A stretch of 64,000 nt of DNA from Providencia rettgeri (GTDB lineage: Bacteria > Pseudomonadota > Gammaproteobacteria > Enterobacterales > Enterobacteriaceae). The notes beneath the pieces were generated by a model. It worked only from the letters and a program-made list of their open reading frames with translations. It had not been told where the DNA came from and searched no databases. The DNA lies in assembly GCF_013255915.1 (NCBI RefSeq), contig NZ_CP053896.1, positions 248,001 to 312,000 on the forward strand, written 5' to 3'. The stretch's first letter is position 1. Every line of letters starts with the position of its first letter. Of the stretch, positions 1-64,000 are shown piece by piece. The translations under genes and the position numbers were made by a program.

Positions 1-621
1 ATAGTCACTAAATTTTACCCCTTCTTCTTGCTTACCTTCTGCAACAGCAGAAACAAGGTGGGCATTTTTCCAAATATAGTCACGAACTTTCGCTAAAAGT
101 GCCGCATCTTCGGCGAAACGCTCCATAAGGATATAACGAGCACCATCTAAGGCGGCTTTGACATCAGCAACACCTTTATCTGCATCGATATACGTTTTTG
201 CAAGTTCGTCAGGTGATTGGCTAGGGTCATTCCATAAGGTGTCCGCTAAAGGCTCAAGCCCTGCTTCGATAGCAATTTGCCCACGGGTGCGACGTTTCGG
301 TTTATAAGGAAGATACAGGTCTTCAAGTTCGGTTTTATTAAGCGTAGTGTCGATAGCGGAGGCAAGCTCTGGAGTCAATTTACCTTGCTCTTCTATCGAT
401 TTGAGAATGGTTTGTTTACGGTCATTTAATTCGCGCAAGTACCCTAAACGGCTTTCTAGCTGGCGAAGCTGAGTATCGTCCAACCCACCGGTAACCTCTT
501 TACGGTAACGTGCAATAAACGGGACAGTATTCCCTTCATCTAATAGTGTGATGGCAGAAAAAACCTGTTTCGGCTGGGCTTGCAGTTCCGCTGCAATAAT
601 TTGGCTTAGAGTTTCATTCAT
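1..621 (-). CDS. tex: Tex RNA-binding transcription accessory protein, N-terminal part (gene runs off the window)
   Basis: The reverse strand encodes about 207 residues beginning [14 protein letters not shown], followed by the conserved Tex N-terminal helical region with [11 protein letters not shown] and [11 protein letters not shown]. Tex (YhgF) is a cytoplasmic nucleic-acid-binding protein of about 770 residues with a YqgF-like domain and a C-terminal S1 domain; only the N-terminal quarter is inside the window. The ATG at 621 is chosen because it gives the family's usual N terminus. It is divergent from greB, as in E. coli. Recognition by similarity is firm; the completeness of the gene cannot be judged. 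Confidence 0.93.
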
Positions 622-789
622 GTCGAGTTTAAATACCTACTGAAAGAACAGTTAAAAAATTTACTGCACTGTTATACTTGGTGGTAACGAGAATTTCCAG
701 ACTGAATTTGAGCCTATTGGTAGGAAAGTCTCAGATTATGTTCTATAAAATACTATAATTATGGTTTCACTGATTAATATTCAAAGGTT
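622..789. promoter_or_regulatory. tex/greB divergent intergenic region
   Basis: This 168-bp AT-rich gap separates the divergent starts of tex and greB and should hold both promoters. A TATAAT-like hexamer (tactataatt, about 752-761) lies about 30 bp before greB, and AAAGG at 783-787 is a ribosome binding site for the greB ATG. Promoter calls are by eye. Confidence 0.4.
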
Positions 790-1275
790 ATGACTAAAAG
801 TCTTTTAATTACACGTGAAGGTTGGGATGCATTAGATAAAGAGCTGAAATACCTGTGGAAGGAAGAACGTCCTCGGGTTACTCAATCTGTTTCAGAGGCC
901 GCAGCTCAAGGGGATCGCTCAGAAAATGCAGAATATATTTACGGCAAAAAAAGGTTGCGCGAAATTGATAGACGCATCCGTTTCTTATCCAAAAGATTGG
1001 ATCAATTAAGGATTATCGAGCCTGATCCTCGCCAAGAAGGCCGTGTGTTTTTTGGAGCATGGGTTAAACTAGAAGATGAAAATGAAAATATCAGAATATT
1101 CCGTATCGTCGGTGCTGATGAATTCAACCCTACAAAACAATGGATTTCAATTGATTCTCCCGTAGCACGAGCCTTGATAGGTAAACAGGTTGATGATGAA
1201 ATAACAGTAAATACGCCAGGAGGGCAGGTGACTTATTTTGTGTTAGAAATAAGCTACCAGCCACTAACCACCTGA
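790..1275 (+). CDS. greB: Transcript cleavage factor GreB
   Basis: The 161-residue protein (E. coli GreB is 158) has the N-terminal antiparallel coiled coil, including the acidic tip GDRSENAEY that reaches into the RNA polymerase secondary channel, followed by the C-terminal FKBP-like domain. GreB rescues backtracked RNA polymerase by stimulating cleavage of the nascent RNA 3' end. The length, the YIYGKKRLREIDRRIRFL helix typical of GreB rather than GreA, and the tex-greB-ompR neighbourhood support the name. ATG 790 follows a good AAAGG ribosome binding site. Confidence 0.96.
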   Translation: MTKSLLITREGWDALDKELKYLWKEERPRVTQSVSEAAAQGDRSENAEYIYGKKRLREIDRRIRFLSKRLDQLRIIEPDPRQEGRVFFGAWVKLEDENENIRIFRIVGADEFNPTKQWISIDSPVARALIGKQVDDEITVNTPGGQVTYFVLEISYQPLTT

Positions 1276-1391
1276 AGTGTAAAATGATTCATTAAATCCT
1301 ACGTTAGTGGTAAATTAGTGAGCATTAATATTGTTTTACTTACATTCATTAAAAAAATAATTTGAAAGATGCACATCTTGAGGGCTACAAA

Positions 1392-2111
1392 ATGCAGGAA
1401 AGTTATAAGGTTCTTGTCGTCGATGATGATATGCGTTTACGTGCACTGCTGGAACGTTACCTCACTGAGCAGGGTTTTCAGGTAAGGAGTGCCGCGAACG
1501 CAGAACAGATGGACAGAATCCTGACAAGAGAATCTATTCATCTGATCGTCTTAGATCTAATGCTACCGGGTGAAGATGGCTTATCAATTTGCCGTCGCTT
1601 ACGTAGTCAAAATAACCCAATTCCTATTATTATGGTAACAGCGAAAGGCGAAGAAGTTGATCGCATCGTTGGCTTAGAAATCGGTGCGGACGACTATATT
1701 CCAAAACCTTTTAATCCACGGGAATTGCTAGCTCGTATTCGTGCGGTTTTACGTCGCCAAGCTAATGAATTACCGGGTGCGCCATCTCAAGATGATGCGA
1801 TAATTACTTTTGGTAAATTTAAATTAAATCTTGGGACACGAGAAATGTTCCAAGGTGATGAGAATATGCCATTAACCAGCGGTGAATTCGCGGTGTTAAA
1901 AGTGTTGGTTTCTTACCCAAGGGAACCGTTATCTCGTGACAAGTTAATGAGCTTAGCGCGAGGTCGTGAATACAGTGCGATGGAACGTTCAATCGATGTT
2001 CAAATTTCACGTTTACGCCGCATGGTTGAAGAAGACCCAGCACACCCTCGTTATATCCAGACGGTTTGGGGCTTGGGCTATGTGTTTGTTCCTGATGGAA
2101 GTAAAGCATGA
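1392..2111 (+). CDS. ompR: Osmolarity response regulator OmpR
   Basis: The 239-residue protein is nearly identical to E. coli OmpR. It has an N-terminal receiver domain with the acidic pocket VVDDD, the phosphoacceptor Asp55 in VLDLMLPG and the conserved Lys in IPKPFNP. A C-terminal winged-helix DNA-binding domain ends in the typical [12 protein letters not shown]. It controls porin and other envelope genes in response to osmolarity and pH. The ATG at 1392 is chosen over the upstream in-frame 1362 because it gives the exact family N terminus [13 protein letters not shown] and length. It overlaps envZ by 4 bp (ATGA), so the two genes are translationally coupled. Confidence 0.97.
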
Positions 2112-3439
2112 AGCGACTGAGGTTCTCAAGGCGTAGTACATTTTCTCGCTCGTTATTTTTATTTGTAGCCTTACTGTTTGCGAGTCTCGTAACCAGTTAT
2201 ATGGTCGTGTTGAATTTTGTTGTAATGCCTAGCTTACAGCAATTCAACAAGGTACTGGCATACGAAGTAAGAACATTAATGACAGAGAAAATGGTTCTAC
2301 AAGATGGAACCTCAGTGCGGGTATCTCCCGCGTTGCGTAAGAAAATCTACAATGAATTAGGAATTACCTTTTATGCACATTCAGCGGCGATGGAAGAAGG
2401 GCTGAATTGGGCAAAAGAGTATGATTTTCTAAGTGAACATATGTCGGAATATATTGGTGGTAAGGCGAGTGTTCACCTTGAATTAGGCCGAGAATACCCC
2501 ATTCTATGGCTAACGTCTTATCTCGCACCTGATATTTGGGTGCGAGTTCCACTGACTGAAATCGGCCAAAATCAGTTCTCCCTTGTTTTTCGCTATACAT
2601 TAACAATTTTTCTCACCATTTTTGCAGGGGTATGGTTGTATATACGCTACCAGAACAAGCCGTTGCTTGAATTGGAATACCACGCAGGTGAAGTCGGCAA
2701 AGGGGTAATTTTACCCCCAATGCAGGAAAAAGGCGCCACTGAGGTTAGAGCTGCTATTCGTTCTTTTAACCACATGGCTGCAGGGATTAAAACCTTAGAA
2801 AATGACCGAACTGTCTTAATGGCAGGGGTAAGTCATGACCTAAGAACTCCCTTAACCCGTATTCGTTTAGCGACAGAAATGATGAGCCCAGAAGATAGCT
2901 ATCTGGCTGAATCTATTAATAAAGATATTGAAGAGTGTGATGCGATCATCGGCCAATTCATGTCTTATCTGAAAACAGGTCAAGAAATGGATATGGAATT
3001 CTGTGACCTTAACGCTATTTTAATGGAAGCGGTGAACTCAGAAAGTAATGTCATCGGTGAAATTGAAACCGCACTTGAGCCTGGCTCAATGATTGTTAAT
3101 GGTAACCCATTAGCAATTAAACGCGCGATTACCAATATGATTGTTAACGCTTACCGCTATGGTAATGGCTGGATCAAAGTCAGTAGTGGAAAAACGGAAG
3201 ACTCCGTTTGGTTCCAAGTCGAAGATGACGGTGCAGGTATCAAAGAAGAAGACATTCATCGCCTGTTCCAGCCATTTGTACAGGGTGAAAAAGCTCGTAG
3301 CAACAAAGGCACAGGGCTAGGGCTAGCGATTATTCGCCGAATTGTCGATGCTCATGAAGGGAGCATTGAGATCCATAAGAGTGAGCGTGGTGGGTTTGCG
3401 ATTAGGGCTTTGCTGCCTCTTAAAGAGAAAGAAGACTAA
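2108..3439 (+). CDS. envZ: Osmosensor histidine kinase EnvZ
   Basis: The 443-residue inner-membrane kinase and phosphatase is the partner of OmpR. It has an N-terminal membrane segment (about residues 15-40), a periplasmic domain, a second membrane segment (about 160-180), a HAMP domain, and a dimerisation/phosphoacceptor domain with His243 in [13 protein letters not shown]. The ATPase domain has N, G1 and G2 boxes ([27 protein letters not shown]). It is a few residues shorter at the C terminus than E. coli EnvZ (450), and its TAA stop directly abuts an ERIC-like repeat, so the repeat may have set the present end of the gene. Confidence 0.96.
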
Positions 3440-3970
3440 ATACTCTTCACACTTTGCGCTGCAGCGTTGTTGGCTGCGTTCGGCTACTCGGGTCACATAC
3501 TTGTGTATGCTCTCCGAGATATCCTCACTTGCCGCCTAGCCGCAACACAAATTGTTTTGAGTATTATTTGTATCAAGTAGGAAAAGAGGCTATCTTTTTT
3601 GGCGCCTACCTACAACTTGAACTATTTAGAGCTATCCTTTTACTCTTCACACTTTGTGCCGCAGCGTTGTTGGCTGCGTTCGGCTACTCAGGTCACATAC
3701 TTGTGTATGCTCTCCGAGATATCCTCACTTGCCGCCTAGCCGCAACACAAATTGTTTTGAGTATTATTTGTATCAAGTAGGAAAAGAGGCTATCTTTTTT
3801 GGCGCCTACCTACAACTTGAACTATTTAGAGCTATCCTTTTACTCTTCACACTTTGTGCCGCAGCGTTGTTGGCTGCGTTCGGCTACTCAGGTCACATAC
3901 TTGTGTATGCTCTCCGAGATATCCTCACTTGCCGCCTAGCTGCAACACAAATTGTTTTGAGTATTATTTT
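3440..3970 (+). repeat. Tandem array of 200-bp units, each with an ERIC-like palindrome
   Basis: Units start at 3441, 3641 and 3841 with the same tactcttcac sequence. The first two are complete 200-bp copies differing at only a few positions. The third contains only the first 130 bp. Each unit is an approximately 130-bp imperfect palindrome whose centre (gggtcacatacttgtgtatg ... ctccgaga) resembles the ERIC/IRU core, plus a 70-bp linker. The linker ends in tacaacttgaactatttaga, the right end of another ERIC-like element. Apparent open reading frames here (3454-3780, 3654-4046) are by-products of the repetition. Confidence 0.85.
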
Positions 3971-4129
3971 ATGGTTGCAGGATAAAAATATTTTTCGCTT
4001 TTATGACAGTCTGTCATTTTTCTGTTTGACGTCAGCTTTGAAATAATAGTTTTTTAACTATTTGAATTTTATAATATAAAATCTAATTCATCTTCGTTTT
4101 TGTTTCCTCGCCAGTGAAAAAATCAGCAA

Positions 4130-4190
4130 TTGTCATAAAACTGTCATAAAAACGACATGTTGTCGTAACTAAATTGTCCTATTTTTCCTA
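4130..4190 (+). promoter_or_regulatory. Pho box and promoter of the pst operon
   Basis: TTGTCATAAAACTGTCATAA at 4130-4149 fits the PhoB-binding Pho box (two 7-bp direct repeats 11 bp apart). It is followed by a degenerate second box at 4152-4170, which contains the palindrome acgacatgttgtcgt, and by the -10 region tgtcctattttt around 4176-4186. This matches the layout of the E. coli pstS promoter, so the operon is expected to be induced by phosphate starvation through PhoB. Confidence 0.85.
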
Positions 4191-4249
4191 CCGTGACATA
4201 CACCCAACAATTTCATACTTGATTGTTTCTATACATCCCCGGAGGGATT

Positions 4250-5293
4250 ATGAAAATGACGCGTACCACCTTAGCAAGCGTAATGGCAGCAACTTTATCT
4301 CTGACTGCAATGTCTTCTTTTGCTGCTACCAGCCTGACCGGAGCTGGCGCGACCTTTCCTGCTCCTGTTTATGCGAAGTGGGCAGACTCTTATCAGAAAG
4401 AAACAGGTAATAAAGTAAACTATCAGGGGATTGGTTCTTCTGGTGGTGTCAAACAAATCAATGCAAAAACAGTTGATTTCGGTGCATCTGATGCCCCATT
4501 AACTGATGAAAAATTAAAAGAAGATGGCTTGTTCCAGTTCCCAACTGTTATCGGTGGTGTGGTACTGGCTGTTAATGTAAAAGGAATTGAGTCAGGGCAG
4601 CTGACTTTAGATGGCAACACATTAGGTGACATCTATTTAGGTAAAATTACCAAATGGAATGACCCAGCAATCGCTAAATTGAACCCAAATGTTAGTTTGC
4701 CAGACCAAGCTATCGCAGTTGTTAGACGTTCTGACGGTTCTGGTACCACGTTCGTATTCACCAGCTACCTTGCTAAAGTCAGTGCAAGCTGGAAATCAGA
4801 CGTTGGCGCGGGTTCTACCGTTAACTGGCCGAAAAATAGCGTAGGTGGTAAAGGTAATGATGGCGTTGCAGCTTTCGTACAGCGTCTACCAGGTTCTATC
4901 GGTTATGTTGAATATGCATACGCAAAACAGAACAACCTTGCGTATACTAAATTAATCTCTGCTGATGGCGAGGCGGTTTCACCAACGGGTGAAAGTTTCA
5001 GTGCCGCAGCGAAGAAAGTTGACTGGTCTAAATCTTTTGCACAAGATTTAACAAACCGTGATGGCGCGAATGCATGGCCGATTACTTCAACCACATTTAT
5101 CTTAGTTCACAAGCAGCAAGCGAATGCGGAAAAAGGCAAAGCGGTTCTTGACTTCTTCAACTGGGCTTATGATAAAGGTGGTAAACAAGCTGAGGCATTA
5201 GATTACGCAATTTTACCTCAAGAAGTCGTGACCGCAGTACGTGCAGCATGGAAAACAGAAGTTAAAGATAGCCAAGGTAAAGCATTATTCTAG
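4250..5293 (+). CDS. pstS: Phosphate ABC transporter periplasmic binding protein PstS
   Basis: The 347-residue precursor (E. coli 346) has a Sec signal peptide ending SSFA-ATS and a mature start [14 protein letters not shown]. The phosphate-binding residues lie in motifs such as [15 protein letters not shown] and [12 protein letters not shown]. It binds periplasmic phosphate and delivers it to the PstCA permease. The ATG at 4250 is chosen because GGAGG at 4241-4245 precedes it and [10 protein letters not shown] matches the family; the upstream in-frame codon at 4223 has no support. First gene of pstSCAB-phoU. Confidence 0.97.
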
Positions 5294-5333
5294 GTGAACT
5301 TAGGTTTTCTAAGTGCACTTAGGGTTGGAAATG

Positions 5334-5366
5334 GCGGGTAAGTGCTGAGGAACAGGGCTTACCCGC
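5334..5366 (+). promoter_or_regulatory. Stem-loop between pstS and pstC
   Basis: GCGGGTAAG ... CTTACCCGC forms a 9-bp perfect stem with a loop of about 15 nt and no following T run. In this place it may act as an mRNA 3'-stabilising or attenuating structure that lets pstS be made in excess over the permease genes; this role is inferred. Confidence 0.6.
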
Positions 5367-5408
5367 TCATCGTTGTAACGCAATCCTGTAGAAAAGAGCA
5401 GGAATGAA

Positions 5409-6380
5409 ATGAGAACAAAGCGCATGGCCGAGAAAACAACGGCATTTAGAGCTCCCAGCAAATCAGGTGATGTGATTTTTAGTGCATTGGTAAAGATTGC
5501 CGCGCTCATCACTTTGTTAATGCTCGGAGGCATTATTATTTCCCTTATTTTTGCATCTTGGCCAAGTATGCAAAAGTTTGGGTTTTCGTTTTTGTGGACC
5601 AAAGAATGGGATGCACCGGCTGAAGAATTCGGTGCTCTTGTGCCTATTTACGGCACTATCGTTACATCGTTAATTGCTCTGATTATCGCCGTTCCCGTTA
5701 GTTTTGGTATAGCACTGTTCCTAACAGAACTGGCACCCAATTGGTTAAAACGTCCTCTTGGTATCGCGATTGAACTTCTTGCTGCTATCCCAAGTATCGT
5801 TTATGGGATGTGGGGGTTATTTGTCTTTGCTCCTCTGTTTGCAGAATATTTCCAAGAGCCAGTTGGTAATGTGATGTCGAGTGTGCCGATTGTCGGTGAA
5901 TTATTTTCAGGGCCTGCATTCGGGATCGGTATTTTAGCAGCGGGGATAATCCTCGCGATTATGATTATTCCTTACATTGCGTCAGTGATGCGCGATGTAT
6001 TTGAACAAACGCCTGTGATGATGAAAGAGTCAGCTTACGGCATTGGCTGTACGACATGGGAAGTGATTTGGAATATCGTACTGCCGTATACCCGCAATGG
6101 GGTAATTGGTGGGGTAATGTTAGGCCTTGGCCGTGCACTGGGTGAAACCATGGCGGTGACGTTCGTGATTGGTAATACTTACCAACTTGATAGCGCATCA
6201 CTGTTTATGCCAGGTAACAGTATCACCTCGGCACTGGCAAATGAGTTTGCGGAAGCAGAGAGCGGTTTACATACCTCGGCCTTGATGGAACTTGGACTTA
6301 TCCTGTTTGTTATCACTTTTATTGTGTTAGCAATTTCCAAGTTGATGGTCATGCGTCTTGCGAAGAATGAGGGCCGTTAA
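5409..6380 (+). CDS. pstC: Phosphate ABC transporter permease PstC
   Basis: The 323-residue inner-membrane protein (E. coli 319) has about six membrane helices and the BPD_transp_1 (MetI-like) domain, including the EAA-type loop [20 protein letters not shown] that contacts the ATPase. With PstA it forms the channel for phosphate import. ATG 5409 follows a purine-rich caggaa site; MAEKTTAF at 5424 is a possible alternative. It is 115 bp after pstS across a stem-loop and 1 bp before pstA. Confidence 0.96.
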
Positions 6381-6381
6381 T

Positions 6382-7263
6382 ATGTCGATATCTCAACCTA
6401 TCGCAGTGAATGAAAAAGAACGAGCACGCCGTCAAGCGTGGCGTCGTCAAGTTAACAGAATGGCTCTATTTGTCTCAATGTTAACCATGGCTTTCGGCTT
6501 GTTCTGGTTAGTGTGGATTTTGTTTTCTACAGTCACTAAAGGGATTGATGGCATGTCCCTCAATTTGTTTACTGAAATGACTCCACCACCGAATACTGAA
6601 GGTGGCGGGCTGGCAAATGCCATCGTAGGTAGTGGTTTATTAATCTTATGGGCGACAGTTATTGGTACGCCTTTAGGGATTTTAGCGGGAATTTATTTAG
6701 CAGAATATGGCCGTAAGTCATGGCTAGCTTCAGTCACCCGCTTTATTAATGACATTTTATTATCAGCTCCGTCTATCGTTGTAGGGTTGTTTGTGTACAC
6801 CATTGTGGTTGCTCAAATGCAGCACTTCTCGGGTTGGGCTGGGGTTGTGGCGCTTGCATTGCTGCAAATTCCAATTGTTATCCGAACCACTGAAAACATG
6901 TTGAAATTAGTTCCGGATAGCTTACGTGAAGCCGCTTATGCACTTGGCACACCAAAATGGAAAATGATTTTATCTATTACGCTAAAAGCATCTGTGTCAG
7001 GGATTATCACTGGGATCTTGCTTGCAATTGCGCGTATTGCTGGGGAAACCGCACCGCTTCTGTTTACTTCTCTGTCAAATCAGTTCTGGAGTACAGATAT
7101 GAGCGAACCAATTGCTAACTTACCGGTGACAATCTTCAAATTTGCAATGAGTCCATTCTCCGAATGGCAAGAGCTTGCATGGGCAGGGGTTCTGTTAATT
7201 ACCCTATGTGTTCTGCTCATTAACATCATTGCACGTGTTGTGTTCGCACAGAAAAAACACTAA
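6382..7263 (+). CDS. pstA: Phosphate ABC transporter permease PstA
   Basis: The 293-residue membrane permease has strong similarity to E. coli PstA (296). It shows several hydrophobic helices, the shared motif [16 protein letters not shown] and the EAA loop [15 protein letters not shown]. It partners PstC in the phosphate channel. The ATG at 6382 is chosen because gaggg at 6369-6373 is a good ribosome binding site and the start lies 1 bp after the pstC stop; the earlier in-frame 6358 lies inside pstC. Confidence 0.95.
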
Positions 7264-7301
7264 GCGCCAGATAAATAAAGATTTAGAGAGAAAAGCAAAC
7301 C

Positions 7302-8078
7302 ATGATTAATGCAAACGATATTGCAAATAGTAAAATTAAAGTACGTGACCTCAACTTCTATTATGGCAAGTTTCACGCACTGAAAAATATCTCTTTAGAC
7401 ATTGAAAAAAATAAAGTAACTGCGTTTATCGGCCCATCAGGCTGTGGTAAATCGACGTTATTACGTACCTTCAATAAAATGTATGAATTGTATGGCGAGC
7501 AGCGCGCAGAAGGTGAAATTTTACTGGATGGTCAAAATATCCTGACAGATAAACAAGATATTGCGTTATTGCGTGCGAAAGTCGGAATGGTTTTCCAAAA
7601 ACCAACACCATTCCCGATGTCAATCTACGATAATATTGCATTTGGTGTGCGTTTATTTGAAAAATTATCCCGCGTGGAAATGGATGAACGTGTGCAGTGG
7701 GCGTTAACAAAGGCTGCATTATGGAATGAAACCAAAGATAAGTTACACCAAAGTGGTTATAGCTTATCGGGTGGGCAGCAACAGCGTCTCTGTATTGCTC
7801 GTGGTATTGCTATTCGTCCAGAAGTTTTATTGTTGGATGAGCCCTGTTCTGCTCTTGACCCAATTTCAACCGGTCGAATTGAAGAACTGATTAGTGAATT
7901 AAAGTCAGAATACACCGTGGTAATTGTTACCCACAATATGCAACAAGCAGCACGCTGTTCTGATTATACGGCTTTCATGTATTTAGGGGAGTTAGTTGAG
8001 TTTAATCATACTGACAAAATGTTTACTACCCCAGAAATGAAGCAAACTGAAGATTATATTACTGGCCGCTACGGTTGA
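7302..8078 (+). CDS. pstB: Phosphate ABC transporter ATPase PstB
   Basis: The 258-residue cytoplasmic ATPase (E. coli 257) has Walker [11 protein letters not shown]-loop [10 protein letters not shown], signature LSGGQQQR, Walker B VLLLDEP and the switch His in VTHNM. It powers phosphate import by PstCA. It follows pstA by 38 bp and is followed by phoU after 13 bp, within one operon. Confidence 0.97.
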
Positions 8079-8091
8079 TATGGAGCCGACG

Positions 8092-8805
8092 ATGGATACG
8101 CTGAATCACAACAAACATATATCGGGGCAGTTCAATGCTGAACTGGAACATATCCATACTGAATTGATGACGATGGGGGGGCTGGTCGAAGAACAGCTTA
8201 CCAAAGCCATTACGGCCATGCATAATCAGGATGAAGCCTTAGCGCGTGAAGTTATCGAAAATGACCATAAAGTCAATATGATGGAAGTGGCCATTGATGA
8301 AGAATGCGTTAAGATCATCGCGAAACGCCAACCAACGGCGAGTGATTTGCGCCTGATTATGGCAATTTCAAAAACCATTGCTGAGCTGGAAAGAATCGGC
8401 GATGTTGCAGACAAAATTTGCCAAACTGCATTGGAAAAATTCTCTCATCAACATCAGCCTCTGTTAGTGAGCTTAGAATCATTAGGCCGCCATACAGTGC
8501 AAATGCTACATGATGTATTAGATGCATTCGCACGAATGGATCTCGAAGAAGCCATTCGTATTTACCGTGAAGATGAGAAAGTTGACCAAGAGTATGAGGG
8601 CATCGTACGCCAATTGATGACCTATATGATGGAAGACCCTCGGACGATCCCAAGTGTATTAACGGCATTGTTCTGCGCACGTTCAATTGAGCGCATCGGT
8701 GACCGCTGCCAAAATATCTGTGAGTTTATTTTCTACTATGTGAAGGGGCAGGATTTCCGTCATGTGGGTGGGGATAGTCTTGAAAAGATGCTAACGAACA
8801 AATAA
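8092..8805 (+). CDS. phoU: Phosphate signalling regulator PhoU
   Basis: The 237-residue all-helical protein has two PhoU repeats with the metal-binding motifs [12 protein letters not shown] and [12 protein letters not shown]. PhoU links the Pst transporter to the PhoR kinase and shuts off the Pho regulon when phosphate is plentiful. The ATG at 8092 gives [15 protein letters not shown] as in the family and has tggag at 8081-8085. It ends a few residues earlier than E. coli PhoU, and its TAA stop directly abuts an ERIC-like repeat. Confidence 0.96.
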
Positions 8806-8930
8806 ATGCTCGTCATATTTCGTACTGTGGCGGTGTTGGCTTCGCTCGGCTACTCGGGTCACATACTGGTGTATGCTCCCCGAGATATCCTTGCTTGCCG
8901 CCTAGCCACAATACGAACTATTTAGAGCAT
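8806..8930 (+). repeat. ERIC-like palindromic repeat
   Basis: This 125-bp imperfect palindrome has matching ends (atgctcgtcat ... tttagagcat) and the centre gggtcacatactggtgtatg / ctccccgaga. It is of the same family as the copies after envZ, adeP, yihI and hemN, and begins directly after the phoU stop codon. Confidence 0.85.
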
Positions 8931-8933
8931 AAA

Positions 8934-9057
8934 CGCTGGTCATATTTCGTGCTGTGGCGGTGTTGGCTTCGCTCGGCTACTCGGGTCACATACTGATGTA
9001 TGCTCCCCGAAATATCCTAGCTTGGTGCCTAGCCACAATACGAACTATTTAGAGCAT
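8934..9057 (+). repeat. ERIC-like palindromic repeat, second tandem copy
   Basis: This second copy lies 3 bp after the preceding one and has the same orientation (acgctggtcat ... tttagagcat). The right half carries extra changes (ccgaaatatcctagcttggt), so the copies have diverged and are not a recent duplication. Confidence 0.83.
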
Positions 9058-9195
9058 TGATACGTTTGAACAGTTATTTCTTTAATGACTATTGGCGTAT
9101 ATTTTCAGGTACAAAGCATCTAAAAATTTAGCTTAAGATTTTTATACCGACTTTCTTCTTGCTCAATAAGAGTCTATTGATGGTTTAACCATGTT

Positions 9196-9226
9196 GGGGC
9201 CTTTGTACAAAGCTTGCCCCTTTTTT
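9196..9226 (+). terminator. Rho-independent terminator after the pst-phoU region
   Basis: GGGGC (9196-9200), the inner palindrome ctttgtacaaag and GCCCC (9216-9220) form a stem followed by TTTTTT. It most likely ends transcripts that read from phoU through the ERIC-like elements. Confidence 0.75.
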
Positions 9227-9344
9227 GTGTGGTTTTATATTCTATTTTGTTATAAATATATTATTTAATATTATTTCAAGTGCTAAGCAATAGTTGATAG
9301 CTTGTGATGGTCGATTTACAAAAATTTACCGTCAGGGGTGTTCA

Positions 9345-10184
9345 ATGAAAGCTCGTATTCTAACGACTGTTTTACTTACAGGTTTAGCGCTGACAGCGAA
9401 TGTCGCTAGCGCAGATAAATTAGATGATATCAAACAAGCGGGTGTGATCCGCATTTCAGTATTTGATAGTAACCCACCATTTGGTTTTATTGACCCACAA
9501 ACTAAAAAATTAGCGGGTTATGATGTTGATATTGCGCAAGAAATTGCAGATGGCCTAGGGGTAAAACTTGAGCTTCGTCCAACTAATCCAGCAAATCGCA
9601 TTCCACTTCTAACTTCAGGTAAAGTTGACTTGATTGGTGCTAACTTCACCATTACAGATGAACGCGCAAAACAAGTTGATTTCTCAATTCCTGATTTTGC
9701 GACAGGCCAAAAATTTATTGCCCGTAAAGGCGTATTAAAAACACCTGACGACATCAAACCACTGCGTATTGGCGCAGACAAAGGTACTGTGCAGGAAGTG
9801 ACTCTGCGTGAGCGGTTCCCTGAGACTAAAGTGATTTCTTATGACGATACCCCACAAGCTTTCGCTGCACTGCGTAATGGTAACGTCCAAGCTATCACAC
9901 AAGATGATGCAAAACTGGTGGGCTTATTAGGTAATTTACCTGAAAAAGTGAAAGCAGATTTTGAGATTTCCCCATTTAGCCTGACGAAAGAATACCAAGC
10001 ATTGGCAGCAAGCAAAGGTGAAACGCGTTTGGTTGAAAACGTCAACGAAACACTGTTGAAACTGGAGAAAGAAGGTAAAGCCGAGGTGATCTATAACCGC
10101 TGGTTTGGGCCAGATACCAAAGCTGCACAGCCACGCGGAGACTTTAAATTCGCACCACTGAGTGAGCAACAGCCACAGTCTTAA
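9345..10184 (+). CDS. Polar amino acid ABC transporter, periplasmic binding protein (family 3)
   Basis: The 279-residue precursor has a clear Sec signal peptide (MKARILTTVLLTGLALTANV, cleavage near ASA-DK). The mature protein has the SBP_bac_3 fold: VIRISVFDSNPPFGF near the N terminus, then GYDVDIAQEIADGLGV, NRIPLLTSGKVDLIGANFTI and TDERAKQVDFS. Family members bind polar or acidic amino acids; the exact ligand cannot be read from sequence. ATG 9345 is chosen because the signal peptide starts there and caggggtg precedes it. Two permease genes follow, but no ATPase. Confidence 0.88.
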   Translation: MKARILTTVLLTGLALTANVASADKLDDIKQAGVIRISVFDSNPPFGFIDPQTKKLAGYDVDIAQEIADGLGVKLELRPTNPANRIPLLTSGKVDLIGANFTITDERAKQVDFSIPDFATGQKFIARKGVLKTPDDIKPLRIGADKGTVQEVTLRERFPETKVISYDDTPQAFAALRNGNVQAITQDDAKLVGLLGNLPEKVKADFEISPFSLTKEYQALAASKGETRLVENVNETLLKLEKEGKAEVIYNRWFGPDTKAAQPRGDFKFAPLSEQQPQS

Positions 10185-10215
10185 TGGGTAACGGTAAGTA
10201 CTCAGTGATTTGAAG

Positions 10216-10234
10216 CCCCGCACTCTGTGTGGGG
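10216..10234 (+). promoter_or_regulatory. Stem-loop between binding-protein and permease genes
   Basis: CCCCgCA-ctctg-TGtGGGG forms a short G+C-rich stem in the 110-bp gap. Only ttctt follows, so it is a weak terminator at most. As in other transporter operons it may lower permease expression relative to the binding protein (inference). Confidence 0.5.
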
Positions 10235-10294
10235 TTCTTGGTTATAAAGGATGAGTTTTTAATCACAAGCTGTGAAGGCAATAGGTCGTGAACA

Positions 10295-11047
10295 ATGTTT
10301 GAAAAATTTTTAAATGGTGATTTTTGGTCTGCCCATTTCTTGGCACCGCAGTATTTAGAATGGTTTGGCTACGGCTTTTTGATCACTATTTGGATCTCGA
10401 TTTGTACCATTGTTGCAGCCACTGTATTGGGTTTTATAGTTGCATCAGCAAAGGATAGCCAAATTACTCTTGTGCGTTGGGCTGTGAGTATCTACATCTC
10501 TATTTTCAGAAATACGCCTTTGTTGGTGCAGTTATTCTTTTGGTATTTCGCTTCTGGTGAAATTTTACCCTCTGCTGCAATGGAATGGCTCAATACTCCC
10601 CATGAAGTCCATTTACTTGGAATCACAGTGGGTTGGCCGTCATTTGAATTTTTAGCCGGTTTTATCGGTTTGACCCTTTATACCGTGCCGTTTATCGCTG
10701 AAGAAATTCGTGCTGGGATCCGTGGCGTTCGCCAGGGACAGAAATATGCGGCGTTTGCTTTAGGGCTAACCTCATGGCAGGCCATGAAACTGGTGGTATT
10801 ACCGCAAGCCGTTAAAATCGCGATGCCTCCACTACTGGGCCAATATATGAATGTGGTGAAAAATTCATCATTAACGATGGCGATAGGCGTCGCAGAATTG
10901 TCTTATGTCTCCCGCCAGGTTGATAGCCAGACACTGCAAACCTTTGCTGCATTTGGTGTCGCAACCGTTTTGTATATTGCCATTATTGCGGTAATGGAAG
11001 GTTGGGGCCAGTGGCGTCAACAGCGTAATTTGGCTCAGGGGGTATAA
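10295..11047 (+). CDS. Amino acid ABC transporter permease (HisMQ family), first subunit
   Basis: The 250-residue inner-membrane protein has about five hydrophobic helices and the HisMQ/BPD_transp_1 signature. The region FRNTPLLVQLFFWYF and the EAA loop AFALGLTSWQAMKLVVLPQA are typical of polar amino acid permeases. It should pair with the next permease as a heterodimer and with the binding protein encoded upstream. ATG 10295 is the natural start. Substrate unknown. Confidence 0.88.
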   Translation: MFEKFLNGDFWSAHFLAPQYLEWFGYGFLITIWISICTIVAATVLGFIVASAKDSQITLVRWAVSIYISIFRNTPLLVQLFFWYFASGEILPSAAMEWLNTPHEVHLLGITVGWPSFEFLAGFIGLTLYTVPFIAEEIRAGIRGVRQGQKYAAFALGLTSWQAMKLVVLPQAVKIAMPPLLGQYMNVVKNSSLTMAIGVAELSYVSRQVDSQTLQTFAAFGVATVLYIAIIAVMEGWGQWRQQRNLAQGV

Positions 11048-11048
11048 G

Positions 11049-11801
11049 ATGGATTTTTCGATTATTGAGCAGAACTGGCAATATTTATTGTTTGGTACTT
11101 TTCCAGATGGGCCACTCGAAGGCGCTGCACTGACGTTAGTCATTAGTTTACTTGCTGGTGCGGCTTCTATTGTATTAGGAACATTGGGCGGAATAGCTTT
11201 AGCCATGCTGCGGGGCTTCTGGGTTAACCTATTTGCGGCGATTTTAGGTTTTTTCCGTGCAATTCCGGTCATTATGTTAATTTTCTGGACCTATTTTCTG
11301 TTGCCAATCTTATTGGGTATGGAAATTCCGGGTATTGCAACAGTCGTCTGTGCATTGGCATTAATTACTTCTGCATATTTGGCTCATGCCGTGAAAGCCG
11401 GCATTTTAGCGATAGGAGCAGGGCAGTGGCAGGCAGGGTTATCTTTGGGGTTTAGCCGCTGGCAGGTATTGTGGAATGTCGTATTGCCACAGGCCTTACG
11501 TATGATGGTTCCTTCATTTATTAACCAGTGGGTAGCATTAATTAAAGATACCTCATTAGCCTATGTTGTTGGTGTTGCGGAGCTTTCTTTCTTAGCAACC
11601 CAAGTGAATAACCGTGAAATGGTTTATCCTCTCGAAGTTTTCTTATTCGTAGCATTTATTTATTTTGTGATGTGTTTTGCGGTAGAAATTATTGCGAATA
11701 GGGTGGCGACAAAGCTGAGTGCGCAACATCAACCCCAGAAACTGGCTGCGAAACATCGTTTATTGTTTTGGCGCCGACAAAAATTGTTAGCACTTTCCTA
11801 A
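11049..11801 (+). CDS. Amino acid ABC transporter permease (HisMQ family), second subunit
   Basis: The 250-residue inner-membrane protein begins 1 bp after the first permease stop. It has the HisMQ motifs FFRAIPVIMLIFWTYFLLP and the EAA-type loop LSLGFSRWQVLWNVVLPQAL, with about five membrane helices. The C-terminal tail is basic. A terminator follows immediately, so the operon stops here without an ATPase gene; an ATPase encoded elsewhere must be used if the system is functional. Confidence 0.88.
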   Translation: MDFSIIEQNWQYLLFGTFPDGPLEGAALTLVISLLAGAASIVLGTLGGIALAMLRGFWVNLFAAILGFFRAIPVIMLIFWTYFLLPILLGMEIPGIATVVCALALITSAYLAHAVKAGILAIGAGQWQAGLSLGFSRWQVLWNVVLPQALRMMVPSFINQWVALIKDTSLAYVVGVAELSFLATQVNNREMVYPLEVFLFVAFIYFVMCFAVEIIANRVATKLSAQHQPQKLAAKHRLLFWRRQKLLALS

Positions 11802-11811
11802 ATCAAAAGTG

Positions 11812-11835
11812 GTGGTGAAATACTCACCACTTTTT
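11812..11835 (+). terminator. Rho-independent terminator of the amino acid transporter operon
   Basis: GTGGTGA-aatac-TCACCAC followed by TTTTT, 10 bp after the stop codon of the second permease gene. Confidence 0.85.
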
Positions 11836-11913
11836 CACTCCACTATTTTGGTTTCTATTATTATTTCATCTTGGCGTATCAGTTAGTTAGGACATTTTTG
11901 CCCCTTATAGTTT

Positions 11914-11929
11914 ACGCAATCGTTTTCTT
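11914..11929 (+). promoter_or_regulatory. PurR operator before the purine permease gene
   Basis: acgcaatcgttttctt fits the PurR box consensus (ANGCAANCGNTTNCNT with the typical ACGCAA-CGTTTTC core). It lies 58 bp before the adeP-like start codon. Purine-dependent repression is therefore expected. Confidence 0.75.
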
Positions 11930-11986
11930 TTGTGATTTTTAATTGTAGTATAGGGCGAAAAAAACTTTTTTTGGGCGCAATATCTA

Positions 11987-13321
11987 ATGAGTAATCAATC
12001 TTCTAGCTCGGCACAACCGCAGGGCTTGTTTCAGCGTGTTTTTAAATTGCAAGAGCACGGCACGACAGCACGGACAGAAGTTGTTGCAGGCTTCACCACC
12101 TTCCTAACGATGGTATATATCGTCTTTGTTAACCCTCAAATTCTCTCAGTTGCAGGCATGGATATCAAAGCTGTGTTTGTCACCACCTGTTTGATTGCGG
12201 CTATTGGTAGTATTTTGATGGGGCTGTTGGCAAATTTACCGATTGCAGTAGCACCTGCTATGGGGCTGAATGCTTTTTTTGCTTTCGTTGTAGTTGGCGC
12301 GATGGGCTATTCATGGCAAGTTGCAATGGGGGCCGTATTTTGGGGGGCAGTCGGGTTATTTATTCTGACATTATTCCGTATCCGTTATTGGATTATCGCC
12401 AATATCCCGCTTAGTCTTCGCGTCGGGATCACCAGTGGTATCGGCCTATTTATTGCGATGATGGGGCTGAAAAACTCCGGTATCATTGTCGCTAACCCAG
12501 ACACGTTAGTCTCTATCGGTAATTTGACTCACCATAATGTTTGGCTGGGAGCCCTCGGGTTCTTTATTATTGCAATCTTAGCGGCTCGTAATATTCATGC
12601 CGCGGTATTAGTTTCTATTGCAGTGACCACCTTGATTGGTTTGGCTTTGGGGGATGTGAAATATTCTGGAATATTCTCAATGCCGCCAAGTATCACGAGT
12701 GTCGTCGGGCAGGTTGATTTCGCTGGCTCTTTAGACTTAGCGTTATCCGGTGTGATTTTTGCCTTTATGTTAGTAAACCTGTTTGACTCATCAGGCACCA
12801 TGATAGGTGTGACTGACAAAGCGGGTATCACAAATGAACGCGGAACTTTCCCACGGATGAAGCAAGCGTTATATGTGGACAGCTTGAGCTCTGTTGCAGG
12901 TTCAGCGATGGGGACATCTTCTGTCACCGCCTATATTGAAAGTTCTTCTGGTGTTTCTGTTGGTGGGCGTACAGGTTTAACTGCGATTGTCGTTGGTATT
13001 CTATTTCTATTAACCATGTTTATCTCACCTCTTGCTGGTATGGTTCCAGCTTATGCAACTGCGGGAGCCTTGATTTACGTGGGCGTGTTGATGACATCAA
13101 GCCTAACTCGCGTGAAATGGGATGACTTAACTGAGTCTGTACCCGCATTTATTACTGCAGTGATGATGCCATTTAGTTTCTCGATTACTGAAGGTATCGC
13201 ACTAGGCTTTATTGCGTACTGTGCAATGAAAATTGGTACAGGCCGCTGGCGTGATCTGGGGCTGTGTGTGATTTTAGTGGCGGCGATGTTCCTACTAAAA
13301 ATGGTGCTCGTCGACGCCTAA
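11987..13321 (+). CDS. adeP: Adenine/purine permease, NCS2 (AzgA-like) family
   Basis: The 444-residue membrane protein closely matches E. coli AdeP (YieG, 445) along its whole length, with about 13-14 membrane helices. Motifs include GFTTFLTMVYIVFVNPQ, the pore segment APAMGLNAFFAF, LVNLFDSSGTMIGVTDKAG and SSSGVSVGGRTGL. It imports adenine by proton symport; AdeQ-type specificity cannot be fully excluded. The PurR box upstream agrees with a purine role. Its stop codon overlaps the first bases of an ERIC-like repeat. Confidence 0.88.
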   Translation: MSNQSSSSAQPQGLFQRVFKLQEHGTTARTEVVAGFTTFLTMVYIVFVNPQILSVAGMDIKAVFVTTCLIAAIGSILMGLLANLPIAVAPAMGLNAFFAFVVVGAMGYSWQVAMGAVFWGAVGLFILTLFRIRYWIIANIPLSLRVGITSGIGLFIAMMGLKNSGIIVANPDTLVSIGNLTHHNVWLGALGFFIIAILAARNIHAAVLVSIAVTTLIGLALGDVKYSGIFSMPPSITSVVGQVDFAGSLDLALSGVIFAFMLVNLFDSSGTMIGVTDKAGITNERGTFPRMKQALYVDSLSSVAGSAMGTSSVTAYIESSSGVSVGGRTGLTAIVVGILFLLTMFISPLAGMVPAYATAGALIYVGVLMTSSLTRVKWDDLTESVPAFITAVMMPFSFSITEGIALGFIAYCAMKIGTGRWRDLGLCVILVAAMFLLKMVLVDA

Positions 13322-13446
13322 TATTCGTCATACTTCAAGCTGTGGCGTTGTTGTCTTCACTCGGCTACTCGGGTCACATACTTATGTATGCTCCCCGAGA
13401 TAACCTCGATTGACGCCTAGCCACAACTTGAATTATTTAGAATATT
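13320..13446 (+). repeat. ERIC-like palindromic repeat
   Basis: This 127-bp imperfect palindrome runs from aatattcgtcatacttcaag to acttgaattatttagaatatt, with the centre gggtcacatacttatgtatg / ctccccgaga. It shares bases with the TAA stop of the purine permease gene. This copy has the most ERIC-like centre in the window. Confidence 0.88.
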
Positions 13447-13687
13447 TCTCAAGATGGCTCTCTATTTTTTTAGGTAAAACCACTTGGAAGATTAATCCCC
13501 CTTCAGATGGCTTTCCCGTCTTGTTACTTGCATGCAACTCAAATTATTTAAGGTATAATCATTAAAGTACTATTGCGAAGGCAGGGTGGAGTAAAAAATC
13601 CGCTGAAATTGCAAACTAGTGCTTTCCCCCTTTATGGGATCCTGCTAGATTTCGCAGCAGAAACTGACTTTATCAAGGTATCAGACC
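13447..13687. other. Intergenic region before yihI with a solo ERIC-end remnant
   Basis: The segment gcaactcaaattatttaaggtata near 13533-13556 matches only the right end of the ERIC-like family and provides a TATAAT-like hexamer that could be a -10 element for yihI. No gene or structured RNA was recognised in the rest. Confidence 0.45.
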
Positions 13688-14203
13688 ATGAATGCACCAA
13701 AAAAACCGGCTGCTAAGCCAAAGAAAAAATACCGTAAAACTAAAGAAGAGATAAATGCGGAAGGCCGTGAGCGTAAGCGCGAGAAAAAACATCGTGGTCA
13801 TAAATCTGGTAGCCGTAACCAAGAATCTGCTTCTAACAATGCTAAAGGTGGGATATCTACCACCACAGACCCGCGTATTGGTAGCAAAAAACCGATTCCA
13901 TTAGTTGTGGATGATAACAAACCTGTAGCGCGTCCAGTGGTGAAAGAGAAGCCAGTCGCTAAAGAAAAACTGACGCCAGAAAAAGAGTTGGAAATGCTAG
14001 AAAGCGATGACCGCCTAGATAGCATTTTGGCGCGTCTGGAGGATGGCGAAACTATCACTGCGCAAGAACAGCAGTATGTTGATACCTGTTTAGACCGTAT
14101 TGATGAACTGATGAATATTCTCGGTATTGAATATAGCGAAGAAGAAGAGGAAGAAGACGAAGAAAAACTTGATGACATTATGCGCATCTTAAAAAGTAAA
14201 TAA
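13688..14203 (+). CDS. yihI: Der GTPase-activating protein YihI
   Basis: The 171-residue soluble protein has a very basic N terminus (about residues 1-45, Lys/Arg-rich) and an acidic C-terminal region with a run of glutamates near residues 150-160, as in E. coli YihI. YihI stimulates the GTPase activity of Der and so affects late 50S ribosome assembly. The yihI-hemN order is as in E. coli. It is followed by a terminator. Confidence 0.92.
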   Translation: MNAPKKPAAKPKKKYRKTKEEINAEGRERKREKKHRGHKSGSRNQESASNNAKGGISTTTDPRIGSKKPIPLVVDDNKPVARPVVKEKPVAKEKLTPEKELEMLESDDRLDSILARLEDGETITAQEQQYVDTCLDRIDELMNILGIEYSEEEEEEDEEKLDDIMRILKSK

Positions 14204-14217
14204 TTTCGTTTAAAAGA

Positions 14218-14250
14218 TCCCTCGCGCTAGCGGGGGATTTGGCTATTTTT
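14218..14250 (+). terminator. Rho-independent terminator of yihI
   Basis: TCCCTCGC-gcta-GCGGGGGA (one wobble pair) at 14218-14237, then a T-rich stretch with tattttttc at 14244-14252, just after the yihI stop codon. Confidence 0.7.
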
Positions 14251-14305
14251 TCTGCTAACTCACTTTTCTTTGATGTTGAATCAAGTCTCTTTTCTCTAAC
14301 ATATT

Positions 14306-14434
14306 TATACTCGTCATATTCAAAGCTGCAGCGTTGTTGACTATGTTCATTCGCACGAGTCTCATACTTATGTATACTCCTAGCGACTCATTCACTTGTC
14401 GCTTAGCTGCAACTCGAAATATTTAGAGTCTATA
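14306..14434 (+). repeat. ERIC-like palindromic repeat
   Basis: tatactcgtcatattcaaag ... actcgaaatatttagagtctata is an imperfect palindrome of about 129 bp with the central region gagtctcatacttatgtata / ctcctagcgactca. It lies in the same orientation as the other copies, between the yihI terminator and hemN. Confidence 0.82.
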
Positions 14435-14535
14435 ATGCTTATGCAGGTTATAAAATTTTCACTCTCATCGAATAACAAATTAAATAGAGTGAAGTCATCG
14501 TTATAGTTTGAGCTTTTGGTCAATTGAGGAATGTT

Positions 14536-15909
14536 ATGTCAGAGCAAAATATTGTTTGGGATCTTTCTCTCATTCAAAAATACAATTATTCAGGGCCTCG
14601 TTATACCTCGTATCCCACAGCCTTGGAATTCAATCAAGATTATGATGAGAATGCGTTTGTTCAAGCAACACAACGTTATCCTGATCGACCTTTATCGCTC
14701 TATGTCCATATCCCTTTTTGCCATAAACTTTGTTATTTCTGTGGCTGTAATAAATTAGTGACACGCCAAAAACATAAAGCCGATGAATATCTTAAAGTAA
14801 TTGAAAAAGAAATTATTCAGCGCGCAGCTTTATTAAAAGGTCGTATTGTGACCCAGATGCATTGGGGCGGTGGTACTCCGACTTACCTCGATAAAGCTCA
14901 AGTCAGCCATTTGGTTGGTTTATTGAAAAAGCATTTTCATTTTGCGGATGATGTTGAAATGTCCATCGAAGTCGATCCGCGTGAAATTGAACTGGATATG
15001 ATAGACCATCTGCGCCATGAAGGGTTTAACCGCTTAAGCATGGGAGTTCAGGATTTTAATAAAGAAGTTCAGGTGCTGGTTAACCGTGAACAGGACGAAG
15101 AATTTATTTTTGCCCTAATTAAACGAGCCAAAGAAACGGGTTTTACCTCAACGAGTATTGATTTGATTTATGGTTTACCTAAACAAACTCCTGAAAGCTT
15201 TGCATTTACCTTAAAGAAAGTGGCTGAATTATCACCAGATCGCTTAAGTGTGTTTAATTACGCGCATTTGCCTAATTTATTTGCGGCGCAGCGTAAAATT
15301 AAAGATGCTGATTTACCAAGTGCAGAGCAAAAACTCGATATTCTGCAAGACACAATCGCAACCCTCACCAGAGATGGCTATCAATTTATTGGTATGGACC
15401 ACTTTGCTCGCCCTGAAGATGAGCTCGCTGTGGCCCAACGAGAAGGGGTTTTACACCGTAATTTCCAAGGTTATACGACTCAAGGCGACTGTGATTTATT
15501 AGGATTAGGCGTTTCTGCGATCAGTATGTTAGGCGATAACTACGCGCAAAATCAGAAAGATTTGAAAACCTATTATGCGCAAGTTGAAGAGCAAGGCCAA
15601 GCGCTGTGGCGAGGTCTCGTCTTAACCGATGATGATTGCTTGCGCCGTGATGTTATTAAAACCTTAATCTGTAACTTCCAATTGGATTTTGCACAAATTG
15701 AAGCAATCTATCCAATTGACTTTAAATCTTATTTTAAAGAGGATTTAGAGCTATTGAAGCCAATGGCAGAAGATGGATTAGTCGAAATGACAGACAAAGG
15801 AATTAAAGTTACGCCGCAAGGGCGTTTACTTATTCGTAATATTTGTATGTGTTTTGATGTTTATTTACGTAGTCAGATGAGGCAGCGGCAGTTTTCCCGC
15901 GTTATCTAA
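14536..15909 (+). CDS. hemN: Oxygen-independent coproporphyrinogen III dehydrogenase HemN
   Basis: The 457-residue radical SAM enzyme (same length as E. coli HemN) has the iron-sulfur motif CxxxCxxC in HKLCYFCGC, the Gly-rich HWGGGTPTYL, and the HemN C-terminal domain ending FSRVI. It decarboxylates coproporphyrinogen III to protoporphyrinogen IX for haem synthesis without oxygen. The ATG at 14536 is chosen (tgagga at 14525-14530 upstream); the in-frame TTG at 14524 would add four residues absent from the family. Its TAA stop touches an ERIC-like element. Confidence 0.96.
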   Translation: MSEQNIVWDLSLIQKYNYSGPRYTSYPTALEFNQDYDENAFVQATQRYPDRPLSLYVHIPFCHKLCYFCGCNKLVTRQKHKADEYLKVIEKEIIQRAALLKGRIVTQMHWGGGTPTYLDKAQVSHLVGLLKKHFHFADDVEMSIEVDPREIELDMIDHLRHEGFNRLSMGVQDFNKEVQVLVNREQDEEFIFALIKRAKETGFTSTSIDLIYGLPKQTPESFAFTLKKVAELSPDRLSVFNYAHLPNLFAAQRKIKDADLPSAEQKLDILQDTIATLTRDGYQFIGMDHFARPEDELAVAQREGVLHRNFQGYTTQGDCDLLGLGVSAISMLGDNYAQNQKDLKTYYAQVEEQGQALWRGLVLTDDDCLRRDVIKTLICNFQLDFAQIEAIYPIDFKSYFKEDLELLKPMAEDGLVEMTDKGIKVTPQGRLLIRNICMCFDVYLRSQMRQRQFSRVI

Positions 15910-15987
15910 ATGCTCTTCATTTTTCGTGCTGTCGCATTGTTGTCTTCATTTCGACGCCTAGCGACAGCACGAACTATTTAGAGTATT
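15908..15987 (+). repeat. ERIC-like repeat with internal deletion
   Basis: aatgctcttcatttttcgtg ... cgacagcacgaactatttagagtatt has both ends of the family, but the 45-50 bp central core is missing, leaving about 79 bp. It begins within the hemN stop codon. Confidence 0.8.
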
Positions 15988-16034
15988 ACTAGTTCGTTAT
16001 CTGATTATTTAGAACATTGGATGTTCTGCGTGGG

Positions 16035-17177
16035 CTAGTGTTTCGCTTTTTCGATTAGCTGGTAGGCCGCAGTGATGCGGTCAGGGATTGGATACCATTT
16101 GTTGGATAAAATAATAATACCCACTTGGTTTTCCGGAATAAATGCTGCATAGGTTGCAAAACCATTGGTTGAGCCGGTTTTGTTGTAGAAAGCCTGTGTT
16201 TCAGGTGGCATTACTGGTGTAATTGCTTCGACCTTTTGTGGCTGTAATGCCATTTCATTTCGGTTACCTTGCTGTAATTGAGCAAGAGATACTGGCCATG
16301 AATAGCTTTCCCACATCATATCTTGCATAAATGAATCGGTCATATAGAACCCAGTATGGGTGTTCTCTACGGCTTCTTGCCATGGCTTAGCGACTTTCTT
16401 CGTTTGCATATTAATATCTAAGAAGCGAATTAGATCTTTAGCATTAGATTTCAAACCATAAGATTCAGCATCTAAAATTTGTGGTGCCACACGAATGGGC
16501 TGATCGTGCTTATTATAACCTTGAGCATAATTTTTATGTTGGTTTTTAGGGACATGAATATAGGTATGTTTTAGCCCAAGTGCAGGCAACATTAATTTTT
16601 CCATCGCTTGCTCAAATGGCATTTTGAGTTGTTTAGCGGTAACGATACCGAGTAGCCCCACGCCAAGATTTGAATAAGAGCGATATTGCCCAATGGCTTT
16701 GGTCGGTTTCCAATGTTGGTAATAACGGATTAATTCCGCTGAATTAGTAATGCTATCAGGCACAAATAACGATAAACCGGAAGTGTGAGTAGCCAAGTTC
16801 ATTACTGTGACTTGGTCAAAAGCAGACCCTTTTAATTCAGGAAGATAGTGGCTTACCTTTTGCGAAAAATCGAGTTTTCCTTGGTCTTGTGCATAGGCTG
16901 CGAGTGTGGCAGTAAAGGTTTTAGACAAAGAACCAATCTCAAATAAAGTCTCATCACTGACAGGTACTAAGCTTTGCTTAGACTGCACACCATAGTGATA
17001 AATATAGTGTTTCCCTTCAACGGAAATTGCGACAGACATCCCAGGGATCTGTTTTTGTTCCATCAGAGGTTTAATAATGTCATCCACATCCTTTTGAGTG
17101 AACGCATTAGCGGATAGCGTGGTTAATGCCAAACTCAGTGCGACAAAAATTCGCCCCTGACGAAAAAGAGTTTTCAT
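16035..17177 (-). CDS. ampC: Class C beta-lactamase AmpC
   Basis: The 380-residue precursor has a Sec signal peptide (cleavage near residue 25, SANA-F). It carries all class C active-site motifs: SLSK with nucleophile Ser83 and Lys86, YSN in YRSYSNLGVG, KTG in FYNKTGSTNG, and NKWYP near the C terminus. It is a periplasmic serine enzyme that hydrolyses cephalosporins. The divergent ampR-type gene 182 bp away shows the chromosomal, inducible arrangement. It converges on hemN. Function is confident; the spectrum of activity cannot be read from sequence. Confidence 0.94.
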   Translation of the reverse strand: MKTLFRQGRIFVALSLALTTLSANAFTQKDVDDIIKPLMEQKQIPGMSVAISVEGKHYIYHYGVQSKQSLVPVSDETLFEIGSLSKTFTATLAAYAQDQGKLDFSQKVSHYLPELKGSAFDQVTVMNLATHTSGLSLFVPDSITNSAELIRYYQHWKPTKAIGQYRSYSNLGVGLLGIVTAKQLKMPFEQAMEKLMLPALGLKHTYIHVPKNQHKNYAQGYNKHDQPIRVAPQILDAESYGLKSNAKDLIRFLDINMQTKKVAKPWQEAVENTHTGFYMTDSFMQDMMWESYSWPVSLAQLQQGNRNEMALQPQKVEAITPVMPPETQAFYNKTGSTNGFATYAAFIPENQVGIIILSNKWYPIPDRITAAYQLIEKAKH

Positions 17178-17225
17178 AGAGTTATTCCAATAAGTACAAG
17201 TTTAAGTTATTGCTAACAGGAACTG

Positions 17226-17297
17226 AAAGCACTTCATTGTAAATTTAAAGTGCTTTAATATAGGCTATTAGGCGGTTAAACCGCGACTGCAAAGCAG
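17226..17297. promoter_or_regulatory. ampC-ampR intergenic control region
   Basis: Three symmetric elements lie between the divergent genes: AAAGCACTT/AAGTGCTTT (17226-17234 and 17248-17256, a 9-bp stem in the ampC leader), the 13-bp palindrome GCGGTTAAACCGC (17272-17284), and CTGCaaaGCAG (17287-17297). The middle one is the best candidate AmpR operator core; binding itself is inferred from position and symmetry. Confidence 0.55.
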
Positions 17298-17359
17298 TAT
17301 GCATGCTTTCGGTCATTATTTAAAACGATATAAAATTCGATGAGGTAAAAGAAAATCTT

Positions 17360-18241
17360 ATGGCAGAAAATTATCGTCATCGGCTTCCACTCAATGCGCT
17401 TAGGGCATTCGAAGCTTCAGCGCGGCATTTAAGTTTTACACGAGCAGGAATAGAGTTGAATGTCACTCAGGCAGCTGTTAGTCAACAAGTTAGGTTGTTA
17501 GAGGAGCAGCTGGGACTAGAACTCTTTATTCGCTTACCTCGAGGGCTTGCATTAACTGATGAAGGGCTTGCATTGCTACCCGTATTGAGCCGCTCTTTTG
17601 ACCAGATTGAGTCATTACTACTGCAATTTGAAGATGGCCATTATCGAGAAGCTTTAAGTATTTCAGTGGTCGGTACATTTGCTGTGGGCTGGTTATTGCC
17701 AAGGTTAACCCAATTCTCGGAACTATACCCTTATATTGATTTACGCATTATGACTCATAACAATGTGGTGAATCTCGCTGCCGAAGGCGTTGATTTTGCT
17801 ATTCGCTTTGGGGAGGGCTTATGGCCACTGGTTGAAAATATCCCCCTATTTTCAACAGCTCATACTGTACTTTGTTCAGAGAAAGTCGCAAGCCAGCTCA
17901 GACATCCATTAGATTTAAAATCCCACCAGTTAATGCGTTCATATCGTAAAGATGAATGGGAAAAATGGTTTTTAGCTGCGGAGATTGAACCTTGGCGTGT
18001 CAAAGGCCCAGTATTTGATTCATCGCGTTTAATGGTTGAGGCTGCGTTATTAACTGACAGTATAGCATTGGTGCCAAGTTGCATGTTTAGTCATGAATTA
18101 AGTGCTGGGGCGTTAGTTCAACCTTTTGATATATCTGTAACACTGGGTGGATATTGGTTGAGCCGTTTAAAGTCGAGAGTCATGACACCAGCAATGGCGA
18201 TATTTCGTCATTGGTTGGTGGAGGAGTCTAAAAAAGAATAA
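17360..18241 (+). CDS. ampR: LysR-type regulator AmpR
   Basis: The 293-residue protein has the LysR N-terminal helix-turn-helix (LPLNALRAFEASARHLSFTR then ELNVTQAAVSQQVRLLEEQL). The C-terminal effector domain carries AmpR-typical stretches such as VVGTFAVGWLLPRL, THNNVV and FDSSRLMVEAALL. AmpR switches ampC on when cell-wall fragments (anhydromuropeptides) accumulate and represses it otherwise. Divergent orientation from ampC is the classic arrangement. ATG 17360 follows gatgagg. Confidence 0.92.
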   Translation: MAENYRHRLPLNALRAFEASARHLSFTRAGIELNVTQAAVSQQVRLLEEQLGLELFIRLPRGLALTDEGLALLPVLSRSFDQIESLLLQFEDGHYREALSISVVGTFAVGWLLPRLTQFSELYPYIDLRIMTHNNVVNLAAEGVDFAIRFGEGLWPLVENIPLFSTAHTVLCSEKVASQLRHPLDLKSHQLMRSYRKDEWEKWFLAAEIEPWRVKGPVFDSSRLMVEAALLTDSIALVPSCMFSHELSAGALVQPFDISVTLGGYWLSRLKSRVMTPAMAIFRHWLVEESKKE

Positions 18242-18245
18242 TAAG

Positions 18246-18290
18246 TCGGTGCTATACTATAAATAGAAATAGCACCGATATTTAATTTAT
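18246..18290. terminator. Terminator between ampR and the fimbrial region
   Basis: TCGGTGCTAT (18246-18255) and ATAGCACCGA (18269-18278) form a perfect 10-bp stem with A/T-rich flanks on both sides (tatttaatttatt to the right, aaaaagaataataa to the left). It can serve ampR and the convergent regulator gene on the minus strand. Confidence 0.75.
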
Positions 18291-18319
18291 TGGCATATTA
18301 TAATGCTCATATTTAGAGG

Positions 18320-18607
18320 TTAGAATACCAAAGCTTCAGCAGAGAAATAATTCTTTTTATTAACAGAGAGCTCTGTACTATTAATATCCGTAATGGTTTC
18401 AGTAAAGAAATAGGTCGGCGAAACATTAAATATTTGTGCCAACTGGTAAATAGTATCGACATGAATATTAACCTCACCATTTTCATAGCGTGATTGGTGT
18501 TGTTGGCTAATGCCTAACAATATGCTTAAATCTTTACCACTCATTCCGTGACTTTCTCTTAATGATCTTATTTTTAAACCGACGGATTTGGATATTTTTC
18601 GTTTCAT
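18320..18607 (-). CDS. MrpJ-like XRE regulator, type B, last gene of fimbrial operon 2
   Basis: The 95-residue protein has a Cro/C1-type helix-turn-helix (about residues 8-66) with SQQHQSRYENGEVNIHVDTIY. It resembles MrpJ, the regulator at the end of the Proteus MR/P fimbrial operon, which represses motility while fimbriae are made. Together with the 106-residue protein at 26927-27247 it forms a subgroup (QQHQSR..., IHVDT) that differs from the shorter QQQSRYERG proteins. The fimbria-flagella switch role is inferred. Confidence 0.78.
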   Translation of the reverse strand: MKRKISKSVGLKIRSLRESHGMSGKDLSILLGISQQHQSRYENGEVNIHVDTIYQLAQIFNVSPTYFFTETITDINSTELSVNKKNYFSAEALVF

Positions 18608-18707
18608 GATTTTCTCTCTAATTTATTTTAAATATTATAATGTGAATATAATTAAATATTTTTAATGTAATTGGATCTTCTAGTGATATGTATTATTACT
18701 TAATTTA

Positions 18708-18929
18708 TTAAAAATCATGGGACTGAAAGAAGGTTTTAATATCAATTTCAAAATACGTTGCATACTGGAACAATCTATCTAAAGTAATTCTATTTACTCC
18801 TCTTTCATATCGTGACTGTTGTTGTGGGCTGATGCCAATAACCTCGGATAGTTCATTAACTGAAAGTCCATTCGTTTTCCGATAATAAAGTATTTTTTTG
18901 CCAATTAGGTGAGATGTTGAATAAGGCAT
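18708..18929 (-). CDS. MrpJ-like XRE regulator, type A
   Basis: The short 73-residue protein is almost entirely a helix-turn-helix domain (LSEVIGISPQQQSRYERGVN then RITLDRLFQYATYFEIDI). It is paralogous to the proteins at 20115-20399 and 27278-27556 and lacks their longer C-terminal tail. It lies 189 bp after the extra adhesin gene and about 100 bp before the type B regulator. Probable fimbrial-operon-linked regulator; target unknown. Confidence 0.75.
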   Translation of the reverse strand: MPYSTSHLIGKKILYYRKTNGLSVNELSEVIGISPQQQSRYERGVNRITLDRLFQYATYFEIDIKTFFQSHDF

Positions 18930-19118
18930 ATATACTCCTATAATTATATTTTTTATTTCTAACTAAACACGATGAAAGATTACCTCTCTATCTTAACCAT
19001 TTTAATAAAATAGTAAATTTGCTATTTATCAATTGTTCGATGATATTTTTCGATGTTAGCAATAAAAATCAAGTTATAAATAAATTAATATCTTTTTATG
19101 ATTAATGTTGGATGCTAT

Positions 19119-20105
19119 TTATTCATATCTTATGTTAACCGAAGCTGTTGAGTTTGCAGTTCCTGCAGTTATATTATTAGCAGTCTTAATATATCTAGCT
19201 TTCCAATTAAAAATATAATCGCCACCTGCAACATTGTTTTGCAAAGTGAACTTTGAGTTGAGCTTTATCGGGTTACTATTTCTATCCAATAATTGAATGG
19301 CGACTCCGGTTGCTTGCCCTTGTCCAGACAATTTAATCTTCCCTGTATTGATATCAACATACCCAGCACTACTTGTGACTGTCACTTTTAGATTGGTGCC
19401 TGCAGCGCAGCTTAATGTAATGGGTATATTGACACTATTGCTAGTAGAGCCAATAGCTTTAAACTGAGTATCATACCAAGTCCCTAAGTTAACATTGTAA
19501 CTTGTCGCTTTTGTTGAGCACTTTAATACATTAATTTTGATAGTACCTGCTGGAATATTCAGCGATGTTAAATTCCACGTACTGTTATGTGGCGCAGGGT
19601 TACGCTGTGTTAGTCTTCCCACATGCCCTGCCTTTAAATTTCCCCCTTGTGTGACTTGTCCTGTTTTTTTTATGGTAATCGTCCAATATGGGTTAGCAAT
19701 AGTCCAAGCGGCTGGGTTAGCTGCTGTTGGTGGTCCATAACGTGTATTTAAAAAACCGATATTGGTTGCTTTCACTTGAATGCTGATGCCCGGTATATTA
19801 CTGGCTGCAATTTTATTGCCGTTTGGTACCCAACCATTGACATAGTCAGCGTGTAAGTAGGCATCACCACATTGACCATTACTTTTTGGGCCTGAAAATG
19901 TATTGACTTGTGAGCCTTTAAAATTGACCTGAATAGTGGCTAAATCGCGAGCCCCTGTATCATCATATTGCAGCGAATAGGTTCTTGCTGGTACATTCAC
20001 CACAACATTCCGTAAATTAGGATTTTGAATACAGGCCGCTTGTGTATATGCAGAATAAGCAAAAACCGAGCCTATTATTACCAGTAAAATTTTCTTTTTA
20101 GTCAT
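19119..20105 (-). CDS. Extra fimbrial tip adhesin-like protein in operon 2
   Basis: The 328-residue secreted protein has a signal peptide (cleavage after YTQA-AC), an N-terminal receptor-binding-like domain (about 25-190) and a C-terminal pilin domain with NIPITLSCAAGTNLKVTVTS and terminal SVNIRYE. The pilin domain is very similar to those of the adhesins at 21480-22451 and 28819-29802, while the N-terminal domain differs much more. It sits between two type A regulators, outside the normal gene order, so it looks like an inserted second adhesin. Ligand unknown. Confidence 0.78.
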   Translation of the reverse strand: MTKKKILLVIIGSVFAYSAYTQAACIQNPNLRNVVVNVPARTYSLQYDDTGARDLATIQVNFKGSQVNTFSGPKSNGQCGDAYLHADYVNGWVPNGNKIAASNIPGISIQVKATNIGFLNTRYGPPTAANPAAWTIANPYWTITIKKTGQVTQGGNLKAGHVGRLTQRNPAPHNSTWNLTSLNIPAGTIKINVLKCSTKATSYNVNLGTWYDTQFKAIGSTSNSVNIPITLSCAAGTNLKVTVTSSAGYVDINTGKIKLSGQGQATGVAIQLLDRNSNPIKLNSKFTLQNNVAGGDYIFNWKARYIKTANNITAGTANSTASVNIRYE

Positions 20106-20114
20106 AAAATATCC

Positions 20115-20399
20115 TTAACATTTACTTTTTTTATTTAAATATTTTTCTTCTGCATGCTCAATCTCATTGATCTCTCTAGAATTGAAAATAAAAAAAGCCA
20201 TAATATCAATTTCAAATATCTTAGAGTAATGATAAAGCCTATCAATATTAATTCGATTAATACCACGCTCATAGCGTGACTGTTGTTGTTCACTCACACC
20301 CACGATATTAGATAAATTTTCTAATGTCATGCCTTTCATTTTTCGGTAATAGGTGATTTTATTGCCAATTATTTTTGATATAAGATAGTAATTAGGCAT
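20115..20399 (-). CDS. MrpJ-like XRE regulator, type A
   Basis: The 94-residue protein has a helix-turn-helix domain (LSNIVGVSEQQQSRYERGIN then INIDRLYHYSKIFEIDI) and a charged C-terminal tail. It begins about 45 bp after the minor pilin gene of operon 2 and ends 9 bp before the extra adhesin gene, so it is probably co-transcribed. Similar to fimbria-linked MrpJ regulators of Proteus; function inferred. Confidence 0.76.
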   Translation of the reverse strand: MPNYYLISKIIGNKITYYRKMKGMTLENLSNIVGVSEQQQSRYERGINRINIDRLYHYSKIFEIDIMAFFIFNSREINEIEHAEEKYLNKKSKC

Positions 20400-20443
20400 A
20401 CCGCTTTCCCCTATTAAAACTGATATAATTAAAACAAACTTAC

Positions 20444-20941
20444 TTACTGATATGTAAATGTAAATTCTAAATGGCTTTTAAATGAACCTGCAACCATACC
20501 ACTTCCATAACCCGAGACTCTTGCCGATAATGGGATTTCAACATTTCGCGTTTGAGTATTAACATTCGCGGTAATGGTATCGCCATTTTTTATTGTTGTT
20601 TTATTGCCGGTATTGGCTAAATTTAATGCCACATTTTTCGCCGTACCATTATTAATAAAATGTTCAGTTATTGTTGAGTCTGGCGTACCTGATATTTTCA
20701 TTACAGCTTTGGTGGTGCCTACAGGGCAATTTTTTAGCTTCACGGAAAAATCAACCCACGGAGATTTTTGCGTATCTTTGATATTCCAAATATTAATTTT
20801 TTTCAAATCGATTAAATAATTATTTTTTTCAACCTCACAAGGAGCAGCAATAACGACGCCATGCACTTTAATATTTGCTGTTAGCCCAAATGCAGTTAAA
20901 GAACAGCTCATTAGTGATAGTAATAGGATAAAATGTCTCAT
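20444..20941 (-). CDS. Minor fimbrial subunit, operon 2
   Basis: The 165-residue precursor has a signal peptide (MRHFILLLSLMSCSLTAFG) and a pilin fold with two cysteines (APCEV and KNCPVGT). The paralogue at 27780-28277 has the same length and order. The ATG at 20941 is chosen over the in-frame 21010, which would overlap the previous gene and precede the signal peptide. Likely adaptor or tip-proximal subunit, assembled in the outer-membrane fimbria by the chaperone-usher pair. Confidence 0.82.
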   Translation of the reverse strand: MRHFILLLSLMSCSLTAFGLTANIKVHGVVIAAPCEVEKNNYLIDLKKINIWNIKDTQKSPWVDFSVKLKNCPVGTTKAVMKISGTPDSTITEHFINNGTAKNVALNLANTGNKTTIKNGDTITANVNTQTRNVEIPLSARVSGYGSGMVAGSFKSHLEFTFTYQ

Positions 20942-20954
20942 ATTATTTTCTCTT

Positions 20955-21470
20955 TTATAAATAGGTAATTGTTGCCGTAATATTGGCGGAAATAGTTCCC
21001 GGAGTGGCATTACCTAATGAGCTAAAGGCACGTGTGCGTAATGGAATATTAATATTCGCTTGCCCATTTGTCGGAACTTGTAATACTTTTTGGTTACCTA
21101 AAGCGGTTGTTCCATTACCATTTTGTAGTTGAACGGCTAGGTTTTTAGCCGTACCTTGATTTTTGTATAAGCTTGCTGCATCCGCAGTATCTGCGGTTCC
21201 TGTAAACGTCAGTTTTACTTGGTTAATAAAAGATGAACAATTATTAAGGCTAATATTAAATGTGTTCCAGTTAGAACCTGAACTCGCATTACGAAATACA
21301 TCAGCAGAAATATTTTTCAGGTCAATATCAATATTATTCCCACCGGTAATATTGCAAGTTGCGGCTCTAATATTTCCGGTAAAGTTCAATGTCACTGTGC
21401 TAGCAGCAAATAAATTCCCACTGAATATTAAGCTACTAAGTAAAAGTAAATTTTTAGATATTTTTTTCAT
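20955..21470 (-). CDS. Minor fimbrial subunit (FimF/MrpG-like), operon 2
   Basis: The 171-residue precursor has a signal peptide ending NLFAAS, a donor-strand-like N terminus VTLNFTGNI, a Cys pair (AATCNI and NNCSS) and the pilin C terminus ISANITATITYL. Its paralogue is at 28293-28808. It lies 9 bp after the adhesin gene and 13 bp before the next minor subunit gene, in one operon. Confidence 0.85.
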   Translation of the reverse strand: MKKISKNLLLLSSLIFSGNLFAASTVTLNFTGNIRAATCNITGGNNIDIDLKNISADVFRNASSGSNWNTFNISLNNCSSFINQVKLTFTGTADTADAASLYKNQGTAKNLAVQLQNGNGTTALGNQKVLQVPTNGQANINIPLRTRAFSSLGNATPGTISANITATITYL

Positions 21471-21479
21471 TTTTTATTC

Positions 21480-22451
21480 CTACTCATAGCGAATATTTAC
21501 AGTAGCAGAGGCATTCGCTGTACCCGGCGTGATATTATCTGCCGTTTTGATATAGCGAGCTTTCCAATCAAACATATAATCACCAGCCGGCACATTATTT
21601 TGCAGGCTATTTGTGGTGTTCAATTTGATTGGATTATTATTTTTATCCAACAATTGTATTGCGACACCAGTGGCGCTATCAGGTCCCGTTAGAGCTAATT
21701 TTCCTGTAGCGGTATCTTCATATTTAGAACTTGTGACCGTCGCTTTAATATTGGTACCCGCTGCACATGTTAAGGTAATTGGAATATCTACAGGCGCACT
21801 GGTTGAGCCTATATTAGGGAATTGTGTATCATACCAATCTTGCATATCAATATTGTAGGTTGACTGGTTGTTTTTTAATGAACAGCTAAGTACATTGATA
21901 CGAATCGCATTTGCAGGCATGTTTAAAGTTGTTAAAGTCCAAGTTACATTTGTTGGCGCACGGTAAGTTGTAGTTAACCTTGCAACATTCCCCGCTCTTA
22001 ATGTGCCACCTTGTACTACCGAACCGAGTTTTTTTACCGTAATAGTCCAATGTGTTGTTAATATATTATAATTAGTGTTGTTTCTATCCCATAATGCATT
22101 AAAATCTCCAATACCTGCGGTTGTAACAGAAATACCAATACCAGAAATATTAGATAGAGCAACTTTATTGGCATTAGGTGACCAGCTATTAATAAAGCTA
22201 CCAGTTAAGTATGAAGTAGCACAAGTACTCGCATCACTAACTACCCATTGAGATGTAGATGAAAAATTGGTGTAGAGAGAACCTAAGTCTCTGGAGGTAT
22301 TGTCATCATATTGAACGTTATATACTGCACTCGGTATATTAGCTATTTTGTTATTTAAATTTGGGTTTAAGGTACATGCTGCATTAGCATATCCTGAGTA
22401 TAAATATATACAACTCACTGCCAATATTGATTTATAAATGAAATTTTTCAT
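21480..22451 (-). CDS. Fimbrial tip adhesin-like protein, operon 2
   Basis: The 323-residue precursor has a signal peptide (cleavage YANA-AC), an N-terminal putative receptor-binding domain (about residues 26-185) and a C-terminal pilin domain (NIKATVTSSKYEDT..., ending SATVNIRYE). The two-domain layout and length are those of fimbrial tip adhesins. It directly follows the usher gene, as its counterpart does in operon 1. Receptor specificity is unknown and the N-terminal domain differs strongly from the two other adhesins here. Confidence 0.8.
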   Translation of the reverse strand: MKNFIYKSILAVSCIYLYSGYANAACTLNPNLNNKIANIPSAVYNVQYDDNTSRDLGSLYTNFSSTSQWVVSDASTCATSYLTGSFINSWSPNANKVALSNISGIGISVTTAGIGDFNALWDRNNTNYNILTTHWTITVKKLGSVVQGGTLRAGNVARLTTTYRAPTNVTWTLTTLNMPANAIRINVLSCSLKNNQSTYNIDMQDWYDTQFPNIGSTSAPVDIPITLTCAAGTNIKATVTSSKYEDTATGKLALTGPDSATGVAIQLLDKNNNPIKLNTTNSLQNNVPAGDYMFDWKARYIKTADNITPGTANASATVNIRYE

Positions 22452-22464
22452 TATTTACTCCTTA

Positions 22465-24975
22465 TTATCGGCAAACAGCAGTTGTTTTATATAACCCCAT
22501 ATAATTCGATATACCTGCTAAGTTATAATTTACTTGGCATTGTTGTTTATCGTTATATTGAATAATAAAATTGCCATTTTCAGCTAAACCAGATAAATAA
22601 ATTTCGCCATCATTGCCTACTATATTATTTAGCTGTGGATTATCTTTAAATATGGCCTGAGCACCGAAAGGCACGGGTTTACCATCAGCAAAACTTAATA
22701 TCATGATGGCACGGTACCCGACATTCGCTGCAAAATTGGCTTTCACCAGTGCACCACGACTTGGAGCAACACTTTGGCTGGTTAATTCCATTTCGGTATT
22801 TTCAGGCAACCCCGAGGTATCGATATCAATCACATTTTTGCGATAAGCCGTGACATAAGGTACTAGCGCATAACCTTGGTTATTAGTGACAACCCCTGCT
22901 TGGTTTAATACTGGTACATCACCTGCATCTGGGATTTCAACAATAGCCGCGGTTTCGCCTAATTGTTGACCGAGTACAAGGCCGCCAGAGTGAGCCACTA
23001 AGCTACCATTAACACCGTAATAAAGGTTATAGTTGTCTTTGCTATAGCCTGTTCCACCTGAAATTTCACCATATTGGCCTTTATAAGAAGCGTTCATATT
23101 ACCGCTCGTACCTTGTTCTTGAGTGGTGAAACCCTGCTGCATGCTCCAATTTAAGCGGTTATTAAGTTGTGAAGCGGAAAGCCCAATACTGCCTGTGCTT
23201 GGGCCGTTGCTGCTACTATTACTGTTAAAGTTGTAATAGAAGGTGTTATCAAACACGGTAAATGGCACACTGACAGAGAAGGCAAGCTGATGATCATCTT
23301 CACTTTTCGTACGGCTACCGGAAGTATATGAGTAGCTATTGGTATTTTTGTTATAGGTATAATTCAAACTATAACTAATGCCTTGCCAACTGTTGTTATA
23401 ACCCACGGTGGCAGACTGAGTTTTACGGTCACTATTCCAGTAGTCTTCATTGATATAGCCTACGGAGATTGAACCAAAGTTATCCCCTAAGTTTTGGCTG
23501 AGGGTGATCTCACCGCGATTACGGCGGCGTTCAATTTCAGGGATATAGTTTGTATTTCTATAGCCGTCAAAGACTTCCGCTAAACTGTAAAAACCTTTAG
23601 TGGAATAACGATAACCAGCCAATGCGATATTAGTACCAATATCGTTGATATTTTTGTTATAGCGGAAACGGTATGATTGGCCTTTTTCCTTAACGTCATT
23701 ACCTAGCGTTGAATTTGCATGGGTAACGTCAATGGATAACGCACCAAATCGCCCAAGGTTTTGGCCTGCGCCGATGGAGTAAGATTGGTAATGCTCACTC
23801 ACTTGGCTACCACCATAAGCGGTAATACCATAAGGTAGACCATAGATTAAGGTAAATTGGCCAAATTTTGTTTTATCAATGCTACTGTCATAAGCGCGGT
23901 ATTCCCCGCCCGTTACGCTATAAGAAAAATATCCTTCACGTTGTAATACAGGTAATGAAGCAAAAGGAACGATTTGATATTGCTCGCTACCGTTGGATTC
24001 TTTGATGGTGACATGCAAATCACCGCTTCCCCCTGTTGGGTATAAGTCGTTGATTTCAAAAGGGCCCGCAGCCACCTCGGTTTGGTAGATAATGTAACCA
24101 TTTTGGCGGATCGTCACCTGTGCGTTGCTACGAGCAATCCCACGTACAACGGGCGCATAGCCGCGTAAACTCTCAGGGGACATATCATCATCTGTCGCAA
24201 GCTGAGCACCCCGAAATGGCACGCTATCAAAAACCATCGAAGGTGAGACACTATCCCCCAAGGTCAACTGACTTTTGATGCTATTAATACCGCGTGATGC
24301 GTAGGTATAGATGGTATCCCATTTACCGGATTGGTCGGTACTACTTGACCATGTTGTGTAATTGCGTAGCCGCCATGCTCCAATATTTAAGCCAGGTCTT
24401 AAATTTACATAATGGGATGTGTTATCCGAACCACTACTTTTACGATCGTAATTTTTAGAGCCGTTATAGCTGTAATTTAATAGCAGTGCGTTGATGCCAT
24501 TATCGATATTGGCTAAGTCAACGTAACCCCTTGGGTTTCTATCCAATGCGATTTGGGGGATGCTTAAATATAAACGTTGAGAATCAAACTCAAAATTACT
24601 TGTGGCATCAGGGATCGCTGCAAGGTTTACACAGTGACTTCCTGCGGTTTGTAATTCAGGGTATTCCGCTGTTTTGATACCAAACTCTTTAATATCAGCA
24701 AGTGATAAACATGGAACTAATTGGTTACGGCTATTTTTTTCAAATTTAAGATTTTTAGCACCAATTAAGTTGGTGTTGACATAAATATCAACATAGTAGT
24801 CACCGGCTAATTGCTCATTATTCTCGAACTGTGACAAATCAACCGAATCTTTATTCGGTAGCTCTAAAAAGTCAGGATCAAAGTAGACATTATTTTCTGT
24901 TTTTTCTTCAGCATATAGCGATGCGGTATAGCCTAAATATAATAGTAGGCCTAGAGATATTTTATTTATTTTCAT
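22465..24975 (-). CDS. Outer-membrane fimbrial usher, operon 2
   Basis: The 836-residue precursor has a signal peptide (ends SLYAEE), an N-terminal chaperone-binding domain (FDPDFLELPNKDSVDLSQF), the large 24-strand barrel with a plug, and C-terminal domains ending in the conserved Cys pair (QQCQVNYNLAGI ... TAVCR). It exports and assembles pilin subunits. ATG 24975 is chosen so the start matches its paralogue at 32339; an in-frame TTG four codons earlier is possible. It is highly similar to the other usher over the full length. Confidence 0.93.
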   Translation of the reverse strand: MKINKISLGLLLYLGYTASLYAEEKTENNVYFDPDFLELPNKDSVDLSQFENNEQLAGDYYVDIYVNTNLIGAKNLKFEKNSRNQLVPCLSLADIKEFGIKTAEYPELQTAGSHCVNLAAIPDATSNFEFDSQRLYLSIPQIALDRNPRGYVDLANIDNGINALLLNYSYNGSKNYDRKSSGSDNTSHYVNLRPGLNIGAWRLRNYTTWSSSTDQSGKWDTIYTYASRGINSIKSQLTLGDSVSPSMVFDSVPFRGAQLATDDDMSPESLRGYAPVVRGIARSNAQVTIRQNGYIIYQTEVAAGPFEINDLYPTGGSGDLHVTIKESNGSEQYQIVPFASLPVLQREGYFSYSVTGGEYRAYDSSIDKTKFGQFTLIYGLPYGITAYGGSQVSEHYQSYSIGAGQNLGRFGALSIDVTHANSTLGNDVKEKGQSYRFRYNKNINDIGTNIALAGYRYSTKGFYSLAEVFDGYRNTNYIPEIERRRNRGEITLSQNLGDNFGSISVGYINEDYWNSDRKTQSATVGYNNSWQGISYSLNYTYNKNTNSYSYTSGSRTKSEDDHQLAFSVSVPFTVFDNTFYYNFNSNSSSNGPSTGSIGLSASQLNNRLNWSMQQGFTTQEQGTSGNMNASYKGQYGEISGGTGYSKDNYNLYYGVNGSLVAHSGGLVLGQQLGETAAIVEIPDAGDVPVLNQAGVVTNNQGYALVPYVTAYRKNVIDIDTSGLPENTEMELTSQSVAPSRGALVKANFAANVGYRAIMILSFADGKPVPFGAQAIFKDNPQLNNIVGNDGEIYLSGLAENGNFIIQYNDKQQCQVNYNLAGISNYMGLYKTTAVCR

Positions 24976-25001
24976 GATAAAGCCCAACTTATTTTATAGT
25001 T

Positions 25002-25670
25002 TTATATTTTCTTTTCGAGTGCTTCTGGTGCTGCACCATAATCATTAATAACTTCCCATTTAATTGTTCCATTAGTATTTGAGTTATTAACCTCGAAAGT
25101 CGCACTTGAGAAAGGTGCCGCATAAGAAACATCATTAGCCTTTGTTCCGTTAAAGCTGATGCTCTGGAAATTCATAAAATAAGGTGTTGGGTTTTTAACC
25201 GTAATTTTATTTCCAGATTTAGACCACACTAATTTTTTTTGCTCTTCAATAAAATTAACATCTTTTAATGCTTTAGGGCGATAAATTAATTTCATTTGCG
25301 TTTTAAAGGCAATTTGTAATGAGTTTTCTGTTCTTTCTGTTGCTGGAATAGTTTTTATATTTAACCAGAACAATGACTCTCTATCATTAGGTAATTTATT
25401 TTCTGTTAAAAATATTCTAAGCGCATTAGTTCTATCTGCATTTAGCCTAAATAATGGTGGTGTGATAGAAAAATCAGACTGTTTTTTTTCATCTATATTA
25501 TCTATCCAAGATTGAATCAAATAAGGGATTTTATCTGGATTTTCTACGCTGATGCTGACATCTTTGTTTCCCTCATTATAAATAACACGGGTTCCACCAA
25601 TAATAACACCAGCATTCGCAGTATTTATTAGTGCAAGTAAGGAAATGAAAATATAGATAATAGATTTCAT
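25002..25670 (-). CDS. Periplasmic fimbrial chaperone, operon 2
   Basis: The 222-residue precursor has a signal peptide (ends NTANA-G) followed by the PapD-like immunoglobulin domain: GGTRVIYNEGNKDVSISVEN, RTNALRIFLTENKLP and SLFWLNIKTIP, with the subunit-binding Arg and Lys (TRVIY; FKTQMKLIYRP). It holds pilins in the periplasm and hands them to the usher encoded next. Its paralogue at 32365-33033 has the same length. Confidence 0.92.
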   Translation of the reverse strand: MKSIIYIFISLLALINTANAGVIIGGTRVIYNEGNKDVSISVENPDKIPYLIQSWIDNIDEKKQSDFSITPPLFRLNADRTNALRIFLTENKLPNDRESLFWLNIKTIPATERTENSLQIAFKTQMKLIYRPKALKDVNFIEEQKKLVWSKSGNKITVKNPTPYFMNFQSISFNGTKANDVSYAAPFSSATFEVNNSNTNGTIKWEVINDYGAAPEALEKKI

Positions 25671-25729
25671 AATACCACCATTGATTATTATTAGATAAGG
25701 CTTAAGTCCTTTTAAACCTTATTTATTAC

Positions 25730-26254
25730 TTAGTTATAATTGATTGTGAAAGTTGCTGTCGCATTTGCAGGACCAGGAGTCACTGTGTCAGACTTAGCAA
25801 TATAACGTGCTCTGAAATCTAAATTATTTTCCACATTTTGTTGTAATGGATATGCTTTAGAGGCAGTAAATAATGGAACAATTTTATTCGTATCATCAGT
25901 AATTTGAATTCCAACGCCAGTTGCAACGCCAGTTTCTTCTTTTAATTTAATAACTTCATCATCACCAATATAAGAATCAGCATCAAATTTTACTGAAGCC
26001 GTTGTTACTGTAGCAGGGCAATTAATTAATTTGATCGTAAATTTAGTTGCTGCCGCTGTACTTCCTGCGTTTGGTAATGCTTTTTTAGATACTTGTCCTA
26101 AGTTTACTTTTAGTGCATCAGAGCCAGCTGCTAATTCACATGCTTGGTCGATGATTTCACCTGTAAAGTCGATAGTACCATCTGCTGCTAATGCATTATT
26201 AACAGCAAAGATTGAGGTTGCAGCAATTAATGATGCAAGTAAGTTCTTTTTCAT
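25730..26254 (-). CDS. Major fimbrial subunit (pilin), operon 2
   Basis: The 174-residue precursor has a signal peptide ending NNALAADG, then GTIDFTGEIIDQACEL with the first pilin Cys, KLINCPATV with the second, and the penultimate-Tyr C terminus FTINYN. It is a type 1-like major pilin forming the fimbrial shaft. First gene of the operon, behind a predicted promoter and leader hairpin at 26288-26355; ggag lies before the ATG. Its paralogue is the pilin at 33091-33621. Confidence 0.92.
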   Translation of the reverse strand: MKKNLLASLIAATSIFAVNNALAADGTIDFTGEIIDQACELAAGSDALKVNLGQVSKKALPNAGSTAAATKFTIKLINCPATVTTASVKFDADSYIGDDEVIKLKEETGVATGVGIQITDDTNKIVPLFTASKAYPLQQNVENNLDFRARYIAKSDTVTPGPANATATFTINYN

Positions 26255-26287
26255 TTGTTTTTCTCCAAAAGATAATTATTTATTTTT

Positions 26288-26318
26288 ATTGAGTAGGTGG
26301 AATTACCAATTACTCAAT
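26288..26318 (-). promoter_or_regulatory. Leader stem-loop of fimbrial operon 2
   Basis: ATTGAGTA (26288-26295) and TACTCAAT (26311-26318) pair perfectly, with additional GGT/ACC pairing inside. The hairpin lies at the predicted 5' end of the mRNA, between promoter and pilin start, and has a weaker counterpart at 33655-33688 before operon 1. A regulatory role (RNA stability or protein binding) is inferred. Confidence 0.6.
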
Positions 26319-26326
26319 TGGAGAGT

Positions 26327-26355
26327 ATTTTGAAACTATTTATTAAAATAAACAA
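26327..26355 (-). promoter_or_regulatory. Predicted promoter of fimbrial operon 2
   Basis: On the minus strand TTGTTT (26350-26355), a 17-bp spacer and CAAAAT (26327-26332) form a sigma-70-like promoter. The same hexamers, spacer length and flanking tactc are conserved at 33696-33724 before operon 1. Conservation between otherwise diverged leaders supports the call. Confidence 0.6.
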
Positions 26356-26926
26356 GTTTTGTAAAATTTGGTAAAATATAATTAAATTTTAAAGTATTTA
26401 ATTTTTTTAATTAAGTTAACACATTATAAGAGAAGGATTAATACACTATATTGAGCTAAGTTAAATATAATTTTTTTTGATTTTTTCACTAAAGTTAAAT
26501 AACGATATAAAACTAAGAATAATTACAAGGAGGGATATAAATTTAATTTATCTCTCATATGGTGATAATTTGGGATTATAAGGTTTTGACTTATTAGACC
26601 ACATACAGTGGATGTTGTATTTTTACTATCGAAAAATGAAATAATAGTATAGATATCGGATTTAGCAGGTCTAAATGTGCTATTTATTTGGTTTTTTATA
26701 GAGAAAATGGTGTTGCCATTCAGTAAATGAATAAAAATAGGGGTAACTTTGGTTTTAAGGAAACATTAAATGACTATCAAAATGTTCTTATTAAATTCAA
26801 TTAAGTAGCCTTAATTTTAATTCGCTATGTTAAGGCTACGTGAGAGATTTCTTACTTATAGATACCTTTAGCTATAGTTGTCATGACTATAAATTTCCTA
26901 TAAATAAATTTAGTTTTGTATTAACG
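26356..26926. other. AT-rich spacer between fimbrial operons
   Basis: No gene was recognised in these 571 bp. Near the left operon's end lies a perfect inverted repeat, GTAGCCTTAA (26805-26814) with TTAAGGCTAC (26830-26839), which could be a weak terminator for the regulator gene ending at 26927, although no T run follows. The rest is AT-rich, as is typical for silenced (H-NS-type) fimbrial control regions. Confidence 0.45.
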
Positions 26927-27247
26927 CTATTTGTATAAATTGAAATTATGTTCTGGTGATAATAGGCTTTCTGCTTGCAACATTTTTTTTCTATTCTGTT
27001 TATTACTCATTGTGTTAACTGGTATTGGGATAGCAAAGTCAACAATTAACTCTTGAATATCAAGGTCGAGTATTTCGGAAATAGAATATAACGTATCAAC
27101 ATGAATTCGGATTTCGCCTAATTCATGGCGAGATTGATGCTGCTGACTAATCCCAAGTAATGTACTGAGTTGCTGAATACTCATATTTTGGTCTTTTCTT
27201 AGTGTGCGGATCCGCGCTCCGACAATTTTAGAGGTATTTTTTTTCAT
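26927..27247 (-). CDS. MrpJ-like XRE regulator, type B, last gene of fimbrial operon 1
   Basis: The 106-residue protein has a helix-turn-helix domain (LSTLLGISQQHQSRHELGEI then IHVDTLYSISEILDLDI) and a basic C-terminal tail. It is the type B paralogue of the protein at 18320-18607. It lies 30 bp after a type A regulator, so each fimbrial operon ends in an A-B regulator pair. It resembles MrpJ of Proteus; repression of motility or cross-control of fimbriae is inferred. Confidence 0.77.
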   Translation of the reverse strand: MKKNTSKIVGARIRTLRKDQNMSIQQLSTLLGISQQHQSRHELGEIRIHVDTLYSISEILDLDIQELIVDFAIPIPVNTMSNKQNRKKMLQAESLLSPEHNFNLYK

Positions 27248-27277
27248 ACGATAACCAATAATGATTAAGTAAAAATG

Positions 27278-27556
27278 CTATAAAGAAAATGATTTTTTAA
27301 TTTCATAACCATTTTTAATTTTTGTTTTTTCATCTTCACTAAATGAAAAGAAATAAATTATATTAATATCAAAATAATTAGAATATTGCTTTAGCCTATC
27401 TATCGATATTCGATTATTTCCTCGTTCATAACGTAGTTGCTGTTGCTCACTAATTCCAACAGTTTTAGCAAGGGCAGTAAGAGAGAGTCCTTTATTTTTA
27501 CGCAATGATTTTATTTTATTACCAATAACCGCAGAGACAGGGTAATAATTGCTCAT
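27278..27556 (-). CDS. MrpJ-like XRE regulator, type A, operon 1
   Basis: The 92-residue protein has the domain LAKTVGISEQQQLRYERGNN then ISIDRLKQYSNYFDINI and a lysine-rich tail. It is paralogous to the proteins at 20115-20399 and 18708-18929, with Leu replacing Ser in the usual QQQSRYERG. A gap of about 220 bp separates it from the last pilin gene, so it may have its own promoter. Confidence 0.76.
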   Translation of the reverse strand: MSNYYPVSAVIGNKIKSLRKNKGLSLTALAKTVGISEQQQLRYERGNNRISIDRLKQYSNYFDINIIYFFSFSEDEKTKIKNGYEIKKSFSL

Positions 27557-27779
27557 TATTTAACCTCATTGATTTTTTACTCTTAATTGGTATAGGGTTA
27601 TATCTTTAACATCACGATATATTTATCAGGTATCCTTTATCCTATCTTGATTTAAATCATAAGTGATCAAACTATGTTTTTTATATTGAAAATATTAAAT
27701 ATTATCGTCATCTCAAAATTTGAACCATTCTAATTAAGATGGTTTATTTTAGATTATCAATATAAAGACACTAGATTTA

Positions 27780-28277
27780 TTAATGATAAACAAATGTAAA
27801 ATCAAGATGGCTATTAAATGAACCACTTGTCATGCCTGATCCATAGCCCGCCATTCTCGCTGATAGTGGAATATCAACTTTGCGGGTTTGTTCATTAACC
27901 GGCACCGTAATTTTTTCACCATTTTTTATCGTGGTTTTATTTGCATGGTGGGCTAAGTTTAATGCGACGTTTTTAGCGCTCCCCGTATTGACAAAATAAT
28001 CAGCGGAGGTCGAGTCAGGCGTGCCTTTAATCTCCATAATAGCTTCTTTGGTACCCATAGGGCAATTTTTCAATTTAATTGAGAAATTAACCCATGGTGA
28101 AGTTTGTGTATCCCGAATATTCCAAACATTCACTTTTTTCAAATCAATTAAATAATTTGTGGTTTCTAATTCACAAGGCATGGCGGTGACATAGCCATGT
28201 ACATTGATATTAATGTGTGGGTCTGCTGCCAATACGGGGCTGGAAGCAAGACAGAATAACAACACTATTTTCTTCAT
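27780..28277 (-). CDS. Minor fimbrial subunit, operon 1
   Basis: The 165-residue precursor has a signal peptide (MKKIVLLFCLASSPVLAA), two pilin cysteines (MPCELE, KNCPMGT) and C terminus HLDFTFVYH. It is the counterpart of the protein at 20444-20941. It is separated by 15 bp from the preceding minor subunit gene. Likely an adaptor or termination subunit; the exact position in the fibre is unknown. Confidence 0.83.
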   Translation of the reverse strand: MKKIVLLFCLASSPVLAADPHININVHGYVTAMPCELETTNYLIDLKKVNVWNIRDTQTSPWVNFSIKLKNCPMGTKEAIMEIKGTPDSTSADYFVNTGSAKNVALNLAHHANKTTIKNGEKITVPVNEQTRKVDIPLSARMAGYGSGMTSGSFNSHLDFTFVYH

Positions 28278-28292
28278 ATTATATGCTCCGGT

Positions 28293-28808
28293 TTATAAAT
28301 AGGTGATGGTGGCGGTAATATTGGCTGAAATAGAGCCAGCCACGACATTACCTGCCATGCTAACAGCCCGCGTACGCAGTGGAATAGCGACATCAGATTG
28401 CCCATTTAAGGGCACTTGTAATATTTTTTGATTACCTAACGGTGTGGCACCATCACCGCTTTGTAATTGCACAGCTATATTTTGAGCAGTACCTAGGTTT
28501 TTATATAAGCTAGTCGTATCAGCTGTGTCCGCAGTGCCTGCAAATGTCAGTTTGATTTGATTGATAAATGACGAACAATTATTTAAATGAATATCAAAAT
28601 TTCTCCAGTCGGACCCTGTCTGCGCGCCACTAAATATATCAATAGGTAAACGTTTTAAGTCAATATCAATATTGTTGCCGCCAGAGATATTACAGGTAGC
28701 GGCTTTGATATTGCCTGTAAAGTTAACGGTAATATTTGACGCTGCAAATGAATGAGATGACATCGCAAGTAAATTAATCGATAAAATAGTGAATAATATT
28801 TTCTTCAT
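28293..28808 (-). CDS. Minor fimbrial subunit (FimF/MrpG-like), operon 1
   Basis: The 171-residue precursor has a signal peptide ending HSFAAS, donor-strand segment ITVNFTGNI, Cys pair (AATCNIS, NNCSS) and C terminus ISANITATITYL. It is the counterpart of the protein at 20955-21470. The ATG at 28808 is chosen because it starts the signal peptide and matches the paralogue; the in-frame ATG at 28835 overlaps the adhesin gene. Confidence 0.85.
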   Translation of the reverse strand: MKKILFTILSINLLAMSSHSFAASNITVNFTGNIKAATCNISGGNNIDIDLKRLPIDIFSGAQTGSDWRNFDIHLNNCSSFINQIKLTFAGTADTADTTSLYKNLGTAQNIAVQLQSGDGATPLGNQKILQVPLNGQSDVAIPLRTRAVSMAGNVVAGSISANITATITYL

Positions 28809-28818
28809 ACGGTTATTC

Positions 28819-29802
28819 CTATTCATAGAGCACATTAATTGTCACGGTGCCATTAGCGGATCCGGGTGTCACTTTATCGGCAGTTTTAATGTAGCGCGCT
28901 TTCCAACCAAAGATATGCTCGCCTGCTGCGACGTTACTTTTTATTGTTTGCTTGCTACCTAAAGGAATGGGGTTTTTATTTGCATCAACAAGCTGTATGG
29001 CGATCCCTGTCGCTTTATCTGTACCCGATAAGCCTATGTGCCCCTGAGATGCATTAATAACACCACTGGTACCGACTACTGTCGCTTTTATATTGGTGCC
29101 CGCTAAGCAGTTTAAGGTAATTGGAATGTCAACTTCGCTACTGGTGCTGCCAACAGTAGGAAATTGAGTATCATACCAATCACCTAAGTTAATGGTAGGA
29201 ACAGTATTTTTTAAAGTACAACTGAGAACTACAATTTTAAAATTCACAGGTACTCTTAGTGTTGAAAATGACCATCGGCTATAACTAGGTAGCGAGTTCG
29301 TTTGGTAGAGTTCTGCAAGGTTGCCTGACTTTAGGTCGCCTGATTGAATTACCCGGCCATCCTTTCTTAAACGTACCGCCCAACTGATTCCTCCTGGAGA
29401 GGCCCAAGCTAAGTATGCTTTGTTATAAGGAAGGCTTCTTTTCCAGTTAAATGCTGAATTGATTCCTGCCGCGGGTATTGAAATATGTATACTTACCCTA
29501 GCAATATTCGTGTTTGCATAACCATCGGTGCCTTGACTCCAGCCATTAGAATATTGCCCGTATATCGTGCTATAACCGCATTGATCTCCATTAGATGTCG
29601 TTGCATTAGCCGCACTTCCCATCGACATGACCTTATGATATATCTCTTTTGTACTATCATCATCATACTGAAGGTAAATCGTCTCGGAAGGTAGAGTAGT
29701 AATACGATTCTTGAATTGAGGATTTTGATTGCAGGCTGCACTTACATACCCGGTATATAAACATCCCACCGCTAATACAGAGTTGACTATTAATTTTTTC
29801 AT
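28819..29802 (-). CDS. Fimbrial tip adhesin-like protein, operon 1
   Basis: The 327-residue precursor has a signal peptide (cleavage YVSA-AC), a putative receptor-binding domain (about 25-185) and a pilin domain (CLAGTNIKATVVGTSGVINA, C terminus GTVTINVLYE). The N-terminal domain differs strongly from the two adhesins of operon 2, while the pilin domain is conserved. The ATG at 29802 avoids overlap with the usher gene and starts at the signal peptide. Receptor unknown. Confidence 0.8.
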   Translation of the reverse strand: MKKLIVNSVLAVGCLYTGYVSAACNQNPQFKNRITTLPSETIYLQYDDDSTKEIYHKVMSMGSAANATTSNGDQCGYSTIYGQYSNGWSQGTDGYANTNIARVSIHISIPAAGINSAFNWKRSLPYNKAYLAWASPGGISWAVRLRKDGRVIQSGDLKSGNLAELYQTNSLPSYSRWSFSTLRVPVNFKIVVLSCTLKNTVPTINLGDWYDTQFPTVGSTSSEVDIPITLNCLAGTNIKATVVGTSGVINASQGHIGLSGTDKATGIAIQLVDANKNPIPLGSKQTIKSNVAAGEHIFGWKARYIKTADKVTPGSANGTVTINVLYE

Positions 29803-29816
29803 TATCGATTTCCCTC

Positions 29817-32339
29817 TTATCGGCATACCGCAGTAGTTTTATATAACCCCATATAATCTGAAATACCGGTTAAGTTATAATTTACTTGGCATTGCTGTTT
29901 ATCGTTATATTGAATAATAAAACTGCCACTTTCGGCTAAGCCGGATAAATAAACTTCGCCATCATTACCCACGAGATTATTGAGCTGCGGGTTATCTTTA
30001 AATATGGCCTGCGCACCGAATGGCACTGGCTTTCCATCAACAAAGGTTAAATTCATAATGGCACGATAACCGACATTGGCGCTAAAACTGGATTTCACTA
30101 GCGCCCCACGGCTTGGGGAGACTGACTGGCTGGTGAGTTCCATTTCCGTGTTGTCAGGTAACGCCGAAGTATCAATGTCGATGGTATTTTTACGGTAGGC
30201 TGTCACGTATGGCACTAACGCATAACCTTGGTTATTGGTCACTACACCCGCTTGGTTTAGTATTGGTACACCTCCTGCATCGGGCACTTCTACCAATGCG
30301 GCGGTTTCACCTAATTGTTGCCCTAACACTAACCCGTCCGCGTGGGCGACAAGGCTGCCATTAGTTCCGTAGTACAGGTTATAGTTATCTTTGCTATAGC
30401 TCGCACCACCAGAAATTTCACCATACCTGCCTTTATAGGTGGAGTTCGCATTACCAGAACTGCCTTGTCCCTGATCGGCTAAACTTTGTTGCATGCTCCA
30501 ATTTAAACGGTTGTTCAGGTGAGATGCTGATACACCGATGCTACTCGAACTGGAGTCTCGGCTACTGTGGTTACTGGCAAAGTTAATGTAGGCGGTATCT
30601 TCAAACAAACTGAACGGAATATTGACCGAAAAAGTAAATAAATGGTCTTCATCACTGTATTTTTTTGCCCCAGCACTCTGCGAATAGCTGCTGGTATTCT
30701 TGTTATAGGTGTAATTCAGCCCATAACTGATCCCTTGCCAGCTATTGTTATAGCCAAGGGTTGCTGACTGTGTTTTGCGGTCACTATTCCAATAGTCTTC
30801 ATTAACATAACCCATTGAAATAGAACCGTAAGTATCCCCTAGGTTTTGGCTGAGGGTGATTTCACCGCGATTACGGCGGCGTTCGATCTCAGGGCTGTAG
30901 GTGGTATCACGGAAGGTGTCAAACACCTCGGATAAACTGTAATACCCTTGGGTTGAATAGCGGTAACCTGCCAAAGCAATATTGGTGCCGATATCATTGA
31001 GGTTTTTGTTATATCTAAAGCGGTAAGACTGACCACGTTCTTTGCTGTCATCACGCATTTTGGCGTGAGATTGGGTAATATCAATAGACAGCGCCCCGAA
31101 GCGCCCCAAGTTTTGCCCAGCACCTATCGAATAAGATTGGTATTTTTCACTGAACTGACTTCCTCCGAACATAGTGATGCCATAGGGTAAACCGTATACC
31201 AAAGTGAACTGACCAAATTTGGTTTTATCTACATGGCTATCATATGAACGGTATTCACCTGCGGTGGTGCTATAAGATAAATAACCCTCACGTTGCAGCA
31301 CGGGGAGTGAGGCAAAGGGCACAATTTGCACCTGTTCGCTGCCGTTCGACTCTTTTATCGTCACATGCAAGTCACCGCTGCTGCCCGTTGGGTAGAGGTC
31401 AGTGATTTCAAAGGGGCCTGCTGCTACATCAGTTTGGTAGATGGTGTAACCGTTTTGGCGAATGGTGACCTGTGCGTTGCTGCGGGCTATCCCACGCACA
31501 ATTGGCGCATAGCCGCGCAGACTTTCAGGGTACATATCATCATCGGTGGCGAGCTGAGCCCCACGAAACGGTACACTGTCAAATACGTCTGACGGAGATA
31601 CGCTGTCTCCCAAGGTTAGTTGGCTTTTTATGCGGTTGATCCCACGGGAGGCGTAAGTATAAATAGTATCCCATTTATTGGGCTGCCCTGTGCTGTTGGA
31701 CCACGTGGTATAGTTGCGCAGACGCCATGCCCCAATATTTAAGCCGGGGCGTAAATTGACGTAGTTTGAGGTGGTGTCTTCTCCACCTTTACGATCGGTA
31801 TTTTTAGAACCGCTATAGCTGTAATTCAGTAATAGGGCGGTAATACCGTTATCGATATCTGCAAGGTCAACATAACCCCTCGGGTTTTTCGCCAGCGCGA
31901 TTTGCGGAATACTGAGGTATAACCGTTGTGAATCAAATTCAAACTGGCTTGTTGCGTCAGGAATGATTGCTAAATTGACGCAGCCTGTTTGGCTATTTTG
32001 TAGCTCAGGATAATCTGCAATTTTAATATCAAAGCTTTTTAAATCATCCAAAGTTAAGCAAGGAACCAGTTTGTTTTCAGTATTTTTATCAAATTTTAAA
32101 CTTTTTGCCCCGATTAAGTTGGTATTGACATAAATATCAACGTAATAATTACCAGCCAATTGTTGGTTATTTTCAAATTGGCTTAAATCGACCGCATCTT
32201 TATTAGGCAACTCTAAAAAATCAGGATCAAAATATACATTTCCCTCTGTTGTATTATTGCCGATGGCATTTTCAGCGTATAAAGGTACCGTATAGCCTAA
32301 ATAAATAAGTAGGCTAAAGCATATTTTATTTATTCTCAT
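29817..32339 (-). CDS. Outer-membrane fimbrial usher, operon 1
   Basis: The 840-residue precursor has the signal peptide MRINKICFSLLIYLGYTVPL then YA, the N-terminal FDPDFLELPNKDAVDLSQF domain, a central barrel and plug, and a C-terminal Cys pair (QQCQVNYNL, TAVCR). It is a close full-length paralogue of the usher at 22465-24975; the long conserved barrel contrasts with several divergent loops. It assembles and exports the pilins of operon 1. Confidence 0.93.
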   Translation of the reverse strand: MRINKICFSLLIYLGYTVPLYAENAIGNNTTEGNVYFDPDFLELPNKDAVDLSQFENNQQLAGNYYVDIYVNTNLIGAKSLKFDKNTENKLVPCLTLDDLKSFDIKIADYPELQNSQTGCVNLAIIPDATSQFEFDSQRLYLSIPQIALAKNPRGYVDLADIDNGITALLLNYSYSGSKNTDRKGGEDTTSNYVNLRPGLNIGAWRLRNYTTWSNSTGQPNKWDTIYTYASRGINRIKSQLTLGDSVSPSDVFDSVPFRGAQLATDDDMYPESLRGYAPIVRGIARSNAQVTIRQNGYTIYQTDVAAGPFEITDLYPTGSSGDLHVTIKESNGSEQVQIVPFASLPVLQREGYLSYSTTAGEYRSYDSHVDKTKFGQFTLVYGLPYGITMFGGSQFSEKYQSYSIGAGQNLGRFGALSIDITQSHAKMRDDSKERGQSYRFRYNKNLNDIGTNIALAGYRYSTQGYYSLSEVFDTFRDTTYSPEIERRRNRGEITLSQNLGDTYGSISMGYVNEDYWNSDRKTQSATLGYNNSWQGISYGLNYTYNKNTSSYSQSAGAKKYSDEDHLFTFSVNIPFSLFEDTAYINFASNHSSRDSSSSSIGVSASHLNNRLNWSMQQSLADQGQGSSGNANSTYKGRYGEISGGASYSKDNYNLYYGTNGSLVAHADGLVLGQQLGETAALVEVPDAGGVPILNQAGVVTNNQGYALVPYVTAYRKNTIDIDTSALPDNTEMELTSQSVSPSRGALVKSSFSANVGYRAIMNLTFVDGKPVPFGAQAIFKDNPQLNNLVGNDGEVYLSGLAESGSFIIQYNDKQQCQVNYNLTGISDYMGLYKTTAVCR

Positions 32340-32364
32340 TTTAACAACCTAAATCAATTTTGGG

Positions 32365-33033
32365 CTATATTTTCGCTTCAGCCAGTTCAGATGCGGAGCC
32401 GTAATCATTAATGACTTCCCATTTCACCGTACCATGATTCGCAGCATCGTTAATCTCAAAAGAAGTGCTAGAAAACGGTGCAGCATAAGAGACGTCATTC
32501 GCTTTTTTACCGTTGAAGGTAATACTTTGGAAATTCATAAAATACGGTGTTGGGTTTTTTACTGTAATCATATTGCCTGTTTTTGACCAAGTTAATTTTT
32601 TTTGTTCTTCAACAAAATCAACATTTTTAATTGCAGAAGGACGATAAATTAATTTCATTTGCGTTTTAAAGGCAATCTGCAATGAATTTTCTGTTCGCTC
32701 CGTTGCTGGGATTGTTTTTATATTTAGCCAAAATAATGATTCTTTATCTTTCGGTAAGGTATTCTCTGTTAAAAATATTCTTAGCGCATTGGTTTTATCT
32801 GAGTTTAATCTAAATAATGGAGGTGTAATAGTAAATGCGGATTGCTTATTTTCATCAATGCTATCAACCCATGATTGAATTAAATAAGGGATTTTATCAG
32901 GGTTTTCGACACTAATACTGACATCCTTATTTCCCTCATGATAAATAACACGAGTGCCGCCAATAATAACGCCTGCATGGGCTAAATTAATCAATAAAAA
33001 TGAAGAAATAAAAAAATAAACTAAGCGTTTCAT
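32365..33033 (-). CDS. Periplasmic fimbrial chaperone, operon 1
   Basis: The 222-residue precursor has a signal peptide ending NLAHA-G and PapD-like features (GGTRVIYHEGNKDVSISVEN, KTNALRIFLTENTLP, FKTQMKLIYRP). The ATG at 33033 is chosen because it gives the same length and start as its paralogue; the in-frame ATG at 33072 would add 13 residues before the signal peptide. It partners the adjacent usher. Confidence 0.92.
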   Translation of the reverse strand: MKRLVYFFISSFLLINLAHAGVIIGGTRVIYHEGNKDVSISVENPDKIPYLIQSWVDSIDENKQSAFTITPPLFRLNSDKTNALRIFLTENTLPKDKESLFWLNIKTIPATERTENSLQIAFKTQMKLIYRPSAIKNVDFVEEQKKLTWSKTGNMITVKNPTPYFMNFQSITFNGKKANDVSYAAPFSSTSFEINDAANHGTVKWEVINDYGSASELAEAKI

Positions 33034-33090
33034 ATTAGTACCATTGAATAGAGGAATAAGGTTTAAATCCATTTAAACCCTAAAAGCCTA

Positions 33091-33621
33091 TTAGTTATAA
33101 TTGATAGTGAAGGTTGCGGTTGAGTTTGCTTGACCAACGCCAACGCTATTAGACATTGCAATATAACGAGCGGTAAAATCTAAATTATTTACTGTCTTTT
33201 CTTTTAATGCATACGCGCTAGATTCAGTAAATAGTGGAACGATTGTTCCTGTAACGTCCTGAATTTGAATACCAACATTTTGTGCCGTTGTCGCTGCAGT
33301 AGGGTCGGTTAACTGGAGTACACTATTATCACCTGCATAACTGGTGGCATCAAATTTAACCGTTGCGCTAGTCACGGTTTGCGGGCAGTTTTCTAATTTG
33401 ATGGTAAATTTAGTTGCTGCTGCGGTGCTACCTGTACTAGGTAATGCCGTTTTAGAGATTTTCCCTAAGTTTACGGTAAATGCATCAGAACCGGTTGCAA
33501 ACTGACAAGCCTGATCGGTAATTTCACCTGTAAAATCTATCGTTCCATCAGCAGCTAATGCATTATTAATGGCAAAAACAGACGATGCCGCAATTAAATA
33601 GGCAAAGACATTCTTTTTCAT
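33091..33621 (-). CDS. Major fimbrial subunit (pilin), operon 1
   Basis: The 176-residue precursor has a signal peptide (ends NNALAADG), GTIDFTGEITDQACQF, LENCPQTVTS and C terminus FTINYN, the features of a type 1-like major pilin. It is paralogous to the pilin at 25730-26254, with the conserved ends and the most divergence in the middle. First gene of the operon, with SD cttggaga before the ATG. Confidence 0.92.
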   Translation of the reverse strand: MKKNVFAYLIAASSVFAINNALAADGTIDFTGEITDQACQFATGSDAFTVNLGKISKTALPSTGSTAAATKFTIKLENCPQTVTSATVKFDATSYAGDNSVLQLTDPTAATTAQNVGIQIQDVTGTIVPLFTESSAYALKEKTVNNLDFTARYIAMSNSVGVGQANSTATFTINYN

Positions 33622-33654
33622 TTTTTACTCTCCAAGAGGATATTTATTTGATGT

Positions 33655-33688
33655 GATTGAGCCAGTGAAAATATTCAGTTACTCAGTC
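33655..33688 (-). promoter_or_regulatory. Leader stem-loop of fimbrial operon 1
   Basis: gattgag (33655-33661) and ctcagtc (33682-33688) form a stem with one wobble pair, at the same place relative to the promoter as the stronger hairpin of operon 2. The loop sequences differ, so the pairing rather than the sequence is kept. Confidence 0.5.
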
Positions 33689-33695
33689 GGGGAGT

Positions 33696-33724
33696 ATTTT
33701 GACTTTTATTTTAAAAATAAACAA
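33696..33724 (-). promoter_or_regulatory. Predicted promoter of fimbrial operon 1
   Basis: Minus-strand TTGTTT (33719-33724), 17-bp spacer, CAAAAT (33696-33701), followed by tactccc. Same architecture as the promoter of operon 2 at 26327-26355. Confidence 0.6.
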
Positions 33725-34173
33725 TATGAGAGTAATTTGGGTTTAATGTCCTTATTTGATGCTATTTTTATATCTTGTATTTGGTATTCACATTATAAGT
33801 TGGGAGTTTTTTATGGATATTTTAAGAAATGTTGATTTTTTAATTATGGGATTTTTATTGCAGATAAAAATAAAGATTAAATAGTTAAATTAGTTTTAAA
33901 TTGGTTCTTTTTGTTATTGTTTAACTCATAATGTGTTTTGATGGATTTTAATATTATTGCTGCATTTTAAATATTTAATTTTAAAACAAAAAACAGTCTA
34001 AAATGTATTATATTAAAGGTATCATCCGAAACCAATCATCATTAATGGTGATTTATTTAACGTTTTAATATCTTTTTTTGATGTAGATTGGTATGGCGTT
34101 ATTGAATATTAAGATAAGCATGAAATAATAAATTAAGTCATGCCTATCTTAATAGGATAGTAAGTTTGGGGGG
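33725..34173. other. AT-rich region between fimbrial operon 1 and glnG
   Basis: No gene was recognised. A stem-loop at 34111-34150 (aagataagcatga pairing with tcatgcctatctt, one wobble pair) lies just downstream of glnG on the minus strand and may be its terminator, though the following T run is weak. The remainder is AT-rich upstream DNA of the fimbrial promoter. Confidence 0.45.
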
Positions 34174-35646
34174 TTATTCAATTCCTAGCTCTTTTAATTT
34201 TCGAGTTAATGTGTTTCTTCCCCATCCTAATAAACGGGCCGCTTCTTGCTTATGGCCATTGGTGTATTTCAACGCGCAATTTAACATTGTACGTTCGAGT
34301 AAGGGAATAGTCTGTGCAAAGAGGTCTTCTTTGCCTTCTATTAACGCGTTATCGGTCCACTCTTCCAGTAATTCAAACCACTGAGCTGCAGAAATAGGAT
34401 TTTGTGATGACAATGATTGTGTTGGCATGGAATCAGCTTGCGATGATTTTACCACTGCATTTTGTTGTGGGTGCTCTTCAAGTAAATCATCGGGCAAATC
34501 TTGCGGTAAAATTTCTTGGCTTGCTGCCATCACGGTTAACCAACGGCAGACATTCTCCAATTGGCGAACGTTACCTGACCAATAATAGCGCTGAAGAATT
34601 TTTTCGCTGTCAGGGTGGAGAACTTTAGCTTCGACACCGAGTTCTTTTGCCGTATTTTGTAGAAAATAATCGGCGAGACGTGGGATATCTTCAGTGCGTT
34701 CACGTAGCGGTGGTAATTGTACTCGAATGACATTTAACCGGTGAAATAAGTCTTCGCGAAATAAGCCTTCTTTAACTCGTTTTTCAAGATCTTGGTGGGT
34801 CGCTGCAATAATCCGTACATCCACATTGACTGGGGTATAACCCCCAATACGATAGAATTGGCCTTCAGCCAGAACACGTAACAAGCGAGTTTGTACATCA
34901 AGGGGCATATCGCCGATTTCATCTAAAAACAATGATCCATGGTTAGCTTGTTCAAATCGCCCCTGACGTACTTGGGTCGCCCCAGTAAATGCGCCTTTTT
35001 CGTGGCCAAATAGCTCAGATTCAATTAAGTCTTTGGGAATAGCCGCCATATTTAATGCAATAAAAGGGGCGTCAGCACGAGGGCTGTGTTGATGTAACGC
35101 GTGGGCAACCAGCTCTTTGCCTGTTCCAGATTCACCATTAATAAGCACACTAATTGATGAGCGTGATAAACGGCCAATAATGCGATAAACCTCTTGCATC
35201 GCTGGTGCTTCCCCGATCATGGTCGAAGAGACTGTAGGGGCAGGCTGCTTAGCTTCACGGCTAGTATGGTTTTGTTCACGGCTATGATTCAGAGCACGTT
35301 CGACTAATGCGACGGTTTCATCAATATCGAAAGGCTTTGGTAAGTAATCAAATGCCCCTGATTGGTAGGCATTTACGGCAGCATCAAGGTCAGAGTGTGC
35401 TGTCATAATAATAATCGGCAGAAGCGGGTGTGATTGCTTGATGGTATTCAGAAGCTCAATACCATTTGTGCCTGGCATACGGATATCAGATAACAACACA
35501 TCAGGGAGTGAATTTTCTAATGCGGCGAGTACAGCATCCGCACTGTCAAAGCAGGTGCAAGCGAATTTTGCATTATCTAATGCACGCTCAAGTACCCAAC
35601 GGATGGAACTATCATCATCAACCACCCAAATTTTTCCCTGCGTCAT
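34174..35646 (-). CDS. glnG: Nitrogen regulator NtrC (NR-I)
   Basis: The 490-residue sigma-54 activator (E. coli 469) has a receiver domain with phosphoacceptor Asp in LLSDIRMPG, and a central AAA+ domain with Walker A GESGTGKE, the sigma-54 contact loop GAFTGA and Walker B SLFLDEIG. A C-terminal Fis-like helix-turn-helix has EAARLLGWGRNTLTRKLKEL. The extra residues lie mostly in the linkers (Gln/Ser-rich, about 395-425). It activates glnA and other nitrogen genes when phosphorylated by NtrB. It lies 9 bp after glnL. Confidence 0.96.
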   Translation of the reverse strand: MTQGKIWVVDDDSSIRWVLERALDNAKFACTCFDSADAVLAALENSLPDVLLSDIRMPGTNGIELLNTIKQSHPLLPIIIMTAHSDLDAAVNAYQSGAFDYLPKPFDIDETVALVERALNHSREQNHTSREAKQPAPTVSSTMIGEAPAMQEVYRIIGRLSRSSISVLINGESGTGKELVAHALHQHSPRADAPFIALNMAAIPKDLIESELFGHEKGAFTGATQVRQGRFEQANHGSLFLDEIGDMPLDVQTRLLRVLAEGQFYRIGGYTPVNVDVRIIAATHQDLEKRVKEGLFREDLFHRLNVIRVQLPPLRERTEDIPRLADYFLQNTAKELGVEAKVLHPDSEKILQRYYWSGNVRQLENVCRWLTVMAASQEILPQDLPDDLLEEHPQQNAVVKSSQADSMPTQSLSSQNPISAAQWFELLEEWTDNALIEGKEDLFAQTIPLLERTMLNCALKYTNGHKQEAARLLGWGRNTLTRKLKELGIE

Positions 35647-35655
35647 GGTTATCTC

Positions 35656-36705
35656 CTATTTCTTAATTGGTAGATAAATGGAAAACTCAGTGTGGCCTGG
35701 CCAACTGGTAAATTCGATTTTTCCTGCGTGTTGGTCAACTAAACTGCGAGCAATCGATAGGCCAAGCCCTGTGCCATCAGGCCGTCCGCTCACCATGGGA
35801 TAAAATAATGTATCCTGAATTGCCAATGGAATACCCGGACCGTTATCTTCAATATCAATACGTGCAGCTAATCGATAACGTTCACCTTGTAGTGTGACTT
35901 GAAAAGCCGTTCGTGTACGCAAAGTGATATAGCCTCCCGTTTCGGCGAGGGCTTGTAAGGCGTTTCGGGTGATATTTAGCAGCACTTGCTCGATTTGGTC
36001 TGGGTAATACTCTAATTCGGGCAGGCTTGGGTCATAGTCACGAATTAGTGTCACATTATCGGGCTTTTCTAATGACACCAACCGCGTTACATTTTCCATA
36101 ATATGATGAATACTTTGCTGTGTTTTTGGCCCTGGATATTGTGGACCAAGCAGCCGATCAACCAATGCTCGCAAGCGGTCGGCCTGTTCGATAATCACTT
36201 GAGTATATTCATTTAATTGTGGGTCAGGCAACGCTTTAGATAGCAATTGCGCAGCGCCTCGCAAACCTCCGAGAGGGTTTTTGATTTCGTGAGCAAGTCC
36301 ACGGATCAGTTCGCGGGCAGCCAATTGCTGGGCATTCTGTGCGAGTTCTTGGCTCAAACGCCGTTGGCTATCTAATTGTGAAAGCTCAACTAAAATAAAT
36401 TGCTCTGAAAAAGGCTGTGCACTGAATGACATCACGTGGGAATGGTTGTTAAATACTAAGGTGACTTCGTTCTCGGTAAAACTATGGCCATCTTTTAAGC
36501 TATTGAGCATGAGTTCATCATTGAGCGAACAATAACTGAATAATAGTGGCAGTGGCGTACCGTATAGCTTGCGCTGGCTTTGGGTTAAGATCTGGAGTGC
36601 AGCATGGTTGGCGTAATGGATAACCAAGTCGTAATCCAAAATTAGCACGCTATTAATGAGTGAGTCGAGAATATGTTCCGGTGCTGGCAAATGTTCGGTT
36701 TTCAT
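35656..36705 (-). CDS. glnL: Nitrogen-sensing histidine kinase NtrB (NR-II)
   Basis: The 349-residue soluble kinase/phosphatase, the same length as in E. coli, has an N-terminal PAS domain, the H box [13 protein letters not shown] (His near residue 139) and an ATPase domain with [17 protein letters not shown] and GTGLGLSIA. It phosphorylates or dephosphorylates NtrC under control of PII. ATG 36705 is chosen (AGGAG nine bases upstream); the in-frame 36723 overlaps the NtrC site. An NtrC site lies right before the gene. Confidence 0.95.
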
Positions 36706-36718
36706 GTAATGTTGCTCC

Positions 36719-36735
36719 TGCACTATTTTGGTGCA
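36719..36735. promoter_or_regulatory. NtrC-binding site before glnL
   Basis: TGCACTATTTTGGTGCA is a nearly perfect NtrC site (GCAC-N-GGTGC symmetry) placed directly before glnL. In E. coli NtrC represses the minor glnL promoter from such a site. Confidence 0.85.
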
Positions 36736-36792
36736 TTATACCTGATAGACCAAACAACCGATATTTGATTTTTGTTGCGTAAATACGTTAGA

Positions 36793-36820
36793 GATAAAAG
36801 GCCCCATCAAAAGATGGGGC
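36793..36820 (-). terminator. Terminator between glnA and glnL
   Basis: Minus-strand GCCCCATC-tttt-GATGGGGC followed by cttttatc, just after glnA. It probably makes most glnA transcripts stop while some read into glnLG. Confidence 0.8.
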
Positions 36821-36861
36821 AAGTGCTTCACGGCAACAAAGACTAACAGTGGAACGGCGTG

Positions 36862-38271
36862 TTACACACTGTAGTACATTTCAAATTCGAGAGGGTGTGG
36901 CGCCATACGAACACGTTGGATGTCGGCACGGGTTAATTCGATATATGCATCGATAGCATCATTAGTGAATACGCCACCACGGGTTAAGAATTCACGGTCT
37001 TTATCTAATTCCGCTAATGCTTCGTCTAAAGAGCCAGAAACTGTTGGAATTTCTTTGGCTTCTTCTGGTGGTAAGTCATATAAATTTTTGTCCATCGCAT
37101 CACCAGGGTGGATCTTGTTAATGATGCCATCAAGGCCTGCCATTAACTGAGCCGCAAACGCTAAATATGGGTTAGCTGCTGGGTCTGGGAAGCGAACTTC
37201 AATACGGCGTGCTTTAGTGCTCGCAACGACTGGAATACGAATCGAAGCAGAGCGGTTACGTGCAGAATATGCCAACATTACAGGTGCTTCAAAGCCCGGA
37301 ACTAAGCGTTTGTATGAGTTAGTTGTTGGGTTAGTAAATGCGTTCAGTGCACGTGCATGTTTAATAATACCACCGATGTAGTACAGCGCCATTTCGGATA
37401 AACCGCCATATTTGTCACCTGCAAACAGGTTAACGCCACCTTTAGATAAAGACATATGGCAGTGCATACCAGAGCCGTTATCGCCCACTAAAGGTTTAGG
37501 CATAAAGGTGGCTGTTTTACCGTAGGCATGTGCAACATTGTGAACAACATATTTATAAATTTGAGTTTCATCCGCTTTTTTCGTCATAGTATTAAAGCGG
37601 GTCGCAACCTCGTTTTGGCCAGCTGTCGCCACTTCATGGTGGTGAGCTTCAACAACTAAGCCCATCTCTTCCATTGTGGTACACATGGCTGAACGTAGGT
37701 CTTGTGATGAATCAACCGGTGGAACTGGGAAATAACCGCCTTTTACTGCAGGGCGATGGCCTTTATTACCACCTTCGTATTTGGTTCCCGTATTCCATGC
37801 CGCTTCGATATCATCGATATGGTAGTAACTACCATGCATGTTGTTGCCAAAACGAATGTCATCAAAAACGAAAAATTCAGGTTCTGGTCCAAAGAGAACG
37901 ATATCGGCAATTCCACTTGAGCGCAGAAAATCTTCCGCACGTTTTGAAATTGAACGTGGATCTCTGTCATAACCTTGCATCGTGCCCGGCTCTAAAATAT
38001 CGCAGCGAATGATCAACGTGATATCGGCAAAGAACGGGTCTAACATTGCAGTTGATGGGTCTGGCATTAATACCATGTCTGACTCATTGATGCCTTTCCA
38101 GCCACCAATAGATGAACCATCAAACATCTGGCCTTCTTCAAAGAAGTCTTCGTCAACTTGATGAGCAGGGATAGTGATGTGTTGCTCTTTACCTTTAGTG
38201 TCGGTAAAACGCAGATCAATAAATCTAACATTGTGCTCTTTAATTAACGATAAAACATGTTCAGCGGACAT
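36862..38271 (-). CDS. glnA: Glutamine synthetase, type I (GlnA)
   Basis: The 469-residue protein, same length as E. coli GlnA, forms a dodecamer that makes glutamine from glutamate, ammonia and ATP. Visible features: the N-terminal beta-grasp domain, [11 protein letters not shown], the metal and substrate residues in [10 protein letters not shown] and [19 protein letters not shown], and the adenylylation tyrosine in [10 protein letters not shown]. The ATG at 38271 gives the family N terminus [10 protein letters not shown]. Controlled by a sigma-54 promoter with two NtrC enhancer sites upstream. Confidence 0.98.
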
Positions 38272-38390
38272 CTCGGCTCTCCTGGTCGGGTCTAATCAAC
38301 AAATCACAGGCTATCATATTGATAATATGTTTGTTGTTTGTCTGGCGTGTTAGTCATATATAAATAGGTAGCACGCGCTCTATAAATAGA

Positions 38391-38409
38391 TAAGCGAAAA
38401 GCGTGCCAA
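38391..38409 (-). promoter_or_regulatory. Sigma-54 promoter of glnA
   Basis: Minus-strand TTGGCACGCTTTTCGCTTA has the -24 TGGCAC and -12 TTCGCTT boxes with a 5-bp spacer, very close to E. coli glnAp2. It gives nitrogen-regulated expression through NtrC. Confidence 0.88.
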
Positions 38410-38480
38410 CTTTTTAATTATAGTAAATACTGATTGTTACGAAGGAATGTCAATCGATTGAGTTAAAAATAGGCCTGAAT

Positions 38481-38528
38481 TGCACTGTTTTGGTGCTTCT
38501 TGTTGGATGCTTGCACTATTTTGGTGCT
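38481..38528. promoter_or_regulatory. Two NtrC enhancer sites upstream of glnA
   Basis: TGCACTGTTTTGGTGCT (38481-38497) and TGCACTATTTTGGTGCT (38512-38528) are strong NtrC sites with centres 31 bp apart. Their distances from the sigma-54 promoter (about -107 and -138) match the E. coli glnA enhancer layout. Confidence 0.9.
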
Positions 38529-38714
38529 AATTTAAACGCGGATCATTTATGTCATGCATTCATAATAAATGTAATATTTTATGTTCTTTGCTTATGTCAG
38601 TATTAATAAAGATATATTTGAGCAACATTTAGAGTTGAATCTAAATATATTTTTTGCACTTTACATAATACTCATGTGAAAAAGTGACGACATAGTTAAT
38701 GGGGGAATAAATAT

Positions 38715-38996
38715 ATGGCAAGATCTCAAGGTTGGGCACCACCACTAGTATGGGGACCGTGGGTTAATCTCCATACGCACGTAGGGAATAGCGCTTATAC
38801 TGTTTCATTTAATGCAGTATCAAGTCTGCAATCAACATTTGATGCTGAAATACAATATGTAACCAATTCAGGTGATAGAACCATTCACACTATGGGGCCA
38901 GGCTCATATAGAATTAATGGAAATAATGGGGCAGGACAAGACCGAATTAGGTTTAAGAGCCATCCAGTCGGGCTGACGATAGAGGTCAGGTACTAA
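38715..38996 (+). CDS. Unrecognised small protein, 93 residues
   Basis: I do not recognise this gene. It has a good ribosome binding site (gggggaat) and ATG. The product has no cysteine, no signal peptide and no membrane segment; it starts with a Trp/Pro-rich stretch (GWAPPLVWGPWVNLHTHVG) and continues with alternating polar and hydrophobic residues suggestive of a beta-sandwich. It lies in the glnA-typA gap, which in E. coli holds no such gene, and converges on the lipoprotein gene at 39022. Codon use looks ordinary. It may be a recently acquired or lineage-specific gene. Confidence 0.6.
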   Translation: MARSQGWAPPLVWGPWVNLHTHVGNSAYTVSFNAVSSLQSTFDAEIQYVTNSGDRTIHTMGPGSYRINGNNGAGQDRIRFKSHPVGLTIEVRY

Positions 38997-39021
38997 ATAT
39001 AAAAGTTGCTTCATGCTAACT

Positions 39022-39420
39022 TTAATTATTCATCAAAGATTTAAATAAATCTAAATTAGATTGATTATTTAGATTTTGATAAAAACCATCATCTAATGAA
39101 TGGATGTTTCCTAAATGAATATCTTTTTGAATAAGAACGTTGTTAAAATAAACATTCATTTTTTCATTTTTATTTTTTGTTAGAAACTCATATAATTTAG
39201 GTCGGCAATTATTTGTATTGCTAAGCGTTATAAAAACAGTATGTTCATTATTTTTTGATTCATCCTGATATGATTCGATACACTCTTTATCTAATTGAAA
39301 AGATGAATTATTTGTAGAGTAAGATAAAATGTTATCGCTTTTAATTTTGCAACTAATGAGCGATAGTCCCGTTATAATTGCGATAGATGAAACAAAAAAA
39401 ATTTTTTTTGAATTGTTCAT
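39022..39420 (-). CDS. Unrecognised small lipoprotein, 132 residues
   Basis: The N terminus is a lipoprotein signal (SSIAIITGLSLISC with lipobox LISC), so the mature protein should be lipid-anchored in the envelope. The rest is Asn/Lys/Asp-rich with two further cysteines (DKECIES, NNCRPK) that may form a disulfide, and no known domain was recognised. It is convergent with the 93-residue gene, AT-rich and unlike neighbouring housekeeping genes. No function is proposed. Confidence 0.6.
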   Translation of the reverse strand: MNNSKKIFFVSSIAIITGLSLISCKIKSDNILSYSTNNSSFQLDKECIESYQDESKNNEHTVFITLSNTNNCRPKLYEFLTKNKNEKMNVYFNNVLIQKDIHLGNIHSLDDGFYQNLNNQSNLDLFKSLMNN

Positions 39421-39526
39421 AAATGTTATTATTATTCCAAAGGCTAAATTTTTTTATAATATATACCATAAACAGAAAATTTCATGTTATTTATTCTGAT
39501 GTGCGAGAGGAGTAGAACTCGTATAT

Positions 39527-39559
39527 ATAAAGAAAGCCCATATAACAAAGAATATGGGC
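39527..39559 (-). terminator. Terminator of the YqjI-like regulator gene
   Basis: Minus-strand GCCCATAT-tctttgtt-ATATGGGC followed by tttctttat, just downstream of the regulator stop codon. Confidence 0.78.
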
Positions 39560-39567
39560 CTCTTGCA

Positions 39568-40377
39568 TTATTCATCATCGCTATTGGTTAATAACGTATT
39601 CACTTCTTCAATCTGTTTTACTGCATCATTGATGATTGAGGCAATTTGGCGAGTTTGCTCTTCATTTAGCTGTTTTAAAACCATTTTGTGACGTAATAAA
39701 GCTTTAAAGCGACTGACTGCCACCTCAATGTCTTCTGCTAAATTACTGCCTTGTTGCATATCACGTGCTTTTGCCAGCTTACGAGCAATAACCGCTTCAA
39801 TTTCTTTATTTTGAGCTAGATGGGCAGAGCCTTCAGGTGTAATCGTAAAACTTTTGCGATTGCGTTCAACAATCTGAGACTCCAAGAAACCTTGTTCTTC
39901 AAGCAGTGTTAGCGTTGGGTAAATAACCCCCGGGCTAGGAACATACAAGCCATTTGAGGCTTCTTGAATATCTTTGATAATTTCGTAGCCATAGCTTGGT
40001 TTTTTAGCGACTAACGAGAGTACCATAATATGAAGATCGCCATGGTCGAATAAACGACGAAGGCCTTTACCTCTTCCACGGCCTCTTTGGTTGTCATCAC
40101 CATGGCCTCGACCATGACGGCCTTCGCCGTGGCAGCGTTCACCGTGCCCATGACCATGACGGCCTTCGCCGTGGCAGCGTTCACCGTGCCCATGACCATG
40201 ACGGCCTTCACCGTGGCAGCGTTCACCGTACCCATGACCATGACGGCCTTCGCCGTGGCAGTGCTCGTCGTGTCCATGACTATGACGGTCTTCATTGTGA
40301 CAACATCCACCGCGGTGGCCATGTTGATTTTCATCATGGCGTGCATAATATACATGACGACAAGATTTAATTAGCAT
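39568..40377 (-). CDS. yqjI: PadR-family metal-responsive regulator, YqjI (NfeR)-like, with His-rich repeats
   Basis: The 269-residue protein has a long N-terminal His/Gly/Cys/Arg-rich region (residues 1-105) and a PadR winged-helix domain (about 108-190: LHIMVLSLVAKKPSYGYEII, SPGVIYPTLTLLEEQGFL) plus a C-terminal helical dimerisation region. E. coli YqjI (207) is an iron/nickel-responsive repressor with a shorter His-rich N terminus. Here the N terminus holds several 14-residue repeats of the GERCHGEGRHGHGH type, encoded by 42-bp DNA repeats at about 40111-40302, which explains the extra length. Three operators lie upstream. The flavoreductase partner gene nfeF (yqjH) is not adjacent. Confidence 0.85.
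   Translation of the reverse strand: MLIKSCRHVYYARHDENQHGHRGGCCHNEDRHSHGHDEHCHGEGRHGHGYGERCHGEGRHGHGHGERCHGEGRHGHGHGERCHGEGRHGRGHGDDNQRGRGRGKGLRRLFDHGDLHIMVLSLVAKKPSYGYEIIKDIQEASNGLYVPSPGVIYPTLTLLEEQGFLESQIVERNRKSFTITPEGSAHLAQNKEIEAVIARKLAKARDMQQGSNLAEDIEVAVSRFKALLRHKMVLKQLNEEQTRQIASIINDAVKQIEEVNTLLTNSDDE
40111..40302 (-). repeat. In-frame 42-bp tandem repeats inside the regulator gene
   Basis: The word accatgacgg recurs at 40111, 40153, 40195 and 40237, and a diverged form at 40279, each exactly 42 bp apart. The first copies are nearly identical. Since 42 is divisible by 3, copy-number change would keep the reading frame and only change the number of His/Cys metal-binding units. Confidence 0.88.
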
Positions 40378-40400
40378 ATAGTTACTCCTTAGTTTGTAAC

Positions 40401-40476
40401 TTTAGATATATCGAATTTATTTTATGGTTTTACTATATTTAGATATATCTAATTAGTCAATTTAGATATATCTAAA
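40401..40476. promoter_or_regulatory. Triple palindromic operator of the YqjI-like regulator
   Basis: The palindrome tttagatatatctaaa is present at 40461-40476 (perfect), 40438-40453 (one change at the end) and 40401-40416 (tttagatatatcgaat). Repeated sites of this kind directly upstream of a PadR gene indicate autoregulation; similar TATATCTAA-type sites are known from E. coli yqjI. Confidence 0.8.
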
Positions 40477-40810
40477 TAATGCAAAAAGATATTTAAACTG
40501 GCAGTTAAGAAAGAAAGTCTATTTTTTGTTCTTTTTTTGGGCTGCGAATATTAAGTTTTTAGCGTATTATTCTGTCACTTCGTGGTTTCGCAGAGATGAT
40601 GCTCATTATTTTGTGAGGGAATCTGGCACTGTTACGCAACTGAATGTTTTTTCGCTAAAAACTTTTTATACAGTGATGGGTTTCACATTTATTCCACTTG
40701 TGCGGAAAAACGTGTAAAATAACAGCAAATTAACGTAGAAAGTATGCTTTGGGTGTGAATAACGGCTCAGTAAGCATATTCCTTTCCTGTCAATTAAACG
40801 GTAAAAATCC

Positions 40811-42634
40811 TTGTCAATTCAAAATTTAAGAAACATCGCCATCATCGCTCACGTTGACCATGGCAAGACCACACTGGTTGGTAAATTATTGCAGCAATCA
40901 GGCACGTTCGGTGAACGTGAAACTGTTGATGAGCGTGTTATGGACTCCAATGACTTGGAGAAAGAGCGTGGTATTACTATCCTTGCTAAAAATACCGCTA
41001 TCCAATGGAATGGTTATCATATCAATATCGTAGACACCCCAGGTCACGCCGATTTCGGTGGTGAGGTTGAGCGCGTTATGTCTATGGTTGACTGCGTACT
41101 GCTGGTTGTTGATGCGATGGATGGCCCAATGCCACAAACTCGTTTCGTAACGCAAAAAGCGTTCGACCACGGTTTACGTCCTATTGTTGTTATCAATAAA
41201 GTTGACCGCCCAGGCGCACGCCCTGATTGGGTTGTTGATCAAGTATTCGACTTATTCGTGAACTTAGGTGCAACGGATGAGCAACTCGATTTCCCTATTG
41301 TTTATGCATCTGCATTAAACGGTATCGCAGGCCTTGACCACGAAAACATGGCTGAAGACATGACTCCACTGTATGAAGCGATTGTGGAACATGTTGCACC
41401 ACCAGCAGTGGATATCGACGGTCCATTCCAAATGCAAGTTTCGCAATTGGATTACAACAGCTATTTAGGTGTTATCGGTATCGGCCGTATCAAACGTGGT
41501 GTTGTTAAGCCTAACCAACAAGTAACAGTTATCGATAGCGAAGGTAAAACTCGTAACGGTAAAATTGGTAAAGTTCTGACTCACTTAGGTTTAGAGCGTA
41601 TTGATTCACAACAAGCTGAAGCGGGTGATATCGTTGCTCTGACAGGTTTAGGTGAACTGAACATTTCTGACACCATTTGCCAAGTCGGTAGCGTTGAAGC
41701 ATTGCCTGCGTTAGCGGTTGATGAGCCAACAGTTAGCATGTTCTATTGTGTTAATACCTCACCATTCTGCGGTAAAGAAGGTAAGTTCGTGACTTCACGT
41801 CAGATCCTTGACCGCTTGAATAAAGAATTGGTTCACAACGTTGCACTGCGTGTTGAAGAAACTCAAGATCCAGACGCATTCCGTGTTTCTGGTCGTGGTG
41901 AGCTTCACTTATCTGTTCTGATTGAAAACATGCGTCGTGAAGGTTTCGAATTAGCAGTATCGCGTCCAAAAGTTATCATTCGTGAAATCGATGGCCGTAA
42001 ACAAGAGCCATTCGAACAAGTGACTTTAGACGTTGAAGAACAGCACCAAGGCGACATCATGAAAGCTTTAGGTGAGCGTAAAGGTGACCTGCGCGACATG
42101 ATGCCAGACGGTAAAGGCCGCGTACGTCTTGACTACGTGATCCCAAGCCGTGGTCTGATTGGCTTCCGTACTGAATTCATGACAATGACATCAGGTACTG
42201 GTTTACTGTATTCAACATTCAGTCATTACGATGATGTTCGCCCAGGCGAAATCGGCGGCCGCCAAAACGGTGTTCTGATCTCCAATGGTCAAGGTAAAGC
42301 AGTTGCTTATGCGCTATACAGCCTGCAAGACCGCGGTAAGCTGTTCTTAGGTCACGGTGCTGAAGTGTATGAAGGTCAAATCATCGGTATTCACTCACGT
42401 TCTAACGACTTAACCGTTAACTGCTTAACGGGTAAAAAACTGACTAACATGCGTGCGTCAGGTACTGATGAAGCAACAACACTGTCACCACCAATTAAAA
42501 TGACTCTGGAACAAGCACTAGAGTTCATTGATGATGACGAGTTAGTTGAAGTGACTCCGCAGTCTATCCGTCTGCGTAAACGCCACTTGACTGAGAACGA
42601 TCGCCGTCGTGCAAACCGTTCTAAAGAAGACTAA
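40811..42634 (+). CDS. typA: Ribosome-associated GTPase TypA/BipA
   Basis: The 607-residue translational GTPase is highly similar to E. coli BipA. It has G-domain motifs AHVDHGKTT (G1), ERGITI (G2), [10 protein letters not shown] (G3), NKVDRPGA (G4) and SALNG (G5), followed by EF-G-like domains and the BipA-specific C-terminal domain ([17 protein letters not shown]). It acts on ribosomes in 50S assembly at low temperature and under stress. The only start giving the family N terminus ([19 protein letters not shown]) is TTG at 40811, with a weak ribosome binding site. A strong terminator follows. Confidence 0.96.
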
Positions 42635-42678
42635 TTATCGTTACGTGATGTTGTTGATTACGTCATTGTAGTTATCCA

Positions 42679-42710
42679 GTAAGGCGCCGAAAGGCGCCTT
42701 ACTTATTTAT
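42679..42710 (+). terminator. Rho-independent terminator of typA
   Basis: GTAAGGCGCC-gaaa-GGCGCCTTAC is a perfect 10-bp stem with a GAAA tetraloop, followed by ttatttat. Confidence 0.85.
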
Positions 42711-42715
42711 AAGGT

Positions 42716-43318
42716 TTATAATGTCTTGTCTTTTTTCATAAAATACAGCGACGAAATAAACAGTCCGATAATTAAAGGGATTTCGTATAATTCTTCGATA
42801 AGGCTTTGTAGTTCAGAATGATATAGGAAAACTGAACTGAGAAATCTATGGTGTTCAACACTATCTGAAATCACAAAAGCGCACAGGGTCAGTAGTAGGC
42901 TCCAAAGTGGAATAGCTGTGTTTTTTAGGTGAAAAATAATACTTTTTCTTAATGAAGAAGCAAATAGCATCAAAACTAAACTGCCAATCAAGATGATAGA
43001 AATTAGCCTGAAGTAAGAGTGATCCAGATTAGGAAAAAATTCACGCCCCCAATTTATTCCTCTGCCAAATAATGTTACCCACCAGATAGTTGCCCACACC
43101 CAAAATAATTTCATTCCCTGATTTTTTTGCTGTAATGGTTTCATATAAAACCAAGTGAAAATGGCACTGATAATTAGAATAATAGATTGAAAATGTTCAA
43201 TAATTTTTGTTGTAAGGTCGATATTAAAATCCAGAGGGATAGTATTAAATAATGGAATTAAAAATAAGCTTCCCCACAGAATAGCAATCGGCCAAGAGAT
43301 TGTTTTATCTATTTTCAT
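42716..43318 (-). CDS. Unrecognised inner-membrane protein, 200 residues
   Basis: I do not recognise a family. The protein is very hydrophobic, with about five to six membrane segments (for example WPIAILWGSLFLIPLF near the N terminus and IPLIIGLFISSLYFM near the C terminus), separated by short charged loops; the C terminus KKDKTL is basic. It occupies the typA-yihX gap and is transcribed against both neighbours. A 350-bp gap on its upstream side contains no recognised gene. It may be a lineage-specific membrane protein. Confidence 0.65.
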   Translation of the reverse strand: MKIDKTISWPIAILWGSLFLIPLFNTIPLDFNIDLTTKIIEHFQSIILIISAIFTWFYMKPLQQKNQGMKLFWVWATIWWVTLFGRGINWGREFFPNLDHSYFRLISIILIGSLVLMLFASSLRKSIIFHLKNTAIPLWSLLLTLCAFVISDSVEHHRFLSSVFLYHSELQSLIEELYEIPLIIGLFISSLYFMKKDKTL

Positions 43319-43669
43319 AGTATGACTTTTATATTTTAAGATTTATTTATTACTGATATCGGATAGATATCAGCTCACATTGCTTGTGGCATGGCTTGCT
43401 ACGTAAAAACTATTATGCAAAAAGCGTATGGAGGGACTTAACATTTAGTATCAAAAACCGATAGTGCTGTGTGAAATAGCACCTTTGGGATAAAAAGCGT
43501 TTTCTCATTAATGGAACAAATCGTCTGGTTTGTTGTTCATTAATTGCGCTAAGTGTGGATTGCTTAATCGATAAATTGACAAAATAACGTGAATTATCAC
43601 TAATTAGGGCTGTTCAGTTGCGTGAATAATGATTAAAGTAAATTTAGTGAATAACAATGAGGAAAATTT
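43319..43669. other. Intergenic region between the membrane protein gene and yihX
   Basis: This 351-bp region holds the divergent promoters of both neighbours. A small inverted repeat, gtgct ... agcac (around 43463-43482), was seen; no RNA gene, riboswitch or repeat-family element was recognised. gaggaaa lies just before the yihX ATG. Confidence 0.35.
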
Positions 43670-44284
43670 ATGCTGTATATCTTCGATATGGGTAATGTGA
43701 TTATTGATATCGACTTTAATCGTGTATTTGATAAATGGTCTGAACTCAGTGGTACACCAAGTGAAGAGATCAAATCACGGTTTACTTTTGGTAATATCTT
43801 TCAATTACATGAGTGTGGAAAAATTTCAGACATCGAGTTTGCTGAGCTGCTTTGTGAAGAAATGGACATCACTCTAAGCTTTGAAGACTTTGCTGAAGGC
43901 TGGCACGCTATTTTTATTTCGTTAAGACCTGAAGTCATTGATATTATGGAACGCCTGCGTGAGCAAGGGCACCGAGTGGTGGTTTTATCGAATACCAACC
44001 GTCTACATCTAGACTACTGGCCAGCACACTACCCAGAAATTGCAGCCTCCTCCGATTTCCTATATCTGTCCCAAGATTTAGGCATGCGTAAGCCTGATCC
44101 TGAAATCTACAAATATGTACTGCAATCAGAAGAGTTTGATGCTGCAGATGCTATTTTCTTTGATGATGTCGAAGAAAATGTAAAAGCCGCAGAATCCCTT
44201 GGTATTCGTAGTATTCATGTTGTGGATAAAGACACCATTCCTGAATATTTTCGCACTTACGATTTTAGTGCAGAAGTTGAATAA
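43670..44284 (+). CDS. yihX: HAD-like glucose-1-phosphate phosphatase YihX
   Basis: The 204-residue soluble protein (E. coli YihX 199) has HAD motifs: motif I FDMGNVI with the catalytic Asp6, motif II VVLSNTNRLH, motif III Lys in LGMRKPDPEIY and motif IV FFDDVEENV. In E. coli it releases glucose from alpha-glucose 1-phosphate. It is followed by dtd and fabY as in E. coli, but the yihY gene that separates them there is missing. Confidence 0.9.
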   Translation: MLYIFDMGNVIIDIDFNRVFDKWSELSGTPSEEIKSRFTFGNIFQLHECGKISDIEFAELLCEEMDITLSFEDFAEGWHAIFISLRPEVIDIMERLREQGHRVVVLSNTNRLHLDYWPAHYPEIAASSDFLYLSQDLGMRKPDPEIYKYVLQSEEFDAADAIFFDDVEENVKAAESLGIRSIHVVDKDTIPEYFRTYDFSAEVE

Positions 44285-44301
44285 CATCCTGATTTTATAG
44301 T

Positions 44302-44332
44302 GGGGCAACGGCTAACGTTGCTCCATCTTTTT
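44302..44332 (+). terminator. Weak terminator between yihX and dtd
   Basis: ggggcaacg-gctaa-cgttgctcc (one wobble pair) followed by atcttttt. It could partly uncouple yihX from dtd-fabY. Confidence 0.55.
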
Positions 44333-44345
44333 GTAAAGAGTCATC

Positions 44346-44783
44346 ATGATTGCATTAATCCAAAGAGTCACTCATGCGAGTGTGGCTGTTGATCAGAAAA
44401 TAGTAGGGCAAATAAATGCTGGGTTGTTGGTTTTGCTTGGCGTTGAAAAAGATGATGATGAGCAGAAAGCCAAACGTTTGTGTGAAAAAGTACTGGGCTA
44501 CCGTATTTTTAGTGATGAACAAGGGAAAATGAATCTCAATGTTCAACAGGCGGGAGGCAGCCTTTTGGTCGTTTCTCAATTTACTTTAGCAGCTGACACT
44601 AAAAAAGGTATGCGGCCTAGCTTTTCAGGGGGAGCAGAGCCTGAAAGAGCGGATGCTTTGTACCAATACTTCGTTGAACAGAGCCGCCAACAAGGGGTTG
44701 AAACACAAACCGGTGAGTTTGCCGCTGACATGCAAGTGAATTTAACCAATGATGGCCCTGTTACCTTCTGGCTACAAGTGTGA
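44346..44783 (+). CDS. dtd: D-aminoacyl-tRNA deacylase Dtd
   Basis: The 145-residue protein has the family's two signature motifs, [17 protein letters not shown] (active-site SQxxL) and [10 protein letters not shown] (Gly-cisPro-like NxGP(V/F)T). It removes D-amino acids from mischarged tRNA. Length equals E. coli Dtd. It is followed 23 bp later by fabY with a strong ribosome binding site, so the two are probably co-transcribed. Confidence 0.96.
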
Positions 44784-44806
44784 GTTCATTTTTAAAGGGG
44801 GAAGCG

Positions 44807-45721
44807 ATGTACCATTTACGTACACCGAAAGATGATATTGAATTTGCAACTTACTACCATTTTCGCTGGGAAATGTTGCGAAAACCGTTTAATCAACCCC
44901 TAGGTTCAGAAAAAGATGGTTATGATTTAACCGCACACCATCAAATGGTCGTGGATGATAAAAACCGTATTCTTGCCATTGGTCGCTTATATATCAATGC
45001 TGACAACGAGGGAGCAATCCGTTTTTTAGCCGTTAACCCTGCCATGCAAGGTAAAGGACTCGGTAAATTGATTATCATGGCCCTAGAGTCCGTTGCACGC
45101 CAAGAAGGCGTCAAACGCATCGTATCCAGTGTTCGTGAAGAAGCAGTACCCTTTTTCGATAAAATGGGCTTTGAGAACCGTGGGCAAGTTGCTGGGCAGT
45201 TAAAAACACCTGTGCGCCATTACTTGATGATCAAACCCATTGAGACATTAGACCAAATTCTACATCGTCCAGACTGGTGTGGTGAGTTACAACAAGCTTG
45301 GTATAAGTATATTCCATTAAGCGAAAAAATGGGTGTCCGAATCGACCAATACACGGGGACTCGTTTTATTACTACCATGCCGGAGGCGGGCAATCAAAAC
45401 CCCCATGAAACGATTTTTGCAGGGAGCCAATTTTCATTAGCCACACTGACAGGATGGGGGCTGATTTGGCTGTTAATGCAAGAACACCAGCTTGGTGGCG
45501 ATATTGTATTGGTCGATGCCAGTATTCGTTATGGTAAACCTGTAAGTGGCAGGCCTACAGCAACTGCGGACTTAGCTAATATGAGCGGTGACCTTGACCG
45601 TTTAGCTCGGGGTAGCAAAGCGCGAGTAAAACTGAAAGTCGAAGTCAGTAACCCCGATGGTAAAGTGGGCGCTGTATTCAGTGGTGTCTATATGGTGTTA
45701 CCTGTAGAGCCCGCAAAGTAA
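44807..45721 (+). CDS. fabY: FabY-type acetyl-CoA:ACP initiation enzyme (YiiD)
   Basis: The 304-residue protein has two domains: an N-terminal GNAT acetyltransferase (about 1-145, with acetyl-CoA motif QGKGLG) and a C-terminal hot-dog thioesterase-like YiiD_C domain (about 155-300, [20 protein letters not shown]). E. coli FabY (YiiD) can start fatty acid synthesis when FabH is missing. The ATG at 44807 is chosen because aaaggggga at 44794-44802 precedes it and MYHLRTP matches the family; the upstream in-frame GTG at 44780 lies within dtd. Confidence 0.88.
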
Positions 45722-45749
45722 CGTTGTTTATTGAAAATTAAAAGATAAA

Positions 45750-45780
45750 GGCAGGTATGATTGACCTGCCTTTTGTATTT
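45750..45780 (+). terminator. Rho-independent terminator of dtd-fabY
   Basis: GGCAGGT-atgattg-ACCTGCC followed by ttttgtattt. Confidence 0.82.
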
Positions 45781-45797
45781 CTATGGATTGATAGTTT

Positions 45798-47555
45798 CTA
45801 TGGATTGCTAAGAGCGGGGAGCGGCTCTACCAAAGAAGGCTCGGTAGGCTGTAAATCGGCTTCGGACTCTACTGAAGAAGTGACAACCCCGTTAACAACG
45901 GTACGGAATAGGCGTTTACCTTGCAATGGTATGGCCATCAATTCCCCATTCAAACTTTTTGCCACTGATGGGGCGAGTAAGTCCCCTTGTAATGTCGCAT
46001 CAAAGTCACCGATAACTTGAGCTGGGAAGCCTGCCCAACCCCATTGGTTTAAATCGACGAGGTCAATATTAGAACCTGATGCCCTGAGTAAGAAGGGGAC
46101 TTTTTTGGGCTCTTGTTTTACCAGCAAGCCAATTTTACTGATACCTTTATCAGTACTGACCGTTAAGCTCGCTGCCGCCGAGGATTTACCACTTTGGCGT
46201 ATTTCGACAAATGGACGGCGCACTATAACTTGGTTGATTGTGCCGCTATCTGCATTGAATGTCGCTTTACCACTCCAAATTCCCCATTGTTTCTGTTTGA
46301 TTAAATCAACATTTTCAATATTACCGCTTAATGCCGTCAACTCGAAAGGAAATTGCGGCTGGATATTCATCAAAAGTGATTGGGAAAGGGTGAATTTCTT
46401 AATATTTAAACCGGACAACCACGCTGGCGTTGGTTGCGCGAAGAAGGACAACCAATTTTCAGGTAAGGTATATAAGATACCCGCAAGTTTACCTTCATCG
46501 ATAGTGAGTACTTGATTATTGCGTTGCCAAGACCCACTGAGGTTAAAAATGCCTTTATTATAGTAACCTGATAACTTGCTGATATTGAGGTTATCACCGT
46601 TAATATTCAGCTCTCCAATTAAGGTACTCAGCTGCTGGTCTTTCACGACGAATTGGTCGACATTAAAGCTAATGCTGCTTTTAGGGCTAGTCCAGCTGCC
46701 TCTAACGAAGCTGAGTTGGTCAATTTCGGTGCTTAAGCCAGAAAGTGCCCAATCTTTACCTTGAATATCAACATTGGTTAGTTCTACTTTTTTGACTTGT
46801 AGTGATTTATCACTCGTTATTGCATCAAATAGTGAATCGAAATCAACATTATTTTCCCAGCCAACTTTATTCATGGTGAGGGAGTCAACCATGATAGAGC
46901 CATCATTAAGTACCTTCCCAGTGCCCGCAATATAGCCATTATTTAAGTAGGCACTGGCTTGGCTTATTTCTGTTCCTTGCTGCTGTAATTTACCAGTAAT
47001 GGCAATATTCTTGAATGCAAGGTCATTGAATTTTAATTGGTTAGAGGTAAATCGAAAATCACCGTAACCAAAAGGAGTGTTTTCGGTGGGTTTCCAAGGG
47101 GTCATTCCTCCCGTAAAGCCGGCGACTTGTACCGTATCATTGCCTTTTTTAAGCGTAATCTGGCTATTTTCAAATTGCAAAATAGTCGCGGAAATAGGGA
47201 ACAACACCGTGTTTGGTGAGACTGTTGTAGATAATGTCCCTTGAGTGATAACCAAACGTTTTATTGCGGTGCCACTAAATAGGTTTAGCCAATTAACATC
47301 AACCACGACTTGCCGTGAATCTAAAGATAGGTCACTGTTTTTAGCCGTTAACTTAACATCTTGGAAGATGAACTCACCGGGGTTAGAAAACTCATGCCCC
47401 ATAATTCCCACATCAATATCGTAATCGGTAAATTTACTTAAAAATTGACTGGAGTAGGATGCGCCCCAACGGGTTTGTAGCCCGATATAAGTAAAAATAA
47501 ACAATAGCAGCAGTAACAAAAGTGCATAGGTAGTAAATTTGATTAACCATTTCAC
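45798..47555 (-). CDS. yicH: AsmA-like protein YicH
   Basis: The 585-residue protein (E. coli YicH 569) has one N-terminal membrane anchor (about residues 6-25) followed by LQTRWGA and a large beta-rich periplasmic AsmA-type region, as in lipid-transport bridge proteins of the AsmA family. Its exact role is not known. The start codon is GTG at 47555, preceded by aaaggag. The C-terminal tail (Pro/Glu-rich, after VVTSSVES) is not conserved. Neighbour order yicH-xanP is as in E. coli. Confidence 0.9.
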   Translation of the reverse strand: MKWLIKFTTYALLLLLLLFIFTYIGLQTRWGASYSSQFLSKFTDYDIDVGIMGHEFSNPGEFIFQDVKLTAKNSDLSLDSRQVVVDVNWLNLFSGTAIKRLVITQGTLSTTVSPNTVLFPISATILQFENSQITLKKGNDTVQVAGFTGGMTPWKPTENTPFGYGDFRFTSNQLKFNDLAFKNIAITGKLQQQGTEISQASAYLNNGYIAGTGKVLNDGSIMVDSLTMNKVGWENNVDFDSLFDAITSDKSLQVKKVELTNVDIQGKDWALSGLSTEIDQLSFVRGSWTSPKSSISFNVDQFVVKDQQLSTLIGELNINGDNLNISKLSGYYNKGIFNLSGSWQRNNQVLTIDEGKLAGILYTLPENWLSFFAQPTPAWLSGLNIKKFTLSQSLLMNIQPQFPFELTALSGNIENVDLIKQKQWGIWSGKATFNADSGTINQVIVRRPFVEIRQSGKSSAAASLTVSTDKGISKIGLLVKQEPKKVPFLLRASGSNIDLVDLNQWGWAGFPAQVIGDFDATLQGDLLAPSVAKSLNGELMAIPLQGKRLFRTVVNGVVTSSVESEADLQPTEPSLVEPLPALSNP

Positions 47556-47638
47556 AGTTTACTGCTCCTTTGGTTTGTGAACGAATAGACACAGGAAGAA
47601 ACCGTCTAATATAACGACAATTTAAGGATAGCATACAG

Positions 47639-47669
47639 AAAAACCGCCAGAGTGTTCAACACTGGCGGC
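47639..47669 (-). terminator. Rho-independent terminator of xanP
   Basis: Minus-strand CCGCCAG-tgttgaacact-CTGGCGG followed by ttttt, just after the xanP stop codon. Confidence 0.85.
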
Positions 47670-47681
47670 TAGAATGAAAGG

Positions 47682-49079
47682 TTATTTTTCGAGAGGGAAG
47701 ACTAAATTCAGAACAATTGCAGTTAAACCACCCGCAGCAATACCTGAAGAAAATAATGTTTTTAACCAGTCAGGCGCGAATTGCAAAATCAAGGGTTGCT
47801 GTGACACACCCATACCCACGGCGAGAGAAAGGGCTATAATCATGATGGCGCGGCGATTGAGTGGCTCACGAGACACGATACGCACTCCTGAAGCGGCAAT
47901 GGTACCAAACATCACAATGGTTGCTCCGCCTAATACGGGCTCAGGGATTTGTTGTACAAAGCCTGCAACCGCAGGGAATAGCCCTAATAACACTAACATT
48001 AAAGCAACAATGTAACCGACATAGCGACTTGCCACCCCTGTTAATTGGATAACACCGTTGTTCTGCCCAAAACAAGAGTTAGGGAAAGTATTAAATACCG
48101 CTGAGACCATCGAGTTCAAACCATTGGCAAGTACGCCACCTTTGATTCGTTTCATATATAAAGGGCCACGAACGGGTTGTTCTGATACATCAGAAGTGGC
48201 GGTAATGTCACCTATCGTTTCTAAGGAAGTCACCATGAAAATGAGAATTAATGGGATCAACAGGTTCCAGTCGAAGGATAAGCCATAATAGAAAGGCTCA
48301 GGAACAGTAATAATTGGCTGATTGGCTTCCATTGGTTGCGCATTTGGCAACATGTCCATCCACCAAGCTGCAATATAACCAACGGCCATGGCAATAACTA
48401 AAGATGCGACACGTAAGTAAGGGTTTTTCTGCCGATTAAGTAAAATAATAACCGCTAAAACAACCCCAGCCAAAATCAGGTAATCTGGTGAACCGAAGGT
48501 ATTATCGCTAATCGCACCATAACCACCACCAATGGAGGTCAAGCCGACTTGAATTAAAGATAAGCCGATGATCATGACAACGACACCAGAAACCAGTGGT
48601 GTAATGACTCGACGGGCTAGATGTAGAAAACGTGAAAGAATCACTTCGGTTAATGCGGCTACGAGTAAAGTACCAAACAAAGCTGCCATCATGGATGGGA
48701 TATCAGCCCCACCTTGCTTGAGTGCAACACCTCCCATGATTAACGGTGCAACAAAGTTAAAACTGGTTCCTTGAATCGAAAGTAGGCCTGAGCCAATAGG
48801 GCCCCATGCACGAATTTGAATTAAAGAAGCAATACCGGAGGCAAATAAAGACATACTAATGATGCGCTGAGTATCGTGAGCTGGCAGCCCCAGAGCCTGA
48901 CAAATCAGCATCGCTGGGGTAATAACAGCGACAAACATCGCCAGAAGATGTTGCCCGGCAGCAAACAAAGCTTGCGGCAGCGGTGGACGGTCTTCTAATT
49001 TGTAAATAAGTTCGCTTTGCGTGTGTATGGTCGCTTCAGTAGTTTGCTTTTCAGACGTCGCAGTATTCATTGCCTTCAT
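47682..49079 (-). CDS. xanP: Xanthine permease XanP (NCS2 family)
   Basis: The 465-residue membrane transporter closely matches E. coli XanP (463), with about 14 membrane helices. Motifs include [31 protein letters not shown], the substrate-site segment [15 protein letters not shown] and the NAT signature [17 protein letters not shown]. It imports xanthine with protons. ATG 49079 is chosen: the earlier in-frame ATG at 49154 would add a non-family N terminus and would cover the PurR box. It is divergent from gltS. Confidence 0.92.
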
Positions 49080-49121
49080 TTCTCGCCAACAAAAAACGCA
49101 TTGTAATGTGTCGAAATTAAA

Positions 49122-49137
49122 AAGCAATCGTTTGCTT
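49122..49137. promoter_or_regulatory. PurR operator before xanP
   Basis: AAGCAATCGTTTGCTT matches the PurR box pattern ANGCAANCGNTTNCNT at every fixed position and is nearly palindromic. It lies about 43 bp before the xanP start. It supports the chosen start and purine repression of the gene. Confidence 0.8.
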
Positions 49138-49305
49138 TTAAAAAATATATTCATTAGTTAAATAGTGTCGTCACATTTATATATATTTTAACTTGTATTT
49201 ATAACAGTTTTTTTTTCTAATCCTACAACCTGCTTTTGGCGTTTTAAGGAAGAAATTAACGTCTAACTAGTTTTTGATAATTTTAACAACAGACGAGGTA
49301 CGTGA

Positions 49306-50520
49306 ATGTATCATCTCGATGTCTACGGTACACTGGTAGCTGCTACCTTAGTATTATTGCTTGGGCGTAAACTGGTAAAATCAGTCCCTTTTCTTGAAAA
49401 ATATACCATCCCTGAACCTGTTGCGGGTGGGTTGTTAGTTGCTTTTAGTCTTTTATTGCTTAAACAATTATTTGACTGGAGCCTTTCTTTTGACTTATCA
49501 CTGCAAGAACCTATGATGCTGGCATTCTTTGCCACAATTGGTCTTAATGCCAACCTTGCTAGCTTGAAAGCTGGTGGTAAGGCATTGTTTATATTTATTT
49601 TTGTGGTTGTAGGCTTATTGCTAGTCCAAAACACAGTGGGGATTGCCCTTGCTGAATTATTGGGGCTAGACCCTTTAATGGGGCTGTTAGCTGGCTCAAT
49701 TACCTTATCTGGCGGCCATGGTACTGGTGCGGCATGGGGTAAAATTTTCACTGAAAATTATGGTTTCCAAAGTGCAACAGAAGTTGCAATGGCGTGTGCT
49801 ACATTTGGACTCGTTCTTGGTGGCTTAATTGGCGGACCTGTTGCACGTTTTCTAACACGTAATATTCCAACGCCAGGAACGGCAGAAGATGATAAAGATG
49901 TGCCAACTGCATTTGAGAAGCCTCAATCAGGGCGCATGATCACGTCAATGGTTTTAATTGAAACTATTGCATTGATTGCTATCTGTTTGCTGATAGGAAG
50001 TTATATTGCAGGTGAATTAGCCGATACTCCTTTTGCACTGCCTAAATTTGTATGTGTACTGTTTGTTGGTGTTATTTTAAGCAATAGCCTATCACTGCTT
50101 GGTTTTTACCGAGTGTTTGACCGCGCCGTTTCTGTTATGGGTAACGTGAGCCTATCATTATTCTTAGCGATGGCTTTAATGAGCTTGAAGCTCTGGGAAT
50201 TAGCATCACTGGCCATTCCAATGATCATCATTCTTGCTGTACAAGCTTGTGTAATGGCAGGGTATGCAATTTTTGTTACCTTCCGTGTGATGGGGAAAAA
50301 CTATGATGCCGCTATTTTAGCTGCGGGGCATTGTGGTTTCGGTCTTGGGGCTACGCCAACAGCGATTGCGAATATGCAAGCGGTAACGGATAGGTTGGGT
50401 CCATCTCACCTTGCGTTCCTTGTGGTCCCAATGGTTGGGGCATTCTTCATTGATATTGTTAATGCGATAGTCATTAAATTGTATTTAATGTTGCCACTAT
50501 TCCCAACTATTGCGGGATAG
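49306..50520 (+). CDS. gltS: Sodium/glutamate symporter GltS
   Basis: The 404-residue inner-membrane protein (E. coli 401) has about ten membrane helices in two inverted repeats with the characteristic pore loops GSITLSGGHGTGAAW and AAGHCGFGLGATPTAIANM. It imports glutamate with sodium. Start ATG 49306 gives the family N terminus MYHLDVYGTLVAATL. Divergent from xanP and convergent with recG, as in E. coli. Confidence 0.96.
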   Translation: MYHLDVYGTLVAATLVLLLGRKLVKSVPFLEKYTIPEPVAGGLLVAFSLLLLKQLFDWSLSFDLSLQEPMMLAFFATIGLNANLASLKAGGKALFIFIFVVVGLLLVQNTVGIALAELLGLDPLMGLLAGSITLSGGHGTGAAWGKIFTENYGFQSATEVAMACATFGLVLGGLIGGPVARFLTRNIPTPGTAEDDKDVPTAFEKPQSGRMITSMVLIETIALIAICLLIGSYIAGELADTPFALPKFVCVLFVGVILSNSLSLLGFYRVFDRAVSVMGNVSLSLFLAMALMSLKLWELASLAIPMIIILAVQACVMAGYAIFVTFRVMGKNYDAAILAAGHCGFGLGATPTAIANMQAVTDRLGPSHLAFLVVPMVGAFFIDIVNAIVIKLYLMLPLFPTIAG

Positions 50521-50553
50521 TTTTTATTTAATAATAAATCAAGTTAAGCAGGT

Positions 50554-50588
50554 ATTGCCGTGAAAATATTCACGGCAATTTTCATTTT
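50554..50588 (+). terminator. Rho-independent terminator of gltS
   Basis: attgccgtgaa-aata-ttcacggcaat followed by tttcatttt; the A/T-rich flanks may let it serve recG as well. Confidence 0.78.
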
Positions 50589-50617
50589 AAGGAATGGATA
50601 AAAAGAAGATATAAAAC

Positions 50618-52699
50618 TTAAGCGTGGCTGTATTGTTCTCGCTCAGGTAACCAGCGCTCAATAAGTTGTTGTGCATTTTCTGGGTAGTTTTGTTGAATAT
50701 GGCGAGCGAGGCGTTGCACTTCTGGCAACATATATTGGTCACGTAACAAATCAGCGACCTTAAATTCTGCATTTCCTGTTTGTCTAGTGCCTAATAATTC
50801 CCCAGGCCCGCGAATTTCGAGATCTTTTTGTGCGATAACAAAGCCATCATTGCTGTCCCGCAACACTTGTAGCCGTTGTTTAGCGGTGTGGGTTAGCGGT
50901 GTCTTATATAATAATACGCAGTGAGATGCGATAGCTCCACGGCCAACTCGCCCTCTCAATTGGTGCAATTGAGCTAAACCAAGGCGCTCAGGGTTATCAA
51001 TGATCATCAAACTGGCATTAGGCACATCAACACCGACCTCAATGACCGTTGTAGCCACAAGCAGTTGAATTTCATTCCTTTTAAAAGCCGCCATAATGCT
51101 TTGTTTTTCAGCAGGTTTCATTCGCCCGTGGACTAAGCCAACTTTTAATTCAGGTAGTGCCAGTGCGAGTTCTTCGCTGGTCACTTGAGCCGCTTGTGCT
51201 TCTAATAATTCAGAGTCTTCAATGAGTGTACAGACCCAATAGGCTTGGCGACCTTCTTCAATACAGGCTTGGCGAACGCGTTCAATAATATCGTTACGGC
51301 GAGTGTCTGGGATGGCGACAGTAGTGACAGGCGTACGGCCCGGAGGAAGCTCATCGATGACAGAGGTATCTAAGTCTGCATACGCTGTCATCGCCAGTGT
51401 CCGTGGGATTGGCGTAGCGGTCATGATCAATTGATGAGGGTGGTACCCTTGCTGCTCACCTTTCTCACGCAGAGCGAGCCGCTGATGAACGCCAAAGCGA
51501 TGTTGTTCATCAATGATAACAAGCCCCAGCGCTTTAAAGCTCACTTGCTCTTGGAAAATAGCGTGTGTTCCAACAACCATCGCAACTTCTCCACTTGCGA
51601 TGGCATCTTGCTGAGCCTGACGTGCCTTACCCTTCTGTTTGCCCGCTAGCCAACCCACTTTAATGCCTAAAGGCTCTAACCATTGTTTGAATGTATTGGC
51701 ATGTTGCTCTGCAAGAATTTCGGTGGGAGCCATCAAAGCTACTTGTTTGCCATTCTCGATGGCACAAACGGCCGCTAAGGCTGCAACAAGCGTTTTTCCT
51801 GACCCTACATCCCCTTGAATCAAACGCATCATAGGGGCATCTTTGGCGAGGTCTGCTTCAATTTCGCTAACAACACGGTTTTGTGCATTTGTTGGCGAGA
51901 AAGGTAATTGTGCGAGTAACTGTGATTTTAATTGACCACTTGTTGTTAACGGCTCGGCATATAGGCGTTCGTTGCCTGCACGGATGGCTAGCATACTGAG
52001 GTGATGTGCTAAAAGCTCTTCGAGTATAAGCCGTTTCTGGGCAGGATGGTGCCCTTTCTCCAGTTCAATCAAAGCGACATTCGGTGGTGGATTGTGTAAT
52101 AAGCGAATGGCATCTGGTAGGCTTATCATTCCACGGCTAAGCTCTTCTGGAAGCAATTCTTTTATTTTTCCGCTATCAAGTAACCTTAGCGCTTGTTCCA
52201 TTACCTTGCGTAAAGTGGCCTGACGAACACCTTCCGTGGTTGGGTAAACAGGTGTTAAGTTCTCTTGTAAGCTGATATTGCTGGTGTCTTGGGAGACTTT
52301 ATATTCGGGGTGAATGATTTCTGGCCCTGTATTTCCTCTGCGAACTTCCCCATAGGCGGTGACCTGTTTTCCTTCTGCTAAGTTATTCTTCATTGCAGCT
52401 GAAAAATTAAAAAAACGTAAGGTGAGGTTACCTGTGCCATCGGAAATCAAGCAGGTCATCATTCTTTTGCGGCCGAATACCACTTTAGTTTGCAGTATTT
52501 CACCGGTAATTGTTGCGGTCGTACCGGGGAGGAGATCTTTTATTTGATATAGACGGGTGTGGTCTTCATAGCGTAATGGGAAATGAAGAAGAAGGTCTTG
52601 AACGGTGTTCAAACCGATTTTACGCATTTTTTCTGACTGGCTTGCTCCAATTCCGTGCAATGAAGTCAGTGAAATGGTATCAAGTAGCCCATTATTCAT
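50618..52699 (-). CDS. recG: ATP-dependent DNA helicase RecG
   Basis: The 693-residue protein, the same length as E. coli RecG, has the N-terminal wedge/OB domain (to about residue 150), helicase motifs I (GDVGSGKT), II (DEQH), III (TATPIPRTL) and VI (QLRGRVGRG), and the C-terminal TRG region. It remodels stalled forks and branched DNA in recombination repair. ATG 52699 follows aaggaaat. It lies 15 bp after trmH in the gmk-rpoZ-spoT-trmH-recG series. Confidence 0.97.
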   Translation of the reverse strand: MNNGLLDTISLTSLHGIGASQSEKMRKIGLNTVQDLLLHFPLRYEDHTRLYQIKDLLPGTTATITGEILQTKVVFGRKRMMTCLISDGTGNLTLRFFNFSAAMKNNLAEGKQVTAYGEVRRGNTGPEIIHPEYKVSQDTSNISLQENLTPVYPTTEGVRQATLRKVMEQALRLLDSGKIKELLPEELSRGMISLPDAIRLLHNPPPNVALIELEKGHHPAQKRLILEELLAHHLSMLAIRAGNERLYAEPLTTSGQLKSQLLAQLPFSPTNAQNRVVSEIEADLAKDAPMMRLIQGDVGSGKTLVAALAAVCAIENGKQVALMAPTEILAEQHANTFKQWLEPLGIKVGWLAGKQKGKARQAQQDAIASGEVAMVVGTHAIFQEQVSFKALGLVIIDEQHRFGVHQRLALREKGEQQGYHPHQLIMTATPIPRTLAMTAYADLDTSVIDELPPGRTPVTTVAIPDTRRNDIIERVRQACIEEGRQAYWVCTLIEDSELLEAQAAQVTSEELALALPELKVGLVHGRMKPAEKQSIMAAFKRNEIQLLVATTVIEVGVDVPNASLMIIDNPERLGLAQLHQLRGRVGRGAIASHCVLLYKTPLTHTAKQRLQVLRDSNDGFVIAQKDLEIRGPGELLGTRQTGNAEFKVADLLRDQYMLPEVQRLARHIQQNYPENAQQLIERWLPEREQYSHA

Positions 52700-52714
52700 G
52701 TTATTTCCTTTTAT

Positions 52715-53428
52715 TTAACCAAACTGCCGTCTTTTCATTTTTTCGGTTAATTGCATTTGTGCCCACCACGAGTCATCAGCTTCAATTTGCCCTTGGTTAT
52801 TGATAAATGGGCGAGGAAGTCCCTTACGTTTAGCAACTTCAGCCAGTACAGGGTAACCTCCTTCAAATAACCAAGTTTGTTGTTCATCTGGTGAGAGTAA
52901 GCAATGGTCACGCTTGTACATACCCGCCTGCTGCCGTTGCCGTTGGGCTTCATATAAAATCAGTGCAGAAGCAACGGAAACGTTCAAAGATTGCACCATG
53001 CCAGCCATTGGAATGATAATGTGTTTATCAGCCAGTGCGAGGGCTTGTTGTGAAATCCCTGTTTTTTCTTGCCCCATCATAATACAAGTTGGCAAAGTAT
53101 AATCAATTTCACGAAAATCAACGGCATGTTCTGATAAGTTAGTCGCCAAAACCTGCATATTTTGTGATTTTATGTGGGCAATTGCTTCTTCGGTGGATGT
53201 GTGTGAAATAATTTTAACCCAGCTATTACTCCCCGCAGCAGAAGAAACGGACAGTTTGACTTGTTGGTCCGGCCAAATAGCATGAATTTGATGGATCCCT
53301 ACGGCATCCGCACTGCGTACAATCGCAGAAACATTGTGCGGTTTATGAATTTCTTCGAGGCAGAGAGTTAGGTCAGGTTGCCGCATCGCCATCATTTGGC
53401 AAATGCGGCGATAGCGGCGTTCATTCAT
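52715..53428 (-). CDS. trmH: tRNA (guanosine(18)-2'-O)-methyltransferase TrmH
   Basis: The 237-residue SPOUT enzyme (E. coli 229) has the trefoil-knot motifs NVSAIVRSADAVG, GQEKTGIS and PMAGMVQSLNVSVASALILYE with the catalytic Arg and SAM-binding loop. It 2'-O-methylates G18 in tRNA. The C-terminal extension is slightly longer than in E. coli. It follows spoT by 22 bp. Confidence 0.95.
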   Translation of the reverse strand: MNERRYRRICQMMAMRQPDLTLCLEEIHKPHNVSAIVRSADAVGIHQIHAIWPDQQVKLSVSSAAGSNSWVKIISHTSTEEAIAHIKSQNMQVLATNLSEHAVDFREIDYTLPTCIMMGQEKTGISQQALALADKHIIIPMAGMVQSLNVSVASALILYEAQRQRQQAGMYKRDHCLLSPDEQQTWLFEGGYPVLAEVAKRKGLPRPFINNQGQIEADDSWWAQMQLTEKMKRRQFG

Positions 53429-53450
53429 AGTTATTAATTACGTATGGTCG

Positions 53451-55568
53451 TTAATTACGGTTTCGGCTAACACGTAGAACGTCAGGCATAATACGGATTT
53501 TCCGCATCACATTTGCCAATTGAACTCGGTTTTTAGTTGTAAGGCGAATAAAAGCGCAATATACACGGCCATCTTTTTCTTCTGTATTCATACTTTGAAT
53601 ACTTGAATTGGCGTCATTAATGGCGGCAGTTAAATTCGCTAAAGCACCTTGGTGATTAATCATATCCACTTTAATTTCAGCGATAAAGTCGGTATCAGTG
53701 TCGTTGTCCCATTCAACAGCCATAAATTTATCAGGTTCTTTTTGATAACCACGAATGTTGCGGCAGGATTCATGATGAATAACGAGACCTTTACCAGGAC
53801 TAATATGTGCAACAATTGGGTCACCAGGAATAGGGCGACAACATTTTGCAAAGGTGATTAAAACACCATCAGCACCTTTGATAGAGAGTTTATTCCGGCT
53901 TTCAACTAACACTTGTTCTTCAGGTGTATTTTGTGGATTGTTCTGTAGGTTACGTGCGACAACCACACTCATTGCATTACCCAACCCAATTTCAGCAAGC
54001 AAATCATCGATAGAGTGCAGCTTCATGCGTGCCAATTCCGCATCAATATTGGCTTGAGGGATATCAGTGAGTTTATTTCCTGCCCCTAGCGCATGGTTGA
54101 GTAAACGGCGACCTAAATTAATAGAATCTTCACGTTTTAAATTTTTCAATAACTGGCGAATTTTGGCCCGCGCTTTTGAGCTGACAACAAAATTGAGCCA
54201 TGCTGCATTTGGCCGTGCGCCTGGCGCGGTAATAATTTCGACAGTTTGGCCACTCGTAAGGGATTGCGAAAGTGGGTAAGGCTGGCGATCAACGCGCGCG
54301 CCCACGCAAGCATGACCAATATCCGTGTGTACTGCGTAGGCAAAGTCAACAGGTGTTGCACCGGTAGGTAATTCAACAATACGGCCTTCTGGGGTGAAAA
54401 CGTAGATTTCATCCGGAAATAGATCCGATTTAACGCTTTCAATAAATTCAAACGAGCTACCTGCACTTTGTTGTAACTCAAGTAGACTTTGCATCCAACG
54501 TTGAGCTCTAACTTGTGCCGTTGTACCTTGTTCACCTTGCTCTTTATAGGCCCAATGCGCAGCAACCCCCATCTCAGCCATTTGGTCCATGTCTTCTGTG
54601 CGAATTTGCACTTCGACAGGAACACCATGTGGCCCAATCAATGAGGTATGTAGCGATTGATAACCGTTGGCTTTAGGGATAGCAATATAGTCTTTAATAC
54701 GCCCCGGACGCGGTTTGTATAAACTATGCATTTGGCCTAAAACGCGGTAGCAAGTATCCACATCTTTTACAATTACCCTAAAAGCATAGATATCCATAAT
54801 GGAATGGAAACGTTGCTCTTTTTGGTGCATTTTGCGATAGATGGAATAAAGGTGTTTTTCTCTGCCACTTACGCGACAAGGAACTCCTGCCTCGGTTAGC
54901 CTACCGTCAATTTCCGAGAGAATTTTTTGGATCATCTCTTTTCGGTTACCGCGAGCAGCCTTGACGACTTCCTTAATAACACGATAACGGTTGGGATATA
55001 ACGCTTCAAAACCCAGCTCTTCAAGCTCTGTTTTGATGTGGTGTATACCTAGCCTGTGGGCTAACGGGCTATATATTTCAAGGGTTTCACGTGCAATGCG
55101 CCGACGTTTATCGGGCCTAAGTGACCCTAACGTGCGCATGTTGTGAGTGCGGTCTGCCAGTTTTATCAAAATGACACGGATATCTTTTACCATCGCCATG
55201 ATCATTTTGCGGAAGTTTTCTGCTTGGGCTTCTTTTTTGTCGCGAAAGTTGAGCTTGTCTAGTTTGGATACACCTTCGACGAGACCGGCGACGGTGGTAC
55301 CAAACAATTCTTCTATATCTTGAAATGTCGCTGGAGTATCTTCAATCACATCATGAAGTAGCGCTGCCATTAGTGTTTCATGGTCCAAACGCATCTCAGC
55401 AAGAATACAAGCAACAGCAACTGGGTGAGTAATATAAGGCTCACCACTTGAACGGGTCTGTCCTTCATGGGCATCCCGAGCAACAACATAGGCTTTTCTT
55501 AGTAATTCAATTTGTTCTTTAGGAAGATACTTTTGAATGACTAAATTAAGGCTTTCAAACAGATACAA
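53451..55568 (-). CDS. spoT: Bifunctional (p)ppGpp synthetase/hydrolase SpoT
   Basis: The 705-residue protein (E. coli 702) has the hydrolase HD domain (ALLHDVIEDT; ADRTHNMRTL), synthetase domain (FHSIMDIYAFRVIV, KANGYQSLHTS), TGS domain (FTPEGRIVELPTGATPVDFA) and C-terminal ACT domain. It sets the alarmone level under fatty acid, carbon and iron stress. The start codon giving the family N terminus MYLFESLN is TTG at 55568, preceded by ggtggg. It lies 19 bp after rpoZ. Confidence 0.97.
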   Translation of the reverse strand: MYLFESLNLVIQKYLPKEQIELLRKAYVVARDAHEGQTRSSGEPYITHPVAVACILAEMRLDHETLMAALLHDVIEDTPATFQDIEELFGTTVAGLVEGVSKLDKLNFRDKKEAQAENFRKMIMAMVKDIRVILIKLADRTHNMRTLGSLRPDKRRRIARETLEIYSPLAHRLGIHHIKTELEELGFEALYPNRYRVIKEVVKAARGNRKEMIQKILSEIDGRLTEAGVPCRVSGREKHLYSIYRKMHQKEQRFHSIMDIYAFRVIVKDVDTCYRVLGQMHSLYKPRPGRIKDYIAIPKANGYQSLHTSLIGPHGVPVEVQIRTEDMDQMAEMGVAAHWAYKEQGEQGTTAQVRAQRWMQSLLELQQSAGSSFEFIESVKSDLFPDEIYVFTPEGRIVELPTGATPVDFAYAVHTDIGHACVGARVDRQPYPLSQSLTSGQTVEIITAPGARPNAAWLNFVVSSKARAKIRQLLKNLKREDSINLGRRLLNHALGAGNKLTDIPQANIDAELARMKLHSIDDLLAEIGLGNAMSVVVARNLQNNPQNTPEEQVLVESRNKLSIKGADGVLITFAKCCRPIPGDPIVAHISPGKGLVIHHESCRNIRGYQKEPDKFMAVEWDNDTDTDFIAEIKVDMINHQGALANLTAAINDANSSIQSMNTEEKDGRVYCAFIRLTTKNRVQLANVMRKIRIMPDVLRVSRNRN

Positions 55569-55587
55569 GGCAGACCCACCTTAGTGA

Positions 55588-55863
55588 TTAGCGACGACCT
55601 TCAGCGATTGCAGAAACTGCTTGCATTTCAGCCGCTTCTTGCTCTTGCTGTTCTTGGCGCTCACGCACATCTAAAATGTGACCGTTGATTAAGCCTTCTT
55701 CTACTTCACGTAATGCGATAACAGTGTATTTATCATTTTCTTCAGGAACTAAAGGGTCTTTTCCACCCGTTTGTAACTGACGAGCTCTACGTGCCGCAAC
55801 CAATACGAGGTCAAAGCGGTTACCAATTTTTTCTACTGCGTCTTGAACAGTTACGCGTGCCAT
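55588..55863 (-). CDS. rpoZ: RNA polymerase omega subunit RpoZ
   Basis: The 91-residue protein, the same length as E. coli omega, has the conserved segments [20 protein letters not shown] and [20 protein letters not shown], and an acidic/Gln-rich tail. It helps assemble the beta' subunit and forms part of a ppGpp site. It sits between gmk and spoT. Confidence 0.97.
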
Positions 55864-55919
55864 AAATGTGCTACTCCAAAGAAATAAAAAAATGACCTGA
55901 TATGATACTGAAACTATTC

Positions 55920-58588
<2,669 letters not shown>

Positions 58589-58614
58589 TGGCTGAAACTC
58601 TTTTATTGATTAGA

Positions 58615-59229
58615 TTAATCTTGGTTTTCGTAATTAAAAATAGGCAAACCGAGACGATAACGAATGGCTATTAGCCTTGCACTCAAGCCAACAACGAGTG
58701 TGATAATAACCACGATATCTTTAGGTAAAGGCGTTTGTAATAGGCCAATATAGATCCAAGCGGCAGCGAAAGAAACGCCAGCATAGACTTCTTTTTGGAA
58801 AACTAAAGGGATTGTGTTACACAGCATGTCTCTTAACACACCACCAAAAACGCCAGTAATCACTGCTGCAATAGCTGCAATGATTGGGCTGTAGTGCATA
58901 TCGAGTGCTATTTGGGCGCCAAGTATAGAAAATACAATTAGTCCGATAGCATCTAATATGAGGAATAATCGGCGTAAATGTTTCATCATAGGGGCTATCC
59001 AGATTGTCACAATCGCAGCGCCTGCAACAGTCAGGATATACTCAGGATGTTCCACCCAACCTAGGGGGTAATGGCCAAGTAAGATATCACGGACGGAACC
59101 ACCACCAATTGCCGTCGCGGACGCAATAATAATGACGCCAAAGACATCCATTTTTCGTCTGCCAGCCGCAAGTGCTCCAGTCATGGCTTCTGCGGTGATA
59201 CCAATAATATAAAGTACACTTAATAACAT
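58615..59229 (-). CDS. yicG: TRIC-family membrane protein YicG (UPF0126)
   Basis: The 204-residue inner-membrane protein, very close to E. coli YicG (205), has two repeats of three membrane helices with [11 protein letters not shown] and [12 protein letters not shown], the paired Gly-rich motifs of the trimeric intracellular cation channel family. Its physiological substrate is not established. It converges on ligB. Confidence 0.92.
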
Positions 59230-59351
59230 GGTAGTTTTGTTCGAGATTAAGGTTATTGCTAAAGGGTAATATTACTTATGAAACTTCTCGACTGAGATTT
59301 TCTAGTATTGATTAAACTAGATTAGTTAAAGTAATCCGATAGCGATATTAA

Positions 59352-60683
59352 ATGATGTCAAAGGATAACAGATTGAATAATAAATTGCCCTATAAAGAAA
59401 CACGTTTAACGCATGATGAACGAAGCCACCAACTAACGAATATTAATATCTGGACTCCAGACAGCCAGTGGTTAGCGTATGATATACGGTCGAGCGGTAG
59501 TTCTTTTACAGGTTTATCTATAGAAAAAATTCATGTAAAAACATTACAAGTCGTTGAGGTTTATCGTGCAAGTCATGGGGCTCATGTTGGAGTGGTAACG
59601 GTAAGTCCTCAACTGCCAACTCAATATGCTTTTATCCATGGCCCTGAGTACCCTGATGAACAGTGGCAATATGACTTTCACCATCGAAGAGGGGTGTATG
59701 TTAAAGAAGATCAATTAAATGTAGCTCATCCAATTGATGCAATGTGTATTACCCCTCCGTATTTAGTGGGAGCGTTGCGTGGGGGGACTCATGTCCATGT
59801 TTTTAGTCCAGACGGAAAGTGGTTGAGTTTTACCTATAATGACCATGTAATGCATGAATTAGATGTGCAATTAGACCAACGAAATGTGGCAATTGCAGTA
59901 CCTATTGGGCCCGTTAATGTGAGTCCTAAAATACATTTTCGAGAATATAGTGGCGATTACTTTTGTTGTGTTGTGACGCGAACAACGCAACAGCCTAAGC
60001 CTAGCAGCGATGAGATTAGCCGTGCATATGAAGAGGGTTGGGTAGGTCAAAAAGGTTATCAAAAAGAGAATGGAGAGTGGCAAGAAAGAGCGCTGGTGTT
60101 TATTGGTGACACTCATTCTACAAATGGAGAAATTATTCCTGAGATCTATATTGTTGATCTACCTTCACAGCTTGAGGATTACATGATTGCGGGGGAATCT
60201 CCTATCCAAGGAACAGAATCAAGCATGCCTTCCCCACCAAAAGGTATACAGCAAAGGCGTTTAACTTATACACACGATAAAAAATTTCCTGGTTTAGCGA
60301 AGCAGCCACGACATTGGCTAAGAACTTCGCCAGATGGTAAATCAATCGCTTGTTTGATGAATGATGATGACGGTAATGCTCAATTGTGGTTAGTTGATAC
60401 GCTGACTGGAGTGCAAAGGCAGATAACTCAGGGTTCTTCACCGGTTCAGTCTGCCTTTAGCTGGGATAGTAAAGGTGAGCACATTTGTTTTATTTGTGAC
60501 AATAGTGTCGTGTATTGTCACGTCGTGAGCGGAACCATACAAAAATTAACACAGCGTACTGAACTTGCTCCTGTTGCTGATGCCGTTGTATTTTCACCTA
60601 ATGATGAATTGATTGCGTTTATGCGAGATATTGATGGATTTAGGCAAATTTATACCGTAGAAACGGGTTTAAACAGCAAATAA
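59352..60683 (+). CDS. yidR: TolB/beta-propeller-like protein YidR (DUF3748)
   Basis: The 443-residue protein is clearly related to E. coli YidR (415), with segments NIWTPDSQWLAYDIR, GAHVGVVTVSPQ, FIHGPEYPDEQW, HVHVFSPDGKWLSFTYND and VFSPNDELIAFM. The PDSQW/SPDGKW-type repeats indicate a beta-propeller. No signal peptide is seen. Function unknown. It is 28 residues longer than the E. coli protein, mainly at the N terminus and in a loop near residue 230. Neighbours yidQ and yidE occur nearby as in E. coli, but ibpA and ibpB are missing between them. Confidence 0.88.
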   Translation: MMSKDNRLNNKLPYKETRLTHDERSHQLTNINIWTPDSQWLAYDIRSSGSSFTGLSIEKIHVKTLQVVEVYRASHGAHVGVVTVSPQLPTQYAFIHGPEYPDEQWQYDFHHRRGVYVKEDQLNVAHPIDAMCITPPYLVGALRGGTHVHVFSPDGKWLSFTYNDHVMHELDVQLDQRNVAIAVPIGPVNVSPKIHFREYSGDYFCCVVTRTTQQPKPSSDEISRAYEEGWVGQKGYQKENGEWQERALVFIGDTHSTNGEIIPEIYIVDLPSQLEDYMIAGESPIQGTESSMPSPPKGIQQRRLTYTHDKKFPGLAKQPRHWLRTSPDGKSIACLMNDDDGNAQLWLVDTLTGVQRQITQGSSPVQSAFSWDSKGEHICFICDNSVVYCHVVSGTIQKLTQRTELAPVADAVVFSPNDELIAFMRDIDGFRQIYTVETGLNSK

Positions 60684-60698
60684 CATAATTATGTTACT

Positions 60699-60760
60699 AC
60701 AGTCACGAATAAAAAAAGTATTGATAAGCTTTTTTTTATCTGTGACTGTTTTTATTTTTC
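60699..60760 (+). terminator. Rho-independent terminator of yidR
   Basis: acagtcac (60699-60706) pairs with gtgactgt (60742-60749), with an inner aaaaaaag/cttttttt stem, followed by ttttattttt. Confidence 0.8.
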
Positions 60761-60985
60761 TCTGATTAGCATTTAAAAAATTTAATTGTTAATTATTCAT
60801 GTAATGAGTGCAAAAATACTTATAAATAGAATATTTAAGTTAAGAAGATAGTTATCATAATAAGATAATAACTAAACAGATATTATATAAATGATTGGTC
60901 AGATCTTAGATTAAAAAATAATGTATTCATAAATACAGTTAATACACAATGAAATTTTAATTACAAACGTTTGATTGAGCCTGAA
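60761..60985. other. Intergenic region between yidR and yidQ
   Basis: AT-rich, nothing recognised. It lies between the yidR terminator and the end of the convergent yidQ. Confidence 0.4.
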
Positions 60986-61306
60986 TTACTTTTTGGTTTT
61001 ATCTTTATTTTCAAGTTCTTCTATGCGTTTTTTGGGTGAGTCTGCTTTATCATCATTACCCGATTTCGCGTAATCTAAAGGAATTAAAAGAGTATCCATA
61101 ACAACAGAAAAGGGTAAATCAATAGCAAGTAAAGGTTTAACAATCCAGCCGGTCTCATCATCTTTAATCATTTTAATACTGTTTTTCGAACCAGGGTAAT
61201 AACCTTCTGATGGGCCTGCATGAGTCATAATACTGGAGCAACCACTCAAAATAAGAGGTGCGATAAGAAAATATAATCGTATTGAAATTAAACTCGGCAT
61301 AGACAT
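60986..61306 (-). CDS. yidQ: YidQ-like lipoprotein (DUF1375/YceK family)
   Basis: The 106-residue precursor has a lipoprotein signal with lipobox LSGC (PLILSGCSSIMTH). The mature part has GPSEGYYPGSKNS, DDETGW and IDLPFSVVMDTLLIPLDY, the family's conserved stretch, and a Lys/Glu-rich tail. It is presumably anchored in the outer membrane; its role is unknown. The ATG at 61306 gives the normal short lipoprotein signal; the in-frame 61372 would add 22 residues. Confidence 0.87.
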   Translation of the reverse strand: MSMPSLISIRLYFLIAPLILSGCSSIMTHAGPSEGYYPGSKNSIKMIKDDETGWIVKPLLAIDLPFSVVMDTLLIPLDYAKSGNDDKADSPKKRIEELENKDKTKK

Positions 61307-61691
61307 TGTTAACCTGTATTTAGTTTGTCGTCCCCAATATTTACTTATAATAACTAAAAACAAGAAATTCACAATAATGGTGTCGTATTATTATTTTATT
61401 TAACCGTATGTATTTTTTTAGTTAATAGTTTACTTGTAGCTATTAACTAAAAATGTTTGTCTTAGGTAGCTATTTCGATGAATGATAAATAACGTTAAGA
61501 AATAAAGATATACTATTTTATATTTGTTATCAGGTTGAAAATTCTAAAAAAATAGATCATTTATTCCTTCTGAACTGTGCTCTATGGCACATATTACCCT
61601 TATGCTATTTGGCATAATCGATTCAGTAGTATGTTTTATCACCTATTTGGGTGTGTTTAACGGGTAACTTGTCGTCAAAAGGATGCGGTCT
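61307..61691. other. Divergent promoter region of yidQ and yidE
   Basis: These 385 AT-rich bases must hold the two promoters. tatggcacatattaccc near 61593 superficially resembles a -24 box but lacks a matching -12 element. aagga at 61678-61682 lies before the yidE start. Nothing else recognised. Confidence 0.35.
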
Positions 61692-63350
61692 ATGAGTGAA
61701 TTAGCTCTTACTGTAAGTTTGTTGGCGTTAGCTGCTGCTTTAGGGCTATGGATTGGAAATTGGAAGATCCGTAGTGTTGGGCTAGGGATTGGTGGTGTTC
61801 TATTTGGGGGGATCATTGTTGGACACTTCGCCCAAAGTTATGGCTTGCAACTTAATAAAGACATGCTGCATTTTATTCAAGAATTTGGCTTGATACTGTT
61901 TGTATACACGATAGGTATTCAGGTTGGGCCTGGTTTTTTCTCTTCTCTACGCGTTTCTGGGCTGAAACTAAATGGCTTTGCGTTGATGGTCGTTGTCTTA
62001 GGCGCGGTGGTAACAGCAATCATATATAAAGTCGCGAATATTCCATTACCAATTATCTTAGGTATTTTCTCAGGGGCGGTAACGAATACGCCATCTTTAG
62101 GTGCTGGTCAGCAAATTTTAACTGACTTAGGATCTGACCCTAATCTTGTTGGCCAGATGGGGATGGGCTATGCCATGGCTTACCCTATGGGGATTTGTGG
62201 CATCTTATTGGTGATGTGGTTAGTACGCATTATCTTTAGAATTTCAGTAGAGAAAGAAGCTTCTGCATTTAATAGTTCCACTTTTCAACAGCGCGACTCT
62301 CTGCAGACGATGAACATTGCCATTCGTAACGCCAATCTTGATGGCTTAATGATGCAAGACATCCCACTGCTTGGTAGTGAAGCTATTGTTTGCTCAAGAT
62401 TAAAACGTGGGGACATGCTGGTTGTTCCTCAGCCTACTACAGAAATTCATTTAGGTGACTTATTGCACGTTGTTGGTTTAAAAGATGATTTAAATAAAGT
62501 TCGTTTAATATTAGGTGAGGAAGTTGACGTATCCCTGTCGACATCAAGCTCTATTTTGCATTCCGTTCGTGTGGTGGTGACGAATGATGCCGTACTAAGT
62601 AAAAGGCTGAAAGACTTAAACTTAAAACAAAAATATGATGTTGTTGTGACACGATTAAACCGTACTGGTATTGATTTAGTTGCTAATAACAATTCGGTTT
62701 TACAATTTGGTGATATTTTAAATATTGTTGGACGTCCTGAGTCAATCGAAGCCGTCACCGCTTTGTTAGGTAATGCGAAACAGAAACTACAGCAAGTTCA
62801 AATGTTACCTGTATTCCTCGGGATAGGGCTTGGAGTTGTGCTGGGGTCAATACCCGTTTTTGTTCCTGGTTTTCCTGCTGCGCTGAAACTGGGGTTAGCG
62901 GGAGGGCCACTGGTTGTTGCTCTAATTCTCGGTCGTATAGGGACTATAGGGCGTTTATATTGGTTTATGCCTCCGAGTGCAAACTTAGCGCTGAGAGAAC
63001 TGGGAATCGTCATGTTCCTCGCTGTTGTTGGGCTCAATTCTGGTGGTGGCTTCATTGATACTTTAATTAAAGGCGATGGGCTAACGTGGATTGGTTATGG
63101 GCTATTGATTACGTTTGTACCACTATTTATTACAGGTGTTGTAGCTCGAATTTTTGGCAAAATGAACTATTTGAGCCTTTGTGGGGTGCTAGCGGGCTCT
63201 ATGACAGACCCTCCTGCACTGGCTTTTGCAAATAATATTCATGCGGCCAGCGGTGCTCCGGCATTGTCTTATGCAACGGTTTATCCATTAGCGATGTTTT
63301 TAAGAATTATTTCTCCACAATTGCTGGCTATTTTATTTTGGGCGGTTTAG
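61692..63350 (+). CDS. yidE: AspT/YidE-family putative transporter
   Basis: The 552-residue protein closely matches E. coli YidE (553). It has N- and C-terminal groups of about five membrane helices each ([37 protein letters not shown]) flanking two cytoplasmic TrkA_C (RCK_C) domains at about 190-370. The family includes the aspartate-alanine antiporter AspT; the substrate here is unknown. ATG 61692 gives [11 protein letters not shown] as in the family. Confidence 0.9.
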
Positions 63351-63600
63351 CTAGATGTGATTGTTAAACCGATGAATAGCAGAAATTCTATTGAAATTTC
63401 TAAAATTATAGCTTTTTCAATATGATATTTAGATTTTGATGTTTGATGTATAAGGCAGTAATGAAAGGTATCACGATATATAGGGGCAAAAAGTGCTTTT
63501 GTTTAAGCAATAACCAAATAGAAAAGATGTTCTAATAGTTTTGAATGATATTCGTATTGAAAAGTTAATTTGATTTCAATTACGGAGTTCTCGCTAATTT
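63351..63600. other. Intergenic region after yidE
   Basis: AT-rich stretch between yidE and the terminator at 63603; no gene, repeat or RNA element recognised. Confidence 0.35.
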
Positions 63601-63602
63601 TT

Positions 63603-63632
63603 AGCCCCTTCTATATGAAAGGGCTTTTTTTT
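63603..63632 (+). terminator. Rho-independent terminator between yidE and avtA
   Basis: agccccttc-tatat-gaaagggct (one mismatch) followed by a run of eight T. It lies about 250 bp after the yidE stop, so it may end a longer yidE transcript or an unrecognised short RNA. Confidence 0.75.
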
Positions 63633-63680
63633 ACCTAAATATTGCAATAACGGGGCTAAAAGTACCTTGTCGTTTCACAA

Positions 63681-64000
63681 CTAGCAGGTCACTTCTTGAT
63701 AAGCTTTTTCAAGCTCTTCAGCTAATATCTTGATCCCTTGTTCAATTTTTTCTGGCTCAGGGACATAGTTCATACGCATACATTGATGCGCATGTGGCCA
63801 ATCCTGTTCAATACCAGGGAAGAAGTAATGGCCGGGAACCATCAATACACCACGTTTTTTTAAGCGTTGGTATAATTCTAAGCAATTAATTGGTAGGTCT
63901 TTAAACCATAACCAGAGGAAAATGGCACCTTCTGGCTTATGAATTAGACACTTATCTTCTGGAATATAACGACGAATAATTTCGATGGCTTCTTCTACAC
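63681..64000 (-). CDS. avtA: Valine-pyruvate aminotransferase AvtA, C-terminal part (gene runs off the window)
   Basis: About 106 codons of the 3' end are present on the minus strand, reading HKPEGAIFLWLWFKDLPI, RGVLMVPGHYFFPG, HQCMRMNYVPEPEKIEQG and ending in TAG at 63681. This is the C-terminal small domain of the class I PLP aminotransferase AvtA, which transfers amino groups between valine or alanine and the 2-oxo acids. The PLP-lysine region lies outside the window. Confidence 0.92.
   Translation of the reverse strand, partial: VEEAIEIIRRYIPEDKCLIHKPEGAIFLWLWFKDLPINCLELYQRLKKRGVLMVPGHYFFPGIEQDWPHAHQCMRMNYVPEPEKIEQGIKILAEELEKAYQEVTC

Follow-up and report, generated by a model that had tools for sequence, protein, structure and literature searches.

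The window, a 64,000-nt stretch of Providencia rettgeri DNA (NZ_CP053896.1, positions 248,001 to 312,000), carries two complete chaperone-usher operons on the minus strand, flanked by glnG and a lysR/class C beta-lactamase gene pair, as seen from open reading frames, Pfam matches and all-against-all BLASTP. The upstream operon is named op2 and the downstream operon op1. The 3' end of each is a pair of small XRE regulators, type A followed by type B, and five such regulators lie within about 9.2 kb. The initial annotation had proposed two tandem paralogous operons on this strand, an A-B pair ending each of them and five regulators in 9 kb, all of which are borne out. The genes are as follows.

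33091-33621, minus strand: op2 major pilin (PF00419)
32365-33072 (start may be 33033-33036), minus strand: op2 chaperone (PapD_N, PapD_C)
29817-32339, minus strand: op2 usher (PF00577, PapC_N, PapC_C)
28819-29826 (start may be 29802), minus strand: op2 tip adhesin (PF00419 in the C-terminal half)
28293-28835 (start may be 28808), minus strand: op2 minor subunit 1 (PF00419)
27780-28277, minus strand: op2 minor subunit 2 (PF00419)
27278-27556, minus strand: op2 type A MrpJ-like regulator (92 aa; QQQLRYERG; HTH_3; A clade)
26927-27247, minus strand: op2 type B MrpJ-like regulator (106 aa; QQHQSRHELG; C-terminal AES tail; HTH_3; B clade)
25730-26254, minus strand: op1 major pilin (PF00419)
25002-25670, minus strand: op1 chaperone (PapD_N, PapD_C)
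22465-24987 (start may be 24975), minus strand: op1 usher (PF00577, PapC_N, PapC_C)
21480-22451, minus strand: op1 tip adhesin (PF00419)
20955-21470, minus strand: op1 minor subunit 1 (PF00419)
20444-20938 (frame open to 21010), minus strand: op1 minor subunit 2 (FimG-like below the cut-off, without a Pfam match)
20115-20399, minus strand: op1 first type A regulator (94 aa; HTH_3; A clade)
19119-20105, minus strand: adhX, op1 second tip adhesin (Pfam, BLASTP, locus comparison; AlphaFold model)
18708-18929, minus strand: op1 second type A regulator (73 aa; without a C-terminal tail; HTH_3; A clade)
18320-18607, minus strand: op1 type B regulator (95 aa; QQHQSRYENG; C-terminal AEA tail; HTH_3; B clade; five-helix XRE model)

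Both operons encode a pilin, a PapD-like chaperone, an usher and a two-domain tip adhesin, based on Pfam and a structure model, and thus qualify as chaperone-usher fimbriae. Identity between op1 and op2 is high for the usher (81%) and chaperone (80%), intermediate for the pilin (68%) and minor subunits 1 and 2 (67 and 65%), and low for the adhesin (44%), type A (54-56%) and type B (44%). The gene order first described (pilin, chaperone, usher, adhesin, two minor subunits, regulators) stands, except that adhX had been missed among the op1 regulators. This gene sits inside the regulator block and splits it, its product is 53% identical to the op1 adhesin, and locus comparison identifies it as the counterpart of the adhesin of a related Proteus operon. 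Its AlphaFold model (mean pLDDT 83) is similar to FimH, CupB6, MrkD and Abp2D. The extra adhesin may provide an alternative tip for op1.

The tandem mrp/mrp' operons that M. morganii and P. mirabilis carry are likewise duplicated fimbrial operons with mrpJ-type genes, and in M. morganii there are 13 mrpJ paralogues (accessible portions of PMC3521468). Those operons are accompanied by mrpI recombinase genes, whereas positions 18242 to 34173 of the window hold no unassigned open reading frame of at least 120 aa, so that the locus is not of the phase-variable MR/P type. Phase variation through an invertible promoter was considered and rejected: only weak, AT-rich inverted repeats lie upstream of the pilins, and no unassigned frame is the size of a recombinase.

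The noncoding sequence contains several candidate elements.

33694-33724, minus strand: op2 promoter element TTGTTTA-N16-CAAAATAC (candidate -35/-10)
26325-26355, minus strand: op1 promoter element TTGTTTA-N16-CAAAATAC (candidate -35/-10)
26288-26318, minus strand: TTGAG...CTCAA dyad in the op1 leader (similar dyad before the op2 pilin, about 33655-33687)
27644-27659, minus strand: conserved block TGATTTAAATCAAGAT, in the gap of 223 nt that precedes op2 A (pattern derived from an alignment)
26794-26850, minus strand: inverted repeat following op2 (may be a terminator, though it lacks a T run)
18246-18278, minus strand: perfect 10-bp inverted repeat 3' of op1 B (may be a terminator)

The promoter pattern was derived from the two window sites, and no third exact match exists in the 4.74-Mb genome; with up to two mismatches allowed, it is matched at roughly the chance level (46 sites against 37 in the control). 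The TTGTTTA anchor is present in all 34 orthologous upstream regions examined, six of them from Proteus (L059, of the same species, the damaged L060 and two Proteus loci, L047 and L050, are not in this set). Searched as a matrix, the element had no site in the 8-kb flhDC stretch, nor in 14 other fimbrial stretches of the genome, which cover 15 of the 17 other ushers. The dyad might form an RNA hairpin in the leader; its arms are conserved in most of 21 leaders, picked from the 34 for having the dyad, with no compensatory pairs. The block TGATTTAAATCAAGAT, which we take to be CRP/FNR-like, is exact at the same place in six of ten other tandem stretches and has two matches at up to two mismatches in the window, one of them exact (0.12 expected); it is a candidate regulatory site for the op2 A-B pair. 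Generic promoter and terminator scans gave results at or below those of shuffled sequences, the terminator scan listed neither inverted repeat 3' of a B gene, and Rfam returned nothing above gathering scores.

All five regulators are XRE/HTH_3 proteins within the MrpJ-like size range of about 70-110 aa. Their NCBIfam matches are all below cut-offs; shared strand and gene order suggest that they are encoded within the fimbrial operons. The type A motif was originally given as QQQSRYERG, which fits op1 and is inexact for op2 because its A protein reads QQQLRYERG. We placed the regulators in a tree of 103 of 168 rows, with A and B rows from 10 loci (74 columns; 36 of 100 inner branches open). The outgroup comprised 13 of the 15 XRE stretches fetched (L135 and L137 unused) and included no named phage repressor. 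The five fall in an MrpJ-like clade (87 rows, support 95/92) apart from 13 other XRE proteins that this genome encodes, which upholds the proposed MrpJ-like membership; clustering with unrelated XRE proteins was not seen, against this genome's other XRE proteins only. The two proposed types resolve as separate clades, each with Proteus members. Identity with MrpJ itself did not hold up: MrpJ, whose locus (L105) was recognised by an MrpH match and an integrase gene, groups instead with its mrp' paralogue and a gene at C1:4041393 of this genome (99/97). The tree thus rules out MrpJ orthology, none of the five grouping with MrpJ itself.

The window regulators share with MrpJ and its Proteus mirabilis paralogues (mrp, mrp', atf and others) the clade, the small XRE/HTH fold, a QQQ.SRYE.G-like recognition helix and, as for many of those paralogues, proximity to fimbrial genes. 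They differ in forming two other subfamilies (the gene of this genome nearest to MrpJ being the one at C1:4041393), in occurring as two types per operon, and in the gap with a conserved block that precedes op2 A. The C-terminal tail of B resembles that of MrpJ, whereas A has no such tail. In total, 29 genes of this genome belong to the MrpJ-like clade, against 19 ushers, and for 14 of the 19 an MrpJ-like gene lies no more than 6 kb away. Two more pairs of MrpJ-like genes lie upstream of other fimbrial operons.

The locus is part of an array of Providencia fimbrial operons situated between glnG and lysR-bla, whose size varies among genomes from no operon to at least three. Both regulator types are present in 20 of 24 Providencia genomes, and both are missing from the other four. 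For B, all 24 genomes have a match at 1e-8, with 20 orthologs at E <= 3.7e-31 and best matches of 2.0e-15 to 1.1e-12 in the remaining four; the limits used here and family-wide, 1e-22 for B and 1e-26 for A, were set from the score gap. Across the family, the two types were found in the same seven of 392 genomes among the candidates scored (at most 12 or 13 per genome). The end of op1 is A-B in 18 of 19 further Providencia stretches; in the exception, L060, a broken adhX precedes B and there is no second A. Ten of the 19 are tandem with two A-B pairs, and the other nine have a single pair and keep both types. (The Providencia loci L044, L045 and L052-L058 overlap the genomes of L059-L077 and were not recounted.) In Proteus, all eight loci have one operon with the order A-adhesin-B. 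The P. mirabilis ATCC 29906 operon (L042/L121) shares the promoter anchor and has related genes for pilin, chaperone, usher, minor subunits, A, B and adhX; it differs in being single, with its sole adhesin between A and B, and no match to glnG or lysR-bla was found at these loci.

What is new here is that the regulators hold their operon position while the structural genes between them do not. Among tandem operons of ten genomes (L059 left out; internal stops treated as X), positional identity is kept by B in 180 of 180 comparisons and by A in 175 of 180, and in only 46-58% for the intervening structural genes; n is 128 and 153 for some of these because L073 has one adhesin fewer and both L072 and L075 are short of one intact usher. 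With one genome per clade the result is 38/40 for A, 40/40 for B and 13-20/40 for the other genes. Positional identity also extends to the 200 nt on the upstream side of the promoter (173/180). All 74 regulator copies read carry position-specific recognition-helix residues: for A, QQQS in 35 of 35 op1 copies and QQQL in 10 of 10 op2 copies; for B, SRYENG in 19 of 19 op1 copies and SRHELG in 10 of 10 op2 copies.

This fixity may be passive, the regulators being too diverged to recombine: those of the two positions are 40-57% alike, and such low identity would limit recombination. In the extreme form of this explanation the regulators are hitch-hikers, kept through linkage, and are positional only since conversion tracts stop at the last structural gene. 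We regard that as very improbable, since their recognition helices are conserved across species and nearly all A and B copies listed are full length, a listing that copies too badly broken would escape.

In the accessible portions of PMC9820224 and PMC11599158, MrpJ and AtfJ are reported to act on motility and on the operons that encode them, mrp and atf. By analogy, we favor, at a probability of about 0.55, that the A-B pairs are operon-specific feedback regulators of the MrpJ/AtfJ type that perhaps also touch motility. Transcription of an operon would yield its own A and B proteins, which would feed back on that operon and set its expression, as MrpJ does at mrp and AtfJ at atf. Their influence might also extend to other fimbriae, and possibly to flhDC; few fimbriae would then be made at once, and an adhering cell would swim less. 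A and B probably divide the labour, given the MrpJ-like tail of B and the tail-less A. The link of either protein to the promoter element is one of co-occurrence only.

A stricter MrpJ-type motility switch, with flhDC as the main target of A, B or both and fimbrial autoregulation minor, would fit their membership in MrpJ's family, the presence of flhDC in this genome and the inhibition of flhDC by MrpJ reported in the part of a review available to us (PMC11599158). We doubt it: A and B lie outside MrpJ's own group, motility control lacks sequence support here because the promoter-element matrix gave no site in the flhDC stretch, and these five need have no special role in motility, given that 29 genes of the genome fall in the same clade. 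It also seems unlikely that the pairs arbitrate between tandem operons, with the two proteins of a pair working as one, possibly in a heteromer, to favor their own operon and repress the neighbouring one, so that a single fimbria is made at a time. The co-occurrence of A and B and their position-specific helices, set among structural genes without positional identity, agree with such arbitration, but the nine single-pair stretches keep both types, so a neighbouring operon is not needed for their retention.

We put forward only tentatively a broader organization: a modular array of exchangeable structural cassettes with fixed control ends, where each position would own a dedicated A and B pair, probably co-acting, with its own DNA specificity. 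If so, recombination could swap or diversify pilus structure and leave the assignment of switch to position undisturbed. The locus bears on the question of how one fimbria is chosen among many in such bacteria. It is a natural experiment, in which two pairs with fixed, position-specific recognition helices sit on closely related fimbrial cassettes, and specificity might therefore be traced to a few residues and one promoter element.

The window covers C1:248001-312000 of a 4.74-Mb genome. Open reading frames and Pfam matches place two complete chaperone-usher operons, both on the minus strand, at 18320-33621. The upstream operon (op2) runs pilin, chaperone, usher, adhesin, two minor subunits and the small MrpJ-like XRE regulators A and B; the downstream operon (op1) follows the same order through the minor subunits and then carries A, a second tip adhesin (adhX, 19119-20105, minus strand), A and B. 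The initial annotation had the order and coordinates right but overlooked adhX, and the op2 A protein reads QQQLRYERG rather than the motif quoted there for type A. Between op1 and op2, BLASTP identity is 81% for the usher, 80% for the chaperone, 68% for the pilin and 44% for the adhesin, and 54-56% for A and 44% for B. An inverted repeat follows each B gene, neither of which was listed by the terminator scan. The flanking glnG (nitrogen regulator NR(I)) and class C beta-lactamase are above their NCBIfam cut-offs, and the flanking LysR-type regulator is PenR-like, under the cut-off. The beta-lactamase gene and the divergent lysR gene adjoin the array at 16035-18241.

The genome encodes 19 ushers, and the regulator profile has 30 matches there at 1e-5, of which 29 fall in the MrpJ-like clade; counted from the usher and profile match lists, 14 of the 19 ushers have an MrpJ-like gene within 6 kb. 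For P. mirabilis ATCC 29906 the corresponding counts are 17 ushers and 20 profile matches. MrpJ was identified by its position 3' of MrpH (which matches PDB 6y4f), in the operon adjoining an integrase gene. In a tree of 103 rows and 74 columns, the five regulators of the window do belong, as initially proposed, to the MrpJ-like family (87 rows, support 95/92), apart from the 13 other XRE proteins of the genome; the weak profile matches L025, L115 and L118 also lie outside. Type A (29 rows, 97/92) and type B (19 rows, 96/93, including one orphan of this genome) form clades, and a separate one (99/97) unites MrpJ with the mrp' paralogue and the gene at C1:4041393. The deep order is unsure because of the 74 columns and 36 open branches. 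Profiles separate both types, the lowest A member scoring 96 bits against 80 for the top non-member, and the lowest B member 94 against 76. Two more adjacent MrpJ-like pairs lie 5' of other fimbrial operons of this genome (C1:4088625/4088888 and C1:4137696/4138030; in locus coordinates, L084 3566-4143 and L085 11673-12228). The MrpJ sequence used here matches HTH_3, of XRE type, whereas an excerpt of review PMC9820224 terms MrpJ MarR-like.

A and B are inherited together. B, with its cut set at a score gap (3.7e-31 versus about 1e-15 for the rest), is present in 20 of 24 Providencia genomes, and A in the same 20. Of 392 genomes sampled evenly from the family, the same seven carry each of the two types; they span 2 of 154 genera, the second presumably Proteus. 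Neither type was found without the other in any of the genomes compared, which are related and not independent. The array adjoins lysR in all 19 further Providencia stretches compared (about 20 kb each), with glnG on its opposite side in 16 (partly in L073); the remaining three stop short of glnG. Ten stretches hold two A-B pairs and nine hold one, with up to three operons or parts of operons per array. Among the four genomes lacking A and B, lysR was located in three (broken in G019) and not found in G015; in those three it lies about 8 to 53 nt from glnG, and this junction is the empty site. In stretch L060 (genome G011), the op1 usher, adhX and lysR all appear fragmented, through either assembly errors or decay.

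For ten two-operon genomes, we asked whether each copy is nearer to the same-position copy of another genome or to its counterpart in the neighbouring operon, and repeated the comparison with one genome per clade (40 comparisons per gene).

Comparisons in which the same-position copy is closer (all; one genome per clade)
Pilin: 93/180; 20/40
Chaperone: 82/180; 13/40
Usher: 60/128; 14/40
Adhesin: 89/153; 20/40
First and second minor subunits: 92/180 and 86/180; 14/40 and 14/40
A: 175/180; 38/40
B: 180/180; 40/40

The ushers of both operons are likewise intermingled in a quick tree. Positional identity also holds for the 200 nt 5' of the promoter (173/180) but not for the leader (96/180); the core promoter element is intermediate (112/180, with 21 ties). 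From these gene and upstream counts, the stretch from the leader to the last minor subunit appears to have been exchanged or homogenised between the operons, while the ends stayed fixed. A passive cause of the fixed ends is possible, because they are already diverged. The recognition helices of A and B are position-specific: QQQS occurs in 35/35 op1 A and QQQL in 10/10 op2 A proteins, SRYENG in 19/19 op1 B and SRHELG in 10/10 op2 B proteins, and the window's own five regulators fit. The helix motif searched for was unmatched in seven A proteins from third operons.

Each pilin gene has, at about -100, the sequence TTGTTTA-N16-CAAAATAC, plausibly a -35/-10 pair with a 17-nt spacer. This pattern, derived from the two window sites themselves, has no third exact copy in the genome; two matches have one mismatch and 42 have two, for a total of 46 versus 37 for the reversed-pattern control. 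All 34 upstream regions compared, 28 from Providencia and 6 from Proteus, contain TTGTTTA, the second box being GATAAT or AATAAT in Proteus. A matrix built from these 34 regions, whose members score 29-59 by construction, found only the two sites in the window (threshold 10); elsewhere in this genome, neither its flhDC stretch nor 14 further fimbrial stretches gave a site of at least 8 bits. In both operons a TTGAG...CTCAA dyad (26288-26318 and about 33655-33687) lies directly past the point where the fimbrial mRNA is predicted to start; it may be a DNA operator or a 5' stem-loop. The gap before op2 A is 223 nt (27557-27779), versus 44 nt before the first A of op1, and contains TGATTTAARTCAAGAT, a conserved block that we take to be CRP/FNR-like and that is exact and in the same place in six of ten further tandem stretches, one being from the same species as the window. 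This gap and its block suggest that op2 A-B has its own independent start.

An invariant C-terminal Glu within an AE/SE motif is common to all 19 aligned B proteins; MrpJ has AQA at this position, and no such motif was found in the window's three A proteins or P. mirabilis A. The B monomer model has a five-helix core that matches XRE controllers, among them C.BclI and C.AhdI; QQHQSRYEN forms its third helix, and the tail is unstructured (pLDDT partly <50). We infer that the tail is an interface.

The adhX protein is 53% identical to the op1 adhesin (BLASTP). In the window and in 9/19 Providencia stretches (broken in L060) an adhX-like gene lies 3' of the first A, and in four (L065, L073, L075, L077) one lies 3' of op2 B; its place varies among other Providencia arrays. 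All eight Proteus loci read pilin-chaperone-usher-minor-minor-A-adhX-B, with no adhesin directly 3' of the usher, and the adhX counterpart is the only adhesin there. The adhX AlphaFold model (mean pLDDT 83, pTM 0.71) matches FimH and CupB6 over its full length with E to 1e-11 but TM of just 0.33-0.41, so its domain arrangement is unsure; the receptor domains of Abp2D and MrkD fit better (TM by target 0.64-0.70).

MrpJ paralogues are known to be encoded with fimbriae, also beside tandem operons in M. morganii (excerpt of PMC3521468). In titles and abstract openings, with subscription papers mostly outside coverage, neither this Providencia locus nor an obligatory A/B pair was described, nor were cassettes that are exchanged while their regulators stay fixed. 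According to excerpts of two reviews (PMC9820224, PMC11599158), MrpJ is an activator of its own operon and a repressor of flhD, and atf expression requires AtfJ, which acts on motility and adhesion. A and B would be produced together with the fimbriae and would feed back on their own operon, and cross-talk and repression of motility are possible.
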